A DNA stretch of 64,000 nt from Kangiella geojedonensis (GTDB taxonomy: Bacteria > Pseudomonadota > Gammaproteobacteria > Enterobacterales > Kangiellaceae), in NCBI RefSeq assembly GCF_000981765.1, contig NZ_CP010975.1, positions 62,001-126,000 on the forward strand, in the 5' to 3' direction. This document shows positions 1-64,000 of this stretch, piece by piece (within the stretch, counting starts at the first letter, position 1; each line of letters begins with the position of its first letter). The translations under genes were made by a program, and so were the position numbers. The notes below the pieces were generated by a model. That model worked only from the letters and a program-made list of their open reading frames with translations, was not told the origin of the DNA and ran no database searches.

Positions 1-219
1 ATTACCGGTTGTCACTGTGAAGTTGACTCAGAGCGCGCCGATGAGCCACCCCGCCGTTTTACAGGTTTAAAGCTTAAATTCGTAGTCCGAGGCAAAGATT
101 TATCGACCAAGCAAGTCAAAAAAGCCGTGGACCTATCGGTAGAAAAGTACTGTTCGGTCATGCACTCGCTGGATCCCAATATGCCGGTGGAGACCAGCTT
201 CGAAATCGTGCCAGTCTAG
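1..219 (+). CDS. OsmC family protein (YhfA-like), C-terminal part
   Basis: The frame is open from the first base of the window, so only the last 72 residues are present. They contain the OsmC-fold C-terminal half: a beta strand with FVVRG, then a helix with VKKAVDLSVEKYCSV holding the resolving-type cysteine, and a closing strand ending ETSFEIVPV. OsmC/Ohr proteins are thiol peroxidases; the YhfA branch is poorly characterised. The AVxLSxxKYCS pattern fits YhfA better than Ohr. The VOC gene starts 18 bp downstream on the same strand, so the two may be cotranscribed. The family call is fairly sure; peroxidase activity is inferred. Confidence 0.75.
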   Translation: MTGCHCEVDSERADEPPRRFTGLKLKFVVRGKDLSTKQVKKAVDLSVEKYCSVMHSLDPNMPVETSFEIVPV

Positions 220-237
220 TTAAGGAGTCATTGCAGT

Positions 238-642
238 ATGAATCGACCAGCACAACACCTCGGGATGCGCCACTTAGCGCTATTTGTCGATGACTTAGCC
301 GCCGTAGAGCACTTCTACGTCGAATTGCTCGGTATGGACGTCGAATGGCGTCCCGACGAGGATAATGTCTACTTAACCTCAAAAGGCCACGACAACCTCG
401 CGCTGCACCGTAAGCAGCCCGATTTAAACACCGCCGGTGGCCAAAAACTCGATCACCTTGGTTTTATCATGAATAACGCTGAAGAAGTGGACCAGTGGTT
501 TGAGTTTTTAAAGCATCATGGTGTACAAATGCTCACAGAGCCAAGACGGCATCGCGATGGCGCGACCAGTTTCTACTGCATGGATCCGGATGGAAATCGA
601 GTGCAGATGATTCACCACCCACCAATCGTATCTAGCATCTGA
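238..642 (+). CDS. VOC family protein (glyoxalase/dioxygenase fold)
   Basis: This 134-residue protein has the two beta-alpha-beta-beta-beta modules of the vicinal-oxygen-chelate superfamily. MRHLALFVDDLAAVEHFY opens the first module and LDHLGFIMNNAEEVDQWF the second; it closes with FYCMDPDGNRVQMIHH. Likely metal-binding positions are the His of MRHLAL and the His of LDHLGF. Members include lactoylglutathione lyase, ring-cleavage dioxygenases and bleomycin or fosfomycin resistance proteins; the substrate cannot be told from sequence. The start follows AAGGAGT (221-227). It lies directly downstream of the OsmC gene. Confidence 0.8.
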   Translation: MNRPAQHLGMRHLALFVDDLAAVEHFYVELLGMDVEWRPDEDNVYLTSKGHDNLALHRKQPDLNTAGGQKLDHLGFIMNNAEEVDQWFEFLKHHGVQMLTEPRRHRDGATSFYCMDPDGNRVQMIHHPPIVSSI

Positions 643-748
643 TCGTCGGCAGTGCATTGCCTAGAACAAAAGCTAAACTGGTTAACCGTTAGAGTAATAA
701 ATTTAAAAAACAATTATCTAAAAATTAACAAGGAAAAGGAGATAAAGT

Positions 749-1408
749 TTGAAAAAAATCATTATGTTGTTGTTAGGAGTTGCTTTAATAGCTGGAGTCA
801 CCGTTTTGTTAGTGAAGCCTAAGGAATCCAATAAAGAGACAGAGCAAACAAAAAATAAGGTAGCGATTAATGAGGCTACGGATGATAAAGCTGCGAACTT
901 TATGCCCAGCTCTAATAACGCAGATAATGTTCACAAGACGACTAAAAAAGAGAGTTCTAACGAGCAAGAAGAAAGGTTATACACAAAGAAAGAGCTAGAT
1001 GCTGCGGTGAGCAAAGCTGAGGTAGAAATGGCTGAAAGAGTGTTGAGGGAGACAATGTCTGAAGACGAAATCACAGAAACTGCAGAATCAGTGGTCGATG
1101 CCTTCGAAAATAGTAACCAAACGCCCGAAAGCAACGCTAAGCAAGCAACAATTAATAACTATATCCATGATAACGGTATTTACGACAAGCTAGCTGAAGA
1201 AGGTGTCATATTCTCTGGAGTAGAATGCAGAGAAGCCGCCTGTAAACTGAACTTCGAAGTAAGCGATACAGACGATAATATAAAACGCAGAATGCCCAAA
1301 ATGCTTTCTATTGCGACTGAATTTGCCGATTTTGAGCTATTAAAAGATATGGAAGCGATTATTACTAATGACTTCGAGGGAAGGAGTTTGCAGTACTACT
1401 ATTACTAA
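749..1408 (+). CDS. Membrane-anchored hypothetical protein with Cys-pair domain
   Basis: This 219-residue protein starts at TTG, supported by AAGGAGAT just upstream (736-743). Residues 1-22 (MKKIIMLLLGVALIAGVTVL) form one membrane segment or uncleaved signal. Then comes a charged Lys/Glu-rich, probably coiled stretch to about residue 130, and a C-terminal domain containing VECREAACKLNFEV. That short CxxxxC pattern recurs in small secreted gammaproteobacterial proteins of unknown function. It ends with YYYY. The gene and its upstream region are noticeably AT-richer than the neighbours. I do not recognise a function; an envelope location is inferred. Confidence 0.65.
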   Translation: MKKIIMLLLGVALIAGVTVLLVKPKESNKETEQTKNKVAINEATDDKAANFMPSSNNADNVHKTTKKESSNEQEERLYTKKELDAAVSKAEVEMAERVLRETMSEDEITETAESVVDAFENSNQTPESNAKQATINNYIHDNGIYDKLAEEGVIFSGVECREAACKLNFEVSDTDDNIKRRMPKMLSIATEFADFELLKDMEAIITNDFEGRSLQYYYY

Positions 1409-1415
1409 TCATGGA

Positions 1416-1446
1416 AAACCTCGAAGTCGCTTTCGCTTCTTCGAGG
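1416..1446 (-). terminator. Hairpin terminator for the DUF6869 gene
   Basis: CCTCGAAG (1419-1426) pairs with CTTCGAGG (1439-1446). Read on the minus strand, the stem is followed by TTTT, so it can end the leftward gene 24 bp away. It lies between two convergent genes. Confidence 0.5.
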
Positions 1447-1469
1447 CTACGCTTGCTATGAAATTCAGT

Positions 1470-1889
1470 TTATTCGTTCGGAATACCATCCCAGCCAGAA
1501 CGATCCCAGACCTTCTGCACGCGTGCCCAAGTTTCATCTGTCATGCGATTTTGCCAAACGCCTGCCAGTAGAGATGCAAATTTGGGATCTTCTTTGGCGC
1601 GATTCTCGACATTGACAATAAATTCTTCATTGTTGGTGGCAAGGTAATCTTCAAGAGGACCTGCTGCTAAAACGGCGAGAACTGATATTGGAGGATCTTT
1701 GTGTAGTATAGTTAAAATGATATCCCAAAGTTGATCGGGAGCACGAACGGTAAGTGATAAAATTAAGTCATCTGCCCATGAATAGGGTGATTCGTCTAAA
1801 GCAGGAAGCTGATTAAGTTCATAATCAAATGGTTGTTCATTTTCCTTTATAAAATCGTGAGCAATAGTTTCTAACTCTATTTCTGTCAT
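1470..1889 (-). CDS. DUF6869-like hypothetical protein
   Basis: This is a 139-residue soluble acidic protein. The pattern VLAAGPLEDYL, then VENRAKEDPKFASLLAGVWQNRMTDETWARVQKVW, resembles proteins grouped as DUF6869, often found near immunity-like or defence-associated small genes. No catalytic motif or signal peptide is visible. It is read convergently with the membrane hypothetical and lies 14 bp downstream of aroE on the same strand, so it may be cotranscribed with it. Function is unknown; the DUF assignment is from memory of the motif. Confidence 0.6.
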   Translation of the reverse strand: MTEIELETIAHDFIKENEQPFDYELNQLPALDESPYSWADDLILSLTVRAPDQLWDIILTILHKDPPISVLAVLAAGPLEDYLATNNEEFIVNVENRAKEDPKFASLLAGVWQNRMTDETWARVQKVWDRSGWDGIPNE

Positions 1890-1903
1890 AAGTCGGAGCT
1901 ATT

Positions 1904-2692
1904 TTATAGCTTGATAGTTGATGTATCCGGATACTTCCCAGTCCAAAGTCCAAAGGATTCTGCACCTTGTTCAATCAACATGCCTAGCCCATGAAATTGG
2001 TGGTTGGTATGCGGCTTTGCGGCGTTTAGGAACTGACCTGCTTTGTCGCCGTAGTTTAGATCGTAGGCGACGGCGTTGGTGGCTACTGTAATTTGATCTA
2101 AGAATTTGTCGGCGTTGAAGCTGACGGAGTTGACGATAAGGTCTACGGCTATGGATTCAGAATACAGGGCGATAGTGCCCAGGTGTGACAAATCTTTTGC
2201 CAGTTGCTCGGCTTTGCTTTGAGTTCTATTGATTAAGTAAACCTCAAAGCCGTCGAGCAATAGCGATTGGGCGATACAGCGGGCGACGCCACCTGCACCA
2301 AGCAACACAGCACGTTTGTTCTGGAAGTCGATGTTATGTTCTTTTTGTTTGGTGTATAGGTCGCGTAAGAACCCCATGCCATCGGTGCTGTCGCCAAGAA
2401 TACCTTCAGGTGTGTAAACCAGCGTGTTAACGCTGTTGGAGTCTTTGGCGCGATCAGTAATAATGTCCGCGTAGTCTAGTGCGTCGAGTTTGAAAGGCGC
2501 TGTGATATTTAAGCCTTTACCACCACTTTGAAAGAAATCATTCAGTACGCGATTAAAACCTTTCGAGCTTGGGCAGTATTTAGAATAGACGATACTGATG
2601 CCCAGCTGCTTAGCAAATTGCTGATGCAGCTGTGGCGACATGCTGTGTGAGATGGGGTTACCGACGACCCCGTAGCGAAGTGGTGCACTCAT
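1904..2692 (-). CDS. aroE: Shikimate dehydrogenase
   Basis: AroE reduces 3-dehydroshikimate to shikimate with NADPH in aromatic amino-acid synthesis. The 262-residue length is near the usual 270. The shikimate-binding start RYGVVGNPISHSMSPQLH is clear, as are the catalytic Lys in NITAPFKLDALDYAD, the DSTDGMGF loop and the nucleotide-binding GAGGVARCI. NRTQSKAEQLA matches the NADP-recognising NRT(x)KA motif, so NADP use is expected. The C-terminal GLGMLIEQGAESFGLW is typical. It reads away from the NhaC gene with only 35 bp between them. Confidence 0.95.
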   Translation of the reverse strand: MSAPLRYGVVGNPISHSMSPQLHQQFAKQLGISIVYSKYCPSSKGFNRVLNDFFQSGGKGLNITAPFKLDALDYADIITDRAKDSNSVNTLVYTPEGILGDSTDGMGFLRDLYTKQKEHNIDFQNKRAVLLGAGGVARCIAQSLLLDGFEVYLINRTQSKAEQLAKDLSHLGTIALYSESIAVDLIVNSVSFNADKFLDQITVATNAVAYDLNYGDKAGQFLNAAKPHTNHQFHGLGMLIEQGAESFGLWTGKYPDTSTIKL

Positions 2693-2727
2693 AATTTAAC
2701 TGTTATTAAATCTCTATATTTGAGCTT

Positions 2728-4086
2728 CTATTGAAGTAGGCCAAAAATAATATACAGCACTATGCTGATACCGCCAGCGGTTAGTGCATAAGGCAGCTGC
2801 GTTTTTACGTGATCAAGTAGGTCACAGCCAGCGGCTAACGATGAGATCACGGTGGTGTCGGAAATCGGTGAAGCGTGGTCACCAAACACGGCGCCACCTA
2901 ATACCGCGCCAAGCACAAGGCTTGGTGATATCCCTAGAGCCAGAGCTAGTGGGATGGCGATAGGAATTAAAATACCAAAAGTCCCCCAAGAAGTGCCTGT
3001 GGTAAAGGAAATAAACCCTGCCAGCACGAAAATTAAGGCGGGAATTAACCATAGCGGTATAAAGTCACCTACCGCTTGTGCGACGAATTCACCGGTTTTT
3101 AGGTCACCCATAGCAGACGATAGCGCAAAAGCTAACAAGACCAAAGTGACTAACGGTAATAAGTTACCAAGTCCTTTAAAGCTTTGCTCCATCAGCTCTT
3201 TGGTGGGCTTCTTTGCATCAAAACGCAGTAATCCAAAAGCTAATAAAGTCGATAAGATCACTGACCATAATACTGACTCAGAGCCAGAGCCTTTGCGTAA
3301 ATCGCCATCGCCAGTGATAAACATAAAGGCCAGAATGCTGACGACCATAAAAATTAAAGGGGCCAGCATATAACGCTTTTTAGTGGATTCAGGCAATATC
3401 TGCTCGACTTCCTCAGTGTGCTTGATGTTTTGCTCCATGGTGCGCATGGGCCCATGAACACGTGTGCTGAGCACTGTATAAAAAACGATAAGCAGAGTCA
3501 CGATGGCGTAAAAGTTAAGACCTATACTGCCGAGCATAACGCTGGTGGGATCAGCAACCGCCGTTTCTTCGACATAGCCCAGGATCGCTGCGCCCCAACC
3601 GTTTAGCAGTATTAGTACGCTGATCGGTGCGCAGGTCGAATCGATAATATAAGCGAGGCGTAAGCGACTCATTTTGAATTTATCGAACAAGGCTTGGGAC
3701 GAAAGGCCGGCGGTTAGGACGCTCATGTTGGTGTCGATAAAGATAGAGCTGCCGAGAATCGTTGGTAACATGCCAGCTTTACGCTGGTTATTGACTAAAC
3801 TACGACGAGTCAGCCAGTCGACAAAGGCGGTCACGCCACCTGAGATTTTAATCAGCTGGATCAGCGCGCCGATTAACAGACTGAACATCAAAATACGGGT
3901 GTTATAAGCGCTGGAGAAGACGTTGATAATTCGTTCAACGGTATCGGTAAAGGCGTAAACAGGGTTACCACCCACCAGAATTAAAGATGCGGTGAAAATA
4001 GCCAACAGTAGGGCGATAGTCACTTCGCGTTTCCAGATGGCGAAAATAATGGCCACGATGGGTGGCAGGATGCTTAACCAGCTCAT
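2728..4086 (-). CDS. Na+/H+ antiporter, NhaC family
   Basis: This 452-residue polytopic inner-membrane protein has about eleven hydrophobic segments. Family hallmarks are GSSIFIDTNMSVLTAGL, then TCAPISVLILLNGWG, and the C-terminal GTSWGTFGILIPIAIPLAL and GAVFGDHASPISDTTVISSLAAGCD. The FGDHxSPISDT box is characteristic of the NhaC/malate-lactate antiporter superfamily. It should extrude sodium or exchange a dicarboxylate for Na+, fitting a marine or halophilic lifestyle; substrate specificity is not readable. It is divergent from the yheV-like gene across a 92-bp control region and may be cotranscribed with aroE. Confidence 0.85.
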   Translation of the reverse strand: MSWLSILPPIVAIIFAIWKREVTIALLLAIFTASLILVGGNPVYAFTDTVERIINVFSSAYNTRILMFSLLIGALIQLIKISGGVTAFVDWLTRRSLVNNQRKAGMLPTILGSSIFIDTNMSVLTAGLSSQALFDKFKMSRLRLAYIIDSTCAPISVLILLNGWGAAILGYVEETAVADPTSVMLGSIGLNFYAIVTLLIVFYTVLSTRVHGPMRTMEQNIKHTEEVEQILPESTKKRYMLAPLIFMVVSILAFMFITGDGDLRKGSGSESVLWSVILSTLLAFGLLRFDAKKPTKELMEQSFKGLGNLLPLVTLVLLAFALSSAMGDLKTGEFVAQAVGDFIPLWLIPALIFVLAGFISFTTGTSWGTFGILIPIAIPLALALGISPSLVLGAVLGGAVFGDHASPISDTTVISSLAAGCDLLDHVKTQLPYALTAGGISIVLYIIFGLLQ

Positions 4087-4103
4087 AGTTTTATCGTTTT
4101 ATG

Positions 4104-4121
4104 TTAGACTAGCCTGTCTAA
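4104..4121. promoter_or_regulatory. Inverted repeat in the nhaC/yheV divergent spacer
   Basis: TTAGAC (4104-4109) and GTCTAA (4116-4121) are separated by 6 bp. The repeat lies in the short spacer between two divergent genes, where an operator is plausible. No regulator can be named. Confidence 0.3.
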
Positions 4122-4178
4122 GCACTCTTCTTTGTAAGGGTCGAAAAAGCACCTTATAGCAATCGGTCAACAAATTCA

Positions 4179-4424
4179 ATGAGCCATAAAACCACCCCAA
4201 AACGTTTCGTCGCTGGCGCCCGCTGCCCAGAGTGTAAGGAGATGGATAGCATCGTCTGTTATTACGAAGACGAGGTGTTCGTACGTGAGTGTGTCGAGTG
4301 TGATTTTCGGGAGTTGATTGGCGACGTAGAGCCTGAAGAAAAAGAGTCTGATCAAAAAGAGCCGGAAAGCGATGCTTCTAAAAAAGTCACTCCGGCTCAA
4401 ATTATCAAGATTAAAGAACTTTAG
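4179..4424 (+). CDS. YheV family zinc-ribbon protein
   Basis: This is an 81-residue protein. Residues 10-45 form a four-cysteine zinc ribbon, CPECKEMDS to CVECDF, preceded by TPKRFVAGARCPEC as in E. coli YheV. The rest is an acidic Glu/Asp/Lys tail (EPEEKESDQKEPESDASKK) ending in a short helix, VTPAQIIKIKEL. YheV proteins are conserved in gammaproteobacteria without established function; metal binding is inferred from the cysteines. It is convergent with hemY, with only 10 bp between the stop codons. Confidence 0.85.
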   Translation: MSHKTTPKRFVAGARCPECKEMDSIVCYYEDEVFVRECVECDFRELIGDVEPEEKESDQKEPESDASKKVTPAQIIKIKEL

Positions 4425-4434
4425 GATGCAACAC

Positions 4435-5667
4435 TTAGGCTTCTTCAGTTGGTGAGTCAGCCTCAGGAAGCAAGTTAATCGTATCGGGCTGGATCAAACT
4501 CGCTAAGCCACGCTGATACTCTTCTTGTTCTTGTATTGGATGGCCAAGTTCACGATAAGCTTGTCCTAAATAGTAATGGGCTTCGGCGGTCGGCTTCTGC
4601 TCAATACTTTTTTCCAAATAACTTTTCGCTTTACCCCAAAGCTGCGCCCTTAACGATAACTTACCTAGCGCTGTTAAAAGTGTTGTGTTGTGAGGTTTAT
4701 GTTTTAACCAAGTTTCAGCCGTAGCAAGTGTTTTCGACGGCTCCTGACTTTCGATCATGCCGTATAGCTGAGCCAAAGGCTCTTGCCATTGTTGCTTCAT
4801 GGAGTCTTTGATATGCAGCTCAAGTTGATCGTATTGATGGTGATCGGCCAAGATTTCCGCATAAGCCAACTGGCTTTGTGGGCGCTTGCGGACATTTTTA
4901 GGCAGCTTTAACCATAAGTCATTCACCGCAGGCAAACCTTCTCGCTGGGCTTTAACGCCAAGCAATTCAGCCCAGGCAATGACTTCAATATCATCGATGC
5001 GCTCAGGGTTATAAACACGGTATTTGCGCAGCTTTGGAAGAAGCTCTAATACTTTTTCCCACTCTGAAAGGCGTGTAAACAACTGGTGCAAAAGTTTTAA
5101 GACATACGGGTGGTGCGGTGACATCTCACGTAAATGGTTTAAAGTGGCTAAAGCTTGTTCAAACTGGCGATGTTGAATTTGCAGTTGAGCTTGGGTTAAA
5201 CCTATAGCGATGTGCGCGTCGGGTTGTGCTTTAGCAGCAGCTTGTAAATACTGGTCTCGACTCTTGTCATCATCTTGCTCCTGCGCAGCGCGAGCCGCCG
5301 CAAGAAAGTTGATCAGTTTTGTATCGCGGAATTTTGATCCCTTAATAAGCAAATCTTCAGCAGTTTTCCAGTGACCTTCAGCTAAAGCAATCATTCCGTC
5401 AATCGTTTGTTGGCGGGCCTTGCGTAAGTTGCGGTCGCCGAACCAGCCTACCGTAATGTTGCTAGTCTTGAGTAAATAGCGAATGAGTAACCACAGCAAC
5501 CATAAGCCAAGGAGGGATAGCAAGACCAAAGCGATGGCAAAGTTATTCTTGAACTCAATGGCAGTTTGATCGAGCAAGATGTAGGTCGAGCCAGGAACGT
5601 TGCTGATCAATGGTCCCAATATTAGTCCACCGAATAGAGCGATAAGGATGATCCATTTCAATTTCAT
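4435..5667 (-). CDS. hemY: HemY, TPR protein of the hem operon
   Basis: This 410-residue protein is the proteobacterial HemY (not the protoporphyrinogen oxidase of the same name). Two N-terminal membrane segments (residues about 5-25 and 42-65) precede a HemY_N domain with WFGDRNLRKARQQTIDGMIALAEGHW. A series of TPR-like helical pairs follows to residue 395, for example AEAHYYLGQAYRELGHPIQEQEEYQRGL. It is linked by position to late haem synthesis, but its biochemical role is unsettled. Its ATG overlaps the hemX stop by 4 bp (ATGA), so translation is coupled to hemX. Confidence 0.9.
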   Translation of the reverse strand: MKLKWIILIALFGGLILGPLISNVPGSTYILLDQTAIEFKNNFAIALVLLSLLGLWLLWLLIRYLLKTSNITVGWFGDRNLRKARQQTIDGMIALAEGHWKTAEDLLIKGSKFRDTKLINFLAAARAAQEQDDDKSRDQYLQAAAKAQPDAHIAIGLTQAQLQIQHRQFEQALATLNHLREMSPHHPYVLKLLHQLFTRLSEWEKVLELLPKLRKYRVYNPERIDDIEVIAWAELLGVKAQREGLPAVNDLWLKLPKNVRKRPQSQLAYAEILADHHQYDQLELHIKDSMKQQWQEPLAQLYGMIESQEPSKTLATAETWLKHKPHNTTLLTALGKLSLRAQLWGKAKSYLEKSIEQKPTAEAHYYLGQAYRELGHPIQEQEEYQRGLASLIQPDTINLLPEADSPTEEA

Positions 5668-7004
5668 GCTGATGGCTCCTCCTCAATGGATGCGTTGTTG
5701 TCAGTATCTTCTGAGTCTGTCGTTTCTGGTTCTTCCGTAGTAGGGCTGTCTGATTCTAGCCACTGTTTTACTTTTTGCTGCGAAATGTCACTAATTAACT
5801 GATAGGACTGAAGTGAAGCAGGAAGGTCTAGCTCGACAGAGCGATCGAGTAACTCTTCTAACTGTGTTAAATAAGCCTGTGTGGTGGCGGGCTTTTGTTT
5901 GAAGTATTGCTCGACCCATTGTTTCACATTACCCAGATTGGATTCATACAGTGGTTGATTGTTTTGCAGGGCGGCGAGCTGAGCCGTTTGTAGATTCAAC
6001 AAGATGTTTTCACGCAACAATCGATCTTTTTGTGGGCTAATGAAAGGTTGTGTCGATTCGTCGAACTGGTGCACGGTATAGTATTTGCTGGCCGCATGAG
6101 ACATAGAGTTCTTGAAGTGTTGCCAGCTTGAGACCTCCACTTCTGAGTTATTGTCTTCAGCTTCAGTCGATGTCTTGTCCAATTGCACGCTAGCTAACTC
6201 GAGTTGGCTGAGATTGCTCTTAAGAGTTTCAATGGCAATAGCCACACCTTCAATATCGAGGTTGCCGCTACCGCGCACGGCATTAATGTCTTGGCTAATT
6301 GCCTGTCTGATTTGGGTTAAAGAGCCATCGTTTAATTCAGACAGTTGGTTGTCCGCAGCTTGGAGTAGAGCAATGATTGATGCTGCATCGTCGGTAAAGT
6401 TTAATTTATAAGAAGCTTCACGAATTAAATACTCCGCTTCATTGAATAACCAGTCTTGTTGTTTTTCTGAGCTTAAGGTCTGGAATTTACGTTGAGTTGT
6501 GCGCAACTGCTCTTGAAGTTGATTGATGTAACGCTGATTTTGCTCAAGATCTGATGAGAGATCTCTAATGAGATCAGTTTGCTTAGACATTTTTGTTTCT
6601 AAGCTATGCTGCTGCATGGAGATTTGTTGTTCAATCTGATCGATACGATCGGCCTTATTCATAGTGCTTTGATAGTCTTGCCACTTCTGCCAGCCAAAGA
6701 AGACGGCATAAGCAATGGCTGCGACCAATATCAGAAAAATAAACCATTTGATGGGTTTGGAGCTGGAGCCATTGCTTCCCTTAGAGGTTTTTGCCGACGA
6801 GGCTTCTTTCGTAGAGGACTCTTTAGAAGAAGAGTCACTGCCACCATCAAGTGTTGGCTCATCAAATACTGAATCTGCAGCAGCTTGCTCATCGTGTGAT
6901 GATGTCTCAGCGCTATCTTTACTAGAAGAGTCTTCGTGGTTCAGTTGAGACTGTTCCTCCGGACGAGGATCGTGAGATTCTGTGTTGTTTTCCTTGTTGC
7001 TCAT
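5664..7004 (-). CDS. hemX: HemX, membrane protein of the hem operon
   Basis: This 446-residue protein is often mislabelled uroporphyrinogen-III methyltransferase. About 85 residues of a Ser/Glu-rich cytoplasmic tail are followed by one membrane segment (PIKWFIFLILVAAIAYAVFFG), a long coiled coil (residues about 115-175) and the HemX domain with FNEAEYLIREASYKL and LLQAADNQLSELNDG. It ends in another acidic tail. No methyltransferase motif is present, so an enzyme role is unlikely; scaffolding of haem-synthesis proteins is inferred from operon position. It lies 66 bp after hemD and overlaps hemY by 4 bp. Confidence 0.9.
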   Translation of the reverse strand: MSNKENNTESHDPRPEEQSQLNHEDSSSKDSAETSSHDEQAAADSVFDEPTLDGGSDSSSKESSTKEASSAKTSKGSNGSSSKPIKWFIFLILVAAIAYAVFFGWQKWQDYQSTMNKADRIDQIEQQISMQQHSLETKMSKQTDLIRDLSSDLEQNQRYINQLQEQLRTTQRKFQTLSSEKQQDWLFNEAEYLIREASYKLNFTDDAASIIALLQAADNQLSELNDGSLTQIRQAISQDINAVRGSGNLDIEGVAIAIETLKSNLSQLELASVQLDKTSTEAEDNNSEVEVSSWQHFKNSMSHAASKYYTVHQFDESTQPFISPQKDRLLRENILLNLQTAQLAALQNNQPLYESNLGNVKQWVEQYFKQKPATTQAYLTQLEELLDRSVELDLPASLQSYQLISDISQQKVKQWLESDSPTTEEPETTDSEDTDNNASIEEEPSA

Positions 7005-7070
7005 CAGTGCCTTCTCTAGTTATGAATTCAAGGGTTTTAGTAATGTATCGCTTTGTTCAATATTATGGTC

Positions 7071-7814
7071 TTAACTTACGCTATTTCGCCATAAAATACA
7101 GCTTTTAACCAGTTCGTCATTGGAAGCATTGTTAGCAGTATAACAATTTGTAAAGCCAAATTGTTGAGCGATTTCGCTGATTCTTGGACTGCCTGAAATT
7201 ATGCTGCAGGCTATTCGTTGAGAATGGTCGCTGACTTGGTTGGCGACTAACTCCATAAGCTGCCCACTGGTGACGACAATAGCGGATGATTCGGTGATTC
7301 GAGGCAACTGCTGAGAGGTCGCCTGACGTTGATAGACTGGCATAATAGTCAGTTGTTGTGCTGAAAAGTAGTCTTGCAACAGCTGACGTCCTTGATTGCC
7401 ACGAATGAGTAATGTGGGCTTAGTTTGCAGTTGGTGTTGTTCGAGTAGGGCAATCATTCCTTCGCTATTGGGTGTGCTTGGAGTGAGTGCTGTGAAATTA
7501 AGTCGGCGCAAAGAGTCCGCTGTCGCATCACCTACCGCAATAATGGTTTTTGACTGACTCAGCTGCAAAAGGGAGGACATTTGCTGGCTGGAGAAAACGT
7601 CGAAACAGAAATTTACTGCTTGGCGGCTCACAAAAATCCAGGTGTCAGCTTGCTCCAATGCAGAAATTCTTTGCTTGCTATTAAAGCTAATATCAGGATT
7701 AAAACAAATGAGCGGACTGTGAGTACTAACAAAGTCGTTATGCGTAAGTTCATCACAGAGCTCTTCACCATAGGGTGATGGGCGAGTGACGATAACGTGT
7801 AATGGAGTACTCAC
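7071..7814 (-). CDS. hemD: Uroporphyrinogen-III synthase
   Basis: HemD closes and inverts ring D of hydroxymethylbilane to give uroporphyrinogen III. The 247-residue length is normal. The family is weakly conserved, but the expected blocks are there: ITRPSPYGEELCDEL at the N-terminus, WIFVSRQAVNFCFDVF, the central IIAVGDATADSLRRLNF, and LLIRGNQGRQLLQDYF before the second domain. It is 17 bp downstream of hemC in the same operon, which confirms the assignment. Confidence 0.92.
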   Translation of the reverse strand: MSTPLHVIVTRPSPYGEELCDELTHNDFVSTHSPLICFNPDISFNSKQRISALEQADTWIFVSRQAVNFCFDVFSSQQMSSLLQLSQSKTIIAVGDATADSLRRLNFTALTPSTPNSEGMIALLEQHQLQTKPTLLIRGNQGRQLLQDYFSAQQLTIMPVYQRQATSQQLPRITESSAIVVTSGQLMELVANQVSDHSQRIACSIISGSPRISEIAQQFGFTNCYTANNASNDELVKSCILWRNSVS

Positions 7815-7831
7815 AAACGCTGGTCCTGTTG

Positions 7832-8761
7832 TTAGTGATCGGTGCTCAACGCTTCTATCATTTCTTTTGCGCCCTGGGCCAGCAGTGAATCTGCAACTGT
7901 TTTGCCTATAGTCTCTGCGTCTGCAAAGTGACCCTCAGCTGTCGCTTCGATCATCTGGTTGTCGATGCCACCGACCAGTGCCCTCAAGGATAAGGTCTGG
8001 TCATTAATAGTAGAGAAAGCAGCGATTGGGACCGAACAACTTGCTTGAAGCGTTTGCGTAATAACGCGTTCGGCTTTAACACGGTAAGCAGTATGGTCGT
8101 CTTGTAACGGCGCTAATAGTTTATCCAGTTCAGGACTATCGGTGCGAGCTTCGATGCCAACTGCCCCTTGGCCGGGTGCTGGCAATAGTTGCTCTGGTTC
8201 AAAGCGGCTGGCGATACGATCCGCAAGCTTTAACCGAATCAATCCCGCGGAAGCAAGAATAATCGCATCGTACTGCTCCATGTCTAATTTAGAAAGGCGA
8301 GTTCCAACATTGCCGCGTAAATCAGTAATGTGAAGATCGGGGCGTAAAGCCAATATTTGCATTTTACGCCGAAGGCTTGAAGTGCCCACTGTCGCGCCAA
8401 CGGGTAGATCGTCTAAGCTGTGGTAATTATTAGAGACGAAAGCATCGCTGGGATCTTCGCGCTCGCAAATCACTTTTAACTCTAAACCTTCTGGAAATTT
8501 ATAGGGCACGTCCTTCATGGAGTGAACAGCGATATCGGCGCGGTTATCGAGCATGGCTTGCTCCAGCTCTTTAACGAATAAACCTTTACCACCTATTTTG
8601 CTGAGTGGTGTCCCAAGAATTTTATCGCCTTTAGTGGTCATTGGAACCAGCTCGACGGTTAAATGCTGGTGGATTGACTCTAGACGTTGTTGAATATATT
8701 CAGCCTGCCATAGGGCTAGCGGGCTTTGTCGCGTGGCGATTCTAATGGTTGAAATGCTCAT
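7832..8761 (-). CDS. hemC: Hydroxymethylbilane synthase (porphobilinogen deaminase)
   Basis: HemC polymerises four porphobilinogens into hydroxymethylbilane. Starting at [11 protein letters not shown] gives 309 residues, matching the family's 310-315; an in-frame ATG 27 bp upstream adds nine residues without homology. Typical motifs are [59 protein letters not shown] and [11 protein letters not shown]. The dipyrromethane-cofactor cysteine is in [13 protein letters not shown]. It is first of hemC-hemD-hemX-hemY and follows a two-component pair on the same strand, as in Pseudomonas. Confidence 0.96.
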
Positions 8762-8855
8762 AAATAATGGTCTGTTATTGTCGACCAAAACTGACTACTG
8801 AAATTTGTTGCAAGTTTAGCATAAATTCCAGTCAGTTAGCCTAGTTTTAACGACT

Positions 8856-9554
8856 TTAGTCGCCAGAAGATTGTAAAAATTGTCGAGCGTCTGCCTGGTG
8901 GCGGCGGCTGATAATTGGCTTAAATGTACAGTCTCTCAATAAAGCGACGCACTGCCCGTCATCTTGCTCAATACCATAAAAGTGTTTGCGATTAACCAAG
9001 GTGGAGCGGTGGATTCGGAGAAAAAACTGCGGAAAGCGTGTTTCTAAATCTTTAAGACTTTCGCTACTAAGCAGGGTTTTGTTGTGCAGGTGTATTTCGA
9101 TGTACTTTTGATCGGAGTGTAAGAAAAGAATATTCTTTAGCAACACTTTACGCACCGTGTCACGCTCACGCACCGTGATAAATTCGTCTTTTACTTGGGG
9201 TTTTATCAGCTTGGATAATGCTTTGTTTAAGCGTTCTTTGCGGATCGGCTTGAGTAAATAGTCGACGGCATTAACGTCAAAAGCTTCTAATGCGTATTGG
9301 TCGTAAGCGGTGGTGAAAATAATGTTTAAATGCGGAAAATCTTTGCTGAGAATGTGCGCTAGCTCGACACCGTTCATGACCGGCATGGAGATATCCAGAA
9401 AAATCAAGTCCGGCTGTAGTCGCTGTATGAATTCTAGTGCTTGCTCACCATTACTGGCTTCGGCCATCACTTCAAGCTCAGCGTATTCGTCTAGTAGGCG
9501 GTGAATCCGCTGGCGCGCCGGTTGTTCGTCGTCAACAATAATGGTTTTAAGCAT
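8856..9554 (-). CDS. LytTR-family response regulator (AlgR type)
   Basis: This 232-residue regulator has an N-terminal receiver (residues 1-118) with the phospho-acceptor Asp in LIFLDISMPVMNG, and conserved Thr/Ala and Lys in FTTAYDQYALEAF and YLLKPI. A LytTR DNA-binding domain (about 130-228) carries FLHSDQKYIEIHL and FLRIHRSTLVNRKHF. The gene sits between its kinase and hemC, the exact place of algR in pseudomonads, where AlgR controls type IV pili and exopolysaccharide; the same role here is inferred only from synteny. It is 25 bp after the kinase gene. Confidence 0.88.
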   Translation of the reverse strand: MLKTIIVDDEQPARQRIHRLLDEYAELEVMAEASNGEQALEFIQRLQPDLIFLDISMPVMNGVELAHILSKDFPHLNIIFTTAYDQYALEAFDVNAVDYLLKPIRKERLNKALSKLIKPQVKDEFITVRERDTVRKVLLKNILFLHSDQKYIEIHLHNKTLLSSESLKDLETRFPQFFLRIHRSTLVNRKHFYGIEQDDGQCVALLRDCTFKPIISRRHQADARQFLQSSGD

Positions 9555-9579
9555 CAGAGTAAGCGTTCCCCATCTATAA

Positions 9580-10617
9580 TTACAATTGTTTTGGTATTTT
9601 TACGAGGCAATAAAATTCATTCTGGGCTTGATGATATGTAAGTTGCGCTTTATTTCCATAAAGCACTTCAAGTCTTTGCTGAATATTTTTCAGTGCCATT
9701 GAGTTGCCTTTGTGGTGCTCGACTTCAGAGGGTGGTAAGGGGTTAGTAATTTCAAGCTGGATATGGTTTTGATAGCTGACCCCTTTGATCCGGATCGTAC
9801 CGCCTTCAGGACGTTTTTGAATACCATGATAGACAGCGTTTTCTAGCAATGGCTGAAGGAGCAACGGTGGCAATAGCAAATTGTCAGCAATATGATGAAC
9901 TTGCCACTCGACATTCAGGCGATCGCCAAGACGCTGAGATTCTAAGCTGAGGTACTGCTGACATAGTTGTTTTTCTTCTGAAAATGGAATCAAAACATCA
10001 GACCGTTTCATGCTGGCGCGAAAAATATCAGCCATGTCTAAAATCATCTGTTCTGTTTTTTCAGGATCGACCGCGGCGAGATTAGCCAGCGTGTTTAAGC
10101 TGTTAAATAAGAAGTGTGGGCGTATGCGCGATTGTAATGCCTGCACTCGAGCCTCCGCTTCCGATTGGATGCGCCGAACACTGTCTTCACGCAAGTAGAA
10201 ATAGCGGAAAAAGACGCCGCTGACAATAAAGGCAATAATCATATTACGTAGTAAGAACCATAGCGATGGCTCCTGACTAAGGTAAAAACTGATCAATAGG
10301 CTAAAGCAAAGTGTTACCAACAAAATGATGCTGATGGCGAGTCCTGAAAATCGCTTTAACGAAAGCTTAGACTGCACTTCTAAGGGGAGATAGTGGCGTA
10401 ATAAGCACAATAGTCCGAGACTCGTTAGCGATACCCAAAGTACAAAAAAGGAGTGCAGGCTGAGGTTATAAAAAAAGCTGGTGTGCCATTCGGGGGTGAC
10501 TAAGCTCAACAACAAAGACAGTAAAATGCTGGCGATAACGGTTAAGTAAACCGTTGCCGGCTGACAAAAGTCAGGAAGCTGCTTGGCGCTGTTTAGATTG
10601 TCATCGGTGTCATTCAT
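9580..10617 (-). CDS. LytS-type sensor histidine kinase (AlgZ/FimS type)
   Basis: This 345-residue inner-membrane kinase has four membrane segments within residues 20-145, a short coiled linker (DSVRRIQSEAEARVQALQSR) and the His_kinase domain starting RPHFLFNSLNTLANLAA, whose His is the expected autophosphorylation site. An ATPase part follows with PPLLLQPLLENAVYHGI (N box) and NSMALKNIQQRLEVLYG. It partners the LytTR regulator just downstream. No periplasmic ligand domain is evident, so the signal is probably membrane-derived. The G boxes are reduced, as usual in this kinase branch. Confidence 0.87.
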   Translation of the reverse strand: MNDTDDNLNSAKQLPDFCQPATVYLTVIASILLSLLLSLVTPEWHTSFFYNLSLHSFFVLWVSLTSLGLLCLLRHYLPLEVQSKLSLKRFSGLAISIILLVTLCFSLLISFYLSQEPSLWFLLRNMIIAFIVSGVFFRYFYLREDSVRRIQSEAEARVQALQSRIRPHFLFNSLNTLANLAAVDPEKTEQMILDMADIFRASMKRSDVLIPFSEEKQLCQQYLSLESQRLGDRLNVEWQVHHIADNLLLPPLLLQPLLENAVYHGIQKRPEGGTIRIKGVSYQNHIQLEITNPLPPSEVEHHKGNSMALKNIQQRLEVLYGNKAQLTYHQAQNEFYCLVKIPKQL

Positions 10618-10680
10618 GTCTCCAATAGTCGCTTAAAACGCCGATAAAATCCACAGTAAAGCCACACAAACTATAAATAA

Positions 10681-10695
10681 CTTGTTGAAAACAAG
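10681..10695. promoter_or_regulatory. Small inverted repeat upstream of the EAL gene
   Basis: CTTGTT and AACAAG are separated by 3 bp, in the 171-bp spacer between the divergent kinase and EAL-protein genes. Operator function is only a possibility. Confidence 0.25.
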
Positions 10696-10788
10696 CATGT
10701 TTTAAGTATTTGAAACTTGTAAATAATGAGAGTTAGTTCTAGTATGGTCTTGGTAGTAGTAATTTTTTAGCTGAAGGTTACTACTCAG

Positions 10789-12471
10789 TTGCCACTGGAG
10801 GTTAGAATGGAGGCTCCAAAGTTTTTAGACTGGGTAGAGCGGCATAAAATAATAATTCGCCGCTTAATGATTCCCATACTCTTGACGTCGGCTGCGCTTG
10901 TCTATCTGCTGGTTTTTCTAACCGGCGGAATTAAGTATGTCTATTCACATTCCATGTATATTCCTATTTTGCTCGCAGGTTTTGTCTTTGGCACCAAAGG
11001 CGGTGCTGTGATGGCAATCATTGCAGGAATTATTCTTGGGCCCTTTATGCCGATTAGTGTGGATACTGGGGAGATGCAAAAGACGGCGAACTGGCTTTAT
11101 CGGATGGGGTTTTTTGTGCTCATTGGATCGGTGAGCGGTTTTGCCAGCGATTGCGTGATTAAGTATATGAAGCGCCTGCGGTGGTTATCAAACTATAATC
11201 CGAACACGATGCTGCCTAACCGCAATGCTCTATTTAATGACTTAAAACGCTTCAATAAAGAAAGCTATGATGGTGACAATACTATTCTTGCGGTAGTGGC
11301 GATTGATAATATTCTTGAGCTGAAATCAGTGTTTGGTTTTGGCGTGATTGATGATGCGACTAGACAAATGGCACGCCGATTGGCGTTGAATGGTGGTGAT
11401 GATATATACCATACCGACTCGGCGCAGCTAGCTATCGTGCTCAATAAAGACCCTGAGACCAATCAAAAGTTTTTGGATAATCTGAGTGTTCTGCTTAAAG
11501 AGGCTGTGACTTATAACGATATTTCTGTGCATGTGGAAACGCGCGTGGGTTATGTCGAGTTTAAAAGAATTGAGCTAGAACCCCAAGTGTACCTACATCG
11601 AGCGGAAGCGGCTCTGGCCTTGGTTCGAGAACGAGCCATAGAAATGACGGCTTTTAATCCTAAAATAGTGACCCAGACGGAAGAAAATTTATCTATCTTG
11701 GGTGAACTGCAAACGGCCATTAAAACGAAACAGTTGTGTTTATATTATCAACCCCAGGTTGATTTAAGAACAGGTGAAATACGTAGTGTGGAAGCGTTGC
11801 TTCGGTGGCAACATCCGAAACGTGGTTTGATAATGCCAGGAGCGTTTATCGCACGAGCTGAACAAAGCAGTCTAATTCAAACCATTACTGAATTTGCATT
11901 GCGTGAGGCTATCGAGCAGCATAAACAGTGGAAAATCCAAGGCGTTGAAATCCCCGTTTCAGTCAATATCTCAACGCGCAACCTATTGCACCAAAATTTT
12001 ACCGAGCGGGTTATTGCCTTGTTGGACGAATACCAAATTGATGGTCGCTGGATCGAGCTTGAGGTTACAGAGAGTGCTATTGTTGTGGATATGGAGCAGG
12101 CCATTGATGAGTTGGTACAATTGGCTGAGGCAGGCTTTAGTATTTCCATTGACGATTTTGGTACCGGCTACTCATCACTACAATATTTGCATCGACTCCC
12201 TGTTTCATTGATTAAAATTGATCAATCATTTATCAAGCGCGTGCCAGAAGATAAAGGAGCCGTTTATATTGTTGACGCAGCGGTTACCTTAGCGCAAAAA
12301 ATGGGTATTAAAACCATTGCTGAAGGCGTCGAAACCCAAGAAGTGTATGACTACCTTCAGCAGACGGAATGCGACATGGCTCAAGGTTACTTTATTTCTA
12401 AACCTATAGCACAAGACCGTTTCAGTCGTTGGTACTTAAATCAAAATGGTGTTTACGCGCATATGGCGTAG
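10789..12471 (+). CDS. Membrane EAL-domain phosphodiesterase with degenerate GGDEF
   Basis: This is a 560-residue c-di-GMP protein. An N-terminal membrane region (residues about 20-125, four or five segments, including GFVFGTKGGAVMAIIAGIILGPFMP) is followed by a GGDEF-like domain (about 140-275), then an EAL domain (300-550). The GGDEF signature is replaced by HTDSAQL, so diguanylate cyclase activity is unlikely. The EAL part is intact: VEALLRWQHPKRG, NISTRNL, ELEVTESA, DDFGTGYSSLQYLHRLPV, KIDQSFI, AEGVET and QGYFISKP. It should hydrolyse c-di-GMP at the membrane. It is divergent from the AlgZ-like kinase. Confidence 0.88.
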   Translation: MPLEVRMEAPKFLDWVERHKIIIRRLMIPILLTSAALVYLLVFLTGGIKYVYSHSMYIPILLAGFVFGTKGGAVMAIIAGIILGPFMPISVDTGEMQKTANWLYRMGFFVLIGSVSGFASDCVIKYMKRLRWLSNYNPNTMLPNRNALFNDLKRFNKESYDGDNTILAVVAIDNILELKSVFGFGVIDDATRQMARRLALNGGDDIYHTDSAQLAIVLNKDPETNQKFLDNLSVLLKEAVTYNDISVHVETRVGYVEFKRIELEPQVYLHRAEAALALVRERAIEMTAFNPKIVTQTEENLSILGELQTAIKTKQLCLYYQPQVDLRTGEIRSVEALLRWQHPKRGLIMPGAFIARAEQSSLIQTITEFALREAIEQHKQWKIQGVEIPVSVNISTRNLLHQNFTERVIALLDEYQIDGRWIELEVTESAIVVDMEQAIDELVQLAEAGFSISIDDFGTGYSSLQYLHRLPVSLIKIDQSFIKRVPEDKGAVYIVDAAVTLAQKMGIKTIAEGVETQEVYDYLQQTECDMAQGYFISKPIAQDRFSRWYLNQNGVYAHMA

Positions 12472-12476
12472 TTTTT

Positions 12477-13157
12477 CTAACTAAGAACTTTGTTAAAATA
12501 CTGACCCAATGCTTGAATTTCTTCTAGGCAGACGGCGTGAGCCATGGGGTAATCTTGCCAGTTTACTCTGAAGCCATTGTCTTCTAACACTTTGGCGCTG
12601 TATTGGCCGCGCTGCATAGGCACAACAGGGTCTTGAGAGCCGTGGGCCATAAACACAGGTGTTTCGATATTGGCCTCTGTCTTTTCATCTGACAAGCTTT
12701 CTGGGATGGTTAAATAGGTAGATAGAGCAACGATCCCAGCGAGTTTTTGGTCAAAGCGAGTGGCCAAATGAAGTGCAATAGCCCCGCCTTGGGAAAAGCC
12801 GGCTAAAACGATTTTGTCACTCGGAATCCCTGATTCAATTTCTGATTCTATGATCTTTTTGACGAGTTCAGAGGACTGTCGCACTCCTTCTTTATCTTCA
12901 CGGTTAGCCAAGTCAGCGTCGCGAATATCATACCAAGCACGCATTTCGTAGCCGCCATTAATCGTGACAGGCATCACGGGAGCATGGGGGAAAATAAATT
13001 TAACGCCCAGCTCAGGTGATAATTTCAGTTCAGGTACAATGGGTTCGAAATCATGGCCATCAGCGCCAAGGCCGTGCAACCAGATAACCGTCGCTTTATG
13101 TTCAGAAGTTGGTTCAACGTTAACGCAAGGCAATAAGTCTGAGTTGTTGTCTCTCAT
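12477..13157 (-). CDS. Alpha/beta-hydrolase carboxylesterase
   Basis: This 226-residue hydrolase belongs to the phospholipase/carboxylesterase (Abhydrolase_2) family. The opening VIWLHGLGADGHDFEPIVPEL is diagnostic. The nucleophile elbow is GFSQGGAIA (Ser), the acid is in HGSQDPVVP (Asp), and the His is in YPMAHAVCLEEI. Homologues cleave short-chain esters or act as acyl-protein thioesterases; the substrate here is unknown. There is no signal peptide, so it is cytoplasmic. It is convergent with the EAL gene (5-bp gap) and 31 bp downstream of cyaY on the same strand. Confidence 0.88.
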   Translation of the reverse strand: MRDNNSDLLPCVNVEPTSEHKATVIWLHGLGADGHDFEPIVPELKLSPELGVKFIFPHAPVMPVTINGGYEMRAWYDIRDADLANREDKEGVRQSSELVKKIIESEIESGIPSDKIVLAGFSQGGAIALHLATRFDQKLAGIVALSTYLTIPESLSDEKTEANIETPVFMAHGSQDPVVPMQRGQYSAKVLEDNGFRVNWQDYPMAHAVCLEEIQALGQYFNKVLS

Positions 13158-13188
13158 AATAGTCCTAGTAATTATTGGTGCTATGGAA

Positions 13189-13524
13189 TTAGTAATTTAA
13201 GGTCAGGGATACCGTTTCGCCCGACTGCTGGCTTAATACACGATTAAGTAGTGATTCCAGCGACTCTTGATCTTTGTCGGTTTGCCACTTGCCGTCAATC
13301 CAATCTAAATGATAACCACCGTCCTTTGCCGCTAGCCACAATTGTTTTAATGGTGTTTGACGATTGATAATAACTTTTGTGCCATTTTCGACAGTAATGG
13401 TCAAAATTCCACCACTGGTTTCGTAATCAATATCCACCTCATCAAGCTCATCCAGAGCCTCTTCTATGGCGATTATAGTGTCATCCATCTTATCGTTGAA
13501 TTCGGTTTCAGTCAGAGTGGTCAT
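13189..13524 (-). CDS. cyaY: Iron donor protein CyaY (frataxin)
   Basis: This 111-residue bacterial frataxin binds iron and modulates IscS-dependent Fe-S cluster assembly. The acidic first helix (DKMDDTIIAIEEALDELDEVDID) supplies the iron-binding carboxylates. The sheet follows with GILTITVENGTKVIINRQTPLKQLWLAAKDGGYHLDW, which holds the family's NRQxPxxQxWxA motif. It is divergent from lptM-dapF, as in E. coli, where cyaY sits beside lptM and dapF. No cyaA gene is present beside it. Confidence 0.94.
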   Translation of the reverse strand: MTTLTETEFNDKMDDTIIAIEEALDELDEVDIDYETSGGILTITVENGTKVIINRQTPLKQLWLAAKDGGYHLDWIDGKWQTDKDQESLESLLNRVLSQQSGETVSLTLNY

Positions 13525-13650
13525 AGTGCGACCTCGTTGATTCTGTAATGGTTGAATATTGTGCCAGATGTGAGGTTGATTGCAATCACGCTTGCAGTCA
13601 AAACCAAGCTATTGCAAGATAAGACTTATTTTCTTAAAAAAAAGATTACG

Positions 13651-13818
13651 ATGACGATAAAACGTTTACGGCAGCTGGGGATGATGAGCTTGGCCGTGCT
13701 GTTTTTGGCTGCTTGTGGGCAGAAAGGACCTTTATTCATGCCCGAGGAAGAACCAGAAAAACAGTTAGAAAATCAAAAGGTTGAAGAAGATCAGGAAGCT
13801 AAAGGGGAGGATCAATGA
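13651..13818 (+). CDS. lptM: LPS-assembly lipoprotein LptM (YifL)
   Basis: The ATG at 13651 gives a 55-residue protein with a lipoprotein signal: MTIKRLRQLGMMSLAVLFLAAC, with cleavage before Cys in LAAC. The next residues, GQKGPLFMP, are the LptM/YifL signature. LptM helps assemble the LptD/E lipopolysaccharide translocon at the outer membrane. The remainder is an acidic low-complexity tail. A longer frame beginning at 13552 adds residues that would destroy the signal peptide. The stop overlaps the dapF start (ATGA), implying translational coupling. Confidence 0.88.
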   Translation: MTIKRLRQLGMMSLAVLFLAACGQKGPLFMPEEEPEKQLENQKVEEDQEAKGEDQ

Positions 13819-14645
13819 TTGTCCCGTTTACTAAAATGCAGGGTATTGGTAACGATTTTATGGTGGTGGACGCCATTTCTCAGCCGGTATACCTAAACCA
13901 AGGTCAAATTAGCCAACTAGCACACCGAAACTTTGGTATAGGCTTTGATCAGTTGCTGATGATCGAAGCGCCACAACATCCTGAGGCCGATTTTCACTTC
14001 CGAATCTTTAATGCTGACGGTAGTGAAGCTGGGCATTGTGGAAACGGCGCAAGAGCGGTGGCTAAGTATGTTCGGCAAAAAGGCTTAACATGGAAACGTG
14101 AGTTACGGCTATCGACCAATACCGCAACCATGAATACTGTGATGGAAGATAATGGTTTAATCACCATCAATATGGGCAAGCCACGATTAGAGCCCGAAAA
14201 GATTCCGCTACGATTTGCGCAGCAGTCTGAAACCTACATGATTGATGCAGAAGGCATTCGATATAAGATTGGCGCAGTATCAATGGGCAACCCACATTGT
14301 GTGTTGCAGGTAGAAGATATCGACAAAGCGGCTGTTGGGAAAGTGGGGCCCATCTTGAGCCACCATAGTTATTTCCCAGCGCAAGCAAATGTTGGCTTTA
14401 TGCAGGTGGTAGAGTCCAATGAAATAAAGCTTCGTGTTTTTGAGCGCGGCGTTGGTGAAACGTTGGCTTGTGGCACAGGGGCTTGTGCGGCAGTAGTGGC
14501 TGGTCGTTTGCAAAAGATTTTAGATGAAAAAGTAAAAGTCACGTTACCCGGCGGTAGCCTTTGGATTCGCTGGGCGGGTAAAGGGAGTCCAGTGTATATG
14601 ACGGGACCTGCAAAAGTTGTGTTCGAAGGACAAATTGATGTCTAA
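13815..14645 (+). CDS. dapF: Diaminopimelate epimerase
   Basis: DapF converts LL- to meso-diaminopimelate for lysine and peptidoglycan. The protein is 276 residues. The N-terminal FTKMQGIGNDFMVVDA is typical. The two catalytic cysteines lie in EAGHCGNGARAVAKY and in ETLACGTGACAAVVAG. VGFMQVVESNEIKLRVFERGVGET is the classical second-domain block. It overlaps lptM by 4 bp and is followed by the DUF484 gene, the order seen in enterics and pseudomonads. Confidence 0.97.
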   Translation: MIVPFTKMQGIGNDFMVVDAISQPVYLNQGQISQLAHRNFGIGFDQLLMIEAPQHPEADFHFRIFNADGSEAGHCGNGARAVAKYVRQKGLTWKRELRLSTNTATMNTVMEDNGLITINMGKPRLEPEKIPLRFAQQSETYMIDAEGIRYKIGAVSMGNPHCVLQVEDIDKAAVGKVGPILSHHSYFPAQANVGFMQVVESNEIKLRVFERGVGETLACGTGACAAVVAGRLQKILDEKVKVTLPGGSLWIRWAGKGSPVYMTGPAKVVFEGQIDV

Positions 14646-14684
14646 CAGACGTCGTGCGTATTGAATTATTGATGAGAAACGAAG

Positions 14685-15347
14685 ATGGCTAAAGCTGCTG
14701 AAGATTTAGAAAGAGTGGAAGGCAAGATCGCGAATTACTTAGAAAAGAATCCTGAGTTCTTTGAACGTCACCCACAGCTCTTAGAAAATCTAAAAATTAA
14801 CCACAAAGTGTATGGATCGGTATCGTTAGTTGAGCGCCAAATTTTGAACCTGCGACAGCGCACAGAAAACTTGCAGGGTCGATTAAATGAAATGATGGAC
14901 AATGCTCATGTGAACAGTGAGTTATTGGTAAAGTGTTCAGAGTTAGCGGTGAACCTGATTCAAGTTTCGACTAAGCAAGAAGTGGTCGACACCTTGAGTA
15001 AAAAAATCCATGACTATTTTAACATTGATGACTGTCAACTGTGGCTATGTCAGAACAACGATAATCTTGAAAACGTTAAAGTTTCGGATATTGATACTTT
15101 GCGTAAATTAACCGATCAACAGTTTATACAAGATGATCCAGTTTGTGGACGAGTGACAGAAAGCATTAACCAGTTATTTGATAGCGAAGATGCGCTTGAG
15201 TCTTATGCATTGATTCCTTTGGGCGAGGGCGCGGAAGTCGGCATTATTGCTTTAGGAAGTCATAACGTTGAGCTTTTTACAGCTGATATGGGAACGCTCT
15301 TTTTACGATTTATTGGTGATGTGGCGGAAGCTTGCTTAACCCAGTGA
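14685..15347 (+). CDS. DUF484 family GAF-like protein
   Basis: This 220-residue protein has the DUF484 beginning: ANYLEKNPEFFERHPQLLENLKI, then HKVYGSVSLVERQILNLRQRTENLQGRLNEMMDNA, a coiled coil leading to a GAF-like fold (residues about 90-218). The family almost always lies between dapF and xerC, as here, and corresponds in position to yigA of E. coli. Its function is unknown; a cytoplasmic sensory or recombinase-accessory role has been suggested only from context. It is followed by xerC 10 bp later. Confidence 0.88.
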   Translation: MAKAAEDLERVEGKIANYLEKNPEFFERHPQLLENLKINHKVYGSVSLVERQILNLRQRTENLQGRLNEMMDNAHVNSELLVKCSELAVNLIQVSTKQEVVDTLSKKIHDYFNIDDCQLWLCQNNDNLENVKVSDIDTLRKLTDQQFIQDDPVCGRVTESINQLFDSEDALESYALIPLGEGAEVGIIALGSHNVELFTADMGTLFLRFIGDVAEACLTQ

Positions 15348-15357
15348 GGTTAAATAA

Positions 15358-16269
15358 ATGGCTATGATAAAAGCGGTCAACGACTATTATGATCAGCTAC
15401 TTCATCAGAAGCAATACTCTGAGCACACAGTAAATAATTATAAGCGTCAGATTTTAGATTTTATAAACTACTTAGCAGAAAGAGTTAAAGATTGGCCAAA
15501 AGTATCAAGCCAAGATATTCGGCTATGGATGGCGCACCATCATCGAAACGGTGCATCGGCAGCGACAATAGGTTTAAAGCTTTCGTCATTGCGCGGTTTT
15601 TTGGATTATTTGGTGTCACAAAAAATCATTAAGACCAATCCAGCTCTTGGTTTAAGGGGCCCGAAAAAGCCAAAGCGTTTACCTAAAAACATTGATGTCG
15701 ATAGCTTAAATCATTTTATAGATAGTTTGCCTGAATCTGAGCCTATTGAGATTCGGGACAAAGCGATGATCGAATTGTTGTATTCGGCTGGAATCCGACT
15801 GTCAGAATTATCGTCAATGAATTTAGACTCAATTAACTTTAATGACCAAACGCTAAGAGTACTCGGTAAAGGTCGGAAAATTCGCGAAGTGCCGTTTGGA
15901 ACAGCAGCATCAAAGTTACTTAGAAAGTGGATCAAAAACCGTGTGTCATTTATCAAAGATCCCAATGAAAAGGCATTGTTTTTAAGTAATCGGGGGCAAC
16001 GTTTAGGCAACCGCTCGATACAACAACGTTTAAATTATTGGGGAAAGCGTCAAGGGTTAACCGATGTGTTGCACCCGCACAAATTACGACACTCTTGCGC
16101 AACACATGTTTTAGAATCCTCCAGTGACTTAAGAGCGGTTCAAGAATTGTTAGGCCATGCCAGTATTTCCACCACACAAATTTATACGCACTTAGATTTT
16201 CAACATCTCGCTAAAACCTATGATGCAGCGCACCCTCGAGCTAGAAAGAATAAAAAAGATAACAAATAA
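15358..16269 (+). CDS. xerC: Tyrosine recombinase XerC
   Basis: XerC acts with XerD at dif to resolve chromosome dimers. The 303-residue protein has the SAM-like N-domain (residues 5-90, YSEHTVNNYKRQILDFINYL) and the catalytic domain. Catalytic residues are Arg in YSAGIRLSELSSM, Lys in LGKGRKIREVP, His and Arg in HPHKLRHSCATH, His in LGHASISTTQIYTHL, and the nucleophilic Tyr in IYTHL. The cluster dapF-DUF484-xerC-yigB is conserved. The stop is 1 bp before the next gene's ATG. Confidence 0.95.
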   Translation: MAMIKAVNDYYDQLLHQKQYSEHTVNNYKRQILDFINYLAERVKDWPKVSSQDIRLWMAHHHRNGASAATIGLKLSSLRGFLDYLVSQKIIKTNPALGLRGPKKPKRLPKNIDVDSLNHFIDSLPESEPIEIRDKAMIELLYSAGIRLSELSSMNLDSINFNDQTLRVLGKGRKIREVPFGTAASKLLRKWIKNRVSFIKDPNEKALFLSNRGQRLGNRSIQQRLNYWGKRQGLTDVLHPHKLRHSCATHVLESSSDLRAVQELLGHASISTTQIYTHLDFQHLAKTYDAAHPRARKNKKDNK

Positions 16270-16270
16270 C

Positions 16271-16942
16271 ATGTCTAAAACTACTGCGAAAAAAATACAA
16301 GCTGTCGATTGGGAAAAAGTCAAAGTAATCAGTTTTGATCTTGATGATACCTTGTGGGATAACACTGGAGTTATCGAAAAGTGCGAACAAGAGCTCTATA
16401 ATTTTTTATGTCGGAAACACCCGCCTTTTGGGGAGCATTATTCAAAAGAAACCATGCACCGTGTATCAGAGCAATTCATAGCTCAAGATGTGCCGCACTT
16501 CGAAAACATGACCATATTACGCAAAGCCGTTATTGAGCACATGTTGTTAGAGACCGCTGGCGACTTAAACCTAGTCAACCAAGCATTCGGAGTTTTCTAT
16601 TATTGGCGCAATCAAATTCAGATACCAGAACTCACTTATCAACTTTTAGACAAGCTAAACAAACAGTACAGCTTATTCGCCGTCAGTAACGGTAACTCGA
16701 ACTTATACTGGCTGGGTTTAATGGACTACTTTGAAAAGCACTACATTGCTGGCGTCGATGGTCGCGCCAAACCGTCTGCTGATATGCTGCATAAAATCTG
16801 CGACTTAAAAAATATCGAACCACAAGAACTTCTACATATTGGTGATAACCATGACACCGATATTCAAAGCAGTATTAATGCAGATTGCCAGCATTTAGAA
16901 ATTCACGTGAAGGATTTGGGAAAACTTTACGAAGGAGTTTGA
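16271..16942 (+). CDS. yigB: HAD-superfamily hydrolase (YigB-type FMN phosphatase)
   Basis: The protein is 223 residues from the ATG at 16271, which directly follows the xerC stop; an upstream in-frame ATG inside xerC is less likely. HAD motifs: I, VISFDLDDTLWDN (nucleophile and acid/base Asp); II, FAVSNGNS; III, Lys in GRAKPSADML; IV, LHIGDNHDTDIQSS. The subfamily I cap lies between I and II. In E. coli, yigB beside xerC encodes a phosphatase active on FMN and related substrates; that activity is inferred here from synteny and similarity. Confidence 0.85.
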   Translation: MSKTTAKKIQAVDWEKVKVISFDLDDTLWDNTGVIEKCEQELYNFLCRKHPPFGEHYSKETMHRVSEQFIAQDVPHFENMTILRKAVIEHMLLETAGDLNLVNQAFGVFYYWRNQIQIPELTYQLLDKLNKQYSLFAVSNGNSNLYWLGLMDYFEKHYIAGVDGRAKPSADMLHKICDLKNIEPQELLHIGDNHDTDIQSSINADCQHLEIHVKDLGKLYEGV

Positions 16943-16956
16943 GTTAATTATTTAAA

Positions 16957-16983
16957 ATATGCCGCGAAAGAGCCGCGGCATAT
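16957..16983. terminator. Strong hairpin between convergent genes
   Basis: ATATGCCGCG (16957-16966) pairs perfectly with CGCGGCATAT (16974-16983) around a 7-nt loop. There is no U-tract on the plus side. Minus-strand transcripts leaving it read ATTTTAAATAATT, so it may act weakly in either direction or as a 3' stabiliser. Confidence 0.5.
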
Positions 16984-17006
16984 CAACTGTTTACTTTAAT
17001 GAGCGT

Positions 17007-17954
17007 CTAACTTAACTCTTTCATATTATCCGCCATACCTTGAATCAAACGCTGCTTCGCTTCATGACTGGCCCAGGCAATATGTGGTGTGATTGCGATA
17101 TTCGGAATGTCTGATGCGAGTAACGGGTTATTTAGGCTAGGAGGCTCAACAGATAGAACGTCGAGACCCGCACCGGCGATAACCTTATTCTTTAGCGCGA
17201 TTGCCAAATCTTGTTCATTGATTACTGGGCCACGGGCTGTATTGATAACATAAGCGGTGGATTTCATTTGATGGAAGAAATCTTTGTTGAGTAAGTCTTT
17301 AGTTTCGTCAGTCAGTGGACAGTGAAGTGAGACGAAGTCAGCTTGTGGTAAGGCTTCGTCAAGCGTGACTTGGTTGTCGCGCATAGGACGGCCTGGGATG
17401 TTGGCGACGATAACCTTCATGCCAAAGGCTTGAGCCAGCTGTTCTACTTTTTTACCGATATTGCCGTAACCAATTAACGCTAGAGTTTTTCCTTCGAGCT
17501 CCATGATCGGAAAGTCAGTCAGGGTAAACATGCGGCTTTTCTGCCATGCGCCTTGAGCAGTGAGCTGATAATGTTCACAAGCGCGGGTGGCGAAATTAAG
17601 CATGAACTGAAGCGTCAGTTGCGCTACGGCAAAGGTAGAGTAGTCAGCAACATTAAAGCACTTAATATCGAGTTCTTTCGCTGCTTCTAAATCAATATTA
17701 TTCATGCCAGTAGCAGCCAGCTGAATTACTTTTAGTTGGGGCAACTGCTTAAGTGTTTCGCCATCTAATACCACTTTATTAGTAATTACTACGTCGGCAT
17801 CTTTACAGCGCTCAAGTACTTCTTCGGGTTTCGTAAGACCATAAACGTCAAAGTCATCAAAGCATTCAGCCAATGGCGTTAAGTCGGCGAGTGGCTGGTG
17901 TGATTTACCTTGCCAGTTACCTAGTGTATCGGCGTCTAGAAATACTGCTCGCAT
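17007..17954 (-). CDS. D-2-hydroxyacid dehydrogenase (HprA/glycerate type)
   Basis: This 315-residue NAD-dependent dehydrogenase has the Rossmann motif LALIGYGNIGKKVEQLAQAFG. Its catalytic Arg is in VINTARGPVINE, the Glu in DVLSVEPPSLNNPL and the His in ITPHIAWASHEA. The closest style is hydroxypyruvate reductase/glycerate dehydrogenase; the N-terminal VFLDADTLG also fits that group. It lacks the ACT domain seen in the serA product elsewhere in this window. With the hydratase-like lipoprotein gene it interrupts the usual yigB-uvrD order. The exact substrate is uncertain. Confidence 0.88.
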   Translation of the reverse strand: MRAVFLDADTLGNWQGKSHQPLADLTPLAECFDDFDVYGLTKPEEVLERCKDADVVITNKVVLDGETLKQLPQLKVIQLAATGMNNIDLEAAKELDIKCFNVADYSTFAVAQLTLQFMLNFATRACEHYQLTAQGAWQKSRMFTLTDFPIMELEGKTLALIGYGNIGKKVEQLAQAFGMKVIVANIPGRPMRDNQVTLDEALPQADFVSLHCPLTDETKDLLNKDFFHQMKSTAYVINTARGPVINEQDLAIALKNKVIAGAGLDVLSVEPPSLNNPLLASDIPNIAITPHIAWASHEAKQRLIQGMADNMKELS

Positions 17955-17998
17955 GATTGCTCCTAAATCGTATTACCTGATCGTGTTACCAGATGGGT

Positions 17999-18787
17999 TT
18001 AGCGTATTGAAAATGAAATGACATACATTTCATAAGGTTTGGCAGATTCAGTGCCAAAGTAAGCTTCGTACTGCCCTTTTTCAGCGGGCAACATTGTGCC
18101 AAGAGCCCCAGTGATCAGCAAGTAATCTTTATTGATGGGGTAGTTTACCGAAAGTAGCTTATTAATCATCCAGACCAAGGCTTCTTTTTGATCGCCCATG
18201 GCATCAGTTGCTACACCTTGAGTAACGACAGTGCCATTTTTTTTCAGGGTGGCCTGTAAGTCATTAACATGCTCGCTATCGAATGGCATGGTATTGCCCA
18301 TGATAAATTGATTCGAAGCGACATTACTGGTAACTAATGTCACAGCGGTCATGTCACTTTTGCGGGCGAAGCGTAAATTTGGAAGCTCAACGATGGGAAC
18401 TATAGCTCTTATATACTGGGGAAGCTCTTCGATGGTAATAGGTTTTGTGATGGGTTGACTTAGAATAAAGCCTAACTCAACTTCAAGCCGCAAGTCGTGA
18501 TAGTTACCCAGCAAGTAAGCGCCTCGATTACGGCTAAAGCCACTTTTAAATAAAGCACCGACTAGTGGTTCGTCGACATTAAAAGCCGCTTGCCCCTTTT
18601 CGCTGGTTAATCCGGCCTTGTAACCGACGACTGGATCGCTAATGGCATGCTGCAGGACGCTAACTCGCTGTAATGCATAGGCGTCTTGCATCATTTTTTC
18701 TTCTTCAGAGGGCGCCAGCATGGAGCCGCATCCAGACAAAAGTAGGAAAACCGAGAAAAAGGGTAATAATAGTGTCGCTTTTTTCAT
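17999..18787 (-). CDS. Lipoprotein with 2-keto-4-pentenoate hydratase-like fold
   Basis: Starting at MKKATLLL gives 262 residues with a lipoprotein signal (lipobox LSGC, Cys about 20), so the mature protein should be a periplasmic lipid-anchored protein. The body resembles MhpD/FAH-fold hydratases: VGYKAGLTSEKGQAAF, RLEVELGFILSQPI, AIVPIVELPNLRF and ASNQFIMGN. MhpD enzymes are normally cytoplasmic, so export is odd. The metal-binding Glu pair (ELGFIL and VELPN) seems kept. An upstream ATG (18802) would add five residues. A real hydratase role in the envelope is unproven. Confidence 0.72.
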   Translation of the reverse strand: MKKATLLLPFFSVFLLLSGCGSMLAPSEEEKMMQDAYALQRVSVLQHAISDPVVGYKAGLTSEKGQAAFNVDEPLVGALFKSGFSRNRGAYLLGNYHDLRLEVELGFILSQPITKPITIEELPQYIRAIVPIVELPNLRFARKSDMTAVTLVTSNVASNQFIMGNTMPFDSEHVNDLQATLKKNGTVVTQGVATDAMGDQKEALVWMINKLLSVNYPINKDYLLITGALGTMLPAEKGQYEAYFGTESAKPYEMYVISFSIR

Positions 18788-18829
18788 ACAATAGCCCATC
18801 AATCTAAAACTAGAACAAGCATAGCCTAT

Positions 18830-21004
18830 ATGGATGCCTCAAGCATAATCGAATCGTTAAATGATGCACAAACCGAAGCCGTGACTGCACCGAACAAAGC
18901 TTTGTTGGTGCTAGCAGGCGCTGGCTCGGGGAAAACTCGCGTATTGGTCCATCGAATTGCTTGGCTGGTTAAGGTGGAGCAAGTTTCCGCTCACTCGATT
19001 TTAGCGGTGACCTTTACCAATAAAGCGGCTAAAGAAATGCTTGGTCGGGTTGAAGATATGCTGGCAATGCCGGCGCGAGGTATGTGGGTCGGAACCTTCC
19101 ACAGTATTGCGCACCGCTTATTACGCGCTCACTACCGAGATGCGGGCCTGCCCGAGGGCTTCCAAATTTTGGACGCCCAAGATCAGTTGCGCGTGATTAA
19201 GCGGGTGATGAAAGAGTTAAACCTCGATGACAATGAGTGGCCACCTAAGCAGGCGCAGTGGTTCATTAACGCCAAAAAGGATGATGGCTTACGTCCCGGA
19301 AATATTCAGCATCATGGTGACTTTTTTGTGAGCACCATGGTCAAAGTTTATTACGCTTATGAAGAAGCCTGTAAAACTGCCGGCTTAGTCGATTTCAACG
19401 AATTGTTACTACGTGCTTATGAGCTATGGGCCAATAATCCTCATCTATTGAAGCATTACCAAGAGCGTTTCCAGCACATTCTAGTTGACGAGTTCCAAGA
19501 TACTAACGCTATTCAGTACGCCTGGATCCGCTTGCTGTGTCATGAAGGAAACCGAATTACTATTGTTGGCGATGACGATCAGTCGATTTACGGCTGGCGT
19601 GGTGCAAAAATTGAGAATATTCAACAGTTTGAGAATGACTTCCCGGACTGTAAGATTTCCCGCCTAGAGCAAAACTACCGTTCAACCAGCACTATCCTAA
19701 AAGCGGCGAACGCAGTGATCTCGTACAACAGTGATCGTATGGGCAAGAGCTTATGGACAGAGGGTAATGAAGGCGAGCCGATCACCATTTACTCAGCCTT
19801 TAATGAGCAAGAAGAGGCGCGCTTTATCGCCGCTAGAATCGAGGACTGGGTGCAACAGGGCAACAGTTATAACGATATTGCCATTCTGTACCGCAGTAAT
19901 GCTCAATCGCGGATTCTGGAAGACGCCATGCTTAACCGCAACATTCCTTATCGTATTTATGGTGGCTTGCGATTCTTCGAGCGTGCAGAGATTAAAGATA
20001 CCATGGCCTATTTGCGGTTAATGACCAACCGTGATGATGATGCTTCGTTTGAGCGTGTGGTCAATACACCCGCTCGCGGTTTGGGTGAAAAATCTGTGGA
20101 CTTAATTCGCGCAAAAGCCCGAGAAGACGAGACATCTTTATGGCAGGCCGCGAGTAAGATGGTGGTCGATCAGCTGTTACCGCCACGTGCTCGCACAGCG
20201 ATGGCAGGTTTCTTGCACTTAATCAATGAGCTGGATTCTAGCACCAAAGAAGTGGATTTGTGGGAGCAAACTGAAGTGGTCATCGAGCACTCAGGCTTAA
20301 TGGACAAAGTGAGCAAAGAGAAGGGTGAAAAGGCCCAGGCACGCAAGGAAAACTTGCAGGAGCTGGTCAACGCGACTCGCGAGTTTGATCCCGATGAGAT
20401 GATTCCTGAAGAAACGCCGGACATGACGCCATTGATGGCCTTTATCGCACATGCGTCATTAGAGGCAGGCGATACGCAGGCCGATGAATATCAAGAGTCG
20501 GTACAGATGATGACGTTACACTCAGCTAAGGGGTTAGAATTTCCTTTGGTGTTTATCGCTGGCATGGAAGAAAAATTATTCCCTCATCAAATGTCGCTTG
20601 ATGAACCCGGTGGTTTAGAGGAAGAGCGTCGCTTGGCTTATGTGGGCATTACGCGTGCTATGCAGCAGCTGTATTTAACTCATGCTGAAAAGCGCCGTAT
20701 GTGGGGGCGTGAAACTTACCCTTCAGTGTCTCGCTTTATCAGTGAAATACCAGCTGAGCTAATGACTGAGGTGCGGTTAAATACTCAGGTTCAGCGACCG
20801 GTTTTCCAAAAACAGTCGCCGATTAAGCGCAAAGGGCCGGAAGGTTTCCATTTGGGGCAACTAGTACAGCACCCTAAATTTGGAAAAGGGATTATTATTA
20901 ATTATGAGGGAGAAGGGCCACAAGCTTCGGTTCAAGTGAACTTTGAAAAAGAAGGCTTAAAAAAGCTAATGTTAGCATATGCTAAATTAGAACCTTCTTC
21001 ATAA
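18830..21004 (+). CDS. uvrD: DNA helicase II (UvrD)
   Basis: UvrD is the 3'-5' SF1 helicase of mismatch and nucleotide-excision repair; 724 residues is normal (E. coli 720). Motifs: Q motif LNDAQTEAV, I (Walker A) AGAGSGKTRVLVHRI, Ia AVTFTNKAAKEM, II VDEFQDTN, III GDDDQSIYGWRGA, IV RLEQNYRST, V MTLHSAKGLEFPLVFIAGMEE, and VI YVGITRAM. The C-terminal Tudor-like region starts FHLGQLVQHPKFGKGII. It reads divergently from the lipoprotein gene with 42 bp between start codons. Confidence 0.97.
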   Translation: MDASSIIESLNDAQTEAVTAPNKALLVLAGAGSGKTRVLVHRIAWLVKVEQVSAHSILAVTFTNKAAKEMLGRVEDMLAMPARGMWVGTFHSIAHRLLRAHYRDAGLPEGFQILDAQDQLRVIKRVMKELNLDDNEWPPKQAQWFINAKKDDGLRPGNIQHHGDFFVSTMVKVYYAYEEACKTAGLVDFNELLLRAYELWANNPHLLKHYQERFQHILVDEFQDTNAIQYAWIRLLCHEGNRITIVGDDDQSIYGWRGAKIENIQQFENDFPDCKISRLEQNYRSTSTILKAANAVISYNSDRMGKSLWTEGNEGEPITIYSAFNEQEEARFIAARIEDWVQQGNSYNDIAILYRSNAQSRILEDAMLNRNIPYRIYGGLRFFERAEIKDTMAYLRLMTNRDDDASFERVVNTPARGLGEKSVDLIRAKAREDETSLWQAASKMVVDQLLPPRARTAMAGFLHLINELDSSTKEVDLWEQTEVVIEHSGLMDKVSKEKGEKAQARKENLQELVNATREFDPDEMIPEETPDMTPLMAFIAHASLEAGDTQADEYQESVQMMTLHSAKGLEFPLVFIAGMEEKLFPHQMSLDEPGGLEEERRLAYVGITRAMQQLYLTHAEKRRMWGRETYPSVSRFISEIPAELMTEVRLNTQVQRPVFQKQSPIKRKGPEGFHLGQLVQHPKFGKGIIINYEGEGPQASVQVNFEKEGLKKLMLAYAKLEPSS

Positions 21005-21088
21005 GTCATTGATTTATAGTGAGATAATCTGAAATTTATTTGCCTTGTAACGCTTAGTAGCAAATTTGTAAAATATAAAAACTTATCC

Positions 21089-21118
21089 TTGATCTATTGA
21101 TTCATTAACTGCTTTAAT
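21089..21118 (+). promoter_or_regulatory. Sigma70-type promoter of protease gene 1
   Basis: TTGATC (21089-21094), 18-bp spacer, then TTTAAT (21113-21118). The same TTTAAT box in the context TGCTTTAATC occurs before protease gene 2. Transcription would start near 21125, inside the base of the leader hairpin. Confidence 0.5.
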
Positions 21119-21120
21119 CC

Positions 21121-21176
21121 AAAAGCCTTGTTCGCAATGGAGAAGACAAAGTCTTTCCGATGAACAGGGCTTTTTT
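21121..21176 (+). terminator. Long hairpin with U-tract in the protease-1 leader
   Basis: AAAAGCCTTGTTC (21121-21133) pairs with GAACAGGGCTTTT (21162-21174), 13 bp with one G-U. Inside, GGA-AAGAC pairs with GTCTT-TCC. It ends in six T. It can serve as the uvrD terminator, but lies directly behind a promoter and has a counterpart in the protease-3 leader, so attenuation or 5'-end protection is also possible. Confidence 0.65.
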
Positions 21177-21244
21177 GTTTTTAAAGATAAGAGTTATAAA
21201 CAAAATCCCACTACATTGAGTCATAATCTTATAGGGGTAGGTTA

Positions 21245-23551
21245 ATGAATTTTAAAGTAAAGATGGCTTGTACAGCCACACTTCTAGCGATGGGCGTATC
21301 AGCTCACGCATCGGGTGCAATGGGTAAAACAACGATTACTGCACCAGCGGCTGATGAAGAAAATCAGCGCGTTATTGTGAAATTTAAGCCAGGACACGGT
21401 AAGCAAGCCAAATCAATGGCGCTTAAAGCTGGCGGTCAAATGAAAGTAAACCTGAAGCAGCACAACGCCTTTGCGATTGAAGTATCGCCACAAGCGTTAA
21501 AAGCACTTCAAAACAATCCAAACGTTGAATACGTCGAGCCTGACCACAAGCGTAAGTTACTGTCTACAAACTTAGACCTAACTGAAATTGAGCCATGGGG
21601 CATTTCTCGTGTGCAAGCGGATCTAGTCTCTGACAGCAATGCGGGTAACCGTACTGTTTGTATCATTGACTCAGGTTACGATATTAATAACTCAGATCTA
21701 GCAAGCAACAATCACTCAGGCACGAACGATTCTGGTACCGGTAACTGGTTTGAACCAGGCGGTTCTCACGGTACTCACGTAGCCGGTACGATTGCTGCTG
21801 TATCGAACAACTCTGGTGTTGTCGGTGTTATGCCAAACGCTAACGTAAACATTCACGTGATTAAAGTATTCAACGAGTCTGGTTGGGGCTATTCATCATC
21901 GCTCGTTGCTGCTGTAGATGAGTGTGTTAATAGTGGTGCTAACGTGATTAACATGAGCTTAGGTGGCGGCGGTTCGTCGAACACTGAGAAAAACGCTTTC
22001 CAAAACCATTTTGATAATGGTGTGTTAAGTATCGCAGCTGCTGGTAACGATGGTAACTCAAGCCACTCTTACCCAGCTTCATACGACGCTGTGGTTTCTG
22101 TAGCGGCTGTTGATTCAGGTAATAAGCACGCAAACTTCTCACAATATACGAGTCAAGTTGAGCTAGCAGGTCCAGGCGAAGCGATTCTATCAAGCGTGGG
22201 TATCGGCGACGGTTTCCTAGGTCAGCTAGAAGTTGGTGGCGTCGACTATTTCGAGAATGGTGTGGTTCCGCAAAACTTCTACAACAGCAGCTTGAGCTTT
22301 GATAACGCTGCAAATGTTGGTTCTGCATCAGGCACTTTAGGTGTTTGTACAACCTCGGGCACCAGTTATAACTGCCCAAGCATGACGGGTAAGATTTGTT
22401 TGGTTGAGCGTGGTGAAAACCAAGGCGACAACACAAGTTCTACGGAAAACAACTATCCTGAATACCGTGGTGTCGATGCGTGTATGGACGCTGGCGCGGA
22501 AGGTGTTGTAGTTTACAGTAATGCTGACCGTCCAGGTTTACAGCATCCTTTCCTTATCGACTTCAACAGCAAGATTGGTAACACGCCAGTGGTATCGGTT
22601 GATCGTGCTACAGGTCTAGAATTAGCAAATAAAGCTGGTCAAAGTGTGACGATGTCTAAAGACGGCGGTCAGGACTGGGAGTACTACAATGGTACTTCGA
22701 TGGCGACGCCACACGTTGCAGGTGTTGCGGCACTAGCATGGAGCCACCACCCATCATGTACAGCTGCTCAAGTTCGTCAAGCATTAAAAGATACAGCGCT
22801 TGACCTTGATGTTGCTGGTCGTGATGACCGTACAGGTTATGGTTTGGTACAAACGCAAGCAGCAATTGCTGAGTTAGACTCAGTGTGTGGCGGCGGTAAC
22901 CCACCTCCACCACCACCAAGCGGCAACGAGTTGACCAAAGGTGTAACGGTAACAGGCATTAGCGGTGCACAAGGTTCTGAAGTGTTCTATACATTTGAAG
23001 TTCCAGCGGGCGCAACTGACCTAACGTTTGATATGGCAGGTGGTTCTGGTGATGCTGATATGTATGTTCGTTTCGGCTCTGAGCCAACAACCAGTACTTA
23101 CGATTGTCGTCCTTACAGAAGTGGTAACACTGAAAACTGCTCGTTTGCTTCACCTCAAGCAGGAACTTACCACGTGATGATCCGCGGTTATAGCTCGTAC
23201 TCAAACACAAGCTTAACAGCTGATTACACTGACGCAGGTTCAAACCCTCCTGTGAACGACACCTTGAATGAGACTAATATCTCTGGTGCGAAAAATAGCA
23301 CGCAATACTTCACGCTAGAAGTACCAGCGGGTCGTAGCTCGGTGTCTATCGTCATGTCTGGTGGCTCAGGTGATGCGGATCTTTATGTTCGCTTCGGTAG
23401 TCAGCCTACAACAAGCTCTTGGGATTGTCGTCCATACAAATATGGAAATAACGAGACTTGTACTTTGAGCGCGCAGGAAGGTACATACCACATCATGATT
23501 CGTGGTTATAGTTCCTTTTCAGGAGTTACTCTGGATGGTAGCTCTAGCTAG
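21245..23551 (+). CDS. Secreted subtilase 1 (S8, PA insert, two PPC domains)
   Basis: This 768-residue preproenzyme has a signal peptide (MNFKVKMACTATLLAMGVSAHA, about 23 residues) and an I9-type propeptide (residues about 40-98, VIVKFKPGHG to VEYVEPDHK). The S8 catalytic domain has Asp142 (VCIIDSGYD), His175 (HGTHVAGT), oxyanion Asn in AAAGNDGN, and Ser485 (GTSMATPHVAGVAAL). A PA insert lies between about 330 and 465. A Pro-rich linker (PPPPPP, about 553) leads to two pre-peptidase C-terminal repeats sharing SGDADxYVRFGS and TYHxMIRGYSS. It is the only array member that keeps both PPC repeats and the usual PHVAG after Ser. The SD is GGGGTAGG. It should be an extracellular endoprotease. Confidence 0.93.
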   Translation: MNFKVKMACTATLLAMGVSAHASGAMGKTTITAPAADEENQRVIVKFKPGHGKQAKSMALKAGGQMKVNLKQHNAFAIEVSPQALKALQNNPNVEYVEPDHKRKLLSTNLDLTEIEPWGISRVQADLVSDSNAGNRTVCIIDSGYDINNSDLASNNHSGTNDSGTGNWFEPGGSHGTHVAGTIAAVSNNSGVVGVMPNANVNIHVIKVFNESGWGYSSSLVAAVDECVNSGANVINMSLGGGGSSNTEKNAFQNHFDNGVLSIAAAGNDGNSSHSYPASYDAVVSVAAVDSGNKHANFSQYTSQVELAGPGEAILSSVGIGDGFLGQLEVGGVDYFENGVVPQNFYNSSLSFDNAANVGSASGTLGVCTTSGTSYNCPSMTGKICLVERGENQGDNTSSTENNYPEYRGVDACMDAGAEGVVVYSNADRPGLQHPFLIDFNSKIGNTPVVSVDRATGLELANKAGQSVTMSKDGGQDWEYYNGTSMATPHVAGVAALAWSHHPSCTAAQVRQALKDTALDLDVAGRDDRTGYGLVQTQAAIAELDSVCGGGNPPPPPPSGNELTKGVTVTGISGAQGSEVFYTFEVPAGATDLTFDMAGGSGDADMYVRFGSEPTTSTYDCRPYRSGNTENCSFASPQAGTYHVMIRGYSSYSNTSLTADYTDAGSNPPVNDTLNETNISGAKNSTQYFTLEVPAGRSSVSIVMSGGSGDADLYVRFGSQPTTSSWDCRPYKYGNNETCTLSAQEGTYHIMIRGYSSFSGVTLDGSSS

Positions 23552-23570
23552 TCGTTCGACAAGCTTGATA

Positions 23571-23599
23571 AAAAAGGTCGCTTCGGCGACCTTTTTTTT
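23571..23599 (+). terminator. Rho-independent terminator of subtilase 1
   Basis: GGTCGC-TTCG-GCGACC with an A-tract on the left and eight T on the right, 19 bp after the stop codon. Confidence 0.9.
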
Positions 23600-23690
23600 C
23601 GCCTATATGGTGGCTTTAAGGGGCTTCATAGCCGAAATAAGGAATATTTCTGCGCGAGTTATCAAATCTGAATATTAAATCGTTGAATAT

Positions 23691-23720
23691 TTGAATCATC
23701 TTTGTAGCCAGTGCTTTAAT
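23691..23720 (+). promoter_or_regulatory. Promoter of protease gene 2
   Basis: TTGAAT (23691-23696), 18-bp spacer, TTTAAT (23715-23720). Spacer length and -10 box are the same as at gene 1. The predicted start near 23727 leaves a leader of about 170 nt. The rest of the 345-bp gap holds the previous terminator and the leader hairpins. Confidence 0.5.
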
Positions 23721-23740
23721 CAATATTGGCTCTAGATTGA

Positions 23741-23879
23741 ACCTCTGAGCGAGGTAGGGTGAAAAGGTGTCATGGAGACGACAATTTATGGGGAAACAAC
23801 CATAAATAGTATCAGAGTATCGTTGATGACAGTCTTTGGGGAGTACAAATACTCCCAGCTAGGGCAGTGGTTAATTAAC
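23741..23879 (+). promoter_or_regulatory. Structured 5' leader of protease gene 2
   Basis: The leader contains several hairpins: ACCTC/GAGGT (about 23741-23755), TTTATGG/CCATAAA (23785-23806), GGGAGTA/TACTCCC (23839-23856) and the palindrome GTTAATTAAC (23870-23879). It ends in an SD-like AGGGGTAA before the ATG. No known riboswitch consensus was recognised. Confidence 0.4.
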
Positions 23880-23896
23880 GTTATATAGGGGTAATC

Positions 23897-25972
23897 ATGA
23901 AGTTTACAATGAAAATAGCCTGTGCGGCGACGATCGTAGCTTTGGGCATGGCCGCTTACGCTGATCAAGAACGTGTCATCGTCACATTTAAAGAAGGTAA
24001 AGGTCCGTCGGTTAAAGCGATAGCAGCTAAAGCAGGCGGTAACATCAAAGTTGAGCTGAGCAATCAAAATGCTTTTGCAGTCGAAATGCCTGCAGCCGCT
24101 ATTAACGGCTTACGAAATAATCCAAACGTTGAGTTTATTGAGCAGGATCTAAAGCGTTTCCCAATGGCCATATATGAGGATGATGTCGGTGATCCCACCA
24201 CACAGCAACTGACGCCTTATGCCATTTATCAATCCCAAGCCGATCAATTATCACTGCAATCAGGACAAAAAGTCTGTGTGATTGACTCAGGTATCGCTGG
24301 TGCTGACGGTGAAACGGGTGGCAAGAACAACGATTTTGATTGGTCAGTGATTACGGGTACCAACGATTCGGGAACGGGCGATTGGTTCCGTGATGGTGGG
24401 CCACATGGTACCCACGTAGCTGGTACGGTTGGCGCTGAGGACAATGGATTTGGCGTTGTGGGTATGGCGCCAGGTGTGCCGATGCACATCATTAAAGTCT
24501 TTAACGCATCAGGCTGGGGTTACTCGTCGGACTTAGCTCATGCGGCTGAAAAATGTACGGAAGGTGGCGCTAACATCATTACCATGTCGCTTGGTGGTGG
24601 TGGCGCGAATAGCACTGAGGAAAATGCTTTTATCGACTTCACCAATAACGGCGGTTTGGTCTTAGCCGCAGCGGGTAACGATGGTAATACCGCACGATCT
24701 TATCCAGCTGGCTATAAGTCGGTAATGATGATCGGGGCTAACGATGGTGATAATAATATTGCCGACTTTTCGCAATTTCCAGACTGTACAGTCGGAAGTG
24801 GTGGCAGTGCTGAAACAGACGATGGTCACTGTGTCGAAGTGACGGCTGGTGGCGTTACTACCTTATCAACCTATCCAGCAGGCGGAGCTACACTATCCTC
24901 GGCGACGATTGACGGAACGGGGATTGCTTCAACCGGCATGGAAAACCACGGTGAGGCCAGTGGTGATACCTATTACATGGGGGTGGGCGATTCAACAGAT
25001 GCTGGTGCTAACGGCAAAGTGTGTGTGATTGACCGTGGCGATATCAGTTTTCAGGATAAGACAGCCAACTGTGAGAACTCCGGTGGCATCGGCGCGATCA
25101 TTGTCAATAATGAAGCCGGTTTGTTTAGTGGTACCTTAGGCAGTCCTAACCCAACAACAATTCCCGTAGTTGGCGCAGCGCTGGAAGATCGTGACGCAAT
25201 TCTGGCTGCATCGACCGCTACGGTGTCGGTGGGACCAAGCGACTATGGTTACATGAGCGGTACTTCGATGGCGACGCCTGGGGTAGCGGGTGTGGCAGCG
25301 TTAGTCTGGTCACACTTCCCAAGTTGTACTGGTACTGAAATCCGTGACGCTTTAAAAGCAACAGCCGATGATCAGGGAGCACCAGGTCGCGACGACTATT
25401 TCGGTTACGGTATCGTCAAAGCGAAAAATGCTTATGATTATTTAACAGCAAACGGTTGTTCGGGCGGCCCAGTGGATACAGCACCAGTCGCTGACTTCAC
25501 ATATGCTTGTACAGACTTGAGCTGCGACTTTACGGATAACAGCAGTGATGACAACGGTATTTCAAGCTACAGCTGGGATTTTGGTGACGGTAATAACAGT
25601 ACATCGGCTAGCCCTAGTCATACCTACGGTGCTGATGGCGACTACTCTGTGATATTGACTGTAACGGATACAGCGGGTCAAACTGACTCAAGTACCCAGA
25701 CGGTAACTGTCACCAGTGGTGATCCTGGTGGCGATATTAGCTTGAGTTTGAATGGTTACAAAGTTAAGGGCCGTCATACTGTTGATTTGAGTTGGAGCGG
25801 TGCGACGAGTGCCAACGTTGATATTTATCGTAACGGTAGTGCATTAATCACCACGACGAACGACGGTGACTATACCGATGCGACGAATAATCGTGGCAAA
25901 GCCACTTATACTTATCAGGTGTGTGAGGCTGGAACCGCAAGCTGTTCAGAGCAGGTCAGCGTTAATCTTTAG
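23897..25972 (+). CDS. Secreted subtilase 2 (S8, PA insert, PKD domain)
   Basis: This 691-residue preproenzyme has a signal peptide MKFTMKIACAATIVALGMAAYA and an I9 propeptide to about residue 88 (VIVTFKEGKG to VEFIEQDLKRFPM). Catalytic residues are Asp130 (VCVIDSGIAG), His170 (GPHGTHVAGTVGA) and Ser457 (GTSMATPGVAGVAAL), where Gly replaces the usual His after Pro. A PA-type insert spans about 300-445. The C-terminal extension has a PKD domain (about 528-610; YSWDFGDGNNSTSASPSHTY) and an Ig/fibronectin-like module (about 615-691). PKD domains often help bind insoluble protein or polysaccharide. The catalytic part is a close paralogue of subtilases 3 and 4. Confidence 0.93.
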   Translation: MKFTMKIACAATIVALGMAAYADQERVIVTFKEGKGPSVKAIAAKAGGNIKVELSNQNAFAVEMPAAAINGLRNNPNVEFIEQDLKRFPMAIYEDDVGDPTTQQLTPYAIYQSQADQLSLQSGQKVCVIDSGIAGADGETGGKNNDFDWSVITGTNDSGTGDWFRDGGPHGTHVAGTVGAEDNGFGVVGMAPGVPMHIIKVFNASGWGYSSDLAHAAEKCTEGGANIITMSLGGGGANSTEENAFIDFTNNGGLVLAAAGNDGNTARSYPAGYKSVMMIGANDGDNNIADFSQFPDCTVGSGGSAETDDGHCVEVTAGGVTTLSTYPAGGATLSSATIDGTGIASTGMENHGEASGDTYYMGVGDSTDAGANGKVCVIDRGDISFQDKTANCENSGGIGAIIVNNEAGLFSGTLGSPNPTTIPVVGAALEDRDAILAASTATVSVGPSDYGYMSGTSMATPGVAGVAALVWSHFPSCTGTEIRDALKATADDQGAPGRDDYFGYGIVKAKNAYDYLTANGCSGGPVDTAPVADFTYACTDLSCDFTDNSSDDNGISSYSWDFGDGNNSTSASPSHTYGADGDYSVILTVTDTAGQTDSSTQTVTVTSGDPGGDISLSLNGYKVKGRHTVDLSWSGATSANVDIYRNGSALITTTNDGDYTDATNNRGKATYTYQVCEAGTASCSEQVSVNL

Positions 25973-25995
25973 CCAATTCTAAGTAGTACTTGAGT

Positions 25996-26025
25996 AAAAA
26001 AGGCGAGCTATTGGCTCGCCTTTTT
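25996..26025 (+). terminator. Rho-independent terminator of subtilase 2
   Basis: AAAAAGGCGAGC and GCTCGCCTTTTT form a perfect stem ending in a T run, 24 bp after the stop. This shows that the next gene needs its own promoter. Confidence 0.9.
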
Positions 26026-26162
26026 ATTCTAAAAACAAAAACAGATATCAACTTAATCATTGATAATCAGCAAGTTAAAAGAATCTATAAATTTCAGATA
26101 AATCCCTTTTATTTAACGTGTTATCGAGTTTGTTAAATTTCATGCATTAGAAAAATTATTGT

Positions 26163-26191
26163 TTGACATTAGTAAAGCTAAGCTGTTTAAT
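26163..26191 (+). promoter_or_regulatory. Near-consensus promoter of protease gene 3
   Basis: TTGACA (26163-26168), 17-bp spacer, TTTAAT (26186-26191). The predicted start is near 26198, at the first base of the leader hairpin. The 313-bp gap otherwise holds the previous terminator, an AT-rich stretch and one TGCATTAGAAA (26143-26153) shared with genes 4 and 5. Confidence 0.65.
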
Positions 26192-26199
26192 TCGTACAC

Positions 26200-26254
26200 A
26201 AGCTTCATCGACTATGGAAAGTTAGAACCTAACCCATGGCGATGGAGCTTTTTT
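26200..26254 (+). promoter_or_regulatory. Leader hairpin with U-tract before protease gene 3
   Basis: AAGCTTCATCG (26200-26210) pairs with CGATGGAGCTT (26240-26250); ATGG/CCAT and GTTAG/CTAAC extend it to an AAC loop. TTTTTT follows. It lies between a strong promoter and the start codon, 32 nt from the ATG, so it is transcribed as the 5' end of the mRNA. This is terminator-like, either an attenuator or an RNA-stabilising cap. Confidence 0.6.
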
Positions 26255-26285
26255 ATTGCTTAAAAGAATTACCAAAGGGGTAGAA

Positions 26286-27920
26286 ATGAACTTTAAAATT
26301 AAAATGGCTTGTGCAGCGACTTTACTCGCGCTTGGCACAGCGGCACACGCAGAGCGTGTTATCGTATCGCATGATGATAATGGTCAAGGACTGAAGAAAG
26401 GCCAAAAAATATTGGCTGAAGGCAAAAACTGGTTTGCCGTAGATTTAGATGAGAAGGGGAAAAGCGCCATCCGTGGTAAGAAAGGCTTCAAAAAGATGGA
26501 AAAAGATTTGAAGCGTTTCCCAATGGCGATTTATAACGATGATGCGGGTGACCCATCAGCACAGCAGCTAACGCCTTATGCAGTATATCAATCACAAGCT
26601 GATCAACTGACGCTTGGCGCAGGCCAAAAAGTGTGTGTGATCGACTCAGGTATTGCTGGTGCTCAAGGTGAAACCGGCGGCAAGAATAACGATTTCGATT
26701 GGACAGTCATTACTGGTGATAGCGATTCAGGTACTGGCGATTGGTTTACTGATGGTGGCCCACACGGTACACACGTAGCAGGTACAGTAGGTGCAGCTGA
26801 CAACGGTATCGGTGTTGTGGGTATGGCTCCTGGCGTTCCAATGCACATCATTAAAGTATTCAACGCATCAGGTTGGGGTTATTCATCAGATCTAGCGCAC
26901 GCTGCTGATCTATGTACTCAAGCTGGCGCGAACATCATCACCATGTCACTTGGTGGCGGCGGCGCTAACAGCGTCGAAGAATCTGCGTTTGATACCTTCA
27001 CTGCAAACGGTGGTCTTGTACTGGCGGCGGCAGGTAACGACGGTAACAGTGTACGTTCATACCCAGCAGGTTATAAATCAGTCATGATGATTGGCGCTAA
27101 CGATGGCGACAATAACATTGCTGATTTCTCACAATTCCCATCAAATACCATGACGTCTGGTAAAGGTAAGCATGCAACAACTGAAACGCATGATGGTTAT
27201 GGTGTCGAAGTGACAGCTGGTGGTGTTAATACATTATCGACTTATCCTTCAGGCGGTGCGAGCATCGCTAGCTTAACGGTTGACGGTGTAGGCGTTCCTG
27301 CAGCAGCAACTGACAACACGGGTTCAGTATCAGGTTCAACGTATTTCATGGGTACAGCAGAAGCGACTGATTCAGGCGCTAGCGGCAAAATCTGTGTAAT
27401 CGACCGTGGTAATATTTCTTTCGCTGATAAAATCAACAACTGTGGCAACTCTGGCGGTATCGGCGCTATTGTTGTAAACAATGTTGCTGGCGAAGGTGTG
27501 GTATACATGGATATCACAGGCGTTACGACGAGCATCCCAGCGGTAGGTGCAGCTTATGAAGACCGTACAGCAATCGTCGGTTCATCCAATGCAGACATTA
27601 ATTCTGGCGCAAGCGATTACGGCTACATGAGCGGTACATCGATGGCGACTCCAGCAGCAGCTGGTGTGGCAGCGTTAGTATGGTCAAATCACCCAAGCTG
27701 TTCAGGTACAGAAATTCGTACAGCAATGAAAGCAACGGCAGAAGACCAAGGCGCAGCTGGACGTGATGACTACTTCGGTTACGGTATCGTAAAAGCTAAA
27801 TTAGCGAGCGACTACTTAACGGCTAATGGTTGTACAGGCGCTGTAGATGGTGGCGACGGTGGTGGCGATCCAGAGCCAGAGCCAGAACCATGTCGCGGTG
27901 GTCCTAAAAAATGTGGCTAA
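26286..27920 (+). CDS. Secreted subtilase 3 (S8, PA insert, Cys-capped tail)
   Basis: The ATG at 26286 follows AAAGGGG and gives 544 residues; an ATG at 26256 would add ten residues ahead of the signal. The signal peptide is MNFKIKMACAATLLALGTAAHA. The propeptide is short and altered (VIVSHDDNGQGLKKG to MEKDLKRFPM). Catalytic residues are Asp120, His160 and Ser452 (GTSMATPAAAGVAAL, no His after Pro). A PA insert separates His and Ser. Instead of a C-terminal domain there is a Gly/Glu/Pro linker and the cationic tail CRGGPKKCG, nearly the same as in subtilase 4. Long blocks are identical to subtilases 2 and 4, indicating tandem duplication. Confidence 0.92.
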   Translation: MNFKIKMACAATLLALGTAAHAERVIVSHDDNGQGLKKGQKILAEGKNWFAVDLDEKGKSAIRGKKGFKKMEKDLKRFPMAIYNDDAGDPSAQQLTPYAVYQSQADQLTLGAGQKVCVIDSGIAGAQGETGGKNNDFDWTVITGDSDSGTGDWFTDGGPHGTHVAGTVGAADNGIGVVGMAPGVPMHIIKVFNASGWGYSSDLAHAADLCTQAGANIITMSLGGGGANSVEESAFDTFTANGGLVLAAAGNDGNSVRSYPAGYKSVMMIGANDGDNNIADFSQFPSNTMTSGKGKHATTETHDGYGVEVTAGGVNTLSTYPSGGASIASLTVDGVGVPAAATDNTGSVSGSTYFMGTAEATDSGASGKICVIDRGNISFADKINNCGNSGGIGAIVVNNVAGEGVVYMDITGVTTSIPAVGAAYEDRTAIVGSSNADINSGASDYGYMSGTSMATPAAAGVAALVWSNHPSCSGTEIRTAMKATAEDQGAAGRDDYFGYGIVKAKLASDYLTANGCTGAVDGGDGGGDPEPEPEPCRGGPKKCG

Positions 27921-27948
27921 TAACTGCTTAAACAGTTAAAGGTTACAC

Positions 27949-27977
27949 AAAAGGCAGGGTTATCCCTGCCTTTTTTT
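27949..27977 (+). terminator. Rho-independent terminator of subtilase 3
   Basis: AAAGGCAGGG-TTAT-CCCTGCCTTT followed by T residues. Confidence 0.92.
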
Positions 27978-27999
27978 GTGCAAAAATTTAATGCATTTT

Positions 28000-28030
28000 T
28001 GCATTAGAAATTCTAATTGGTTTAACCAGT
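28000..28030 (+). promoter_or_regulatory. Operator block before protease gene 4
   Basis: TGCATTAGAAA (28000-28010), then AATTGGTTTAACCAGT (28015-28030), an inverted repeat of the TTGGTNNNACCA class bound by GntR/FadR/PdhR-type regulators. The same block occurs before gene 5, and its palindrome before gene 6. The palindrome ends 21 bp before the -35 box, a position suited to activation. Confidence 0.6.
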
Positions 28031-28051
28031 CCTGCATTTGCGTTTAAAAAC

Positions 28052-28080
28052 TTGTGATCATATTTTGATCCTGATATAAA
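28052..28080 (+). promoter_or_regulatory. Promoter of protease gene 4
   Basis: TTGTGA (28052-28057), 17-bp spacer, TATAAA (28075-28080). These are the same hexamers and spacing as gene 5. TTTGTAACAAA (28093-28103) lies just after the predicted start and is also shared. Confidence 0.65.
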
Positions 28081-28179
28081 GGCTTTCGCGTGTTTGTAAC
28101 AAATTGTACACGTATAACAAAATATAATGTTTAAATCTTAAAATAGAAACAAATAAATTTAAAACCAAATGAGGGTAAT

Positions 28180-29766
28180 ATGAATCTAAAAATGAAAATG
28201 GCCTGTGCTGCAACCTTGCTAGCGCTAGGTACAGCAGCCCATGCGGAGCGAGTAATCGTATCCTATGACACTAATGGTCAAGGCTTAAAGAAAGGTCATA
28301 ACGTCTTAGTTGAAGGCAAAAACTGGTTTGCCGTAGATTTAGATGAGAAGGGAAAAAGCACCATCCGTGGTAAGAAAGGTTTTAAGTCTATGGAAAAAGA
28401 CGTAAAGCGTTTCCCAATGGGAATTTATAACGATGATTCGGGCGATCCAACTGCTCAGCAACTTACACCATACGCGGTATATCAGTCGCAAGCAGACCAG
28501 CTTGTCTTAGGGACTGGGCAAAAAGTCTGTGTGATCGACTCTGGTATTGCTGGTGCTGACGGCGAGACTGGCGGTAAAAATAATGATTTTGATTGGTCTG
28601 TAATTACCGGTGATAGCGATTCAGGTACTGGCGATTGGTTCCGCGACGGCGGCCCACACGGTACGCACGTAGCAGGGACAGTGGGTGCTGCAGATAACGG
28701 TATTGGTGTCGTAGGTATGGCTCCTGGCGTACCAATGCATATCATTAAAGTATTTAACAACGATGGCTGGGGCTATTCATCTGATTTGGCACACGCTGCA
28801 GACAAATGTACGCAAGCAGGTGCAAATATCATTACTATGAGCTTAGGTGGTGGTTTTGCGAATTCTACAGAAGAAAATGCATTCAACACTTTCACTGCTA
28901 ATGGTGGTTTGGTGTTAGCAGCTGCAGGTAATGATGGAAATACCAGCCGTTCATACCCTGCGGGTTATAAATCAGTGATGATGATTGGTGCGAATGACAA
29001 TAACAACCAAATTGCGTCTTTCTCACAACATCCAAGCTGTACAGAAAAAGGCAAAACTGATGATGGTTACTGTGTAGAAGTGACTGCTGGTGGTGTTAAC
29101 ACACTATCGACATACCCTGCAGGTGGCGCGACTCTTTCTTCGGCATCAATTGATGGCGTAGGTATTGCGTCAGCTGGCATGGAAAACAACGGTGATGCAA
29201 GTGGAAATACATACTATATGGGGCTAGGCACTTCTACGGACGCTGGAGCAAACGGAAATATATGTGTAATCGATCGTGGTGAAATTAGTTTCCACGACAA
29301 GGTTGCGAACTGTGAAAACTCTGGTGGTATTGGTGCAATTATCATTAATAACGAATCAGGGATGTTGTACGGAACCTTAGGTGATACCAACACAACAACG
29401 ATTCCTGCGGTAGGTACAGCTCTTGAAGATCGTGATGCGATTTTAGCAGCAACAAATGCTACGGTATCTGTGGGTCCTAGCGATTATGGTTATATGAGCG
29501 GCACATCAATGGCAACTCCTGCTGTTGCAGGCGTATCTGCGCTAGTTTGGTCAAACCATCCAAGCTGTTCGGGTACTGAAATCCGTAACGCTCTAAAGGC
29601 GTCAGCTGAAGATCAAGGTGCCGCTGGTCGTGATGACTATTTCGGTTATGGTATTACCAAAGCGAAAGCTGCCAGTGATTACTTAACTGCGAACGGTTGT
29701 ACCGGATCAGTGGATGATGGCGACGACGGTGGTTCATGTAAGGGTGGACCAAAAAAATGCGGCTAA
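28180..29766 (+). CDS. Secreted subtilase 4 (S8, PA insert, Cys-capped tail)
   Basis: This 528-residue preproenzyme has a signal peptide MNLKMKMACAATLLALGTAAHA. It has the same short variant propeptide as subtilase 3 (VIVSYDTNGQGLKKG to DVKRFPM). Catalytic residues are Asp120, His160 (GPHGTHVAGTVGA), oxyanion Asn in AAAGNDGN and Ser443 (GTSMATPAVAGVSAL). The PA insert contains NGNICVIDRGEISF. The C-terminus is a Gly/Asp linker plus SCKGGPKKCG. The SD is in the shared ACCAAATGAGGGTAAT leader. A secreted endoprotease is expected; whether the tail is an anchor, a disulphide loop or a processing tag is unknown. Confidence 0.92.
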   Translation: MNLKMKMACAATLLALGTAAHAERVIVSYDTNGQGLKKGHNVLVEGKNWFAVDLDEKGKSTIRGKKGFKSMEKDVKRFPMGIYNDDSGDPTAQQLTPYAVYQSQADQLVLGTGQKVCVIDSGIAGADGETGGKNNDFDWSVITGDSDSGTGDWFRDGGPHGTHVAGTVGAADNGIGVVGMAPGVPMHIIKVFNNDGWGYSSDLAHAADKCTQAGANIITMSLGGGFANSTEENAFNTFTANGGLVLAAAGNDGNTSRSYPAGYKSVMMIGANDNNNQIASFSQHPSCTEKGKTDDGYCVEVTAGGVNTLSTYPAGGATLSSASIDGVGIASAGMENNGDASGNTYYMGLGTSTDAGANGNICVIDRGEISFHDKVANCENSGGIGAIIINNESGMLYGTLGDTNTTTIPAVGTALEDRDAILAATNATVSVGPSDYGYMSGTSMATPAVAGVSALVWSNHPSCSGTEIRNALKASAEDQGAAGRDDYFGYGITKAKAASDYLTANGCTGSVDDGDDGGSCKGGPKKCG

Positions 29767-29782
29767 TCACCGGCATGTAAAT

Positions 29783-29814
29783 AAAAAAGACGGGTTAAAC
29801 CCCGTCTTTTTTTT
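29783..29814 (+). terminator. Rho-independent terminator of subtilase 4
   Basis: AAAAAAGACGGG pairs with CCCGTCTTTTTT; eight T follow GTC. Confidence 0.92.
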
Positions 29815-29844
29815 GAGTTTTAGCATAATAAAACAATGCCTATT

Positions 29845-29875
29845 TGCATTAGAAAAAATAATTGGTATTACCAGT
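29845..29875 (+). promoter_or_regulatory. Operator block before protease gene 5
   Basis: TGCATTAGAAA (29845-29855) and AATTGGTATTACCAGT (29860-29875), with the same internal spacing as before gene 4 and again 21 bp upstream of the -35 box. Confidence 0.6.
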
Positions 29876-29896
29876 GGTTGTATTATCAGGAAAAAC

Positions 29897-29925
29897 TTGT
29901 GATCAATTTTTGTACTTGTTATAAA
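29897..29925 (+). promoter_or_regulatory. Promoter of protease gene 5
   Basis: TTGTGA (29897-29902), 17-bp spacer, TATAAA (29920-29925). TTTGTAACAAA (29936-29946) and the palindrome GTAATGC-AAATA-GCATTAC (29968-29986) follow in the leader. Confidence 0.65.
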
Positions 29926-30037
29926 GCTGTTTGCATTTGTAACAAATTGTACAGTGCATAACAAAATGTAATGCAAATAGCATTACAAGAAAAGCAATAA
30001 ATCACATTCAAAAAACACCAAATGAGGGTAATATTTA

Positions 30038-31165
30038 ATGAAAAAAACATTAATAGCCAGTGCAGTTGGCATGGCATTCGTATCTGCACAAGCAATAGCT
30101 GAAAAACCAACTTTTACAACCAGTGAAGAATTAAACGTGCAAAATCGTTGCATCATCACTTTTCATGACAGCGTAGCGAAAAATCAAGTCAAAGGTTTGG
30201 CTAATGGTTTAGCGCAACGAGCAAATGCTTCGGTTCGTCATGTTTATCAAAACTCAATCAAAGGCTTTACCGTCAATGCACCTTGTACAGCGGCTGAGAA
30301 AGCCTTTGGTGGTGACATGAATGTTAAGCGTATGTCTCCCGATGGGGTAGTAAGCGTAAGTTTTGCTGGTCCTCCCGGAGGTGGTGGCAGTGAAGGTCAA
30401 ACAACACCTTATGGCACAACTCGAGTTGGCGGTCCAGTTGACGGTACCGGTTATACCGCTTGGGTAATTGATAGCGGCATTGACTTGGATCATCCAGACT
30501 TAAACGTTGACTCTAGTCGTGGTTTTACCGCAATTACTCAAGGTGGCGGCGGTATGGATGACGAAAATGGTCACGGTACTCACGTAGCGGGCACGATTGG
30601 TGCGATTGATAATACCATCGACTCTTTGGGGGTTGCGCCAAACACAACCGTAGTACCAGTACGAGTTCTAGACCGTCGTGGTTCTGGCTCTTACTCTGGC
30701 GTTATCGCTGGTGTGGATCACGTTGGCGCTAATGCATCCCCTGGTGATTGTGCAAACATGAGCTTGGGTGGGCCTGTAAGCCAAGAATTGGATGATGCTG
30801 TGATTGCTGCGTCGGAAAACTCAGGAGCTTTCTTTGTTATTGCGGCGGGTAATGATGGTGATGACGCTAACAATTATTCACCGGCACGTGCCAATGGCTC
30901 AAACGTTTGGACAATTTCTGCGACAGATTCAAGTGATGTAATGGCATCTTGGTCTAACTATGCGAACCCACCTGTAGACTATGCTGCACCTGGCGTTGGC
31001 GTATTCTCATTATGGAAAGATGGCGGAACTAACACTATTTCAGGTACTTCAATGGCATCACCACACGCTTGTGCTGTGATTATGTTGACGGGCGGCAACC
31101 CTAATACTGACGGTAATGCTACAAATGATCCAGATGGAAATCCAGACCCAATTATCCACCTTTAA
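30038..31165 (+). CDS. Secreted subtilase 5 (S8, proteinase K-like, compact)
   Basis: This 375-residue preproenzyme has a signal peptide MKKTLIASAVGMAFVSAQAIA and an I9-like propeptide (CIITFHDSV to MSPDGVVSVSF), ending in a Gly-rich linker. The catalytic domain lacks a PA insert. Catalytic residues are Asp145 (AWVIDSGIDLDHPDL), His179 (NGHGTHVAGTIGA), Asn in IAAGNDGD and Ser338 (SGTSMASPHACAVIML). VPVRVLDRRGSGSYSGVIAGVDHV is typical of the proteinase K branch. It has no C-terminal domain, ending GNPDPIIHL exactly as subtilase 6, its close paralogue. It belongs to a different lineage from subtilases 1-4. Confidence 0.93.
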   Translation: MKKTLIASAVGMAFVSAQAIAEKPTFTTSEELNVQNRCIITFHDSVAKNQVKGLANGLAQRANASVRHVYQNSIKGFTVNAPCTAAEKAFGGDMNVKRMSPDGVVSVSFAGPPGGGGSEGQTTPYGTTRVGGPVDGTGYTAWVIDSGIDLDHPDLNVDSSRGFTAITQGGGGMDDENGHGTHVAGTIGAIDNTIDSLGVAPNTTVVPVRVLDRRGSGSYSGVIAGVDHVGANASPGDCANMSLGGPVSQELDDAVIAASENSGAFFVIAAGNDGDDANNYSPARANGSNVWTISATDSSDVMASWSNYANPPVDYAAPGVGVFSLWKDGGTNTISGTSMASPHACAVIMLTGGNPNTDGNATNDPDGNPDPIIHL

Positions 31166-31191
31166 TAGAAAGTGGGTAGTAGGATAAAAAT

Positions 31192-31216
31192 GAAAGCGCC
31201 CTTCGGGGCGTTTTTT
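31192..31216 (+). terminator. Rho-independent terminator of subtilase 5
   Basis: GCGCCC-TTCG-GGGCG followed by six T, 27 bp after the stop. Confidence 0.88.
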
Positions 31217-31329
31217 CTGAGGTAGGAAAAGCGTCTAAAGTTTAAGGTATTAGTTATTTTGAGTATAAAGCTGTGTGAGTTAATGAATAAACAATAATAT
31301 ACAGCCGAGGTTTATAGATAAATTAATAT

Positions 31330-31345
31330 AATTGGTATAACCAGT
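31330..31345 (+). promoter_or_regulatory. Operator before protease gene 6
   Basis: AATTGGTATAACCAGT, the third copy of the palindrome, again ending 21 bp before the -35 hexamer. The TGCATTAGAAA part seen before genes 4 and 5 is absent. The 321-bp gap otherwise holds the subtilase-5 terminator and AT-rich sequence. Confidence 0.6.
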
Positions 31346-31366
31346 AGTGATAATAATAAATAATGC

Positions 31367-31395
31367 TTGATCGTTAAATAACCAATTGATATAAC
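31367..31395 (+). promoter_or_regulatory. Promoter of protease gene 6
   Basis: TTGATC (31367-31372), 17-bp spacer, TATAAC (31390-31395). The operator-promoter phasing is identical to genes 4 and 5. Confidence 0.6.
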
Positions 31396-31486
31396 ACTGG
31401 GGTCGAGCGGATTCTACTAATAAAAACAGAGCTTTAAAAGCAAAGTAGGACCCAACATTCAAAAAACCAAATGGGGTAATTTCCTA

Positions 31487-32620
31487 ATGAAAAAAACTGT
31501 AATCGCCAGTGCTGTAGGCATGGCAATCGTATCGACACAATCACTAGCTGTGGAGCCAACTTATTCATCGAACGATGAACTAAACGTGCAAAACCGTTGT
31601 ATCATTACTTTACATGACAGCGTCAATGCGTCAGAAGTAAAAGGTCTTGCTAAAGGTATGGCCCAGCGTGCTAACGCATCAGTGCGTCATGTTTATAAAA
31701 ATTCAATAAAAGGATTTACGGTCAACGCGCCATGTCACGCGGCTGAAAAAGCATTTGGTGGGGACATGAATATTAAGCGTATGTCTCCAGACGGTGTCGT
31801 ACGTGTGAGCTTTAAAGGTAAGCCAGGCGGTGGTGGCGGCGGTGGCGGCCAAACAACACCGTGGAGTGTCACTCGTGTAGGTGGTGCTCAAAGTGGCGCT
31901 GGTTATACGGCATGGGTTCTAGATACGGGTATCGATACTGATCATGGTGATCTGAATGTTGATGCTAGCCGTGGATTTACAGCATTTACAAAAGGTAAGG
32001 ACGCTAACACTGACGACGGTAACGGCCATGGTACTCACGTAGCGGGTACAATCGCAGCAATCGACAATACTCAAGATGTAGTGGGTGTTGCTGCTGGCGC
32101 AACAGTGGTTCCAGTGAAAGTACTTGATTCACGTGGTTCTGGCTCATACTCAGGCGTAATCGCTGGTGTTGACCATGTTGCAGCAAATGCTTCAGCAGGT
32201 GACTGTGCGAACATGAGCCTAGGTGGCCCTGTAAGCCAGGAACTAGATGATGCAGTAGAAGCCGCAGCTCAAAGCTCAGGCGCTTACTTCGTTCTAGCGG
32301 CAGGTAATGACGGCGATCATGCAAGCAACCACTCGCCAGCGCGTGCTAACGGTAACCGCGTATTTACCATCTCAGCGACTGACTCAAACGACAATATGCC
32401 TTCATGGTCTAACTATGGTAACCCACCTGTTGATTATGCTGCGCCAGGTGTAAGCATTTTGTCATTACGTAACGGTGGCGGAACAACAACGATGTCAGGT
32501 ACGTCAATGGCTGCTCCAGCGGCGTGTGCTGTGATTATGTTGAAAAACGGTAATCCAAGCACTGACGGTACAGCGGGTAATGATCCAGACGGTAACCCGG
32601 ACCCAATCATTCACCTGTAA
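31487..32620 (+). CDS. Secreted subtilase 6 (S8, proteinase K-like, compact)
   Basis: This 377-residue preproenzyme is closely related to subtilase 5. The signal peptide is MKKTVIASAVGMAIVSTQSLA; the propeptide is CIITLHDSV to MSPDGVVRVSF; the Gly-rich linker GGGGGGGG precedes the mature start. Catalytic residues are Asp146 (AWVLDTGIDTDHGDL), His181 (NGHGTHVAGTIAA), Asn in LAAGNDGD and Ser340 (SGTSMAAPAACAVIML). Here Ala-Ala replaces the Pro-His pair's His context kept in subtilase 5. It ends GNPDPIIHL. SD-like GGGGTAAT is 9-10 bp before the ATG. Confidence 0.93.
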   Translation: MKKTVIASAVGMAIVSTQSLAVEPTYSSNDELNVQNRCIITLHDSVNASEVKGLAKGMAQRANASVRHVYKNSIKGFTVNAPCHAAEKAFGGDMNIKRMSPDGVVRVSFKGKPGGGGGGGGQTTPWSVTRVGGAQSGAGYTAWVLDTGIDTDHGDLNVDASRGFTAFTKGKDANTDDGNGHGTHVAGTIAAIDNTQDVVGVAAGATVVPVKVLDSRGSGSYSGVIAGVDHVAANASAGDCANMSLGGPVSQELDDAVEAAAQSSGAYFVLAAGNDGDHASNHSPARANGNRVFTISATDSNDNMPSWSNYGNPPVDYAAPGVSILSLRNGGGTTTMSGTSMAAPAACAVIMLKNGNPSTDGTAGNDPDGNPDPIIHL

Positions 32621-32635
32621 TCGGTAGAATGTTCT

Positions 32636-32663
32636 AAAAAGGTCGCTTCGGCGGCCTTTTTTT
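32636..32663 (+). terminator. Rho-independent terminator of subtilase 6
   Basis: GGTCGC-TTCG-GCGGCC with A-tract and T-tract, the same design as the subtilase-1 terminator. Confidence 0.9.
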
Positions 32664-32768
32664 ATGGTAGTAGAATAGCAAACATCCTGTGAAATCAGTC
32701 ACATAATCGATGAGTATTTACACAGGGCGAAATAATGCTGTGTCACAATATTTTGATGAACAGTTTTG

Positions 32769-32832
32769 CTTTAACACCATACTACCCCTTAGTGTTAAAG
32801 TTTAAGCCCCGCTTTGTTGCGGGGCTTATTTT
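32769..32832. other. Two adjacent hairpins downstream of the array
   Basis: CTTTAACAC (32769-32777) pairs perfectly with GTGTTAAAG (32792-32800). It is followed by AAGCCCCGC-TTTGTT-GCGGGGCTT (32804-32827) and ATTTT. The second can terminate the leftward oxygenase gene or a short plus-strand transcript. The first has no assigned role. Confidence 0.5.
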
Positions 32833-32845
32833 GGCACTTTACTGT

Positions 32846-33571
32846 TTATGATTGGTTGCTTTGATTCTGTTGGCCGTACATTTGAGCCGCGCGTTGATAC
32901 TGCACCCAGCTCGTTAAAATGTATTTATCGTTGGAGACGGGCTTCTGACCGCGATGAGTATGGGTAAACCCAGCAGGCGCAATAACCAATGAACCTTGTT
33001 TTGGTTTGCTTTGAACATTCTGATAAAAGAACTCAGTTTCACCGCCTTCTTCAACGTCATTCAAATAAAACATCCACAACAAAGTACGGTGTAACGAGTC
33101 TTGATTAGGGTCATTAGGATGTGGGTAATGCTCAGAGTGCCAGTGGAAGTAGCCACCTTCACCCTTATCATACTTCTGTGCGTTAACTGGTCCTAGTCGA
33201 TAAACGGCTTGAATAAACTGTGCTAAGCTTTGGTCGTCCATCTTTTCGACGTCTACATAGCTCAATTGCTCCATTTCACCCTCTTGGTTCTGGAACATTA
33301 ACGACACAGCCCCAGCCAATAAAAAAGGATATTGACGGACATAGTGGATCATCCCACGCAACACAACATTTTGGATATGTTGCATTTCTTCCTGCCACTC
33401 ATCAGGATACTGCGTGATGGTAATATCCGTACTATTTTTCTTAATTTTATCAACGCCATGCCCCGTTTCGCCCTGACGTTTATGTGAGCTTTGCTCAAAT
33501 TTCTCGATACACTTATTACAAAATTCAGGATCGAGCGCTTGCTCATAAATATTAATAAAACTCGACATCAA
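32846..33571 (-). CDS. 2-oxoglutarate/Fe(II)-dependent oxygenase
   Basis: This 241-residue soluble protein has the double-stranded beta-helix of prolyl-4-hydroxylase-like oxygenases. GYFHWHSEHYPHPND carries the first iron ligands (His-x-Glu rather than the usual His-x-Asp), with RTLLWMFYLNDVEEGGETEFFYQ as core strands. The distal His is in PAGFTHTHRG, and KYILTSWVQYQRA should bind 2-oxoglutarate. The substrate is unknown. It reads convergently towards the protease array with a terminator hairpin between, so a functional link to the proteases is not supported by operon structure. Confidence 0.85.
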   Translation of the reverse strand: MMSSFINIYEQALDPEFCNKCIEKFEQSSHKRQGETGHGVDKIKKNSTDITITQYPDEWQEEMQHIQNVVLRGMIHYVRQYPFLLAGAVSLMFQNQEGEMEQLSYVDVEKMDDQSLAQFIQAVYRLGPVNAQKYDKGEGGYFHWHSEHYPHPNDPNQDSLHRTLLWMFYLNDVEEGGETEFFYQNVQSKPKQGSLVIAPAGFTHTHRGQKPVSNDKYILTSWVQYQRAAQMYGQQNQSNQS

Positions 33572-33691
33572 TGCCCCCGCATGGTCTTTTTTTAATCAAA
33601 GTTGCCATAGCTTATTATAGTCGGTACATTGATGCCAGAAATCGCCAAAAAAACTTTAGAATAGGGCGTTGAGACTAATAGCAGGTTAATT

Positions 33692-34795
33692 ATGAAAAGA
33701 AGAAACTTCATTGGCGCCCTTGGGGCTGGCGCCGCCGTTGCTGGACTGACCGCTTGTAACAATAGTGGCAGCGAGACGAAAGCTACACCCGTCGAAAAGT
33801 GGGACGGCGAGGTCATTAAATGGACCATGATCACGACATGGCCGAAAAACTTTGCTGGCCTTGGCGAAGGCGCGGAATACTTAGCCAAGCTGATAAACCG
33901 CTTAAGTGGCGGTCGCATGGAAGTTAAAGTCTATGGTTCTGGCGAACTGGTACCAGCGTTACAAGTTTTCGAATCTGTCGCCAGTGGCGCCGCCCAAATT
34001 GGTCACGGCGCCTCTTATTATTGGAAAGGCAAGTTGCCAATGACGCCATTTTTTGCTGCCGTTCCTTTTGGCTTAAATGCGCAAGAAATGAACGGCTGGT
34101 TATTACATGGTGGTGGTTTAGACTTGTGGCGGGAGTTATACGAACCCTTGGGGTTAATTCCAGAACCTTGTGGTAATACTGGCGTACAAATGGCAGGCTG
34201 GTTTAACAAAGAAATCAACTCGCTAGCTGACTTAAAAGGAATGAAAATGCGCATTCCTGGCCTTGGCGGTGAAGTATGGCGACGCGCAGGAGGGATTCCA
34301 GTTTTGATGCCAGGAAGCGAAGTCTTTACCTCCTTAGAGACAGGAGCGATAGACGCTGCTGAATGGGTCGGCCCTTATAACGACTTGGCTTTCGGCTTGT
34401 TTAAAGCGGCGCGTTATTATTATTACCCAGGCTGGCATGAGCCAGGTACGACGCTCGAAGCCCTAATCAATAAAAAGGCCTATGAAGCGCTACCCAAAGA
34501 TTTACAGGAAATTGTAACAACAGCATGCCGTACAGCGAATGCGGATCTATTGGCAGACTTTACCGCTAAAAATAACGAAGCATTGCAAACGTTAATTACA
34601 AAACATGGCGTTGAACTACGTGAGCTACCGAAAGAAGTATTAAGGGAATTAGAAGCAATTTCTGAGGATATGCTAAAAGAGCAGGCTGTGACAGAATTAG
34701 ATCAAAGAATCTTACAGTCTTTCATGGAATTTAAAGAGCAAGCTAAAACGTGGCATCGAGTGTCTGAGCAGAGTTACTACGACGCCAGGCGGTAA
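33692..34795 (+). CDS. TRAP transporter substrate-binding protein (DctP), Tat lipoprotein
   Basis: This 367-residue protein has a twin-arginine signal (MKRRNFIGALGAGAAVAGLTAC) that also carries a lipobox (LTAC), so it is probably exported folded and lipidated. The DctP fold follows: WPKNFAGLGEGAEYLAKLINRLSGGRMEVKVYGSGELVPALQVFESVASG, the ligand-binding LKGMKMRIPGLGGEVWRRAGGIPVLMPGSEVFTSLETGAIDAAEWVGPYND, and YYYPGWHEPGTTLEALIN. This is the branch (TakP-like) that binds 2-oxo acids, often as dimers. The membrane subunits are convergent, beyond murI. Confidence 0.92.
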   Translation: MKRRNFIGALGAGAAVAGLTACNNSGSETKATPVEKWDGEVIKWTMITTWPKNFAGLGEGAEYLAKLINRLSGGRMEVKVYGSGELVPALQVFESVASGAAQIGHGASYYWKGKLPMTPFFAAVPFGLNAQEMNGWLLHGGGLDLWRELYEPLGLIPEPCGNTGVQMAGWFNKEINSLADLKGMKMRIPGLGGEVWRRAGGIPVLMPGSEVFTSLETGAIDAAEWVGPYNDLAFGLFKAARYYYYPGWHEPGTTLEALINKKAYEALPKDLQEIVTTACRTANADLLADFTAKNNEALQTLITKHGVELRELPKEVLRELEAISEDMLKEQAVTELDQRILQSFMEFKEQAKTWHRVSEQSYYDARR

Positions 34796-34844
34796 GGTTT
34801 CGGAAAAGGAACCTGCTTTATTTAACTTATTAGTAAGTTGGAAG

Positions 34845-35630
34845 CTAGCCTTCCAACACTTTTATCTTATGTCCCAATAACTTGGTAAATACCGGCTGTG
34901 CAATTGTTGCGTCGGAGCTGGTGTAAAAGCGATCTTGCTGGTGTGGCTCGTTGTTAAACAAGTCATTGGTAGCGAGTACGCGGGTCAGTTGAAGAGAGAC
35001 AGCGTCTGCGGTATCCAACAGTTTCAAGGGGCTAGCGCCAGCAGCCTTTTTGATGCTTTTTGCAAGGAAAGGGTAGTGGGTGCAACCTAAAACAAGGGTG
35101 TCGACCTTGTAGTTAAGAAAAGGTTGTAAGTAATCGTTGATAAGTTGCATGGTTTTTGGGCTATCTAGTTCGCCAGCTTCTACTTGCTCAACGAAGCCAT
35201 GACAGGCTGCTTGATGTATTGAAACGTCTCGGGCAAATTGCGCAACCAAACGTTGGTAACGAGTACTATCTAAGGTGTTTTCTGTGGCAAAGACGCCGAT
35301 GTGGCCTGTTCGAGTGAGAGCGGCCGCTGGTTTTATCGCTGGCTCGATGGCGATGATGGGTAAGTCGTACTCTGCTCTTAACCAATCAGCCATAAGGGCA
35401 GTTGCCGTATTGCATGCAATGACCATGGCTTTGGCATTATGTTTTAAAAAAAACTCAGCAATATACTGGCAACGTTTATGCAAACTTTCCTTGGGCAATT
35501 TGCCGTAAGGCGCGTAGGCGGAGTCTGCGAAATAGACGATGTTCTCATTTGGTAAGTGCTTGCGAATGGCTTGATATACTGAGAGGCCACCAACACCTGA
35601 ATCAAAAACACCAATAGGATTGTTAGTCAT
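34845..35630 (-). CDS. murI: Glutamate racemase
   Basis: MurI makes D-glutamate for peptidoglycan. The ATG at 35630 gives 261 residues; a TTG start five codons earlier would almost abut the dctM stop. The two catalytic cysteines lie in VIACNTATALMADWLR and in LVLGCTHYPFLAKSI. GVFDSGVGGLSVYQAIRKHLP and YFADSAYAPYGKLP are diagnostic. It follows dctM by 12 bp, so it is probably the last gene of a dctQ-dctM-murI transcript, an unusual partner for a cell-wall gene. Confidence 0.95.
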   Translation of the reverse strand: MTNNPIGVFDSGVGGLSVYQAIRKHLPNENIVYFADSAYAPYGKLPKESLHKRCQYIAEFFLKHNAKAMVIACNTATALMADWLRAEYDLPIIAIEPAIKPAAALTRTGHIGVFATENTLDSTRYQRLVAQFARDVSIHQAACHGFVEQVEAGELDSPKTMQLINDYLQPFLNYKVDTLVLGCTHYPFLAKSIKKAAGASPLKLLDTADAVSLQLTRVLATNDLFNNEPHQQDRFYTSSDATIAQPVFTKLLGHKIKVLEG

Positions 35631-35642
35631 AAATGTTCTCAA

Positions 35643-37013
35643 TTAGTTGATAGCGGCGGGTAGCCAGGTTGATAGTTGTGGCCAAAATGCAATCAGAGCA
35701 AGCACGATAGCTTGAATACCGATAAACGGAATAACACCACGATAGATTTGAGCCGTTTTAATTTGCTTCGGGGCAACGCCTCGGAGGTAGAACAGTGCAA
35801 AGCCAAAGGGCGGTGTTAAGAACGATGTTTGGAGATTAATAGCAATCAGTACGCCAAGCCAAATCGGATCGGCACCCATCATCAATAAAACAGGGCCAAT
35901 GATTGGAACCACCACAAAAGTAATTTCGATAAAGTCGAGAATAAAGCCAAGTAAAAACATCACGATCATGACGATCAACAATGCCGTAAATAAGCCACCC
36001 GGTAATTCTGTAAAGAAGTGACGAATCATTTCATCGCCGCCATACATACGGAATACTAACGAGAAAATTGAAGCGCCGATTAAAATCAAGAATACCATGC
36101 TGGTCGTCTTGACGGTCGATTGCATCACGTCTTGTAAACGCTTGAGAGTGAGTTGCCGACGCATAATGGCAAGTAATATGGCGCCAAAGGCTCCGATAGC
36201 TGCGGCTTCGGTTGGGGTTGCGATGCCGTAAAGTATCGAGCCTAGCACAGCAACGATCAGGATCAGCGGCAACGATAAACTCTTTATCGCGCGGAAGATG
36301 GCTTGTCTTAGCTCGGATTCATCAATCTCCATCGCTGGCGCATCTTTTGGGCGATGCCAAGCGACAAATGCTATGTAAAGCATATAGCCGACAACGAGCA
36401 TAATTCCTGGAATTACGGCACCCATGAATAAGTCACCTATCGAGGCGACTTGATCGGTTTCGAGACCTTGGCCCTTTGCTTCGGTCATGGCGTTAGCTAA
36501 TACATCACCCAATAGTACTAAAACAATCGAAGGGGGGATAATTTGGCCTAAGGTTCCTGAAGCACAAATGACGCCAGTAGCCAGTTCAGGCTTGTAGCCA
36601 CGTTTTAACATTGCAGGAAGGGAGAGAAGCCCCATGGTGACGACCGTCGCGCCGACAATGCCGGTGCTCGCTGCAAGGAGCATTCCGACAATCGTTACGG
36701 CAAAACCCATGCCGCCTCGCAGTTTACCAAAGAGCGTTGCCATGGATTCGAGAAGATCTTCCGCTATTTTGGTGCGCTCTAACATCAGTCCCATGAATAT
36801 AAAGAGGGGCACTGCAATTAAGGTGCTGCGATCCATGATTTTAAACAGGCGCCCCGCCATAAAGTTTAGTTGTACGGGCTCTAGTAAGCCGGTCATGGCG
36901 CCAATGGCAACAAAAATTAGGGAGGTGCCAGCGAGTGAGAAAGCAACGGGATAACCCCACAATAACACCCCGCAAACTGCGAGGAATAAAAGGAGTGGCA
37001 TTAACTCAAACAT
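35643..37013 (-). CDS. TRAP transporter large permease (DctM)
   Basis: This is the 456-residue large membrane subunit of a TRAP carrier, with about twelve hydrophobic segments. Features include VPLFIFMGLMLERTKIAEDLLESM, LAASTGIVGATVVTMGLLSLPAMLKRGY, GTLGQIIPPSIVLVLLGDV and FLTPPFGFALFYLRG, all typical of DctM. The start MFELMPLL is chosen because AGAGGAG lies at the right distance; it overlaps the dctQ stop by 8 bp. With DctP and DctQ it should import an organic acid using the sodium gradient. Confidence 0.93.
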   Translation of the reverse strand: MFELMPLLLFLAVCGVLLWGYPVAFSLAGTSLIFVAIGAMTGLLEPVQLNFMAGRLFKIMDRSTLIAVPLFIFMGLMLERTKIAEDLLESMATLFGKLRGGMGFAVTIVGMLLAASTGIVGATVVTMGLLSLPAMLKRGYKPELATGVICASGTLGQIIPPSIVLVLLGDVLANAMTEAKGQGLETDQVASIGDLFMGAVIPGIMLVVGYMLYIAFVAWHRPKDAPAMEIDESELRQAIFRAIKSLSLPLILIVAVLGSILYGIATPTEAAAIGAFGAILLAIMRRQLTLKRLQDVMQSTVKTTSMVFLILIGASIFSLVFRMYGGDEMIRHFFTELPGGLFTALLIVMIVMFLLGFILDFIEITFVVVPIIGPVLLMMGADPIWLGVLIAINLQTSFLTPPFGFALFYLRGVAPKQIKTAQIYRGVIPFIGIQAIVLALIAFWPQLSTWLPAAIN

Positions 37014-37578
37014 GACCATGCTCCTCTTGGCTAAGTTCATCAGAGGCTATAAAAAAAGGCGGCTCTGACCAGCCTGCTAGAAAGGTCATGCACTTCAATG
37101 AGTCAGAAAAACCTTGCAAAATAAGTGCCAGCGGCATGGCTAACAGCAATGTTTTAAGGCCATACATGAAAGGAATACCCCCCGGCTGGTTGGAACCTTC
37201 GTTTAACGCCCAACTGAAAGCCACGTAATCTTTGCAGTAAACAAATATGAAGGCACATACCGGCAGTAACAAGCATAAGAAACCGAGAATATTGACCACG
37301 GCTTTTTTCTTTGGAGAGAAGCTCTGATAAAACACATCAACACGAACATGGTCATTGTGTTTCAGTGCGTATGCTGCGCCTAACATGAAGACGATAGCAT
37401 GCATATAGGTAATGGATTCTTGCAGCGCAATAGCGCTCAAATCGAACCAGTTACGAAGGATGAGAACTGAGACAACGGTGATGACCATGAATAAGGTTAG
37501 CCAAGCAATGATCCGCCCCATCCATTCGGTAAAATTGTCTAGAAGTCTCGTTAATGTGAGCGTCGTTGATTTTAGCAT
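37006..37578 (-). CDS. TRAP transporter small permease (DctQ)
   Basis: This 190-residue protein has four predicted membrane helices. RNWFDLSAIALQESITYMHAIVFMLGAAYALKHNDHVRVDVFYQ is the DctQ signature; the central part is FLCLLLPVCAFIFVYCKDYV and the end GIPFMYGLKTLLLAMPLALILQG. It is first in the dctQ-dctM-murI unit and overlaps dctM by 8 bp. Its promoter must lie in the 431-bp spacer upstream. Confidence 0.92.
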   Translation of the reverse strand: MLKSTTLTLTRLLDNFTEWMGRIIAWLTLFMVITVVSVLILRNWFDLSAIALQESITYMHAIVFMLGAAYALKHNDHVRVDVFYQSFSPKKKAVVNILGFLCLLLPVCAFIFVYCKDYVAFSWALNEGSNQPGGIPFMYGLKTLLLAMPLALILQGFSDSLKCMTFLAGWSEPPFFIASDELSQEEHGHV

Positions 37579-38009
37579 TATGACTCTTTTGGACTCTGCT
37601 CTTAATGTAATTCCATAAGTTATCCACAGCGACGTTACAGTGTAAACTCGCTGTTAGTTAAAGTGCAGCCTTTACTTGGCTCGGTAACTTATTGAATTAT
37701 ATGGATTTAAAATTTTGTTTTCGCTCCCCAAAGCAAAAACTGTCTATTTCTTGCTGAGTTTGTCATATTAGTGAAAACTTTTTCACAAAGTTATCCACAG
37801 AAAATGAAGTGCTGTGGAAAAAATAATCAAACACAGAAAAGCAAAGATACTGTAAATTATGCTAAAGATCCAATGTGTTAGCTAAGATACGACCAGCGAA
37901 CATAATATTTGGAATAATATTGGTCAATGTCCGTTAAGATAAGGACACTCAATAAAATGACTCGCAAGATAAAAACGAGCATTAAGCCTACTGGACTATT
38001 AAGGGATAC
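37579..38009. other. 431-bp divergent spacer with DnaA boxes
   Basis: No gene is visible. The AT-rich spacer separates dctQ (leftward) and the serine hydrolase (rightward). It has perfect TTATCCACA boxes at 37620-37628 and 37791-37799, both on the plus strand, and a one-mismatch TTTTCCACA on the minus strand at 37813-37821. Promoters for both genes are expected here but none is clear. Confidence 0.45.
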
Positions 38010-39695
38010 ATGATGAAACATGATATTGGAGTAGCGTCAAAGCTACGGAAATTAGCAAGAGTATTCAGCCTTACCGCCTTTTCAGCTTTAGCGTTGTTAG
38101 GACCAAACTTGGTTTCTGCAAAGCTTGATAAGGCCAATACTGAAAAGACCGTAGCAAGCCAACTTGATCCATACTTTAAGGCATTGGCTGATAATAACCG
38201 TTTACTCGGTCATATGGCTTTGTATAAGGGCAATGAAAAGCTCTATAGCACGACCTTAGAAGCTGCTGGTAACGAAACCCTAAAAAGTAACAAGCAGTTG
38301 AAGTACAAAATAGGATCAATTACCAAAACTTTTACCGCGACCTTAGTCTTTCAATTGATTGAGGAGGGGAAGTTAAGCCTAGATACGACTTTGGACAACT
38401 ATTATCCCGAAGTGGCTAATGCAAAAAGCATCACGATTAAACAGATGTTGAATCATCACTCAGGTATTCACAGCTATACCGACGATCCAAATTTTATTAA
38501 CTATCATATGTCACCGCAGGATAAGACCTTTTTGGTCGAGAAGATCCAAAGCTTTGATGCTGATTTTGAGCCAGGTGAGAAAGGAGCATATAGCAACAGT
38601 AACTACTTACTTCTTGGATATATATTGGAGAAGATTGAAGAGAAGTCATACGCCGAATTATTAGAAAGTAGGATATTTAAGCCTTTGGGGTTGAAGAATA
38701 CCTTCCTAGGCAAGGCCATTAATCCGAAGAATGAGGAAGCTTATTCATATCAATTTAACGGTGATATGTGGGAAGAGGTGGCGCAGTGGGATATGTCGGT
38801 TGCTTATTCGGCAGGAGCGTTAGTATCCACTGCCGATGATTTAAACCTGTTTATCACAGGGCTGTTTGATGAAAAATTAATTAAGCCATCAAGCTTAGAG
38901 CAGATGATTGAGCTGGACGATGGTTTTGGTAAAGGGATCTTCGGTACCAAATATAAATTAGAGGGTTCGGAACTCCAAGGTTATTGGCACAATGGCGGCA
39001 TTGAGTCATTTGTATCGCACCTTGCCTATTACCCTGAAAAGGATATTAGCGTAGTGATACTCACGAATGGTTTGAACTACGATTTGCGCACAATCTACGA
39101 AAAGATGTTGGACGCATATTTCGGGAAAGAGGTGTCGGTACCAGAGTTCGGTCAGGAAGTTGAGCTAGACGAAGAGGTTTTAAAACCTTTAGTGGGCGAG
39201 TATGAAAGTGAGACCCATCCACTGGATATTAGTATCAGTTTGATGGAAGGAAAGTTATATGCGCAGGCGACTGGTCAGGGTGGCTTTCCTTTAACGGCTT
39301 TGAGTGAGAACACATTCGAATTCTCTAGAGCTGGAATCGAAATTGAGTTTGATCGAGACAATAACCAGTTTGCCATTAAGCAGGGTGGTCGAGCAGATGT
39401 GTTCGTGAAAGTGAGCGGTGGTGAGACTGCAAAAACAGTGGATGTACCGTTAGAAACGCTGGAGAAGTACGTTGGAACTTATCAAAGTGATGATTTCCCG
39501 CTTGATATCGAAGTGATGGTAAAAAGCGATAAATTGTATGCTCAAGCGACTGGTCAGTCGGCATTCCCACTTACACCAATCAATCAGAAAAAGTTTGCGT
39601 TTAAACTGGCAGATATTGTGATTGAGTTTGATGTAGAGAAAAGACAGCTGACGATAACGCAGCGTGGCGTTCCACGGATCATGGATAAGCAATAA
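38010..39695 (+). CDS. Beta-lactamase-fold serine hydrolase with duplicated C-terminal domain
   Basis: This 561-residue protein has an N-terminal signal (hydrophobic residues about 17-35, ending LVSA). The serine-hydrolase domain (about 45-375) carries the class C-type SxxK (GSITKTFTATLVF), YSNSNY as the tyrosine motif, and HNGG in place of the KTG box. The rest is two copies of an 85-residue module, about 388-472 and 480-557, each with PLDI, KLYAQATGQ, FPLT and IEFD. Such proteins are usually D-amino peptidases or esterases rather than resistance enzymes. It probably acts in the periplasm or outside. Confidence 0.88.
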   Translation: MMKHDIGVASKLRKLARVFSLTAFSALALLGPNLVSAKLDKANTEKTVASQLDPYFKALADNNRLLGHMALYKGNEKLYSTTLEAAGNETLKSNKQLKYKIGSITKTFTATLVFQLIEEGKLSLDTTLDNYYPEVANAKSITIKQMLNHHSGIHSYTDDPNFINYHMSPQDKTFLVEKIQSFDADFEPGEKGAYSNSNYLLLGYILEKIEEKSYAELLESRIFKPLGLKNTFLGKAINPKNEEAYSYQFNGDMWEEVAQWDMSVAYSAGALVSTADDLNLFITGLFDEKLIKPSSLEQMIELDDGFGKGIFGTKYKLEGSELQGYWHNGGIESFVSHLAYYPEKDISVVILTNGLNYDLRTIYEKMLDAYFGKEVSVPEFGQEVELDEEVLKPLVGEYESETHPLDISISLMEGKLYAQATGQGGFPLTALSENTFEFSRAGIEIEFDRDNNQFAIKQGGRADVFVKVSGGETAKTVDVPLETLEKYVGTYQSDDFPLDIEVMVKSDKLYAQATGQSAFPLTPINQKKFAFKLADIVIEFDVEKRQLTITQRGVPRIMDKQ

Positions 39696-39715
39696 GGGAT
39701 ATCGGAATATTTAGC

Positions 39716-39744
39716 AAGCCCAGCTCTTGCTGGGCTATTTTATG
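39716..39744 (+). terminator. Bidirectional terminator
   Basis: AGCCCAGC-TCTT-GCTGGGCT followed by ATTTTAT, between convergent genes; also followed by a T-rich stretch on the minus strand. Confidence 0.8.
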
Positions 39745-39755
39745 AAAAAATTGAT

Positions 39756-40130
39756 TTAACCAAGTTGTTTAAGCTCTTGCTTCAGACTCTTGGCAGCATG
39801 TTCAAATTGTTGCAGTAAGTTCTTAGCGACTTCATATTGAAGATTAGTCTCTTTTAACGCTTTTAACATGGGTGTTGGAGTCGGATCTTTCAGCGCATGC
39901 GCCAGAAGTTCTGCCGAGATCACGGTGTGAAATGCCTCTAAACTAGGCTGTGGGCTTGGATCACCCAAGAATGGTGGCGGATCAGGAATGGGCCGTGGAA
40001 TGGGCAACTTAGGTAAAAAACGAGCAATGTACATTGCTTCAAACAACTCACGAAAGAACCGTTTAGATTCACGGCATTCATCTGAATCGGGATCGATACT
40101 GCATACGAATGGATTGACTGGAAAAGCCAT
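39756..40130 (-). CDS. Small hypothetical protein, Pro-rich middle
   Basis: This 124-residue protein has the N-terminus MAFPVNPFVCSIDPDSDECRESKRFFRELFEAMYIARFLP, a Pro-rich stretch (residues about 43-62, PIPRPIPDPPPFLGDPSP) and a helical C-terminus (LLQQFEHAAKSLKQELKQLG). There is no signal peptide and no recognised domain. GGAGG lies just upstream of the ATG and a good terminator follows, so it is probably a real gene. A 17-bp palindrome lies 25 bp upstream. Its function is unknown. Confidence 0.65.
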   Translation of the reverse strand: MAFPVNPFVCSIDPDSDECRESKRFFRELFEAMYIARFLPKLPIPRPIPDPPPFLGDPSPQPSLEAFHTVISAELLAHALKDPTPTPMLKALKETNLQYEVAKNLLQQFEHAAKSLKQELKQLG

Positions 40131-40154
40131 AATAACCTCCTTTGTTGTATAAGA

Positions 40155-40171
40155 CGTTTCATCATGAAACG
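40155..40171. promoter_or_regulatory. 17-bp palindrome upstream of the Pro-rich hypothetical
   Basis: CGTTTCAT-C-ATGAAACG is a perfect 8-bp inverted repeat around one base, 25 bp upstream of the ATG of the leftward gene. It fits an operator or a 5' mRNA hairpin. Confidence 0.45.
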
Positions 40172-40331
40172 AATAAGGTCAGCGCGAATACATTGGCCAA
40201 CGTTTAAACATTAACAAAAACAAAATGATAAAACCTTATTGCTGTTCACAAAATGAACAATCAAGCTTGGTAGTAGGAACCATCAGAAACTTGCGTTACA
40301 CTTAAAACAATTTCAGAAACCGTAAATCCTC

Positions 40332-43061
40332 ATGTCAGAAAAACAAAGCCCTTTCATCCTTGTTGATGGTTCTTCCTATCTATTCCGTGCCTATCATGTG
40401 CCACAGTTACAACGCATGACCAACTCTGACGGTATGATGACTGGCGCGGTGTTTGGCGTCATTAACATGCTGAAAAGTTTGATCAATGAATATCAGCCGA
40501 CGCACATGGCGGTGGTGTTTGATGCTAAGGGTAAAACATTCCGTAATGATTTGTATCCAGAGTACAAAGCCAATCGTCCACCGATGCCTGAGGATCTGCG
40601 TCAGCAAATAGAGCCGATTCATCAGATTGTAGAGGCTATGGGTTTACCGTTATTGGTCATCGATGGTGTTGAGGCGGATGACGTGATTGGAACACTGGCC
40701 AAACAAGCTTGCGCGGAAGGCCGTGAAACGGTGATCTCTACCGGCGATAAGGATATGGCGCAACTGGTTAGCGATAATGTCACCCTGATCAACACCATGG
40801 ATAAGAACAATCCAGTGACGGATTACGATCGAGTGATTGAAAAGTTTGGCGTCAAGCCGGACCAAATCATCGATTTCTTGGCGCTAGTGGGTGATAAGGT
40901 CGATAACATTCCGGGCGTGAATAAATGTGGCCCGAAAACAGCGGTAAAGTGGCTGAATGAGTACGGTTCCTTAGAAGGGGTGATGGAAAACGCCGATAAG
41001 ATCGGTGGCAAGATCGGTGAGTACTTAAGAGAGGCGCTTGAGCAATTGCCACTATCGTATGAGTTGGCGACGATCAAGCTGGATTGTGAGCTGGAATTTG
41101 AACCAAAGGAGTTAACGGTCAAAGAGCCGGAATTAGCTCGCTTGAAAGAATTATACGGAACGATGGAGTTTCGCCGTTGGTTGACGGAAGTTTTAAAAGA
41201 AGGTGGTGAAGACATCGCTGAAGGGGAAGATGAGGCTGAAGAGTCCTCGATAGATCGGAGTCCGTATGAAACGATTCTAAGCCAAGAAGAACTTGATAAG
41301 TGGCTGAAAAAACTAGAACAATCAGAGTTGTTTGCCTTCGATACGGAAACCACCAGTTTGAATTACATGGAAGCTGATTTGGTTGGTATGTCCTTTGCCC
41401 TAGACAATGGCGAAGCAGCCTATCTGCCGGTTGCTCACAGTTATATGGGCGCACCTGAACAGTTAGATCGTGACCATGTACTAAAGCAAATGAAAGCTCT
41501 ATTAGAGAGTGAAGAGATTAAGAAAGTGGGGCAAAACCTCAAGTATGATATGAGTGTTTTGGCTCGTTACGACATCACGCTTGGGGGTATTGAGTTTGAC
41601 ACCATGCTTGAGTCTTACTGCCTAAACTCTGTAGCAAGTCGCCATGACATGGATTCATTGTCACTAAAATACCTAAATCACGCGACCATAAAATTTGAAG
41701 AAATTGCAGGCAAGGGCAAGAACCAATTAACGTTTGATCAGATTGAGCTCGAAAAGGCAGCGCCCTATGCTGCGGAAGATGCGGACATCACCATGAAGCT
41801 GCATCAAAAAATCTGGGGAGATTTACAGAAAGAAGAAGGTCCAGCCCAAGTATTCAGGCATATTGAAATGCCATTGTTACGAATATTATCTAAAGTTGAA
41901 CGCAATGGTGTGTTGGTTGATGGCAAATTGCTATTGGAGAAAAGTCGTCAATTTGAAGAGCGACTTAAAGAAATTGAGCTAGAAGCATTTGAGTTAGCAG
42001 GCAAAGAATTCAATCTAGGCTCTCCTAAGCAGTTACAGGCTATTTTATTTGAAGATTTAGAACTGCCGGTGATAAAAAAGACGCCAAAAGGCCAACCTTC
42101 TACGGCAGAAGAAGTGTTGCAAGAATTAGCACTGGATTATCCATTGCCAAAATTGATTCTTGAAAATCGTGGTTTAAGTAAATTGAAATCGACTTATACC
42201 GATAAGTTGCCGAAGATGATTAACCCTGAGACTAAACGTGTCCATACGTCATATCATCAGGCTATTGCGGCTACTGGTCGATTATCATCGACTGAACCCA
42301 ACTTGCAGAATATTCCGATTAAGTCGCCAGAGGGTCGAAGCATTCGTACCGCTTTTATTGCCTCGGAAGGTTGTAAGATTTTAGCCGCGGATTACTCACA
42401 AATTGAGCTTCGTATTATGGCCCATTTATCTCAAGACAAAGGGCTGTTAAAAGCGTTCGAGGAAGGTTTGGACGTTCACTCAGCGACGGCAGCTGAAGTA
42501 TTTGATGTGGATTTAGATAAGGTCAGTCCTAATCAGCGACGTGATGCTAAAGCGATTAACTTTGGCTTGATTTACGGTATGTCGGCATTTGGCTTGGCGA
42601 AGCAGATTGATGCGGATAGAAATACCGCTCAGGATTATATTAATACCTATTTTGCCCGATACCCTGGTGTAGAAGCTTATATGGACAGTACTCGAGAAAA
42701 AGCGGCGGATAAAGGCTATGTTGAAACTTTATATGGTCGTCGATTATACCTTCCGGAGATCCACTCGAAGAACGGTATGCGTCGTAAAGCAGCAGAAAGA
42801 ACCGCGATAAATGCGCCGATGCAGGGTAGTGCAGCAGACATTATTAAACTGGCGATGATCGAAGTGGATAAATGGTTAAAAGACCAGCCGGGCATTAAGA
42901 TGATCATGCAGGTTCACGATGAACTGGTGTTTGAAGTGGAGGAACAATATCTAGAGTTAGCGAAGGAAAAAATTCCTGAGTTGATGGAAAGTGTTGCAGA
43001 ATTATCCGTTCCTTTAATTGCTGAAGTTGATGTGGGCGATAATTGGGAAGAGGCACACTAA
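40332..43061 (+). CDS. polA: DNA polymerase I
   Basis: This 909-residue, three-domain PolA has a 5'-3' exonuclease (residues 1-290: [55 protein letters not shown]). The 3'-5' proofreading domain is intact ([30 protein letters not shown]). The polymerase motifs are [39 protein letters not shown]; and [12 protein letters not shown]. It fills gaps in repair and removes Okazaki primers. It is monocistronic, with a terminator just after it. Confidence 0.98.
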
Positions 43062-43083
43062 ATACTTCAACGTTTAAACTTAA

Positions 43084-43127
43084 ACTTGCGCTATTTATCA
43101 CTTAACGTGTGATATAGCGCAGGTTTT
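43084..43127 (+). terminator. polA terminator
   Basis: TGCGCTAT-TT-ATCAC pairs with GTGAT-ATAGCGCA; TTTTT follows. Confidence 0.85.
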
Positions 43128-43220
43128 TGTCGCGATCATCGCTTAATGTCACACTTTGAAATTTTCTTTACACAACCTTACAAAAATCTTGAAACAAACC
43201 ACCTAAACGCGAGTCTATTT

Positions 43221-43344
43221 AAGTGAGCACAATGAAGTGCTCCCCGCGACTCCCTCCTTACAGCGGGACTTGCAATTTGGCCTCCCCAAGCCGAATTGCG
43301 CATTTGGGGTGGTACCTATGTTCCCTCAGGCCACCCCTTTTTTT
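43221..43344 (+). ncRNA. Candidate small RNA with C-rich loops (sX13-like)
   Basis: Downstream of polA and its terminator, four consecutive hairpins end in a strong terminator. They are GAGCAC/GTGCTC (43225-43242); CCCGC/GCGGG (43243-43267), loop containing CUCCCUCC; GCAAUUUGGC/GCCGAAUUGC (43272-43299), loop CUCCCCAA; and GGGGUGG/CCACCCC (43306-43337), loop containing UUCCCUC, then seven U. Three loops expose C-rich anti-Shine-Dalgarno sequence. Length would be about 120 nt. From memory, Xanthomonas sX13 and enterobacterial Spot 42 also lie next to polA, and sX13 acts through C-rich loops. No ORF fits. The promoter is not clear. Confidence 0.65.
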
Positions 43345-43414
43345 ATGCCTGTCTGTTTTCCAGAATTATTCAGAATAGTCTGAAATGTCGAGTTAGATAA
43401 AACCTATCGATATA

Positions 43415-43441
43415 AAAAAGCCAGCGAAAGCTGGCTTTTTG
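43415..43441. terminator. Bidirectional terminator
   Basis: AAAAAAGCCAGC-GAAA-GCTGGCTTTTT, a perfect stem with A/T tracts on both sides. It serves the leftward TPR gene. Confidence 0.88.
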
Positions 43442-43455
43442 TTTGGGAGTACTCG

Positions 43456-44313
43456 CTAGGTCTGAGGTTTGAGAGCCTCAAACTCTTCAAGTTCATGAAG
43501 ATCTTCAAATGCTGGCTCTCTGTCTAGTTCATCGGCCAGTTTAGGTGCTTTTTCAATAGCTATTTTAATATCGTTAATCGCTTCTTGCGTAGCGCCGTTA
43601 GCGGCGTTGGCGCAAGCGCGTTGCCAATAAGCAAGACCATAATCTTGATCTTGATCGATAGCGCGATTTGCGAGACTAAAGGCCCACTCATAGTCGCCTA
43701 GCTCGTAAGCGGCGTCTGCTTTATATATCAAAGCTTCGATATCTTCGGGGTTAATCGCTAAGATTTCATCAAACAGTTTTATCTTTTGGTGCATATTGGT
43801 CTCAAGGCCAGCACGCATCCAAATCGAGTGTATTTCGTTGGACTTGGAAATATCTTCTTGCGCATCAATGATTTCTTGTGAGCGCTTACGAAGCTTACCT
43901 TCGAGCTCATGGAGTCGGTCTTCATACTCGCTGGTCAGTTCGTTGATTTTTGTTTCAACCACCTCATTAAGCTTGCTGCGAACATCACGCATCGAGCGCC
44001 AGCCCATCAATACTAAGATAGAGGCCGCGGTTGTGATAATAATGAACATGTTGTTCAAGGTATCGGAGGTATAGCGAATGATTCGATCGGAAGCATCGAG
44101 TTTGGCGTGCGCCACCTTTTCTTCCATATCAGCTCGCAGGCTCTGTTGATCTTGGCGCACAGATTTGAGTTCATCAAGTATATAGCGCTCAATTAAAGGC
44201 TGATAGTTACTGGTTTTTTCTGGCTTTTGTTCTTGTTGCTCAGCTGCAAATGCGGCCAAACTAAAAAAGCTTAAGGAAACCCATAAAATAATACGTGCAA
44301 GTTGTTGTGCCAT
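43456..44313 (-). CDS. Membrane TPR-repeat protein
   Basis: This 285-residue protein has a signal peptide (MAQQLARIILWVSLSFFSLAAFA) and a periplasmic helical stretch to about residue 88. One membrane segment (NMFIIITTAASILVLMGW) is followed by a coiled coil (about 110-155), then TPR units (about 165-265, for example DIEALIYKADAAYELGDYEWAFSLANRAIDQDQDYGLAYWQRACANAANG). The TPR part would be cytoplasmic, giving a bridge across the membrane. Its partner is unknown. It lies 5 bp downstream of engB on the same strand and may be cotranscribed. Confidence 0.8.
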   Translation of the reverse strand: MAQQLARIILWVSLSFFSLAAFAAEQQEQKPEKTSNYQPLIERYILDELKSVRQDQQSLRADMEEKVAHAKLDASDRIIRYTSDTLNNMFIIITTAASILVLMGWRSMRDVRSKLNEVVETKINELTSEYEDRLHELEGKLRKRSQEIIDAQEDISKSNEIHSIWMRAGLETNMHQKIKLFDEILAINPEDIEALIYKADAAYELGDYEWAFSLANRAIDQDQDYGLAYWQRACANAANGATQEAINDIKIAIEKAPKLADELDREPAFEDLHELEEFEALKPQT

Positions 44314-44318
44314 AAAAC

Positions 44319-44936
44319 CTATTCCTCTTGTTCGGAAGCGCTCTCTGGACTAGCGTACCATGCATCTAATTTGGCTAAAAGTTGGTCTAACCCATGTTTT
44401 TTGGTCGAAGAGAAAGCTTGTACGCTTGCTTCAGGATGAAGTTCACTGACTTGCTTTTTGCACTGCAACAAGGCTTTGGATTTCGCGCCCTGTTTCAGTT
44501 TATCAGACTTACTTAATAAGCAGTGTACAGGCAACCCAACTTCATGAGCCCAAACCAACATTTGCTGATCGGTGTCTTTGAGGAAATGACGAATATCCAT
44601 CAAAAGCACCAAACCGCGTAAGCACTGGCGCTCTTGCAGATAGCGAGAGAGTTCTTCTTGCCATAACAATTTAGTCGCTTCGGGAACCTTTGCGTAGCCG
44701 TAACCGGGTAAATCGATTAAGCGCGCGCCTTCGTCGAGGGTGAAAACATTAATAAGCTGTGTCCGTCCGGGAGTTTTACTGGTACGGGCTAAGCTTTTTT
44801 GTTGTGTCAGGGCATTCAAAGCACTGGATTTCCCAGCATTGGAGCGTCCTGCAAAGGCAACTTCTATGCCCTCATCGGCTGGGAGTTGGCTGATTTTAGC
44901 CGCGCCCAGTAAGTATTTAGCTTTCTGATAATGCAT
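44319..44936 (-). CDS. yihA: Ribosome biogenesis GTPase EngB (YihA/YsxC)
   Basis: EngB is an essential GTPase for 50S subunit assembly. The ATG at 44936 ([19 protein letters not shown]) gives 205 residues, the family length; the longer frame to 44996 adds an unconserved extension. G motifs: G1 [13 protein letters not shown]2 [10 protein letters not shown]3 [12 protein letters not shown]4 LLSKSDKL, and G5 [10 protein letters not shown]. It is divergent from cytochrome c4. The polA-engB-cytochrome c4 neighbourhood is conserved in gammaproteobacteria. Confidence 0.95.
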
Positions 44937-45068
44937 AAATATAGTTTTTTTGCCTTTGGATATTGGCATTTTAACGGTTACTTCCCTATAATTCACCGAG
45001 CTTTTCGATTTTATTTTGTTGGCGGCGAGAGTGTCGACAACAGTTTTTATATTTTAGTAGGTAACCTG

Positions 45069-45692
45069 ATGAAAAAGTTAGCTATTTTTGCTTTTGTTTT
45101 TGTAGCGTGGAGTGCACCAACTACGGCCCTTGAGGGTGATGTAGCTAAAGGTGCAGAATTGGCTTCTACTTGTGCCGCTTGTCATGGCAAGGACGGTAAC
45201 AGTGGTAATCCAATGTGGCCTAAGTTAGCAGGTCAGAATGAAGAATACCTTGAGAAGCAGATTAAAGACTTCCAAGCTGGTACTGAAGATCCAAGCCAAG
45301 GCCGTTATGACGCTTCTATGGCGCCGATGGTTAAAAACTTGAGCGAGCAAGACATTGCTGATTTGTCAGCATATTTTGCTTCACAAGAAACGCAAATGGG
45401 TGCGGTTGAAAAAGAATTCTTGGACTTAGGTAAGAAAATTTACTTCCAAGGTGATGCTGAGCGTAAAGTTCCAGCGTGTAGCGCCTGCCACGGTGCAACG
45501 GGTCAAGGCTTGAACTTAGCGGGTTACCCTGCGGTTTCTGGTCAACATCCTGAGTATGCGATTAAGCAGCTAAAAGCATTCTCGCATGGTGACCGTGCTA
45601 ATGATTCGAACGCTATTATGCGTGATATCGCGATTCGCATGTCAGATCAGCAAATCGAAGCGGTTGCTCACTTCATGCTAGGTTTACACTAA
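45069..45692 (+). CDS. Dihaem cytochrome c4
   Basis: The ATG at 45069 gives 207 residues with signal peptide MKKLAIFAFVFVAWSAPTTA. Two CxxCH haem sites are present: CAACHGKDGNSGNPMWPKLAGQ and CSACHGATGQGLNLAGYPAVSGQH. Distal Met ligands are likely in DASMAPMVKNL and NAIMRDIAIRM. The two-fold repeat is typical of c4, a periplasmic electron carrier to cbb3-type oxidase. The upstream frame to 44931 is not needed. It is followed by a terminator, then the DsbA-like gene. Confidence 0.94.
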   Translation: MKKLAIFAFVFVAWSAPTTALEGDVAKGAELASTCAACHGKDGNSGNPMWPKLAGQNEEYLEKQIKDFQAGTEDPSQGRYDASMAPMVKNLSEQDIADLSAYFASQETQMGAVEKEFLDLGKKIYFQGDAERKVPACSACHGATGQGLNLAGYPAVSGQHPEYAIKQLKAFSHGDRANDSNAIMRDIAIRMSDQQIEAVAHFMLGLH

Positions 45693-45722
45693 TTGACTTG
45701 CATTTAGCGTAAGATTCAAGGT

Positions 45723-45750
45723 AAAAAGGCGACTTCTAGTCGCCTTTTTT
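45723..45750 (+). terminator. Rho-independent terminator of cytochrome c4
   Basis: AAAAAGGCGAC-TTCTA-GTCGCCTTTTT. Confidence 0.9.
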
Positions 45751-45815
45751 ATTGGCTGTGTGCTGGTAAAAGAATGGTCAGAAACAAAGATTGGTTTAGT
45801 AAGCAGGGTAATGGG

Positions 45816-46409
45816 ATGCGTAAATTAATAACAGTGTTAGCGCTACTGATGATTCAGATAATGATGGTTCAAGTTGCATCGGCTGAGTTTAAAGAGGGTG
45901 AGGACTATTGGCAGATAGCTCAAGTGGAAGGGATTTCTGCCGCGACAGGAGATAATTTATTTTTTACGTGGCTGGGCTGTGACTCATGCCGCAAGATTGA
46001 AGCAGAGTTATCATCAGAGCTTGAGGGCTTTGAAATGGTGCCACTGATTGCTCGCCAAGAGTGGCGCCCGGCGGCTAAAGTGTTCTATGTGATGGAAATG
46101 CTGGAAGGTGAGCCAGACGCCTGGTTAAGATTAAATCAACAAATTGATGCTGGCGAACTCGATCCTAAGGATCAAAACGCATTATTCGAAGCAATCTTCG
46201 AGCTTGGGTATGACAAAGAAGCGGTTGCGGAATTGCTGGAAGATCGTCGCTTGTACGATAGAATCAATCAAGCAGAAGCACTGGCAGAAAACTATGCCAT
46301 CCAATATGCGCCAACGGTGGTAGTGAAAGGCCAGTTTGCCACCGATGCGCGCAGTACCATGACGGTAAAGAAATTTCGAGACGTTCTAAATTATCTCAAA
46401 ACGCTCTAA
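45816..46409 (+). CDS. Divergent DsbA-like thiol:disulfide protein
   Basis: From the ATG at 45816, the 197-residue protein has signal peptide MRKLITVLALLMIQIMMVQVASA; a start at 45774 would add 14 residues. FKEGEDYWQI matches the DsbA mature start. The active site is WLGCDSCRKIE (CDSC, not the usual CPHC), and the cis-Pro loop is YAPTVVVKGQF. It lies where dsbA follows cytochrome c4 in pseudomonads, so it is probably the orthologue, but the changed CxxC dipeptide should alter redox potential. The helical insert (about 80-150) is intact in length. Confidence 0.75.
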   Translation: MRKLITVLALLMIQIMMVQVASAEFKEGEDYWQIAQVEGISAATGDNLFFTWLGCDSCRKIEAELSSELEGFEMVPLIARQEWRPAAKVFYVMEMLEGEPDAWLRLNQQIDAGELDPKDQNALFEAIFELGYDKEAVAELLEDRRLYDRINQAEALAENYAIQYAPTVVVKGQFATDARSTMTVKKFRDVLNYLKTL

Positions 46410-46429
46410 GAGCCCGTGCTGATTATTCG

Positions 46430-47152
46430 CTAATCAGCACTCAACGTTTTCTCGTTACTGTGATGGCTGGCGTTATACAACGCAGCCAGCGTTGCAGATC
46501 GAAATTCACGACGATACAAAACGCCTACGACCAGAGTGGAAGCAATCATGAAAACCACAGGGTTGAAGAACCAGCCAAGCGTGGCTAAGGCAAAAGTGTA
46601 AGCGCGTAAGCCATAGTTAAACGAATTCGAAGCTCTGCTCAATAACCAGTTGGTGTGTCGAATAAAGATATCCCTGTCTTTTGCTGGATCTTCTGAGTCA
46701 GGGGCTGAGCCGAAAAGGACAATGGCAAAGTTATACTGACGCATAGACCAAGTGAACTTAAAGAAGGCGTAAGCAAAGGTCACGACTAAAATAAGGATCT
46801 TCAGTTCCCAGGTGGCTCTGGAGTCAATTTCAATCCAAGGTAAGGCTTGGAGGAGCACAATAGCTTTTTCCGTCGAACCCAAAACCGTCAATAAACCAGC
46901 AATGATAAAAATTGTGGTGGAAGCAAAGAAGGTGACGTTACGTTGTAAAATTCCTAAGCCACTGATATCAGCCATGCGCATTTCTCGCTGGATCATTCTT
47001 TCTAACCATTCGACACGATTAGCTTCAAGCTGGTTAGCGATAGTAGAACTGTTACGCTGCTTGATGCGAGCAAAGTAGGTATAGCCGATCCAACACAGCA
47101 AAAACCATGTTAGGGCGATCCAGTCTAAAAGTGGCATGAATGAAAAAGTCAT
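46430..47152 (-). CDS. DUF599 family membrane protein
   Basis: This 240-residue inner-membrane protein has four hydrophobic segments. DWIALTWFLLCWIGYTYFA and the cytoplasmic EANRVEWLERMIQREMRMADISGLGILQRNVTFFASTTIFIIAGLLTVLGS are the DUF599 hallmarks; SFNYGLRAYTFALATLGWFFNP is the C-terminal block. Function is unknown. It is convergent with the DsbA-like gene (20-bp gap) and divergent from the YyaL-type gene. Confidence 0.88.
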   Translation of the reverse strand: MTFSFMPLLDWIALTWFLLCWIGYTYFARIKQRNSSTIANQLEANRVEWLERMIQREMRMADISGLGILQRNVTFFASTTIFIIAGLLTVLGSTEKAIVLLQALPWIEIDSRATWELKILILVVTFAYAFFKFTWSMRQYNFAIVLFGSAPDSEDPAKDRDIFIRHTNWLLSRASNSFNYGLRAYTFALATLGWFFNPVVFMIASTLVVGVLYRREFRSATLAALYNASHHSNEKTLSAD

Positions 47153-47258
47153 AGGCTACAATTTTCGTTGGTTACGGTTGCATTCATTAGGCTAAAAGTG
47201 CCATGCTTTATACATTTATACAAGCGAATATTAATCATCATATTGATAAAGGAAAGTC

Positions 47259-49340
47259 ATGCGAAATACTTTGGATCAGGCTAACAGCCCGTATCTACTA
47301 CAGCACAAAGATAACCCGGTTTATTGGCAGCAATGGAGTGATGAGATTATTACTTTAGCCAAAGAAATGGATAAACCTATTTTATTATCGGTGGGCTACT
47401 CCTCTTGTCACTGGTGTCATGTGATGGCGCATGAGTCGTTCGAGGACCAATCTGTGGCTGATGTCATGAACGAACACTTTATTAATATTAAATTGGATCG
47501 TGAAGAACGGCCTGACTTGGATAAGACATATCAGTTGGCACATCAGTTGCTTAATCGCCAAGCGGGTGGTTGGCCCTTAACCACGATTTTAGATCCACAC
47601 ACACTGGTTCCGTTTTTTAGTGGCACCTATTTTCCTAAAGAACCTCGCCATGGACTGCCAGCGTTCACTGAGCTATTGCAAAAGATCAGTGAGGTCTATC
47701 GTGATAAAAAGGGGGATATTGCAGAGCAAAACCAGCGCCTAACACAGGCGTTGAGAGTTGTTGCAGGTGGCGAGACTGGCGGAAAGTCAGATAGCTCCAG
47801 CAGTACCAAATCGTTAGCTGAAGCTCTGTGTTCGAGTATTATTGAACGTCATGACTTTCGATACGGTGGAATGGAAGGAGCGCCCAAGTTCCCACAACCC
47901 GCTATCTGGTATTCTGCACTTCACCTATTAGAGTCTAAGGATTTAGAAGCTAGAAATGTCGAAGCATTGAGTCAGGCGGTAATAGGCTCGTTACAGGGTT
48001 TTAGTCGATACGGGTTGTTCGACCATCTTGCGGGTGGTTTCTTCAGGTATTGTGTCGATGAACGTTGGGATATACCTCACTTTGAGAAAATGTTGTATGA
48101 CAATGGTCAGCTATTAAGCCTAATGTCAGAAGCGGGACACTATTTTGCTGATGGCGAATTAATGCAGTCAGTGGACTTAACCATCCGCTGGCTTGAGGAG
48201 CAAATGCTGGCGCCTGAAGGAGGCTTTTACTCTGCGTTAGACGCTGATAGTTTGGATGAACAGGGGGTAAGCCGAGAAGGTGCCTATTACTGCTGGAGTC
48301 CGCAACAGTTAGATTTCCTCAGCGATGAAGAGCAACAGTTTGCTAAAGCTTATTACGGGTTGAATGATACTGCTAACTTCGAGGGACAATGGCATCTGGT
48401 TACGCGCAAGGCATGGCGTGATGTGGCAGAAGAGACTCAAGTCCACCAGAAACAAGCGCCTATTTTGATGGAGTCTGCACGCCAGCAGATGAAGTTAGTT
48501 CGCGACACACGGCCATTGCCTTTTCGCGACGACAAGTTGCTCACCAGCTGGAATGCATTAACTTTACAGGGATTGTTACAAGCTAAAAAAGCGGGAAGCA
48601 AAGCTGTGTCTGACGGTTTAATCAATGGCTGTCGGCAGTACTTACGGGAGAAAGTGTGGCTGAATAAACAACTTTGGGCTTGCTTTAAAGACGGTAAGGC
48701 CTACCAGCAAGGATTTTTAGATGACTATGGTTATTTGGCCAAAGCGCTACTTTTGTCATTAGCCGATACTTTTTCACAGCAAAACTGGAGCTGGCTCAAG
48801 CAATTGTGTGACATTTTATGGCAAGAGTTCGCTGACCAAGAGCGCGGAGGTTTTTACTTTACTTCTGATCATCAGGAAACGGTAATTACGAGACATAAGA
48901 GCTGGAGTGATGATGCTATGCCAAACAGCGCGGCTCAAGCGCTAGAAGCGGTGTGGGTCGTTGCTGAAATGACCGGCGATACGGAGCGGCAGATCTTTAT
49001 CGAAAAGAGTCTGTTGCAAGCAGGTTCAGAAGCAGAGCAAGCACCATTACAATACCCTTCGGTGATACGTTTATTGGAAGTATGGCAGCAAGGACTGGAG
49101 TTATGGGTGTTGCGCGGTGAAGGTTTCGAGTTGCCGCCTTTGCAAGAATACTTAGCAACCGGTTTGAATCCGGGACGGTGGGTGTTCGCATTGGAGAAAG
49201 GTATTAATGACCCAGTCTTAGAAGAAAAATTCCCAGCAACAGAGCAGCTGTCCGCTTACTGTTGCCGAGAGCATCAATGTTTTCCTGTGATTGATGATTT
49301 TGAAGCGCTAAAAGAATTTGCGAATCGAAACGTTAATTAA
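47259..49340 (+). CDS. Thioredoxin-domain protein, YyaL/DUF255 (spermatogenesis-associated 20 type)
   Basis: This 693-residue protein has an N-terminal thioredoxin-like DUF255 domain (residues about 1-165): NSPYLLQHKDNPVYWQQW, SVGYSSCHWCHVMAHESFED with a CHWC pair, INIKLDREERPDLDKTY and FFSGTYFPKEPRHG. An (alpha/alpha)6-barrel part resembling N-acylglucosamine epimerase or glycosidases follows (YDNGQLLSLMSEAGHYF, FYSALDADSLDEQGVSREGAYYCW, DDKLLTSWNALTLQGLL). No signal peptide. The biochemical role is unknown. Its 3' end overlaps the convergent elbB stop by 4 bp. Confidence 0.9.
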   Translation: MRNTLDQANSPYLLQHKDNPVYWQQWSDEIITLAKEMDKPILLSVGYSSCHWCHVMAHESFEDQSVADVMNEHFINIKLDREERPDLDKTYQLAHQLLNRQAGGWPLTTILDPHTLVPFFSGTYFPKEPRHGLPAFTELLQKISEVYRDKKGDIAEQNQRLTQALRVVAGGETGGKSDSSSSTKSLAEALCSSIIERHDFRYGGMEGAPKFPQPAIWYSALHLLESKDLEARNVEALSQAVIGSLQGFSRYGLFDHLAGGFFRYCVDERWDIPHFEKMLYDNGQLLSLMSEAGHYFADGELMQSVDLTIRWLEEQMLAPEGGFYSALDADSLDEQGVSREGAYYCWSPQQLDFLSDEEQQFAKAYYGLNDTANFEGQWHLVTRKAWRDVAEETQVHQKQAPILMESARQQMKLVRDTRPLPFRDDKLLTSWNALTLQGLLQAKKAGSKAVSDGLINGCRQYLREKVWLNKQLWACFKDGKAYQQGFLDDYGYLAKALLLSLADTFSQQNWSWLKQLCDILWQEFADQERGGFYFTSDHQETVITRHKSWSDDAMPNSAAQALEAVWVVAEMTGDTERQIFIEKSLLQAGSEAEQAPLQYPSVIRLLEVWQQGLELWVLRGEGFELPPLQEYLATGLNPGRWVFALEKGINDPVLEEKFPATEQLSAYCCREHQCFPVIDDFEALKEFANRNVN

Positions 49341-49993
49341 CCGAGCATATCAGCAATCTTGTCGACCAACTTATCAATGCCTTTGGCAGCTTCAGAAACG
49401 CTAGAGGCCAGCATATAAGCCGGAGTGGTGACTAAGTTATTGCCTGCATCAACAACGATGTTGTCGACAGGACATGCTTGATGAACGCCGCCCATGGCCT
49501 CAATAGCATCAGCGGTATCCTGGTCTGTACCGATCGTTAGCTTAATGCCTTCACCATAAATATGGGGCAACATCGCTGGCGCGATACACATAAATCCGAC
49601 CGGCTTTTTATCTTTAGCGAAGCCTTTGATGAAGTTAACTAGATCGGGGTTGACGCTACAGTCACTGCCTTTAACGGCAAAGTCAGAAAGATTTTTAGCG
49701 GCACCAAAGCCACCGGGTAAGATAGCGGCGTCAAAGTCATCAGCTTTGGCTTCGGCCAAGTCTTTTACATTACCACGAGCGATGCGGGCTGACTCTACTA
49801 AGACATTGCGACTTTCTCCTTCGGCAACATCACCTGTTAAATGATTGATGACGTGCATTTGCTCAATGTTAGGCGCGAAACATTGGTAGTCAAAACCATG
49901 TCGCTCTAGAGCCAGTAATGTGAGAACACTTTCATGAATCTCGGCTCCATCAAACACGCCTGAACCGGATAAAACCACTGCAATTTTCGTCAT
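49337..49993 (-). CDS. elbB: Glyoxalase ElbB (DJ-1/PfpI family)
   Basis: This 218-residue protein starts at MTKIAVVLSGSGVFDGAEIHESVLTLLAL; GGAG lies 6 bp before this ATG, supporting it over an ATG 12 bp upstream. The nucleophilic cysteine is in GFMCIAPAMLPHI. FDAAILPGGFGAAKNLSDFA and TTPAYMLASSVSEAAKGID are ElbB-specific. E. coli ElbB is a glyoxalase that has been linked to isoprenoid production; the physiological substrate is not certain. Confidence 0.92.
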   Translation of the reverse strand: MTKIAVVLSGSGVFDGAEIHESVLTLLALERHGFDYQCFAPNIEQMHVINHLTGDVAEGESRNVLVESARIARGNVKDLAEAKADDFDAAILPGGFGAAKNLSDFAVKGSDCSVNPDLVNFIKGFAKDKKPVGFMCIAPAMLPHIYGEGIKLTIGTDQDTADAIEAMGGVHQACPVDNIVVDAGNNLVTTPAYMLASSVSEAAKGIDKLVDKIADMLG

Positions 49994-50136
49994 GGGGATC
50001 TCCATGTCTTGAATGTTATCTTTGATGATAATATAGATAAGCCGATAAATTAAGTTACAGAGTTTTGATTTTTAAAGTAATTTAGTTGAAACTAAAGGCT
50101 TAAGTAAAAGGTAGCACTTACCTACAAAGGATCTTG

Positions 50137-53100
50137 ATGCCAAAGAATGCTTTCATCCTACTGTCTTTGCTCCTCTGGGGATGGTTGTTTACGAGTACTG
50201 TCTATTCGCCAGCGCGGGCGCAATATGCTGCGGCTGCTTTGCTTGAAGGTGAATTATCACAAAGCACCGTGACTTCGATTGTCGAAGATCGACACGGCTT
50301 TCTTTGGATAGGTACTGAGGATGGCTTAAATCGTTTTGATGGCTATAGCGTTAAGATTTATAACAAGCAAAACAGCGAGTTACCCAGTACACGAATTAAA
50401 GACTTGGTCATTGATAGTGAGGGTGAACTATGGATTGCGACCCAAAATGGTCTGGCTCTTTTTCAGCAAAGCACTGGGAAAATCATCAATTTTTATCATA
50501 ACGCTCAAGAACCATTTTCAATTGCAGACAACTTTGTCTCCAGCTTGGCTGTCGATGATAAAGGGGGGGTTTGGGTTGGAACCTATGGCGGCCCGTCTTA
50601 TTACGACCCAGCGATAAACGGTTTTCGTACGCTTCCCATTATGAAAAGCCGACGCGTGCCAGCGGCTTTGTCTGAGGTAAAAGATATCATCGTCGACAGT
50701 CAGCAACGAGTATGGCTAGTGACCACACGGGGTGATTTGGCGCGTTTCATGCCCGCGGTGAATCAATTTATCGTGATTGATAATCCAGCCATGCAAAGCT
50801 TGGGCTTGCTAGAAGCGATGGCTGAAACGCCTGAGGGCCGCTTGTGGCTACTATCACCTCAAGCAGGTTTGGTTGAGTTTGATCCTGTGGAGCAAAGCTT
50901 TAAACAGTTACGGATAGAAGATATTGGGCTTGAAGATAACGAACTTAAGCTGAATAGTTTGTATTTTGATAAAGAGCAACGATTGTGGGTGGGAACTCAG
51001 AAAAAAGGTCTCTACACCATTAAGAATAAGCGAGTTGTTGATCATCATACTTATGGTAAGCCGGGTGCTGTTGGCAGTAATCGGATTAATGTTTTATACC
51101 AAGATAGTAGCGATATTCTTTGGATTGGCTCTTCCTCCTACCTCAATAAAATCAATCCTAATGCGATCAATTTTATTCATATCGATCATTCTCAAAGCAA
51201 GCATGGATCGCTTAAAAGTGATGTAACTTATTCTTTGCTAGCGACCAGCTATGATCACTTATTAGTCGGAAGTGATGTTAGTGGTCTGACAGTGCTCAAA
51301 CGGACTTATGATGGTGCTGAACCCGTGGAAGTCACATTGCCACCAGAACTGGAAGGTAAGAGCATCAATAAATTAATAGAGATTGGTGCTGGGCGGCACT
51401 GGTTGATTTCTGAACAGTCAATATGGAAGTTTGATGAATTAAAGTTGTCGTTTGAGTTAGTGTATCAGGCCAGCAGTCCGCGAGATTACTTTTTGACCGC
51501 GCACTATGACCAGCAATTCTTATGGTTAGGGACGGCTAAAGGCGTGTGGCGCTTGGGTGCTGATCATTCTTTAAAGAAATACCGCTTAGTTGATATCAAT
51601 TACCACAGAAATAACCGCATCAATGTTCTTATGCCGGATAAGTCAGGTGACTATCTGTGGGTTGGCTCTGATAGTGGCGTTTACCGATTTAGTAAACAGG
51701 ATGAAAGCTTCATCTCGTTAGATAACCTGTTTACTGATTTGCCACCGCAAGCAAAAGAAGTGGTGTTAAGTCTAGCGCTTGATCAAGATTCACGGTTATG
51801 GGTCGGTACTTTTGGCAACGGCTTGGTGGTTGTGGACCTAGTGAGTCAGCAATACACGGTGTTGAATAATGCGGTTAGCAGTTTGCACGAAACCATTTAC
51901 TCATTACTTCAAGACGAGTCCGGAACCATTTGGGCGGGAACTGGTGGTGGCTTGTATCGAATTGATACCTCTGATTACAGTATGTCCCAATTCTCGATGA
52001 CCGAAGACCAGCCTATCATAGAGTTTAATACTGGAGCGACGACTCGCGATCGGGTGGGAAACCTATACTTTGGTGGTATGAATGGGGTCATTTCCTTTAA
52101 CCCATCAGCTTATACCGAAGACGACACACCTCCTAAACCAGTGATTACGGATATTCTAGTCAATAATCACTCGATTATTGTGGGCGAAGCACATCGTCAG
52201 CGATTAACCAAGCCAGCGAATATTGCTGAGCAGGTTAAAATTTACCCTGAAGATACTGCCGTTAGTTTTGATTTTTCGGGGTTTAATTACACGGATCCTT
52301 GGAGTAATCGCTTTCGTTACATGTTGGAAGGTTATGATTCTGACTGGATAGAGACAGACGCTAAAAGCCGTCGCGTTACTTACACGAATTTAAAGCCGGG
52401 AACTTATCACTTCAAAGTCAATGCTGCGAATAAAGATGGGTTCTGGAGCGAACAGCCAGCAGAAATTGAGGTGAAGGTTCAAACCTTATCCTGGTTATCC
52501 CCGCTGGCGTATACCGTTTATGGATTTATACTCGGTTTGGTGATTCTTGCCTTTTCTTATTTGATTTGGTCAAGGATGCGTGAGCGTCAATCAGCAGCCC
52601 AGCAGCTGGCGGAAAGTGAAGAGCGTCTTAAGTTATCACTGTGGGGAAGTGGCGATGAGCTTTGGGATTGGCAGGTTAATACTGGGGCTTTGCACCTGTC
52701 GAACGAATGGCCTTATGACTTCCCACGCGACGGTATCCGTAGTGGTTATTCAATGGCTAACTCGAATATCCACCCCAATGACTTACCTTACGTCAAACAA
52801 GCACTTAACGCTCATTTAGCCGGAAAATCGTTACACTTTGAGAGCACTTATCGTATCAGCAATGAACGAGGCGGTTGGATTTGGGTGCTGGATCGCGGCA
52901 AAGTGGTGGCTAGGGATGAGCATAAAAAGCCGCTGAGAATGGCGGGCACCTTGAAGAATATTAGCGACTTAAAAGACACCGAGCAGCAATTGAGCATGGT
53001 GGTGAAGTCCTTCGATAATATCTCAGACGGGGTCTGGATTTTGGATGAAGATTATAACTATATTGCAGTGAATAAGGCTTACACTAAAATTACCGGCTTT

Positions 53101-54699
53101 GATTCTGAAGAGGTTATCGGCCAACCCATCAGAGAAACCGCCATTGTAAATGCGCCGGATAATTTCATTGAAGAGTTGCGTGAAGTCTTAGTGTCTGAAG
53201 GAAGCTGGAGCGGCGAACTAGAGGCGATTAGGAACAACGGTCAGGTTTATCCGATAGAGATTAATATTGATGTGGTGCGTGATGGTGATGGTAACATTAT
53301 CAACTATGTCGGGGTTTTTTCGGATATTACTTTTCGCAAAAAAGCGGAAAAAGAATTACGCCGTCTCGCAACCGTCGATCAATTAACCGGTTTACGCAAC
53401 CGAAATAGCTTTAAGCAACGATTTGAAGAGTTGTTAGCCTTATCGGGTGATTCGGATCAACATGCACTGTTATTTATAGATTTAGACAATTTTAAACGCA
53501 TTAATGATTCTCTTGGGCATGGAGTTGGTGATGAGTTACTAACCTCGGTAGCCAAAGCATTGTTAAGTATCTCGGAAGATAATAATGGCATAGTGGCGCG
53601 CTTGGGTGGTGATGAGTTTACCGTAGTATTGAGCGACGTTGATACTTGGAGTCAGCCAGCAAAATATGCGCAAGCAATTCTCGATCATTTCTCAAAACCT
53701 CTACCTTTATCGAGTGCTGAGGTGGTGGTTTCGCCTAGCATTGGAATCGTGATGTATCCCGAGAATGGTGAAAGCGCCGAAGAACTGCTGAAGAACGCCG
53801 ATATGGCGATGTATTATGCCAAGAAAAAAGGCAAGAATACTTATCAATTCTACACCCGCCAAATGAATGAGCAGGCACAGTTAAGAATTAACCTTGAAAG
53901 TGAGTTGCGCCAAGCCATTGAAAAAGATGAGTTTGTAGTCTTCTATCAGCCGAAAGTGAGCTTGGAAACCGGTAAAATTACGAGTATGGAGGCGTTGGTA
54001 CGCTGGCGTAACCCCAACCGCGGTTTGGTCATGCCGGGTGAGTTCATCCCGCTGGCGGAAGAGGCTGGCTTTATTATCCCAATCAGTCAGAAAGTGATAG
54101 AAAAGACCTGTTTACAGCTGCGTGACTGGAAGAATCGTGGCATTTACGATGGAAAAATTGCAGTTAACTTGTCTGCGGTTCAGTTTTACCATGAAAATTT
54201 GTGGGAAACGGTTAAAACAGCGCTACATATCGCTAAAATAGAAGCGACATCACTAGAGTTTGAAATTACCGAAGGTATGGTGATGGAGGACTTGGCTCAT
54301 TCGATTCAGCAGATGAAAACCCTCAAGGAAATGGGGATTAGTTTAGCCCTGGATGACTTTGGTGTGGGTTACTCTTCGCTAGGAAACTTAAAAGACTTCC
54401 CGATTGATACCTTAAAGATTGATCGATCATTTGTATGGGATCTGGAAGACTCTGAACGCGATCAAAAGCTGGTGGCTTCTATTGTGACCTTGGCTCATAA
54501 CTTAGGAATAAAGGTTGTGGCAGAGGGCGTAGAGACGGTATTACAGGTAGAAGCTCTGCGGGAAATGGAGTGTGAAGAAATCCAGGGCTATATCTTTAGT
54601 AAGCCAGTCCCTCCATGGGAAATTGAAGCGATGTTGACCAATCCGGACTATAGTTTGTTTGATATTTTGAAAGAGATGGAAGGAGAGGAAGAGGGCTAG
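50137..54699 (+). CDS. Propeller sensor with Y_Y_Y, PAS, GGDEF and EAL domains
   Basis: This 1520-residue protein starts at the ATG at 50137, behind AAAGGA. The signal peptide covers about residues 1-28. A periplasmic two-component-regulator propeller (about 30-680) has repeated DxxGxLWIGT-like blades. A Y_Y_Y domain (about 700-785, FDFSGFNYTDPWSNRFRYMLEGYDSDW) and one membrane helix (WLSPLAYTVYGFILGLVILAFSYLIW) follow. Two PAS domains (about 825-950, 955-1075) precede GGDEF (about 1080-1240, intact GGDEF in ARLGGDEFTVVL) and EAL (about 1255-1505, MEALVRW, DDFGVGYSS, AEGVET). Both catalytic domains look active, so it may switch between making and breaking c-di-GMP on a periplasmic, perhaps glycan-like, signal. 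Confidence 0.93.
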   Translation: MPKNAFILLSLLLWGWLFTSTVYSPARAQYAAAALLEGELSQSTVTSIVEDRHGFLWIGTEDGLNRFDGYSVKIYNKQNSELPSTRIKDLVIDSEGELWIATQNGLALFQQSTGKIINFYHNAQEPFSIADNFVSSLAVDDKGGVWVGTYGGPSYYDPAINGFRTLPIMKSRRVPAALSEVKDIIVDSQQRVWLVTTRGDLARFMPAVNQFIVIDNPAMQSLGLLEAMAETPEGRLWLLSPQAGLVEFDPVEQSFKQLRIEDIGLEDNELKLNSLYFDKEQRLWVGTQKKGLYTIKNKRVVDHHTYGKPGAVGSNRINVLYQDSSDILWIGSSSYLNKINPNAINFIHIDHSQSKHGSLKSDVTYSLLATSYDHLLVGSDVSGLTVLKRTYDGAEPVEVTLPPELEGKSINKLIEIGAGRHWLISEQSIWKFDELKLSFELVYQASSPRDYFLTAHYDQQFLWLGTAKGVWRLGADHSLKKYRLVDINYHRNNRINVLMPDKSGDYLWVGSDSGVYRFSKQDESFISLDNLFTDLPPQAKEVVLSLALDQDSRLWVGTFGNGLVVVDLVSQQYTVLNNAVSSLHETIYSLLQDESGTIWAGTGGGLYRIDTSDYSMSQFSMTEDQPIIEFNTGATTRDRVGNLYFGGMNGVISFNPSAYTEDDTPPKPVITDILVNNHSIIVGEAHRQRLTKPANIAEQVKIYPEDTAVSFDFSGFNYTDPWSNRFRYMLEGYDSDWIETDAKSRRVTYTNLKPGTYHFKVNAANKDGFWSEQPAEIEVKVQTLSWLSPLAYTVYGFILGLVILAFSYLIWSRMRERQSAAQQLAESEERLKLSLWGSGDELWDWQVNTGALHLSNEWPYDFPRDGIRSGYSMANSNIHPNDLPYVKQALNAHLAGKSLHFESTYRISNERGGWIWVLDRGKVVARDEHKKPLRMAGTLKNISDLKDTEQQLSMVVKSFDNISDGVWILDEDYNYIAVNKAYTKITGFDSEEVIGQPIRETAIVNAPDNFIEELREVLVSEGSWSGELEAIRNNGQVYPIEINIDVVRDGDGNIINYVGVFSDITFRKKAEKELRRLATVDQLTGLRNRNSFKQRFEELLALSGDSDQHALLFIDLDNFKRINDSLGHGVGDELLTSVAKALLSISEDNNGIVARLGGDEFTVVLSDVDTWSQPAKYAQAILDHFSKPLPLSSAEVVVSPSIGIVMYPENGESAEELLKNADMAMYYAKKKGKNTYQFYTRQMNEQAQLRINLESELRQAIEKDEFVVFYQPKVSLETGKITSMEALVRWRNPNRGLVMPGEFIPLAEEAGFIIPISQKVIEKTCLQLRDWKNRGIYDGKIAVNLSAVQFYHENLWETVKTALHIAKIEATSLEFEITEGMVMEDLAHSIQQMKTLKEMGISLALDDFGVGYSSLGNLKDFPIDTLKIDRSFVWDLEDSERDQKLVASIVTLAHNLGIKVVAEGVETVLQVEALREMECEEIQGYIFSKPVPPWEIEAMLTNPDYSLFDILKEMEGEEEG

Positions 54700-54851
54700 A
54701 TTTAAGTGAAAAGTGCTTTTCCGCGGCTAACGCCAGCAAAAGATCGTTAATTTGAGCAAAAAACGCCCAATTCATTTGATTGGCTGAGCACGGTTTGAGA
54801 CAATAAGCGCCCAAAAATTGCTGGCCTTACTCATATCTGTTAGGAGATTCG

Positions 54852-56888
54852 ATGCCCACTTCTGGTAATGACACGCCGAGTCGTTTTCAATTAGCTAATG
54901 CTATCCGTGCGCTCAGCATGGATGCCGTCCAAAAAGCCAAGTCAGGTCACCCTGGCGCCCCAATGGGGATGGCTGATATCGCTCAAGTTCTTTGGAGTGA
55001 TTTTTTAAACCATAATCCAAGTAATCCCGACTGGGTTAATCGTGACCGTTTTGTGATGTCGAATGGTCATGGCTCTATGCTGGTTTACTCGTTATTGCAC
55101 CTTACAGGGTACGACGTCAGCATTGAAGATATTAAGAATTTCAGGCAATTACACTCGAAAACCCCAGGCCACCCTGAGTATGGCTACACGCCAGGCGTTG
55201 AAACGACCACAGGTCCGTTAGGGCAAGGTATTGCTAACGCAGTGGGTTTTGCAATTGCAGAAAAAACACTGGCCGCGCAATTTAACCGTCCCGATCACGA
55301 CATTATCGACCACTTTACCTATGTTTTCATGGGGGATGGTTGCATGATGGAAGGCATTTCACACGAAGTGTGCTCACTAGCCGGTACTCTAGGTCTCGGT
55401 AAATTAATCGCATTTTGGGATGACAATGGCATTTCAATCGATGGCGAAGTTGATGGCTGGTTCTCAGACGATACACCAAAACGTTTCGAGTCTTATGGCT
55501 GGCAAGTGATCGCAGACGTTGATGGTCACGATCCTGAAGCCGTTAAAAAAGCGATTGAAGAAGCACGAGCTGATGATAGTCGCCCAACCTTAATTTGCTG
55601 TAAAACCGTGATTGGTTTTGGTTCACCAAACAAGCAGGGTAAAGAATCGTGCCATGGCGCACCCTTAGGCGATGATGAAATTGAGTTAGCGCGTAAAGAA
55701 TTGAACTGGCCGCATGCTTCCTTCGAAATTCCAGAAGATATTGCAGCAGCTTGGAATAAACGTGATATGGGGAAGCAGCTTGAAAGCGACTGGGATCAGA
55801 AGTTTGTTGCTTACACGGAAGCACATCCTGAGTTAGCGGCTGAATTAAAGCGCCGTTTAGATAAGCGCCTTCCGGACAACTTTGCAGAAGAAGCGGACAA
55901 GTATATTAAACAACTGCAAGAGCAAGGCCAAACGGTTGCAAGCCGTAAAGCGTCACAAATGGCGTTAAACGCTTACGCACCTTTATTGCCTGAAATGTTG
56001 GGCGGTTCTGCGGATTTGGCAGGTTCTAACCTAACGATTAATGAGCAGTCAAAAGGCATTACGGCGAAAGACGCTAGCGGTAACTATTTATATTACGGTG
56101 TTCGTGAGTTTGGTATGTGCGCCATCATGAACGGTATGGCGTTGCACGGCGGATTATTACCGTATGGTGGTACCTTCCTAATCTTTATGGAGTATGCACG
56201 CAATGCAGTGCGTATGGCTTCTTTAATGAAGCAACAGGCGATTTACGTGTTCACTCACGACTCCATCGGCTTGGGCGAAGATGGCCCAACACACCAACCT
56301 ATCGAACAGTTAGCAAACTTACGTACGACACCAAATTGTTCGGTATGGCGTCCATGTGATGCAGTCGAAACAGCGGTTGCTTGGAAATCAGCTATTGAAC
56401 GTCAAGATGGGCCGACAGCGCTCAGTTTAAGTCGCCAAGGCTTACCGCATCAAGAACGTAATGAGCAGCAATTAGCCGATGTTGCTAAAGGTGCTTACGT
56501 TTTAGTCGATAGCGATGAAAAGCCTGAGTTAATTTTGATTGCTACAGGTTCTGAAGTGAGCTTAGCGGTCGAAGTCGCAGAAAAATTAAAGGCGAAGGGC
56601 AAGCAAATTCGCGTGGTATCGATGCCATCAACGGATACGTTTGACGCCCAAGATGCGAGTTACAAAGAAAGCGTATTACCAGCAGACGTTCCGGCTCGTA
56701 TCGCGATTGAAGCTGCGATTGCAGATTACTGGTACAAGTATGTTGGCCTTGAAGGTCAAATCGTTGGCATGACAAGCTTCGGTGAGTCAGCGCCAGCAGG
56801 TGATTTATTTGAGCATTTCGGTTTTACAGTGGAGAACGTTCTAGCTGTAGCTGAAGACATGTTAGATGAAGGTGGCTTACTGGATTAA
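54852..56888 (+). CDS. tkt: Transketolase
   Basis: This 678-residue thiamine-diphosphate enzyme belongs to the non-oxidative pentose phosphate pathway. Motifs: [44 protein letters not shown], the cofactor motif [32 protein letters not shown], the phosphate-binding RKASQMAL, and the pyrimidine-domain [26 protein letters not shown]. It starts the tkt-gap-pgk-fba set. SD GGAGA lies before the ATG. Gaps of 105, 229 and 75 bp separate the set, so each gene may have its own promoter. Confidence 0.97.
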
Positions 56889-56993
56889 TCATAACGAGTC
56901 GGGAGGCACCCATGACATCGAAATGTGCATGGAGCTGACTTGCTGAGCGTGATTACAAAATAAGCCCTAAACGGAAAAGATTTGGAGAATCAA

Positions 56994-57995
56994 ATGACAG
57001 TTAAAGTAGCAATTAATGGTTATGGTCGGATTGGTCGTACAGCGTTACGCGCAATTTATGAGCACGGTTACCGTGACCGCATCGAAGTTGTGGCGATCAA
57101 CTCTTCACACCCAGCTGAAACAACGAAGCACTTAACAAAGTATGACACGACTCACGGTCGTTTTAATGCTGACGTTTCTACAGACGGTGACCACCTAATC
57201 GTTAATGGCGACAAAATCAAATTGTACGCTGAGCGTAATCCTGAGCTAATTCCTTGGGGCGACCAAGACGTTGACGTGGTATTCGAATGTACTGGCGTAT
57301 TTAAAGACCAAGCAGGTGCTTCTAAGCACTTCAAGGGCGGTGCAAAGAAAGTATTGATTTCAGCGCCAGGCGCTGCAGACGTAGACGCGACAGTAGTTTT
57401 CGGCGTTAACGATGACATCTTAAAGCCAGAGCATAAAGTGGTATCAAACGCTTCGTGTACGACTAACTGCCTAGCGCCACTAGCAAAAGTATTAAACGAC
57501 ACAGTCGGCATCAAGTCAGGTCTAGTGAACACAATTCACGCCTACACTAACGATCAGAAATTGATTGATAACCAACACTCTGACTTGCGTCGTGCACGTG
57601 CCGCAGCACAAAGCATCATCCCAACAAAAACAGGCGCAGCTAAAGCGGTAGGTTTAGTGCTTCCTGAGTTGAACGGTAAGATGGACGGTTTCGCCATGCG
57701 CGTACCAACGATCAATGTTTCTTGTGTTGACTTAACGTTCACAGCAGGTCGCGATACGACGGCTGAAGAAATTAATGAAATCGTTAAGAAGGCAGCAGAC
57801 GGTCACGTTCTTGATTACAACGACGAGCCACTAGTGTCTATCGACTTTAACCACAGCCCAGCGTCTTCAACGTTCGACGCAGGCCAAACTCGTGTTATGG
57901 ACGGTAACTTGGTTAAAGTGGTTACTTGGTACGATAACGAGTGGGGTTTTTCGAACCGTATGCTAGATGTCGCTATCAAAATGATGAGTGTTTAA
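56994..57995 (+). CDS. gap: Type I glyceraldehyde-3-phosphate dehydrogenase
   Basis: The ATG at 56994 behind GGAGA gives 333 residues. The catalytic Cys is in [20 protein letters not shown], the His in [52 protein letters not shown] and [16 protein letters not shown] are typical. After the Rossmann motif [14 protein letters not shown], the strand end reads [20 protein letters not shown]. The NAD-specifying Asp (AIND) is replaced by Ser, as in GapB-type enzymes that accept NADP. An erythrose-4-phosphate dehydrogenase role is possible but the sequence looks like GAPDH. The stop codon lies inside a large inverted repeat. Confidence 0.93.
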
Positions 57996-58119
57996 GTTAC
58001 CTTTTTGTTTTTATGCTTTGTTATCTGCTATTTTTTCGTGCTTATGTACTGTAGTACACGCACCCTGCAAAAATAGCAGATGCCTCGCCTAAAGAACAAA
58101 AATCCTAACTTAAATACAC
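57988..58119. repeat. 132-bp nested inverted repeat between gap and pgk
   Basis: The two ends pair with each other: GTGTTTAAGTTA (57988-57999) with TAACTTAAATACAC (58106-58119, 2-nt bulge), TTTTTGTT (58002-58009) with AACAAAAA (58095-58102), ATCTGCTATTTTT (58023-58035) with AAAAATAGCAGAT (58069-58081, 13 perfect bp), and GTGC/GCAC around GTACTGTAGTAC. The left end supplies the gap stop codon. It looks like a miniature inverted-repeat element or a large 3' hairpin. No coding content. Confidence 0.7.
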
Positions 58120-58224
58120 TAAGTGTAAAGATGTTAGTTGGTATAGTGAAAACAAAAGGCTTTTTTCGGAAAGTCTTTTGCGTTTTTTAGATTATAGAAA
58201 TACTTTGAATAAAGGTTCTAAAAC

Positions 58225-59400
58225 ATGAACGTTTTGAGAATGTCTGATTTAGATCTAAAAGGTAAGCGAGTACTGATTCGTGAAGATCTGAATGTTCCGG
58301 TTAAAGATGGCAAGATTACAAGTGATGTTAGAATCCAGGCGTCGTTGCCAACGATTAAATTAGCGTTGGAGAAAGGCGCTAAAGTCATGGTGATGTCACA
58401 TCGCGGTCGCCCGACTGAAGGTGTGTTAACAGAAAAAGATTCGATGCAGTTAATCGCTGACTATTTGGATGATTTACTCGATGCCCCAGTACGCCTAGTT
58501 AGTGAATACCTTGATGGTGTTGATATTGAGCAAGGCGAAGTCGTTGTTTTTGAAAACGTTCGTTGTAACGTTGGTGAAAAAGCCAATGATGAACGCCTGT
58601 CTAAAATGTACGCAGAACTTTGCGATGTTTTTGTTAATGATGCATTCGGTACAGCGCATCGTGCTCAAGCCTCGACTCATGGCGTAGCTAAGTTTGCACC
58701 AATTGCTTGTGCCGGGCCTTTACTCGCTGGCGAATTAGAAGCATTAGGTAAAGCTTTGGATAATCCAGCACGTCCAATGGTAGCAATTGTTGGTGGTTCA
58801 AAAGTATCAACCAAGCTGACCGTTTTGGAATCGCTTTCAACCGTGGTTGATCAGTTGATCGTCGGTGGCGGAATCGCTAATACGTTTATAGCTGCGACTG
58901 ATAAGCCGGTGGGTAAGTCTTTGTGTGAAGAAGACTTGATCCCTGAAGCAAAGCGTTTAATTGAACAAGCGCACGCTAAAGGCGGCGAAATTCCGGTACC
59001 AGTAGATGTGGTTACGGGGAAAGAGTTTGCCGAAGACGCGGCGGCCGAAACTAAGTCGGTGGACGAAGTGGCAGAAGACGATATGATCTTTGATATTGGG
59101 CCACAATCTGCAGAGCATTTAGCCGAAGTATTAAAAGACGCAAAAACTATTGTGTGGAATGGCCCGGTAGGGGTTTTTGAGTTTGATCAGTTTGGTGCTG
59201 GCACCGAGGCGATTTCAAAAGCCATTGCTGAAAGTGATGCCTTTTCAATTGCAGGTGGTGGCGATACGTTAGCGGCGGTTGATAAATACGGCATCAAAGA
59301 TAAAGTGTCGTACATTTCGACGGGTGGCGGTGCTTTCTTGGAATTTTTAGAAGGCAAAGAGTTACCAGCAGTAGCAATTCTAGAAGAGCGCGCCAAGTAG
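58225..59400 (+). CDS. pgk: Phosphoglycerate kinase
   Basis: This 391-residue protein interconverts 1,3-bisphosphoglycerate and 3-phosphoglycerate with ATP. Motifs: [118 protein letters not shown] and the hinge [17 protein letters not shown]. The upstream 229 bp holds the inverted repeat and AT-rich sequence, with a poor A/T-rich hairpin near 58155. Confidence 0.97.
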
Positions 59401-59475
59401 CTTTTTGAAATTACTAGCTGGCAGAGCGTGAAGAATTTAAATATTAAACAGTTAAGAGTTTAAGAGGATAACAAG

Positions 59476-60540
59476 ATGGCATTAATTACATTACGCCAAT
59501 TACTGGATCATGCAGCAGAAAATGATTACGGTATTCCGGCATTTAACGTGAATAACCTTGAGCAAATGCGTGCTGTGATGCAGGCTGCGGATGAAACTGA
59601 TAGTCCTGTTATCGTTCAAGCGTCAGCAGGTGCTCGTAAATATGCAGGTTCAAATTTCTTACGTCATCTGATTTTAGCGGCGATAGAAGAATTCCCGCAT
59701 ATTCCAGTGTGTATGCACCAAGACCACGGTGCTTCTCCAGCGATTTGTCAGCAGTCGATTCAATTAGGCTTCTCATCAGTTATGATGGATGGTTCACTTG
59801 AGGAAGACATGAAAACGCCAGCGAGTTACGAATATAACGCTCGTGTAACCAAGTTAGCAGTGGATATGGCACATGCTTGCGGTGTGTCAGTTGAAGGTGA
59901 GCTGGGTTGTCTGGGTTCATTAGAAACGGGCATGGCTGGCGAAGAAGATGGTTCTGGCGCTGAAGGTGTTCTAAGCAAAGAGCAACTATTAACGGATCCA
60001 GAAGAAGCGGCACAATTTGTGAAAGATACGGGCGTTGATGCGCTTGCTATCGCTATCGGTACTTCCCACGGCGCTTACAAATTTACGCGTCCACCAACAG
60101 GTGATGTGTTGTCTTTAAAGCGTGTTAAAGAAATTCACGAGCGTATTCCTGACACGCACCTTGTAATGCATGGTTCTTCGTCAGTACCACAAGATTGGTT
60201 ATCAGTAGTGAATGAGTATGGTGGTGATTTGGGCGAAACTTACGGTGTGCCGGTTGAAGAAATTCAAGAAGGCATTAAGCATGGTGTTCGTAAAGTCAAC
60301 ATCGATACAGATTTACGCTTAGCAGCGACAGGCGCGGTGCGTAAGTTCTTGAAGCATAACCCAAAAGAATTCGACCCTCGTAAATATAACCGCGCAGCAC
60401 AAGACGCGATGCAAGCGATTTGTAAAGCACGTTACGAGGCGTTTGGTACAGCGGGTAACGCTGGTAAGATCAAACCAATCAACATGGAACAGATGGCGAT
60501 TGACTATAAAGCGGGAAAACTAGATCCTCGCGTTAAGTAA
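59476..60540 (+). CDS. fba: Class II fructose-bisphosphate aldolase (Calvin subtype)
   Basis: This 354-residue zinc-dependent aldolase splits fructose-1,6-bisphosphate. Zinc ligands and active site: [33 protein letters not shown], the Glu in [43 protein letters not shown] and [23 protein letters not shown]. The length and NIDTDLRLA point to the class IIB/Calvin-cycle type, which can also act on sedoheptulose-1,7-bisphosphate, fitting the neighbouring tkt. No pyk gene lies between pgk and fba, unlike in many relatives. A good terminator follows. Confidence 0.96.
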
Positions 60541-60557
60541 TCGTATTGTCGATGTTC

Positions 60558-60587
60558 TAAAAGGCCAGCAATTTGCTGGCCTTTTTT
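60558..60587 (+). terminator. Rho-independent terminator of fba
   Basis: AAAAGGCCAGC-AATTT-GCTGGCCTTTT with T run. Confidence 0.92.
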
Positions 60588-60731
60588 ATTATCTGAACTA
60601 AGCAAAACATAACAATAAAGAAAAGCACACCTTATTTGTCGTTTTTTACGTGACCCACACCATAGTATGCATAAATAATTCTGGTGAATATTTAATCAGC
60701 TGATATCTTACTTAGCGCTCTGGAGGGAGTA

Positions 60732-60758
60732 ATGGGAAGCTTGTATCTATGGGGGTAG
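60732..60758 (+). CDS. Possible 8-codon leader ORF (MGSLYLWG)
   Basis: The ATG at 60732 follows a near-perfect Shine-Dalgarno GGAGGGAG (60722-60729) and encodes MGSLYLWG, stopping 2 bp before the response-regulator ATG at 60761. It could promote translation of the next gene by termination-reinitiation. It may instead be chance. Confidence 0.3.
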   Translation: MGSLYLWG

Positions 60759-60760
60759 AT

Positions 60761-62074
60761 ATGTCTAAGAAAGCATTAATTGTGGATGATTCTAGAACGG
60801 CGTTTATGGTTCTAGCGCGCGTTTTATCAAACTATGATATTCAAAGTATTCATGCTAAGTCAGGCGACGAAGCTATAGTTTACCTTAAGGATAATGTGGT
60901 GGACGTTATCTTTTTGGATCAGGCGATGCCAGGGAAAGATGGATTTGAAACTATCAAGGAGTTGAAGGAAAGCTCTAAAACCGATGATATTCCTGTCATG
61001 ATGTTTACTGCGAGAAGCGGTGAGAAATACCATCAAGAAGTTAAAGCACTAGGTGCCGTAGGGGTTTTGCCAAAAGAGCTTTCTTCTGAAGAAGTGGAAG
61101 AGGCTTTGTTAAAACTTAACCTGTGGGGTGCTATTTCGGGGAATGTGTCTGCTGAACAAGTTGAGAACGATATTCTCCAACCAACTGCAGACGAAAAGTT
61201 ACGTGTGTGGTTGGAGTCTTTTCTGGAAAATGAATTTTCACCCCAGCTGTCCAATAAAGTGCGTAAAGCCACTGATGATTTGCGCCGAGACACTATTCAT
61301 TACGGCAAACGGATGTTGGATGAGATTGCTAAAAGCGACAAACAGCAACAGGTTTTGCAAGAAGTCAAAGGTCAAACGGATTACCTAAAACAACTATTTA
61401 CCACATCGTTTAAGCAGTATCGATTCATTAGTACGGTTTTTATTGTACTGCTATTCGTTTTAACGGCAGGGATTATTTGGCTATTATACCAAACGACTTC
61501 TCTAGCAGCTGAGCAGTGGCGTTTACAGCAAAAAATTGCAGAGCTCTCAGTAGAAAGTGCCGCTGGTGAAAAACGCTTGAGTAATAAAATCGATCAACAG
61601 TCATTAGCGGTAGAAAACTTAGTGGCTGAAAAAAACAATGCCGACAATGAGAGTACTCTTGAGACACACAATAGCGGAATTTATAGTGAGCAGGGAATAG
61701 TCGGTAAATTGATTAGTATTGAAGCTGAGGGCAACCGATTAACCGCAAAGAGTGCCTACGGGTATTTATTTATGATAACCCCACAAGGAAGAGTAGCTGA
61801 TAATAATATCAAGCGTTACTACATTGAACCAGGCTGTAATGGTGCCGTGTATGCTAATGCAGTTCCTGGGGTAGTGCTAAAGGTGGGGCAAAATACTTTA
61901 GGTTATACTGAGTTACAAGGATACGCCTTAGTTCAGAAGCCACTAAGCTGGATGGATAATACCAATCAATGCCATGAATATAAAAACGACAAAGAGATTG
62001 TGCTAAGGCAACTGGTTGAAAATGATGAAAGAATCACTGGCGTTACTGATACGGTGTACTTTCAGCTAAATTAA
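60761..62074 (+). CDS. Response regulator receiver fused to membrane/periplasmic domain
   Basis: This 437-residue protein has an N-terminal receiver (residues 1-118, KALIVDDSRTAFMVLARVL, phospho-Asp in DVIFLDQAMPGKDGFE, FTARSGEKYH, and Lys in LPKELS). An amphipathic region (about 135-215) and one membrane helix (FISTVFIVLLFVLTAGIIWLLY, about 222-244) follow. After a coiled coil comes a C-terminal beta-rich domain (about 300-437, MITPQGRVADNN to DTVYFQLN) placed in the periplasm. A receiver on a membrane anchor with no DNA-binding or enzymatic output is unusual. The ATG at 60761 is chosen; an ATG at 60749 would add four residues. Confidence 0.8.
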   Translation: MSKKALIVDDSRTAFMVLARVLSNYDIQSIHAKSGDEAIVYLKDNVVDVIFLDQAMPGKDGFETIKELKESSKTDDIPVMMFTARSGEKYHQEVKALGAVGVLPKELSSEEVEEALLKLNLWGAISGNVSAEQVENDILQPTADEKLRVWLESFLENEFSPQLSNKVRKATDDLRRDTIHYGKRMLDEIAKSDKQQQVLQEVKGQTDYLKQLFTTSFKQYRFISTVFIVLLFVLTAGIIWLLYQTTSLAAEQWRLQQKIAELSVESAAGEKRLSNKIDQQSLAVENLVAEKNNADNESTLETHNSGIYSEQGIVGKLISIEAEGNRLTAKSAYGYLFMITPQGRVADNNIKRYYIEPGCNGAVYANAVPGVVLKVGQNTLGYTELQGYALVQKPLSWMDNTNQCHEYKNDKEIVLRQLVENDERITGVTDTVYFQLN

Positions 62075-62124
62075 GGAACGTTAAATAAAGATGCCGCTAC
62101 CTGAGCGAGTAGCGGCAAAGATAT

Positions 62125-63357
62125 TTAATACAAGATTCTTGCTCGTATAGTGCCTTCAATTTCACGCATTTTGTCCAGTGCTGTTTGACTTGAACCATCT
62201 TCAATATCGGTAACCACGTAACCCAGATCACCCTGAGTCTGTAGATACTGTCCTGAAATATTAACGTTATTCTCAGACAAAATTTGGTTAATTTGGGTAA
62301 GGACACCTGGACGGTTATGGTGAATATGGAGAATGCGATGTCGGTTGTCATGTTCGGGTAGTGATACTTGAGGGAAATTGACCGCTGACATAGTCGAGCC
62401 GTTATTACTGTACTTAACTAGTTTATCGGCGACTTCAACCGCGATATTTTCTTGGGCTTCTTGTGTGCTTCCGCCAATATGAGGGGTTAAAATCACGTTA
62501 TCAAATTGGCGTAACGGCGAGACAAACTCTTCATCATTAGACTTTGGTTCTGTCGGGAATACATCAATGGCGGCTCCAGCTAAGCGTTTGTCTTGCAGCG
62601 CTTGAGCTAAAGCATCAATATCAACCACGGTACCACGTGAGGCATTTATGAGGATACTATCTTGCTTCATTTTGGCAATTTGAGCGTTGCCCATCATGCC
62701 TTTGGTTTGTGGGGTTTCAGGTACATGCAAGCTAATGACGTCGGATTCCGCTAATAGTTTATTGAGCTCAACAACCTGTTCGGCGTTGCCAAGAGTCAGC
62801 TTGTTCTCGATATCAAAGAAACGAACCTTCATGCCGATGCCTTCGGCTAGAATCCCTAATTGCGTACCGATGTGCCCGTAACCGATTATCCCCAGAGTTT
62901 TTCCGCGAGCTTCGTTAGATTGTGCAGCGCTTTTGTGCCATTCACCGCGGTGAGCAGCGGCATTTTTTGCTGGAATACCGCGTAGCAGCATGATCATTTC
63001 ACCCAAAACCAGTTCGGCGACGCTTCGAGTATTGGAATAAGGCGCGTTAAATACAGGGATGCCCTTGTTTTGGGCTGCGTCTAGGTTGACCTGGTTGGTA
63101 CCAATACAGAAGCAACCAATACCGACAAGTTTGTTGGCGGCGGCCAGAACCTTTTCACTTAGTTGGCTTCGAGAGCGAATACCGATGAAATGATACTCAC
63201 CAATGGTCTCTAATAATTCCGGTTCAGAAAGAGCCGTTTTGTGGTAGGTCACGTTGTCATAACCGTCACGGCGGAATATCTCTTCCGCAACAGGGTGTAC
63301 TCCTTCGAGTAGCAATACTTTTAAATGTTGTTTGTCATAAGACGTATTTGTAGCCAT
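62125..63357 (-). CDS. serA: D-3-phosphoglycerate dehydrogenase
   Basis: SerA performs the first step of serine synthesis. The start MATNTSYDKQ gives 410 residues, equal to E. coli SerA; an upstream ATG at 63399 would add 14. Motifs: LLLEGVHPVAEEIFRRDGYDNV, IGCFCIGTNQVNLDAA, FNAPYSNTRSVAELVLGEM, the NAD motif LGIIGYGHIGTQLGILAEG, catalytic Arg in INASRGTVVDI, Glu in DVFPTEP and His in TPHIGGSTQEAQENI. The C-terminal ACT domain (about 335-410, IHHNRPGVLTQINQIL) gives serine feedback inhibition in homologues. Confidence 0.96.
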   Translation of the reverse strand: MATNTSYDKQHLKVLLLEGVHPVAEEIFRRDGYDNVTYHKTALSEPELLETIGEYHFIGIRSRSQLSEKVLAAANKLVGIGCFCIGTNQVNLDAAQNKGIPVFNAPYSNTRSVAELVLGEMIMLLRGIPAKNAAAHRGEWHKSAAQSNEARGKTLGIIGYGHIGTQLGILAEGIGMKVRFFDIENKLTLGNAEQVVELNKLLAESDVISLHVPETPQTKGMMGNAQIAKMKQDSILINASRGTVVDIDALAQALQDKRLAGAAIDVFPTEPKSNDEEFVSPLRQFDNVILTPHIGGSTQEAQENIAVEVADKLVKYSNNGSTMSAVNFPQVSLPEHDNRHRILHIHHNRPGVLTQINQILSENNVNISGQYLQTQGDLGYVVTDIEDGSSQTALDKMREIEGTIRARILY

Positions 63358-63518
63358 GGCGATTCGCGAGTGCGTTCCTTCTCGGTTGACTGTAGTCATT
63401 GGTCTAATCAGTTTATTTAAGCAAAAGAAAAAAGCGATAGAAAGTGTTTCTGTAAATTATTACGTTTGAATGACAAAAAAGGTGTTTGTAGTGGTTGTTT
63501 TTGCTACAATTTGCCGCC

Positions 63519-63540
63519 ACTTAGCCCCTAAAGGCTAAGT
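63519..63540 (+). promoter_or_regulatory. Hairpin upstream of the acyl carrier protein gene
   Basis: ACTTAGCC (63519-63526) pairs with GGCTAAGT (63533-63540) and is followed by TTTGTTGTTTT. It lies 46 bp before the acyl-carrier ATG, after a TACAAT -10-like box (63505-63510). It may attenuate or stabilise that transcript. Confidence 0.4.
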
Positions 63541-63585
63541 TTTGTTGTTTTAAGGTTCTATGATTGCCTTGAGGAGAGTTGCCGT

Positions 63586-63849
63586 ATGGCATACGAAGTG
63601 AATATCAATAAAATGATTGAGTTATTAAGCGATACCTTATCGCTGTCTGCTGATGAATTATCCGCAGAGACTCAGCTTATTGGCAATTTGCCTGAGTTTG
63701 ATTCTATGGCGATCGTATCCATTCTGATGCAAATCGAGGAAGATTTCGGTATTGAGATCCCTGATGATGAATTGTCAGGAGATGTTTTCGAAACGGTTCA
63801 ATCCCTTACTGAATTTGTTGAAATACAGCAAGCCGCGACGGCGATATAA
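63586..63849 (+). CDS. Acyl carrier protein (exosortase-A-associated type)
   Basis: This 87-residue acyl carrier protein has the phosphopantetheine Ser in LPEFDSMAIVSILMQIEEDFGIEIPDDEL. The LPEFDSMA wording differs from fatty-acid AcpP (DSLDTVE) and matches, from memory, the carrier proteins that begin exosortase-A (XrtA) polysaccharide loci, next to an acyl-CoA ligase and a PLP-dependent decarboxylase. The downstream genes lie outside the window, so this is a prediction. SD GAGGAGAG (63570-63577) precedes the ATG. Confidence 0.85.
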   Translation: MAYEVNINKMIELLSDTLSLSADELSAETQLIGNLPEFDSMAIVSILMQIEEDFGIEIPDDELSGDVFETVQSLTEFVEIQQAATAI

Positions 63850-64000
63850 CCTTTTCTACCCCTTCATTTAAATACTATATTATTGATTTTTAAGGCTTAA
63901 AGAGTGGATCTTTAAGCTCAATTCTTTTATAACAAAGACTCATTCAAATCAATAGTTTGCCATGGCAGGTTTCATTGCCAGTATCGTTCTGGCTATATAT
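63850..64000 (+). other. End of window, possible start of next gene
   Basis: AT-rich sequence follows the acyl carrier gene. An ATG at 63962 opens MAGFIASIVLAIY to the window end, hydrophobic like a membrane-protein start, but it has no clear Shine-Dalgarno and is too short to call. Confidence 0.2.

Follow-up and report, generated by a model that had tools for sequence, protein, structure and literature searches.

A conserved operator at a fixed distance from subtilase promoters in Kangiella, with FadR as its probable binder

Which protein acts at a palindrome that stands at one exact distance before the promoters of three neighbouring protease genes, and to what effect? The question is raised by a 64,000-nucleotide stretch of the Kangiella geojedonensis genome (C1:62001-126000 of 2,495,242 bases; hereafter the window), in which six consecutive S8 subtilase genes run from position 21245 to 32620 (Pfam). 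Genes 4, 5 and 6 share the layout of a TTGGTnnnACCA palindrome, 21 bp, a TTGnnn -35 hexamer, 17 bp and TATAA (Table 1), and the palindromes and both spacings are exactly where the initial annotation had placed them. Genes 1 to 3, which encode PA and PPC domains, PA and PKD domains, and a PA domain, respectively, have no box in their upstream regions. Assuming a standard start and a correct -10 hexamer, the centre of the box lies near -64, and a fixed upstream position before a non-consensus -35 is typical of activation. A simple sigma-70 scan of the window did not list the promoters of genes 4 to 6, since that scan requires T as the final -10 base and these hexamers end in A or C.

Table 1. 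Protease genes, boxes and putative promoter elements in the window
Feature	Position	Strand	Sequence or remark
Second palindrome above gene 4 box	27990..28007	+	AATGCATTTTTGCATTAG; putative element
Gene 4 operator palindrome	28015..28030	+	AATTGGTTTAACCAGT
Gene 4 -35 hexamer	28052..28057	+	TTGTGA; 21 bp after box
Gene 4 -10 hexamer	28075..28080	+	TATAAA; 17 bp spacer from -35
Gene 4, S8 subtilase with PA domain, 528 aa, probably secreted	28180..29766	+	Pfam
Second palindrome above gene 5 box	29835..29852	+	AATGCCTATTTGCATTAG; putative element
Gene 5 operator palindrome	29860..29875	+	AATTGGTATTACCAGT
Gene 5 -35 hexamer	29897..29902	+	TTGTGA; 21 bp after box
Gene 5 -10 hexamer	29920..29925	+	TATAAA; 17 bp spacer from -35
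Gene 5, small S8 subtilase, 375 aa, probably secreted	30038..31165	+	Pfam
Gene 6 operator palindrome	31330..31345	+	AATTGGTATAACCAGT
Gene 6 -35 hexamer	31367..31372	+	TTGATC; 21 bp after box
Gene 6 -10 hexamer	31390..31395	+	TATAAC; 17 bp spacer from -35
Gene 6, small S8 subtilase, 377 aa, probably secreted	31487..32620	+	Pfam

The window holds five copies of TTGGTnnnACCA, against 0.53 in shuffled sequences, and none of 100 shuffles reached five; two of the five copies are codons within gene 4. The sequence AATTGGTnnnACCAGT occurs three times in the entire genome, each time at one of genes 4 to 6, and the reversed-pattern control does not occur at all. Scatter without promoter phasing was thus not seen for the exact sequence, all three genomic copies being phased. 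When two mismatches were allowed, the genome had 93 places versus 141 for the control, hence no excess; the signal thus resides in the exact promoter-associated box rather than in a motif dispersed over the genome, and the loose motif is unusable.

A search of related genomes, which the initial annotation had proposed together with the whole-genome scan, extended this picture to the genus. The gene 5 protein found matches in 19 of 20 Kangiella genomes, and a close small-subtilase family, defined in this search by at least 65% identity to gene 5, comprises 19 loci when genes 5 and 6 (whose proteins are 76% identical) are counted. The box architecture is present, within one mismatch, before all 19. 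The gene 6 protein, for example, is 95% identical to a K. taiwanensis homologue that has the same box and phasing. A DNA search of the same 20 genomes with the pattern TGGTnnnACC, 24 bp, TTG, 20 bp, TATAA, allowing one mismatch, yielded 30 places, 22 of them before S8 subtilases, versus 11 places for the reversed control. These 22 are the 19 of the close family, gene 4, and two distant homologues at 40% identity (G009 and G015); seven of the other eight places lie inside reading frames and one is intergenic. Among exact matches, 13 of 14 are at subtilases. The 62-bp length of the architecture is fixed by the search pattern, but 19 of the 22 promoters were also found independently by protein. 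Outside the genus, another 20 genomes of the family have the pattern at five places, four in reading frames and the fifth (L316) not.

The 22 genus promoters combine a fixed operator distance with -35 hexamers that depart from consensus (TTGTGA, TTGATC, TTGATT, TTGTTC and TTGCGC among them), as in an upstream activator-dependent sigma-70 promoter, and the activator-like phasing of a real operator that had been proposed for the window holds across the genus. The leader from promoter to start codon varies in length (e.g. 57, 92 and 113 bases). In the 13 non-redundant promoters of the 22, information per base is 1.85 for TGGT, 1.79 for ACC and 2.0 for TTG and TATAA, values partly favoured by the pattern search itself, as compared to 0.61 and 0.78 in the two spacers. 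Box, TTG and TATAA have thus been kept while the spacers diverged, a pattern that common descent alone would not predict, and on these sequence comparisons the palindrome is almost certainly a selected transcription-factor operator. The fixed phasing does owe part to common descent. Damaged boxes also exist in the genus (TTGGTTTGTCCAG; TTGGTAAGGCC), so the full core is not kept in every protease box.

The initial annotation had argued that the match could not reflect recent gene duplication only, as genes 4 and 5/6 belong to two different subtilase lineages. This argument fails when the promoters are aligned. The upstream regions of genes 4 and 5 are 72.6% identical over 201 bp (E 4e-25), while the regions upstream of genes 5 and 6 align only in the 24-bp box block, in a weak 14-bp segment and where the leader ends. 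The closest relative of gene 4 among those compared, in K. shandongensis, is 88% identical and has a different promoter without the box. On these alignments gene 4 probably acquired the promoter of its neighbour gene 5, and its box is then a copy rather than an independent case. Genus-wide conservation is the better evidence. The proposal of a dedicated protease regulon stands for one subtilase family and the captured promoter of gene 4, and was overstated for the array as a whole, genes 1 to 3 being without the box.

What regulator might bind the box? The initial annotation had assigned the palindrome to the FadR/PdhR/LldR class of GntR regulators, placed the regulator outside the window and mentioned a possible tie to fatty acids, and the genome bears out all three suggestions to the extent that FadR is encoded there and is a candidate binder. 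Arms and 3-bp spacing of the box are of the FadR/PdhR type. A genome-wide GntR-domain search, made as the test for further such proteins, found three: FadR (G000:C1:670645-671364, outside the window; TIGR02812, 321 bits versus a cut-off of 249), HutC, which is above its family cut-off and whose gene adjoins that of urocanase, and a short 124-aa protein that exceeds no family cut-off and adjoins an ABC transporter, and which we take to be YtrA-like. FadR is the sole FadR/PdhR/LldR-type protein among the three, and by the family cut-offs no PdhR was found. An alignment to 1e2x shows that residues R35, T44, R45, T46, T47, R49 and H65 of Kangiella FadR, DNA contacts according to the part of PMC4259882 consulted, are identical to those of E. 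coli. FadR occurs once per genome in 19 of the 20 Kangiella genomes, the exception being 55% complete. No second FadR-like protein was found in the 20 genomes by a search that also missed HutC and is therefore weak against distant GntR relatives. Regulator-type proteins of the window itself are a LytTR response regulator and kinase (8856-10617), an EAL protein (10789-12471) and a receiver-domain protein (60749-62074), in Pfam scans run partly at E 1e-8 and covering frames other than the 1521-aa frame at 50134-54699 and short overlapping ones.

Kangiella has FadR-type boxes with which the protease boxes can be compared. All 19 genomes that have an orthologue carry the fadBA box ATTGGTCAGACCAGA, and fadB is divergent from pepQ, so that the pepQ-fadB layout and the FadR box are shared with E. 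coli. An acyl-CoA dehydrogenase box, TGGTC(A/T)GACCA, is found in 20 of 20. Distances from these boxes to the start codon vary (43-85 bp for acyl-CoA dehydrogenase, about 131-261 bp for fadBA). All three window boxes have the FadR operator core TGGTnnnACCA, with T/C and G on the outside, and their arms and frame agree with those of the fadBA boxes. The centre differs: C-n-G is found in 39 of 39 fad boxes and in 0 of 22 protease boxes. The E. coli fadBA (ACG) and fadD site 2 (ATG) operators are likewise without CnG in the portion of PMC4259882 compared, and a box of K. geojedonensis itself, at a gene of the FadH/OYE family, also has an ATA centre.

A fad matrix built from the 18 distinct sequences among the 39 Kangiella fad boxes reflects both the likeness and the difference. 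With the centre masked, the window boxes score 16.8-18.3, higher than any other site in the window; in shuffled upstream regions 0 of 2000 reached 16.8. With the full matrix they score 9.1-10.6, far below the 18.9-24.1 of Kangiella fad boxes, and rank 3rd, 5th and 8th, outranked by, among others, a site in coding sequence at 29544; scores of at least 9 occur in 0.6% of shuffled regions. The E. coli fadBA site scores 11.4 (17.7 with the centre masked), and other E. coli sites fare worse (fadD2 4.3, fabA 0.2, fabB -0.3, fadD1 -12.7), which argues that the matrix misses several real sites. Across the genome TGGTnnnACCA occurs at 72 places versus 54 for the control. Examination of 69 of these, all but those at 2384704, 2446066 and 2452869, gave 13 without a long reading frame over them (limits of 100 aa or 130 aa): fadBA, genes 4-6, the FadH/OYE-family oxidoreductase, acyl-CoA dehydrogenase, and seven with no evident connection.

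The arms can also be compared with another E. coli system. Passages of a review give the FadR consensus as aaCTGGTCnGACC(T/A)Gtt (PMC9329746), and those available from PMC7660256 give the PdhR box as AATTGGTnnnACCAATT. The protease boxes share the arms AATTGGT...ACCA with PdhR operators. Each window box matches 12 of the 14 specified bases of AATTGGTnnnACCAATT, and the K. shandongensis protease box AATTGGTAAGACCAATT matches all 14, being the E. coli pdhR box letter for letter (PMC7660256, Table 1). PdhR can activate genes outside metabolism, according to excerpts of PMC11508082; the Kangiella genome differs from E. coli in that no PdhR was found. "PdhR-like box in a genome without PdhR" would be an alternative wording for the protease box.

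Some indication that FadR also activates in Kangiella is suggested by comparison with fabA, which like fabB is activated by FadR in E. coli. At E. coli fabA, FadR overlaps the -40 region (PMC3462791, in the part compared). Kangiella fabA has an upstream element (ATCTGCTCCAACCAGAT or AACTGTCCAAACCAGAT, for instance) centred near -38, with 17 bp between its end and a CATAAT -10. That position recurs in 18 of 19 genomes; the element scores between 1.6 and 10.3, apart from a single -10.9, and 4.3 in K. geojedonensis. It is weak, and FadR-like by eye only.

Taken together, FadR is the probable binder of the protease boxes, as judged from operator and protein sequence, but several observations point the other way. 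The centre of these boxes is never CnG and their full-matrix scores are far below those of fad boxes, damage is seen in several genus boxes, with scores down to 2.4 and 2.6 for the two weakest, and the arms fit the PdhR box at least equally well. In addition, -38 at fabA and -64 at the proteases are about 2.5 helical turns apart, so that polymerase would not be contacted from the same face. A real activating operator bound by some other regulator, perhaps not of the GntR class, would agree with the missing CnG centre, with the tolerance of damaged right halves and with the restriction of box and phasing to one gene family plus gene 4. We consider this possible, though less probable than activation by FadR, as the arms and spacing are of a type for which FadR is the sole protein found in the genome, the scanned window proteins yield only the LytTR regulator and kinase, receiver-domain and EAL proteins, and two E. 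coli FadR sites lack CnG as well.

FadR might instead bind and repress, by standing in the way of an upstream activator or occluding an alpha-subunit site such as the second palindrome near -90 (Table 1). It represses fad genes in E. coli, as stated in sections of PMC9329746, and 8 of the 22 protease promoters have the right half of the second palindrome, TGCATTAG, upstream of the box. The remaining 14 are without this element, however, and the protease box keeps one exact distance before a non-consensus -35 whereas fad-box distances vary, which makes repression rather unlikely. Least probable by a wide measure is that the box is a functionless passenger of a promoter block copied by tandem duplication. 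The genes do form a tandem array and the gene 4 promoter does copy that of gene 5, but divergence of the spacers and of the region above has spared box, TTG and TATAA, and the architecture was kept in every one of the 19 family members.

The reading that we prefer, and to which we give about an even chance, is that the box is a FadR-bound operator that, from a position of about -64, activates the small subtilases during fatty-acid scarcity. Binding, activation and physiology at the protease promoters are all what we infer. Free FadR would then bind the upstream box and touch RNA polymerase, and this contact would raise transcription from promoters with non-consensus -35s. Acyl-CoA inactivates FadR for DNA binding (PMC7660256, in the passages available), and activation would therefore mean more protease when lipid is scarce. 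Long-chain acyl-CoA would release FadR from the protease box, and this release would at once derepress the fad genes and lower the secreted protease, amounting to a switch between two nutrient sources, lipid and protein. The E. coli operators are alike in the TGGTnnnACCA core and FadR contacts, and differ from the protease boxes, which sit near -64, serve proteases and have a centre without CnG; a position near -64 for FadR was not met in the passages of FadR literature compared. A broader version is more tentative and falls somewhat short of even: FadR may have been recruited as an upstream activator, at about -64, of secreted subtilases, as a direct lipid-versus-protein switch that gene 4 joined by promoter capture.

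Kangiella is described as living on protein in the parts of PMC6000758 consulted, and the words "promoter" and "regulat" are absent from the main text of that paper. No paper on FadR control of secreted proteases was found by title or abstract opening in a limited literature collection. With a named candidate regulator, an exactly defined operator and a promoter set spanning the genus, protease control in these bacteria becomes testable, and if FadR is indeed the regulator, a single sensor of acyl-CoA would decide whether the cell feeds on lipid or on protein.

The protease box is not the only symmetrical element in the subtilase promoters: a second palindrome, AATGCnnnnnTGCATTAG, is placed a short way 5' of it in those of genes 4 and 5. 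The right half of this second palindrome was found in 8 of the 22 box-bearing protease promoters of Kangiella genomes. Gene 3, too, has GCATTAGAAAAA in its upstream region (about 26144).

Upstream of the acyl-CoA dehydrogenase gene, two genomes (G001 and G004; stretches L263 and L265) carry a second TGGTATAACCA site, separated from the fad box by about 46 bp and on its 5' side. The fabA upstream region has an element, e.g. ATCTGCTCCAACCAGAT, that was likened to the FadR box by eye and scores low with the matrix built from the fad boxes; it is followed by 17 bp and then a CATAAT -10 sequence in 18 of 19 genomes. In one Kangiella genome with a completeness rating of 100%, G017, the FabA match reached only 21 bits, and the homologue search of Kangiella genomes found no close homologue of the small subtilase (the family of genes 5 and 6) there.

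Positions of the additional elements and of the fadR neighbourhood
Feature	Location	Remark
Second palindrome AATGCnnnnnTGCATTAG, gene 4 promoter	27990-28007	a short way 5' of box
Second palindrome AATGCnnnnnTGCATTAG, gene 5 promoter	29835-29852	a short way 5' of box
fabA upstream element	L371 (own genome), L363-L381	likeness by eye
TCTGGTACAACCAGC	L210:996-1010	outside long reading frames
fadR, then VolA/Pla-1 family phospholipase gene	L152:2146-2868 and 2994-5150	

About 330 bp separate the TCTGGTACAACCAGC site from the start of a gene whose product we take to resemble a secreted hydrolase; the Pfam match of this product was to DUF7379 only, below the cut-off. The VolA/Pla-1 family phospholipase gene lies about 126 bp downstream of fadR, an arrangement that possibly links lipid sensing with lipid scavenging.
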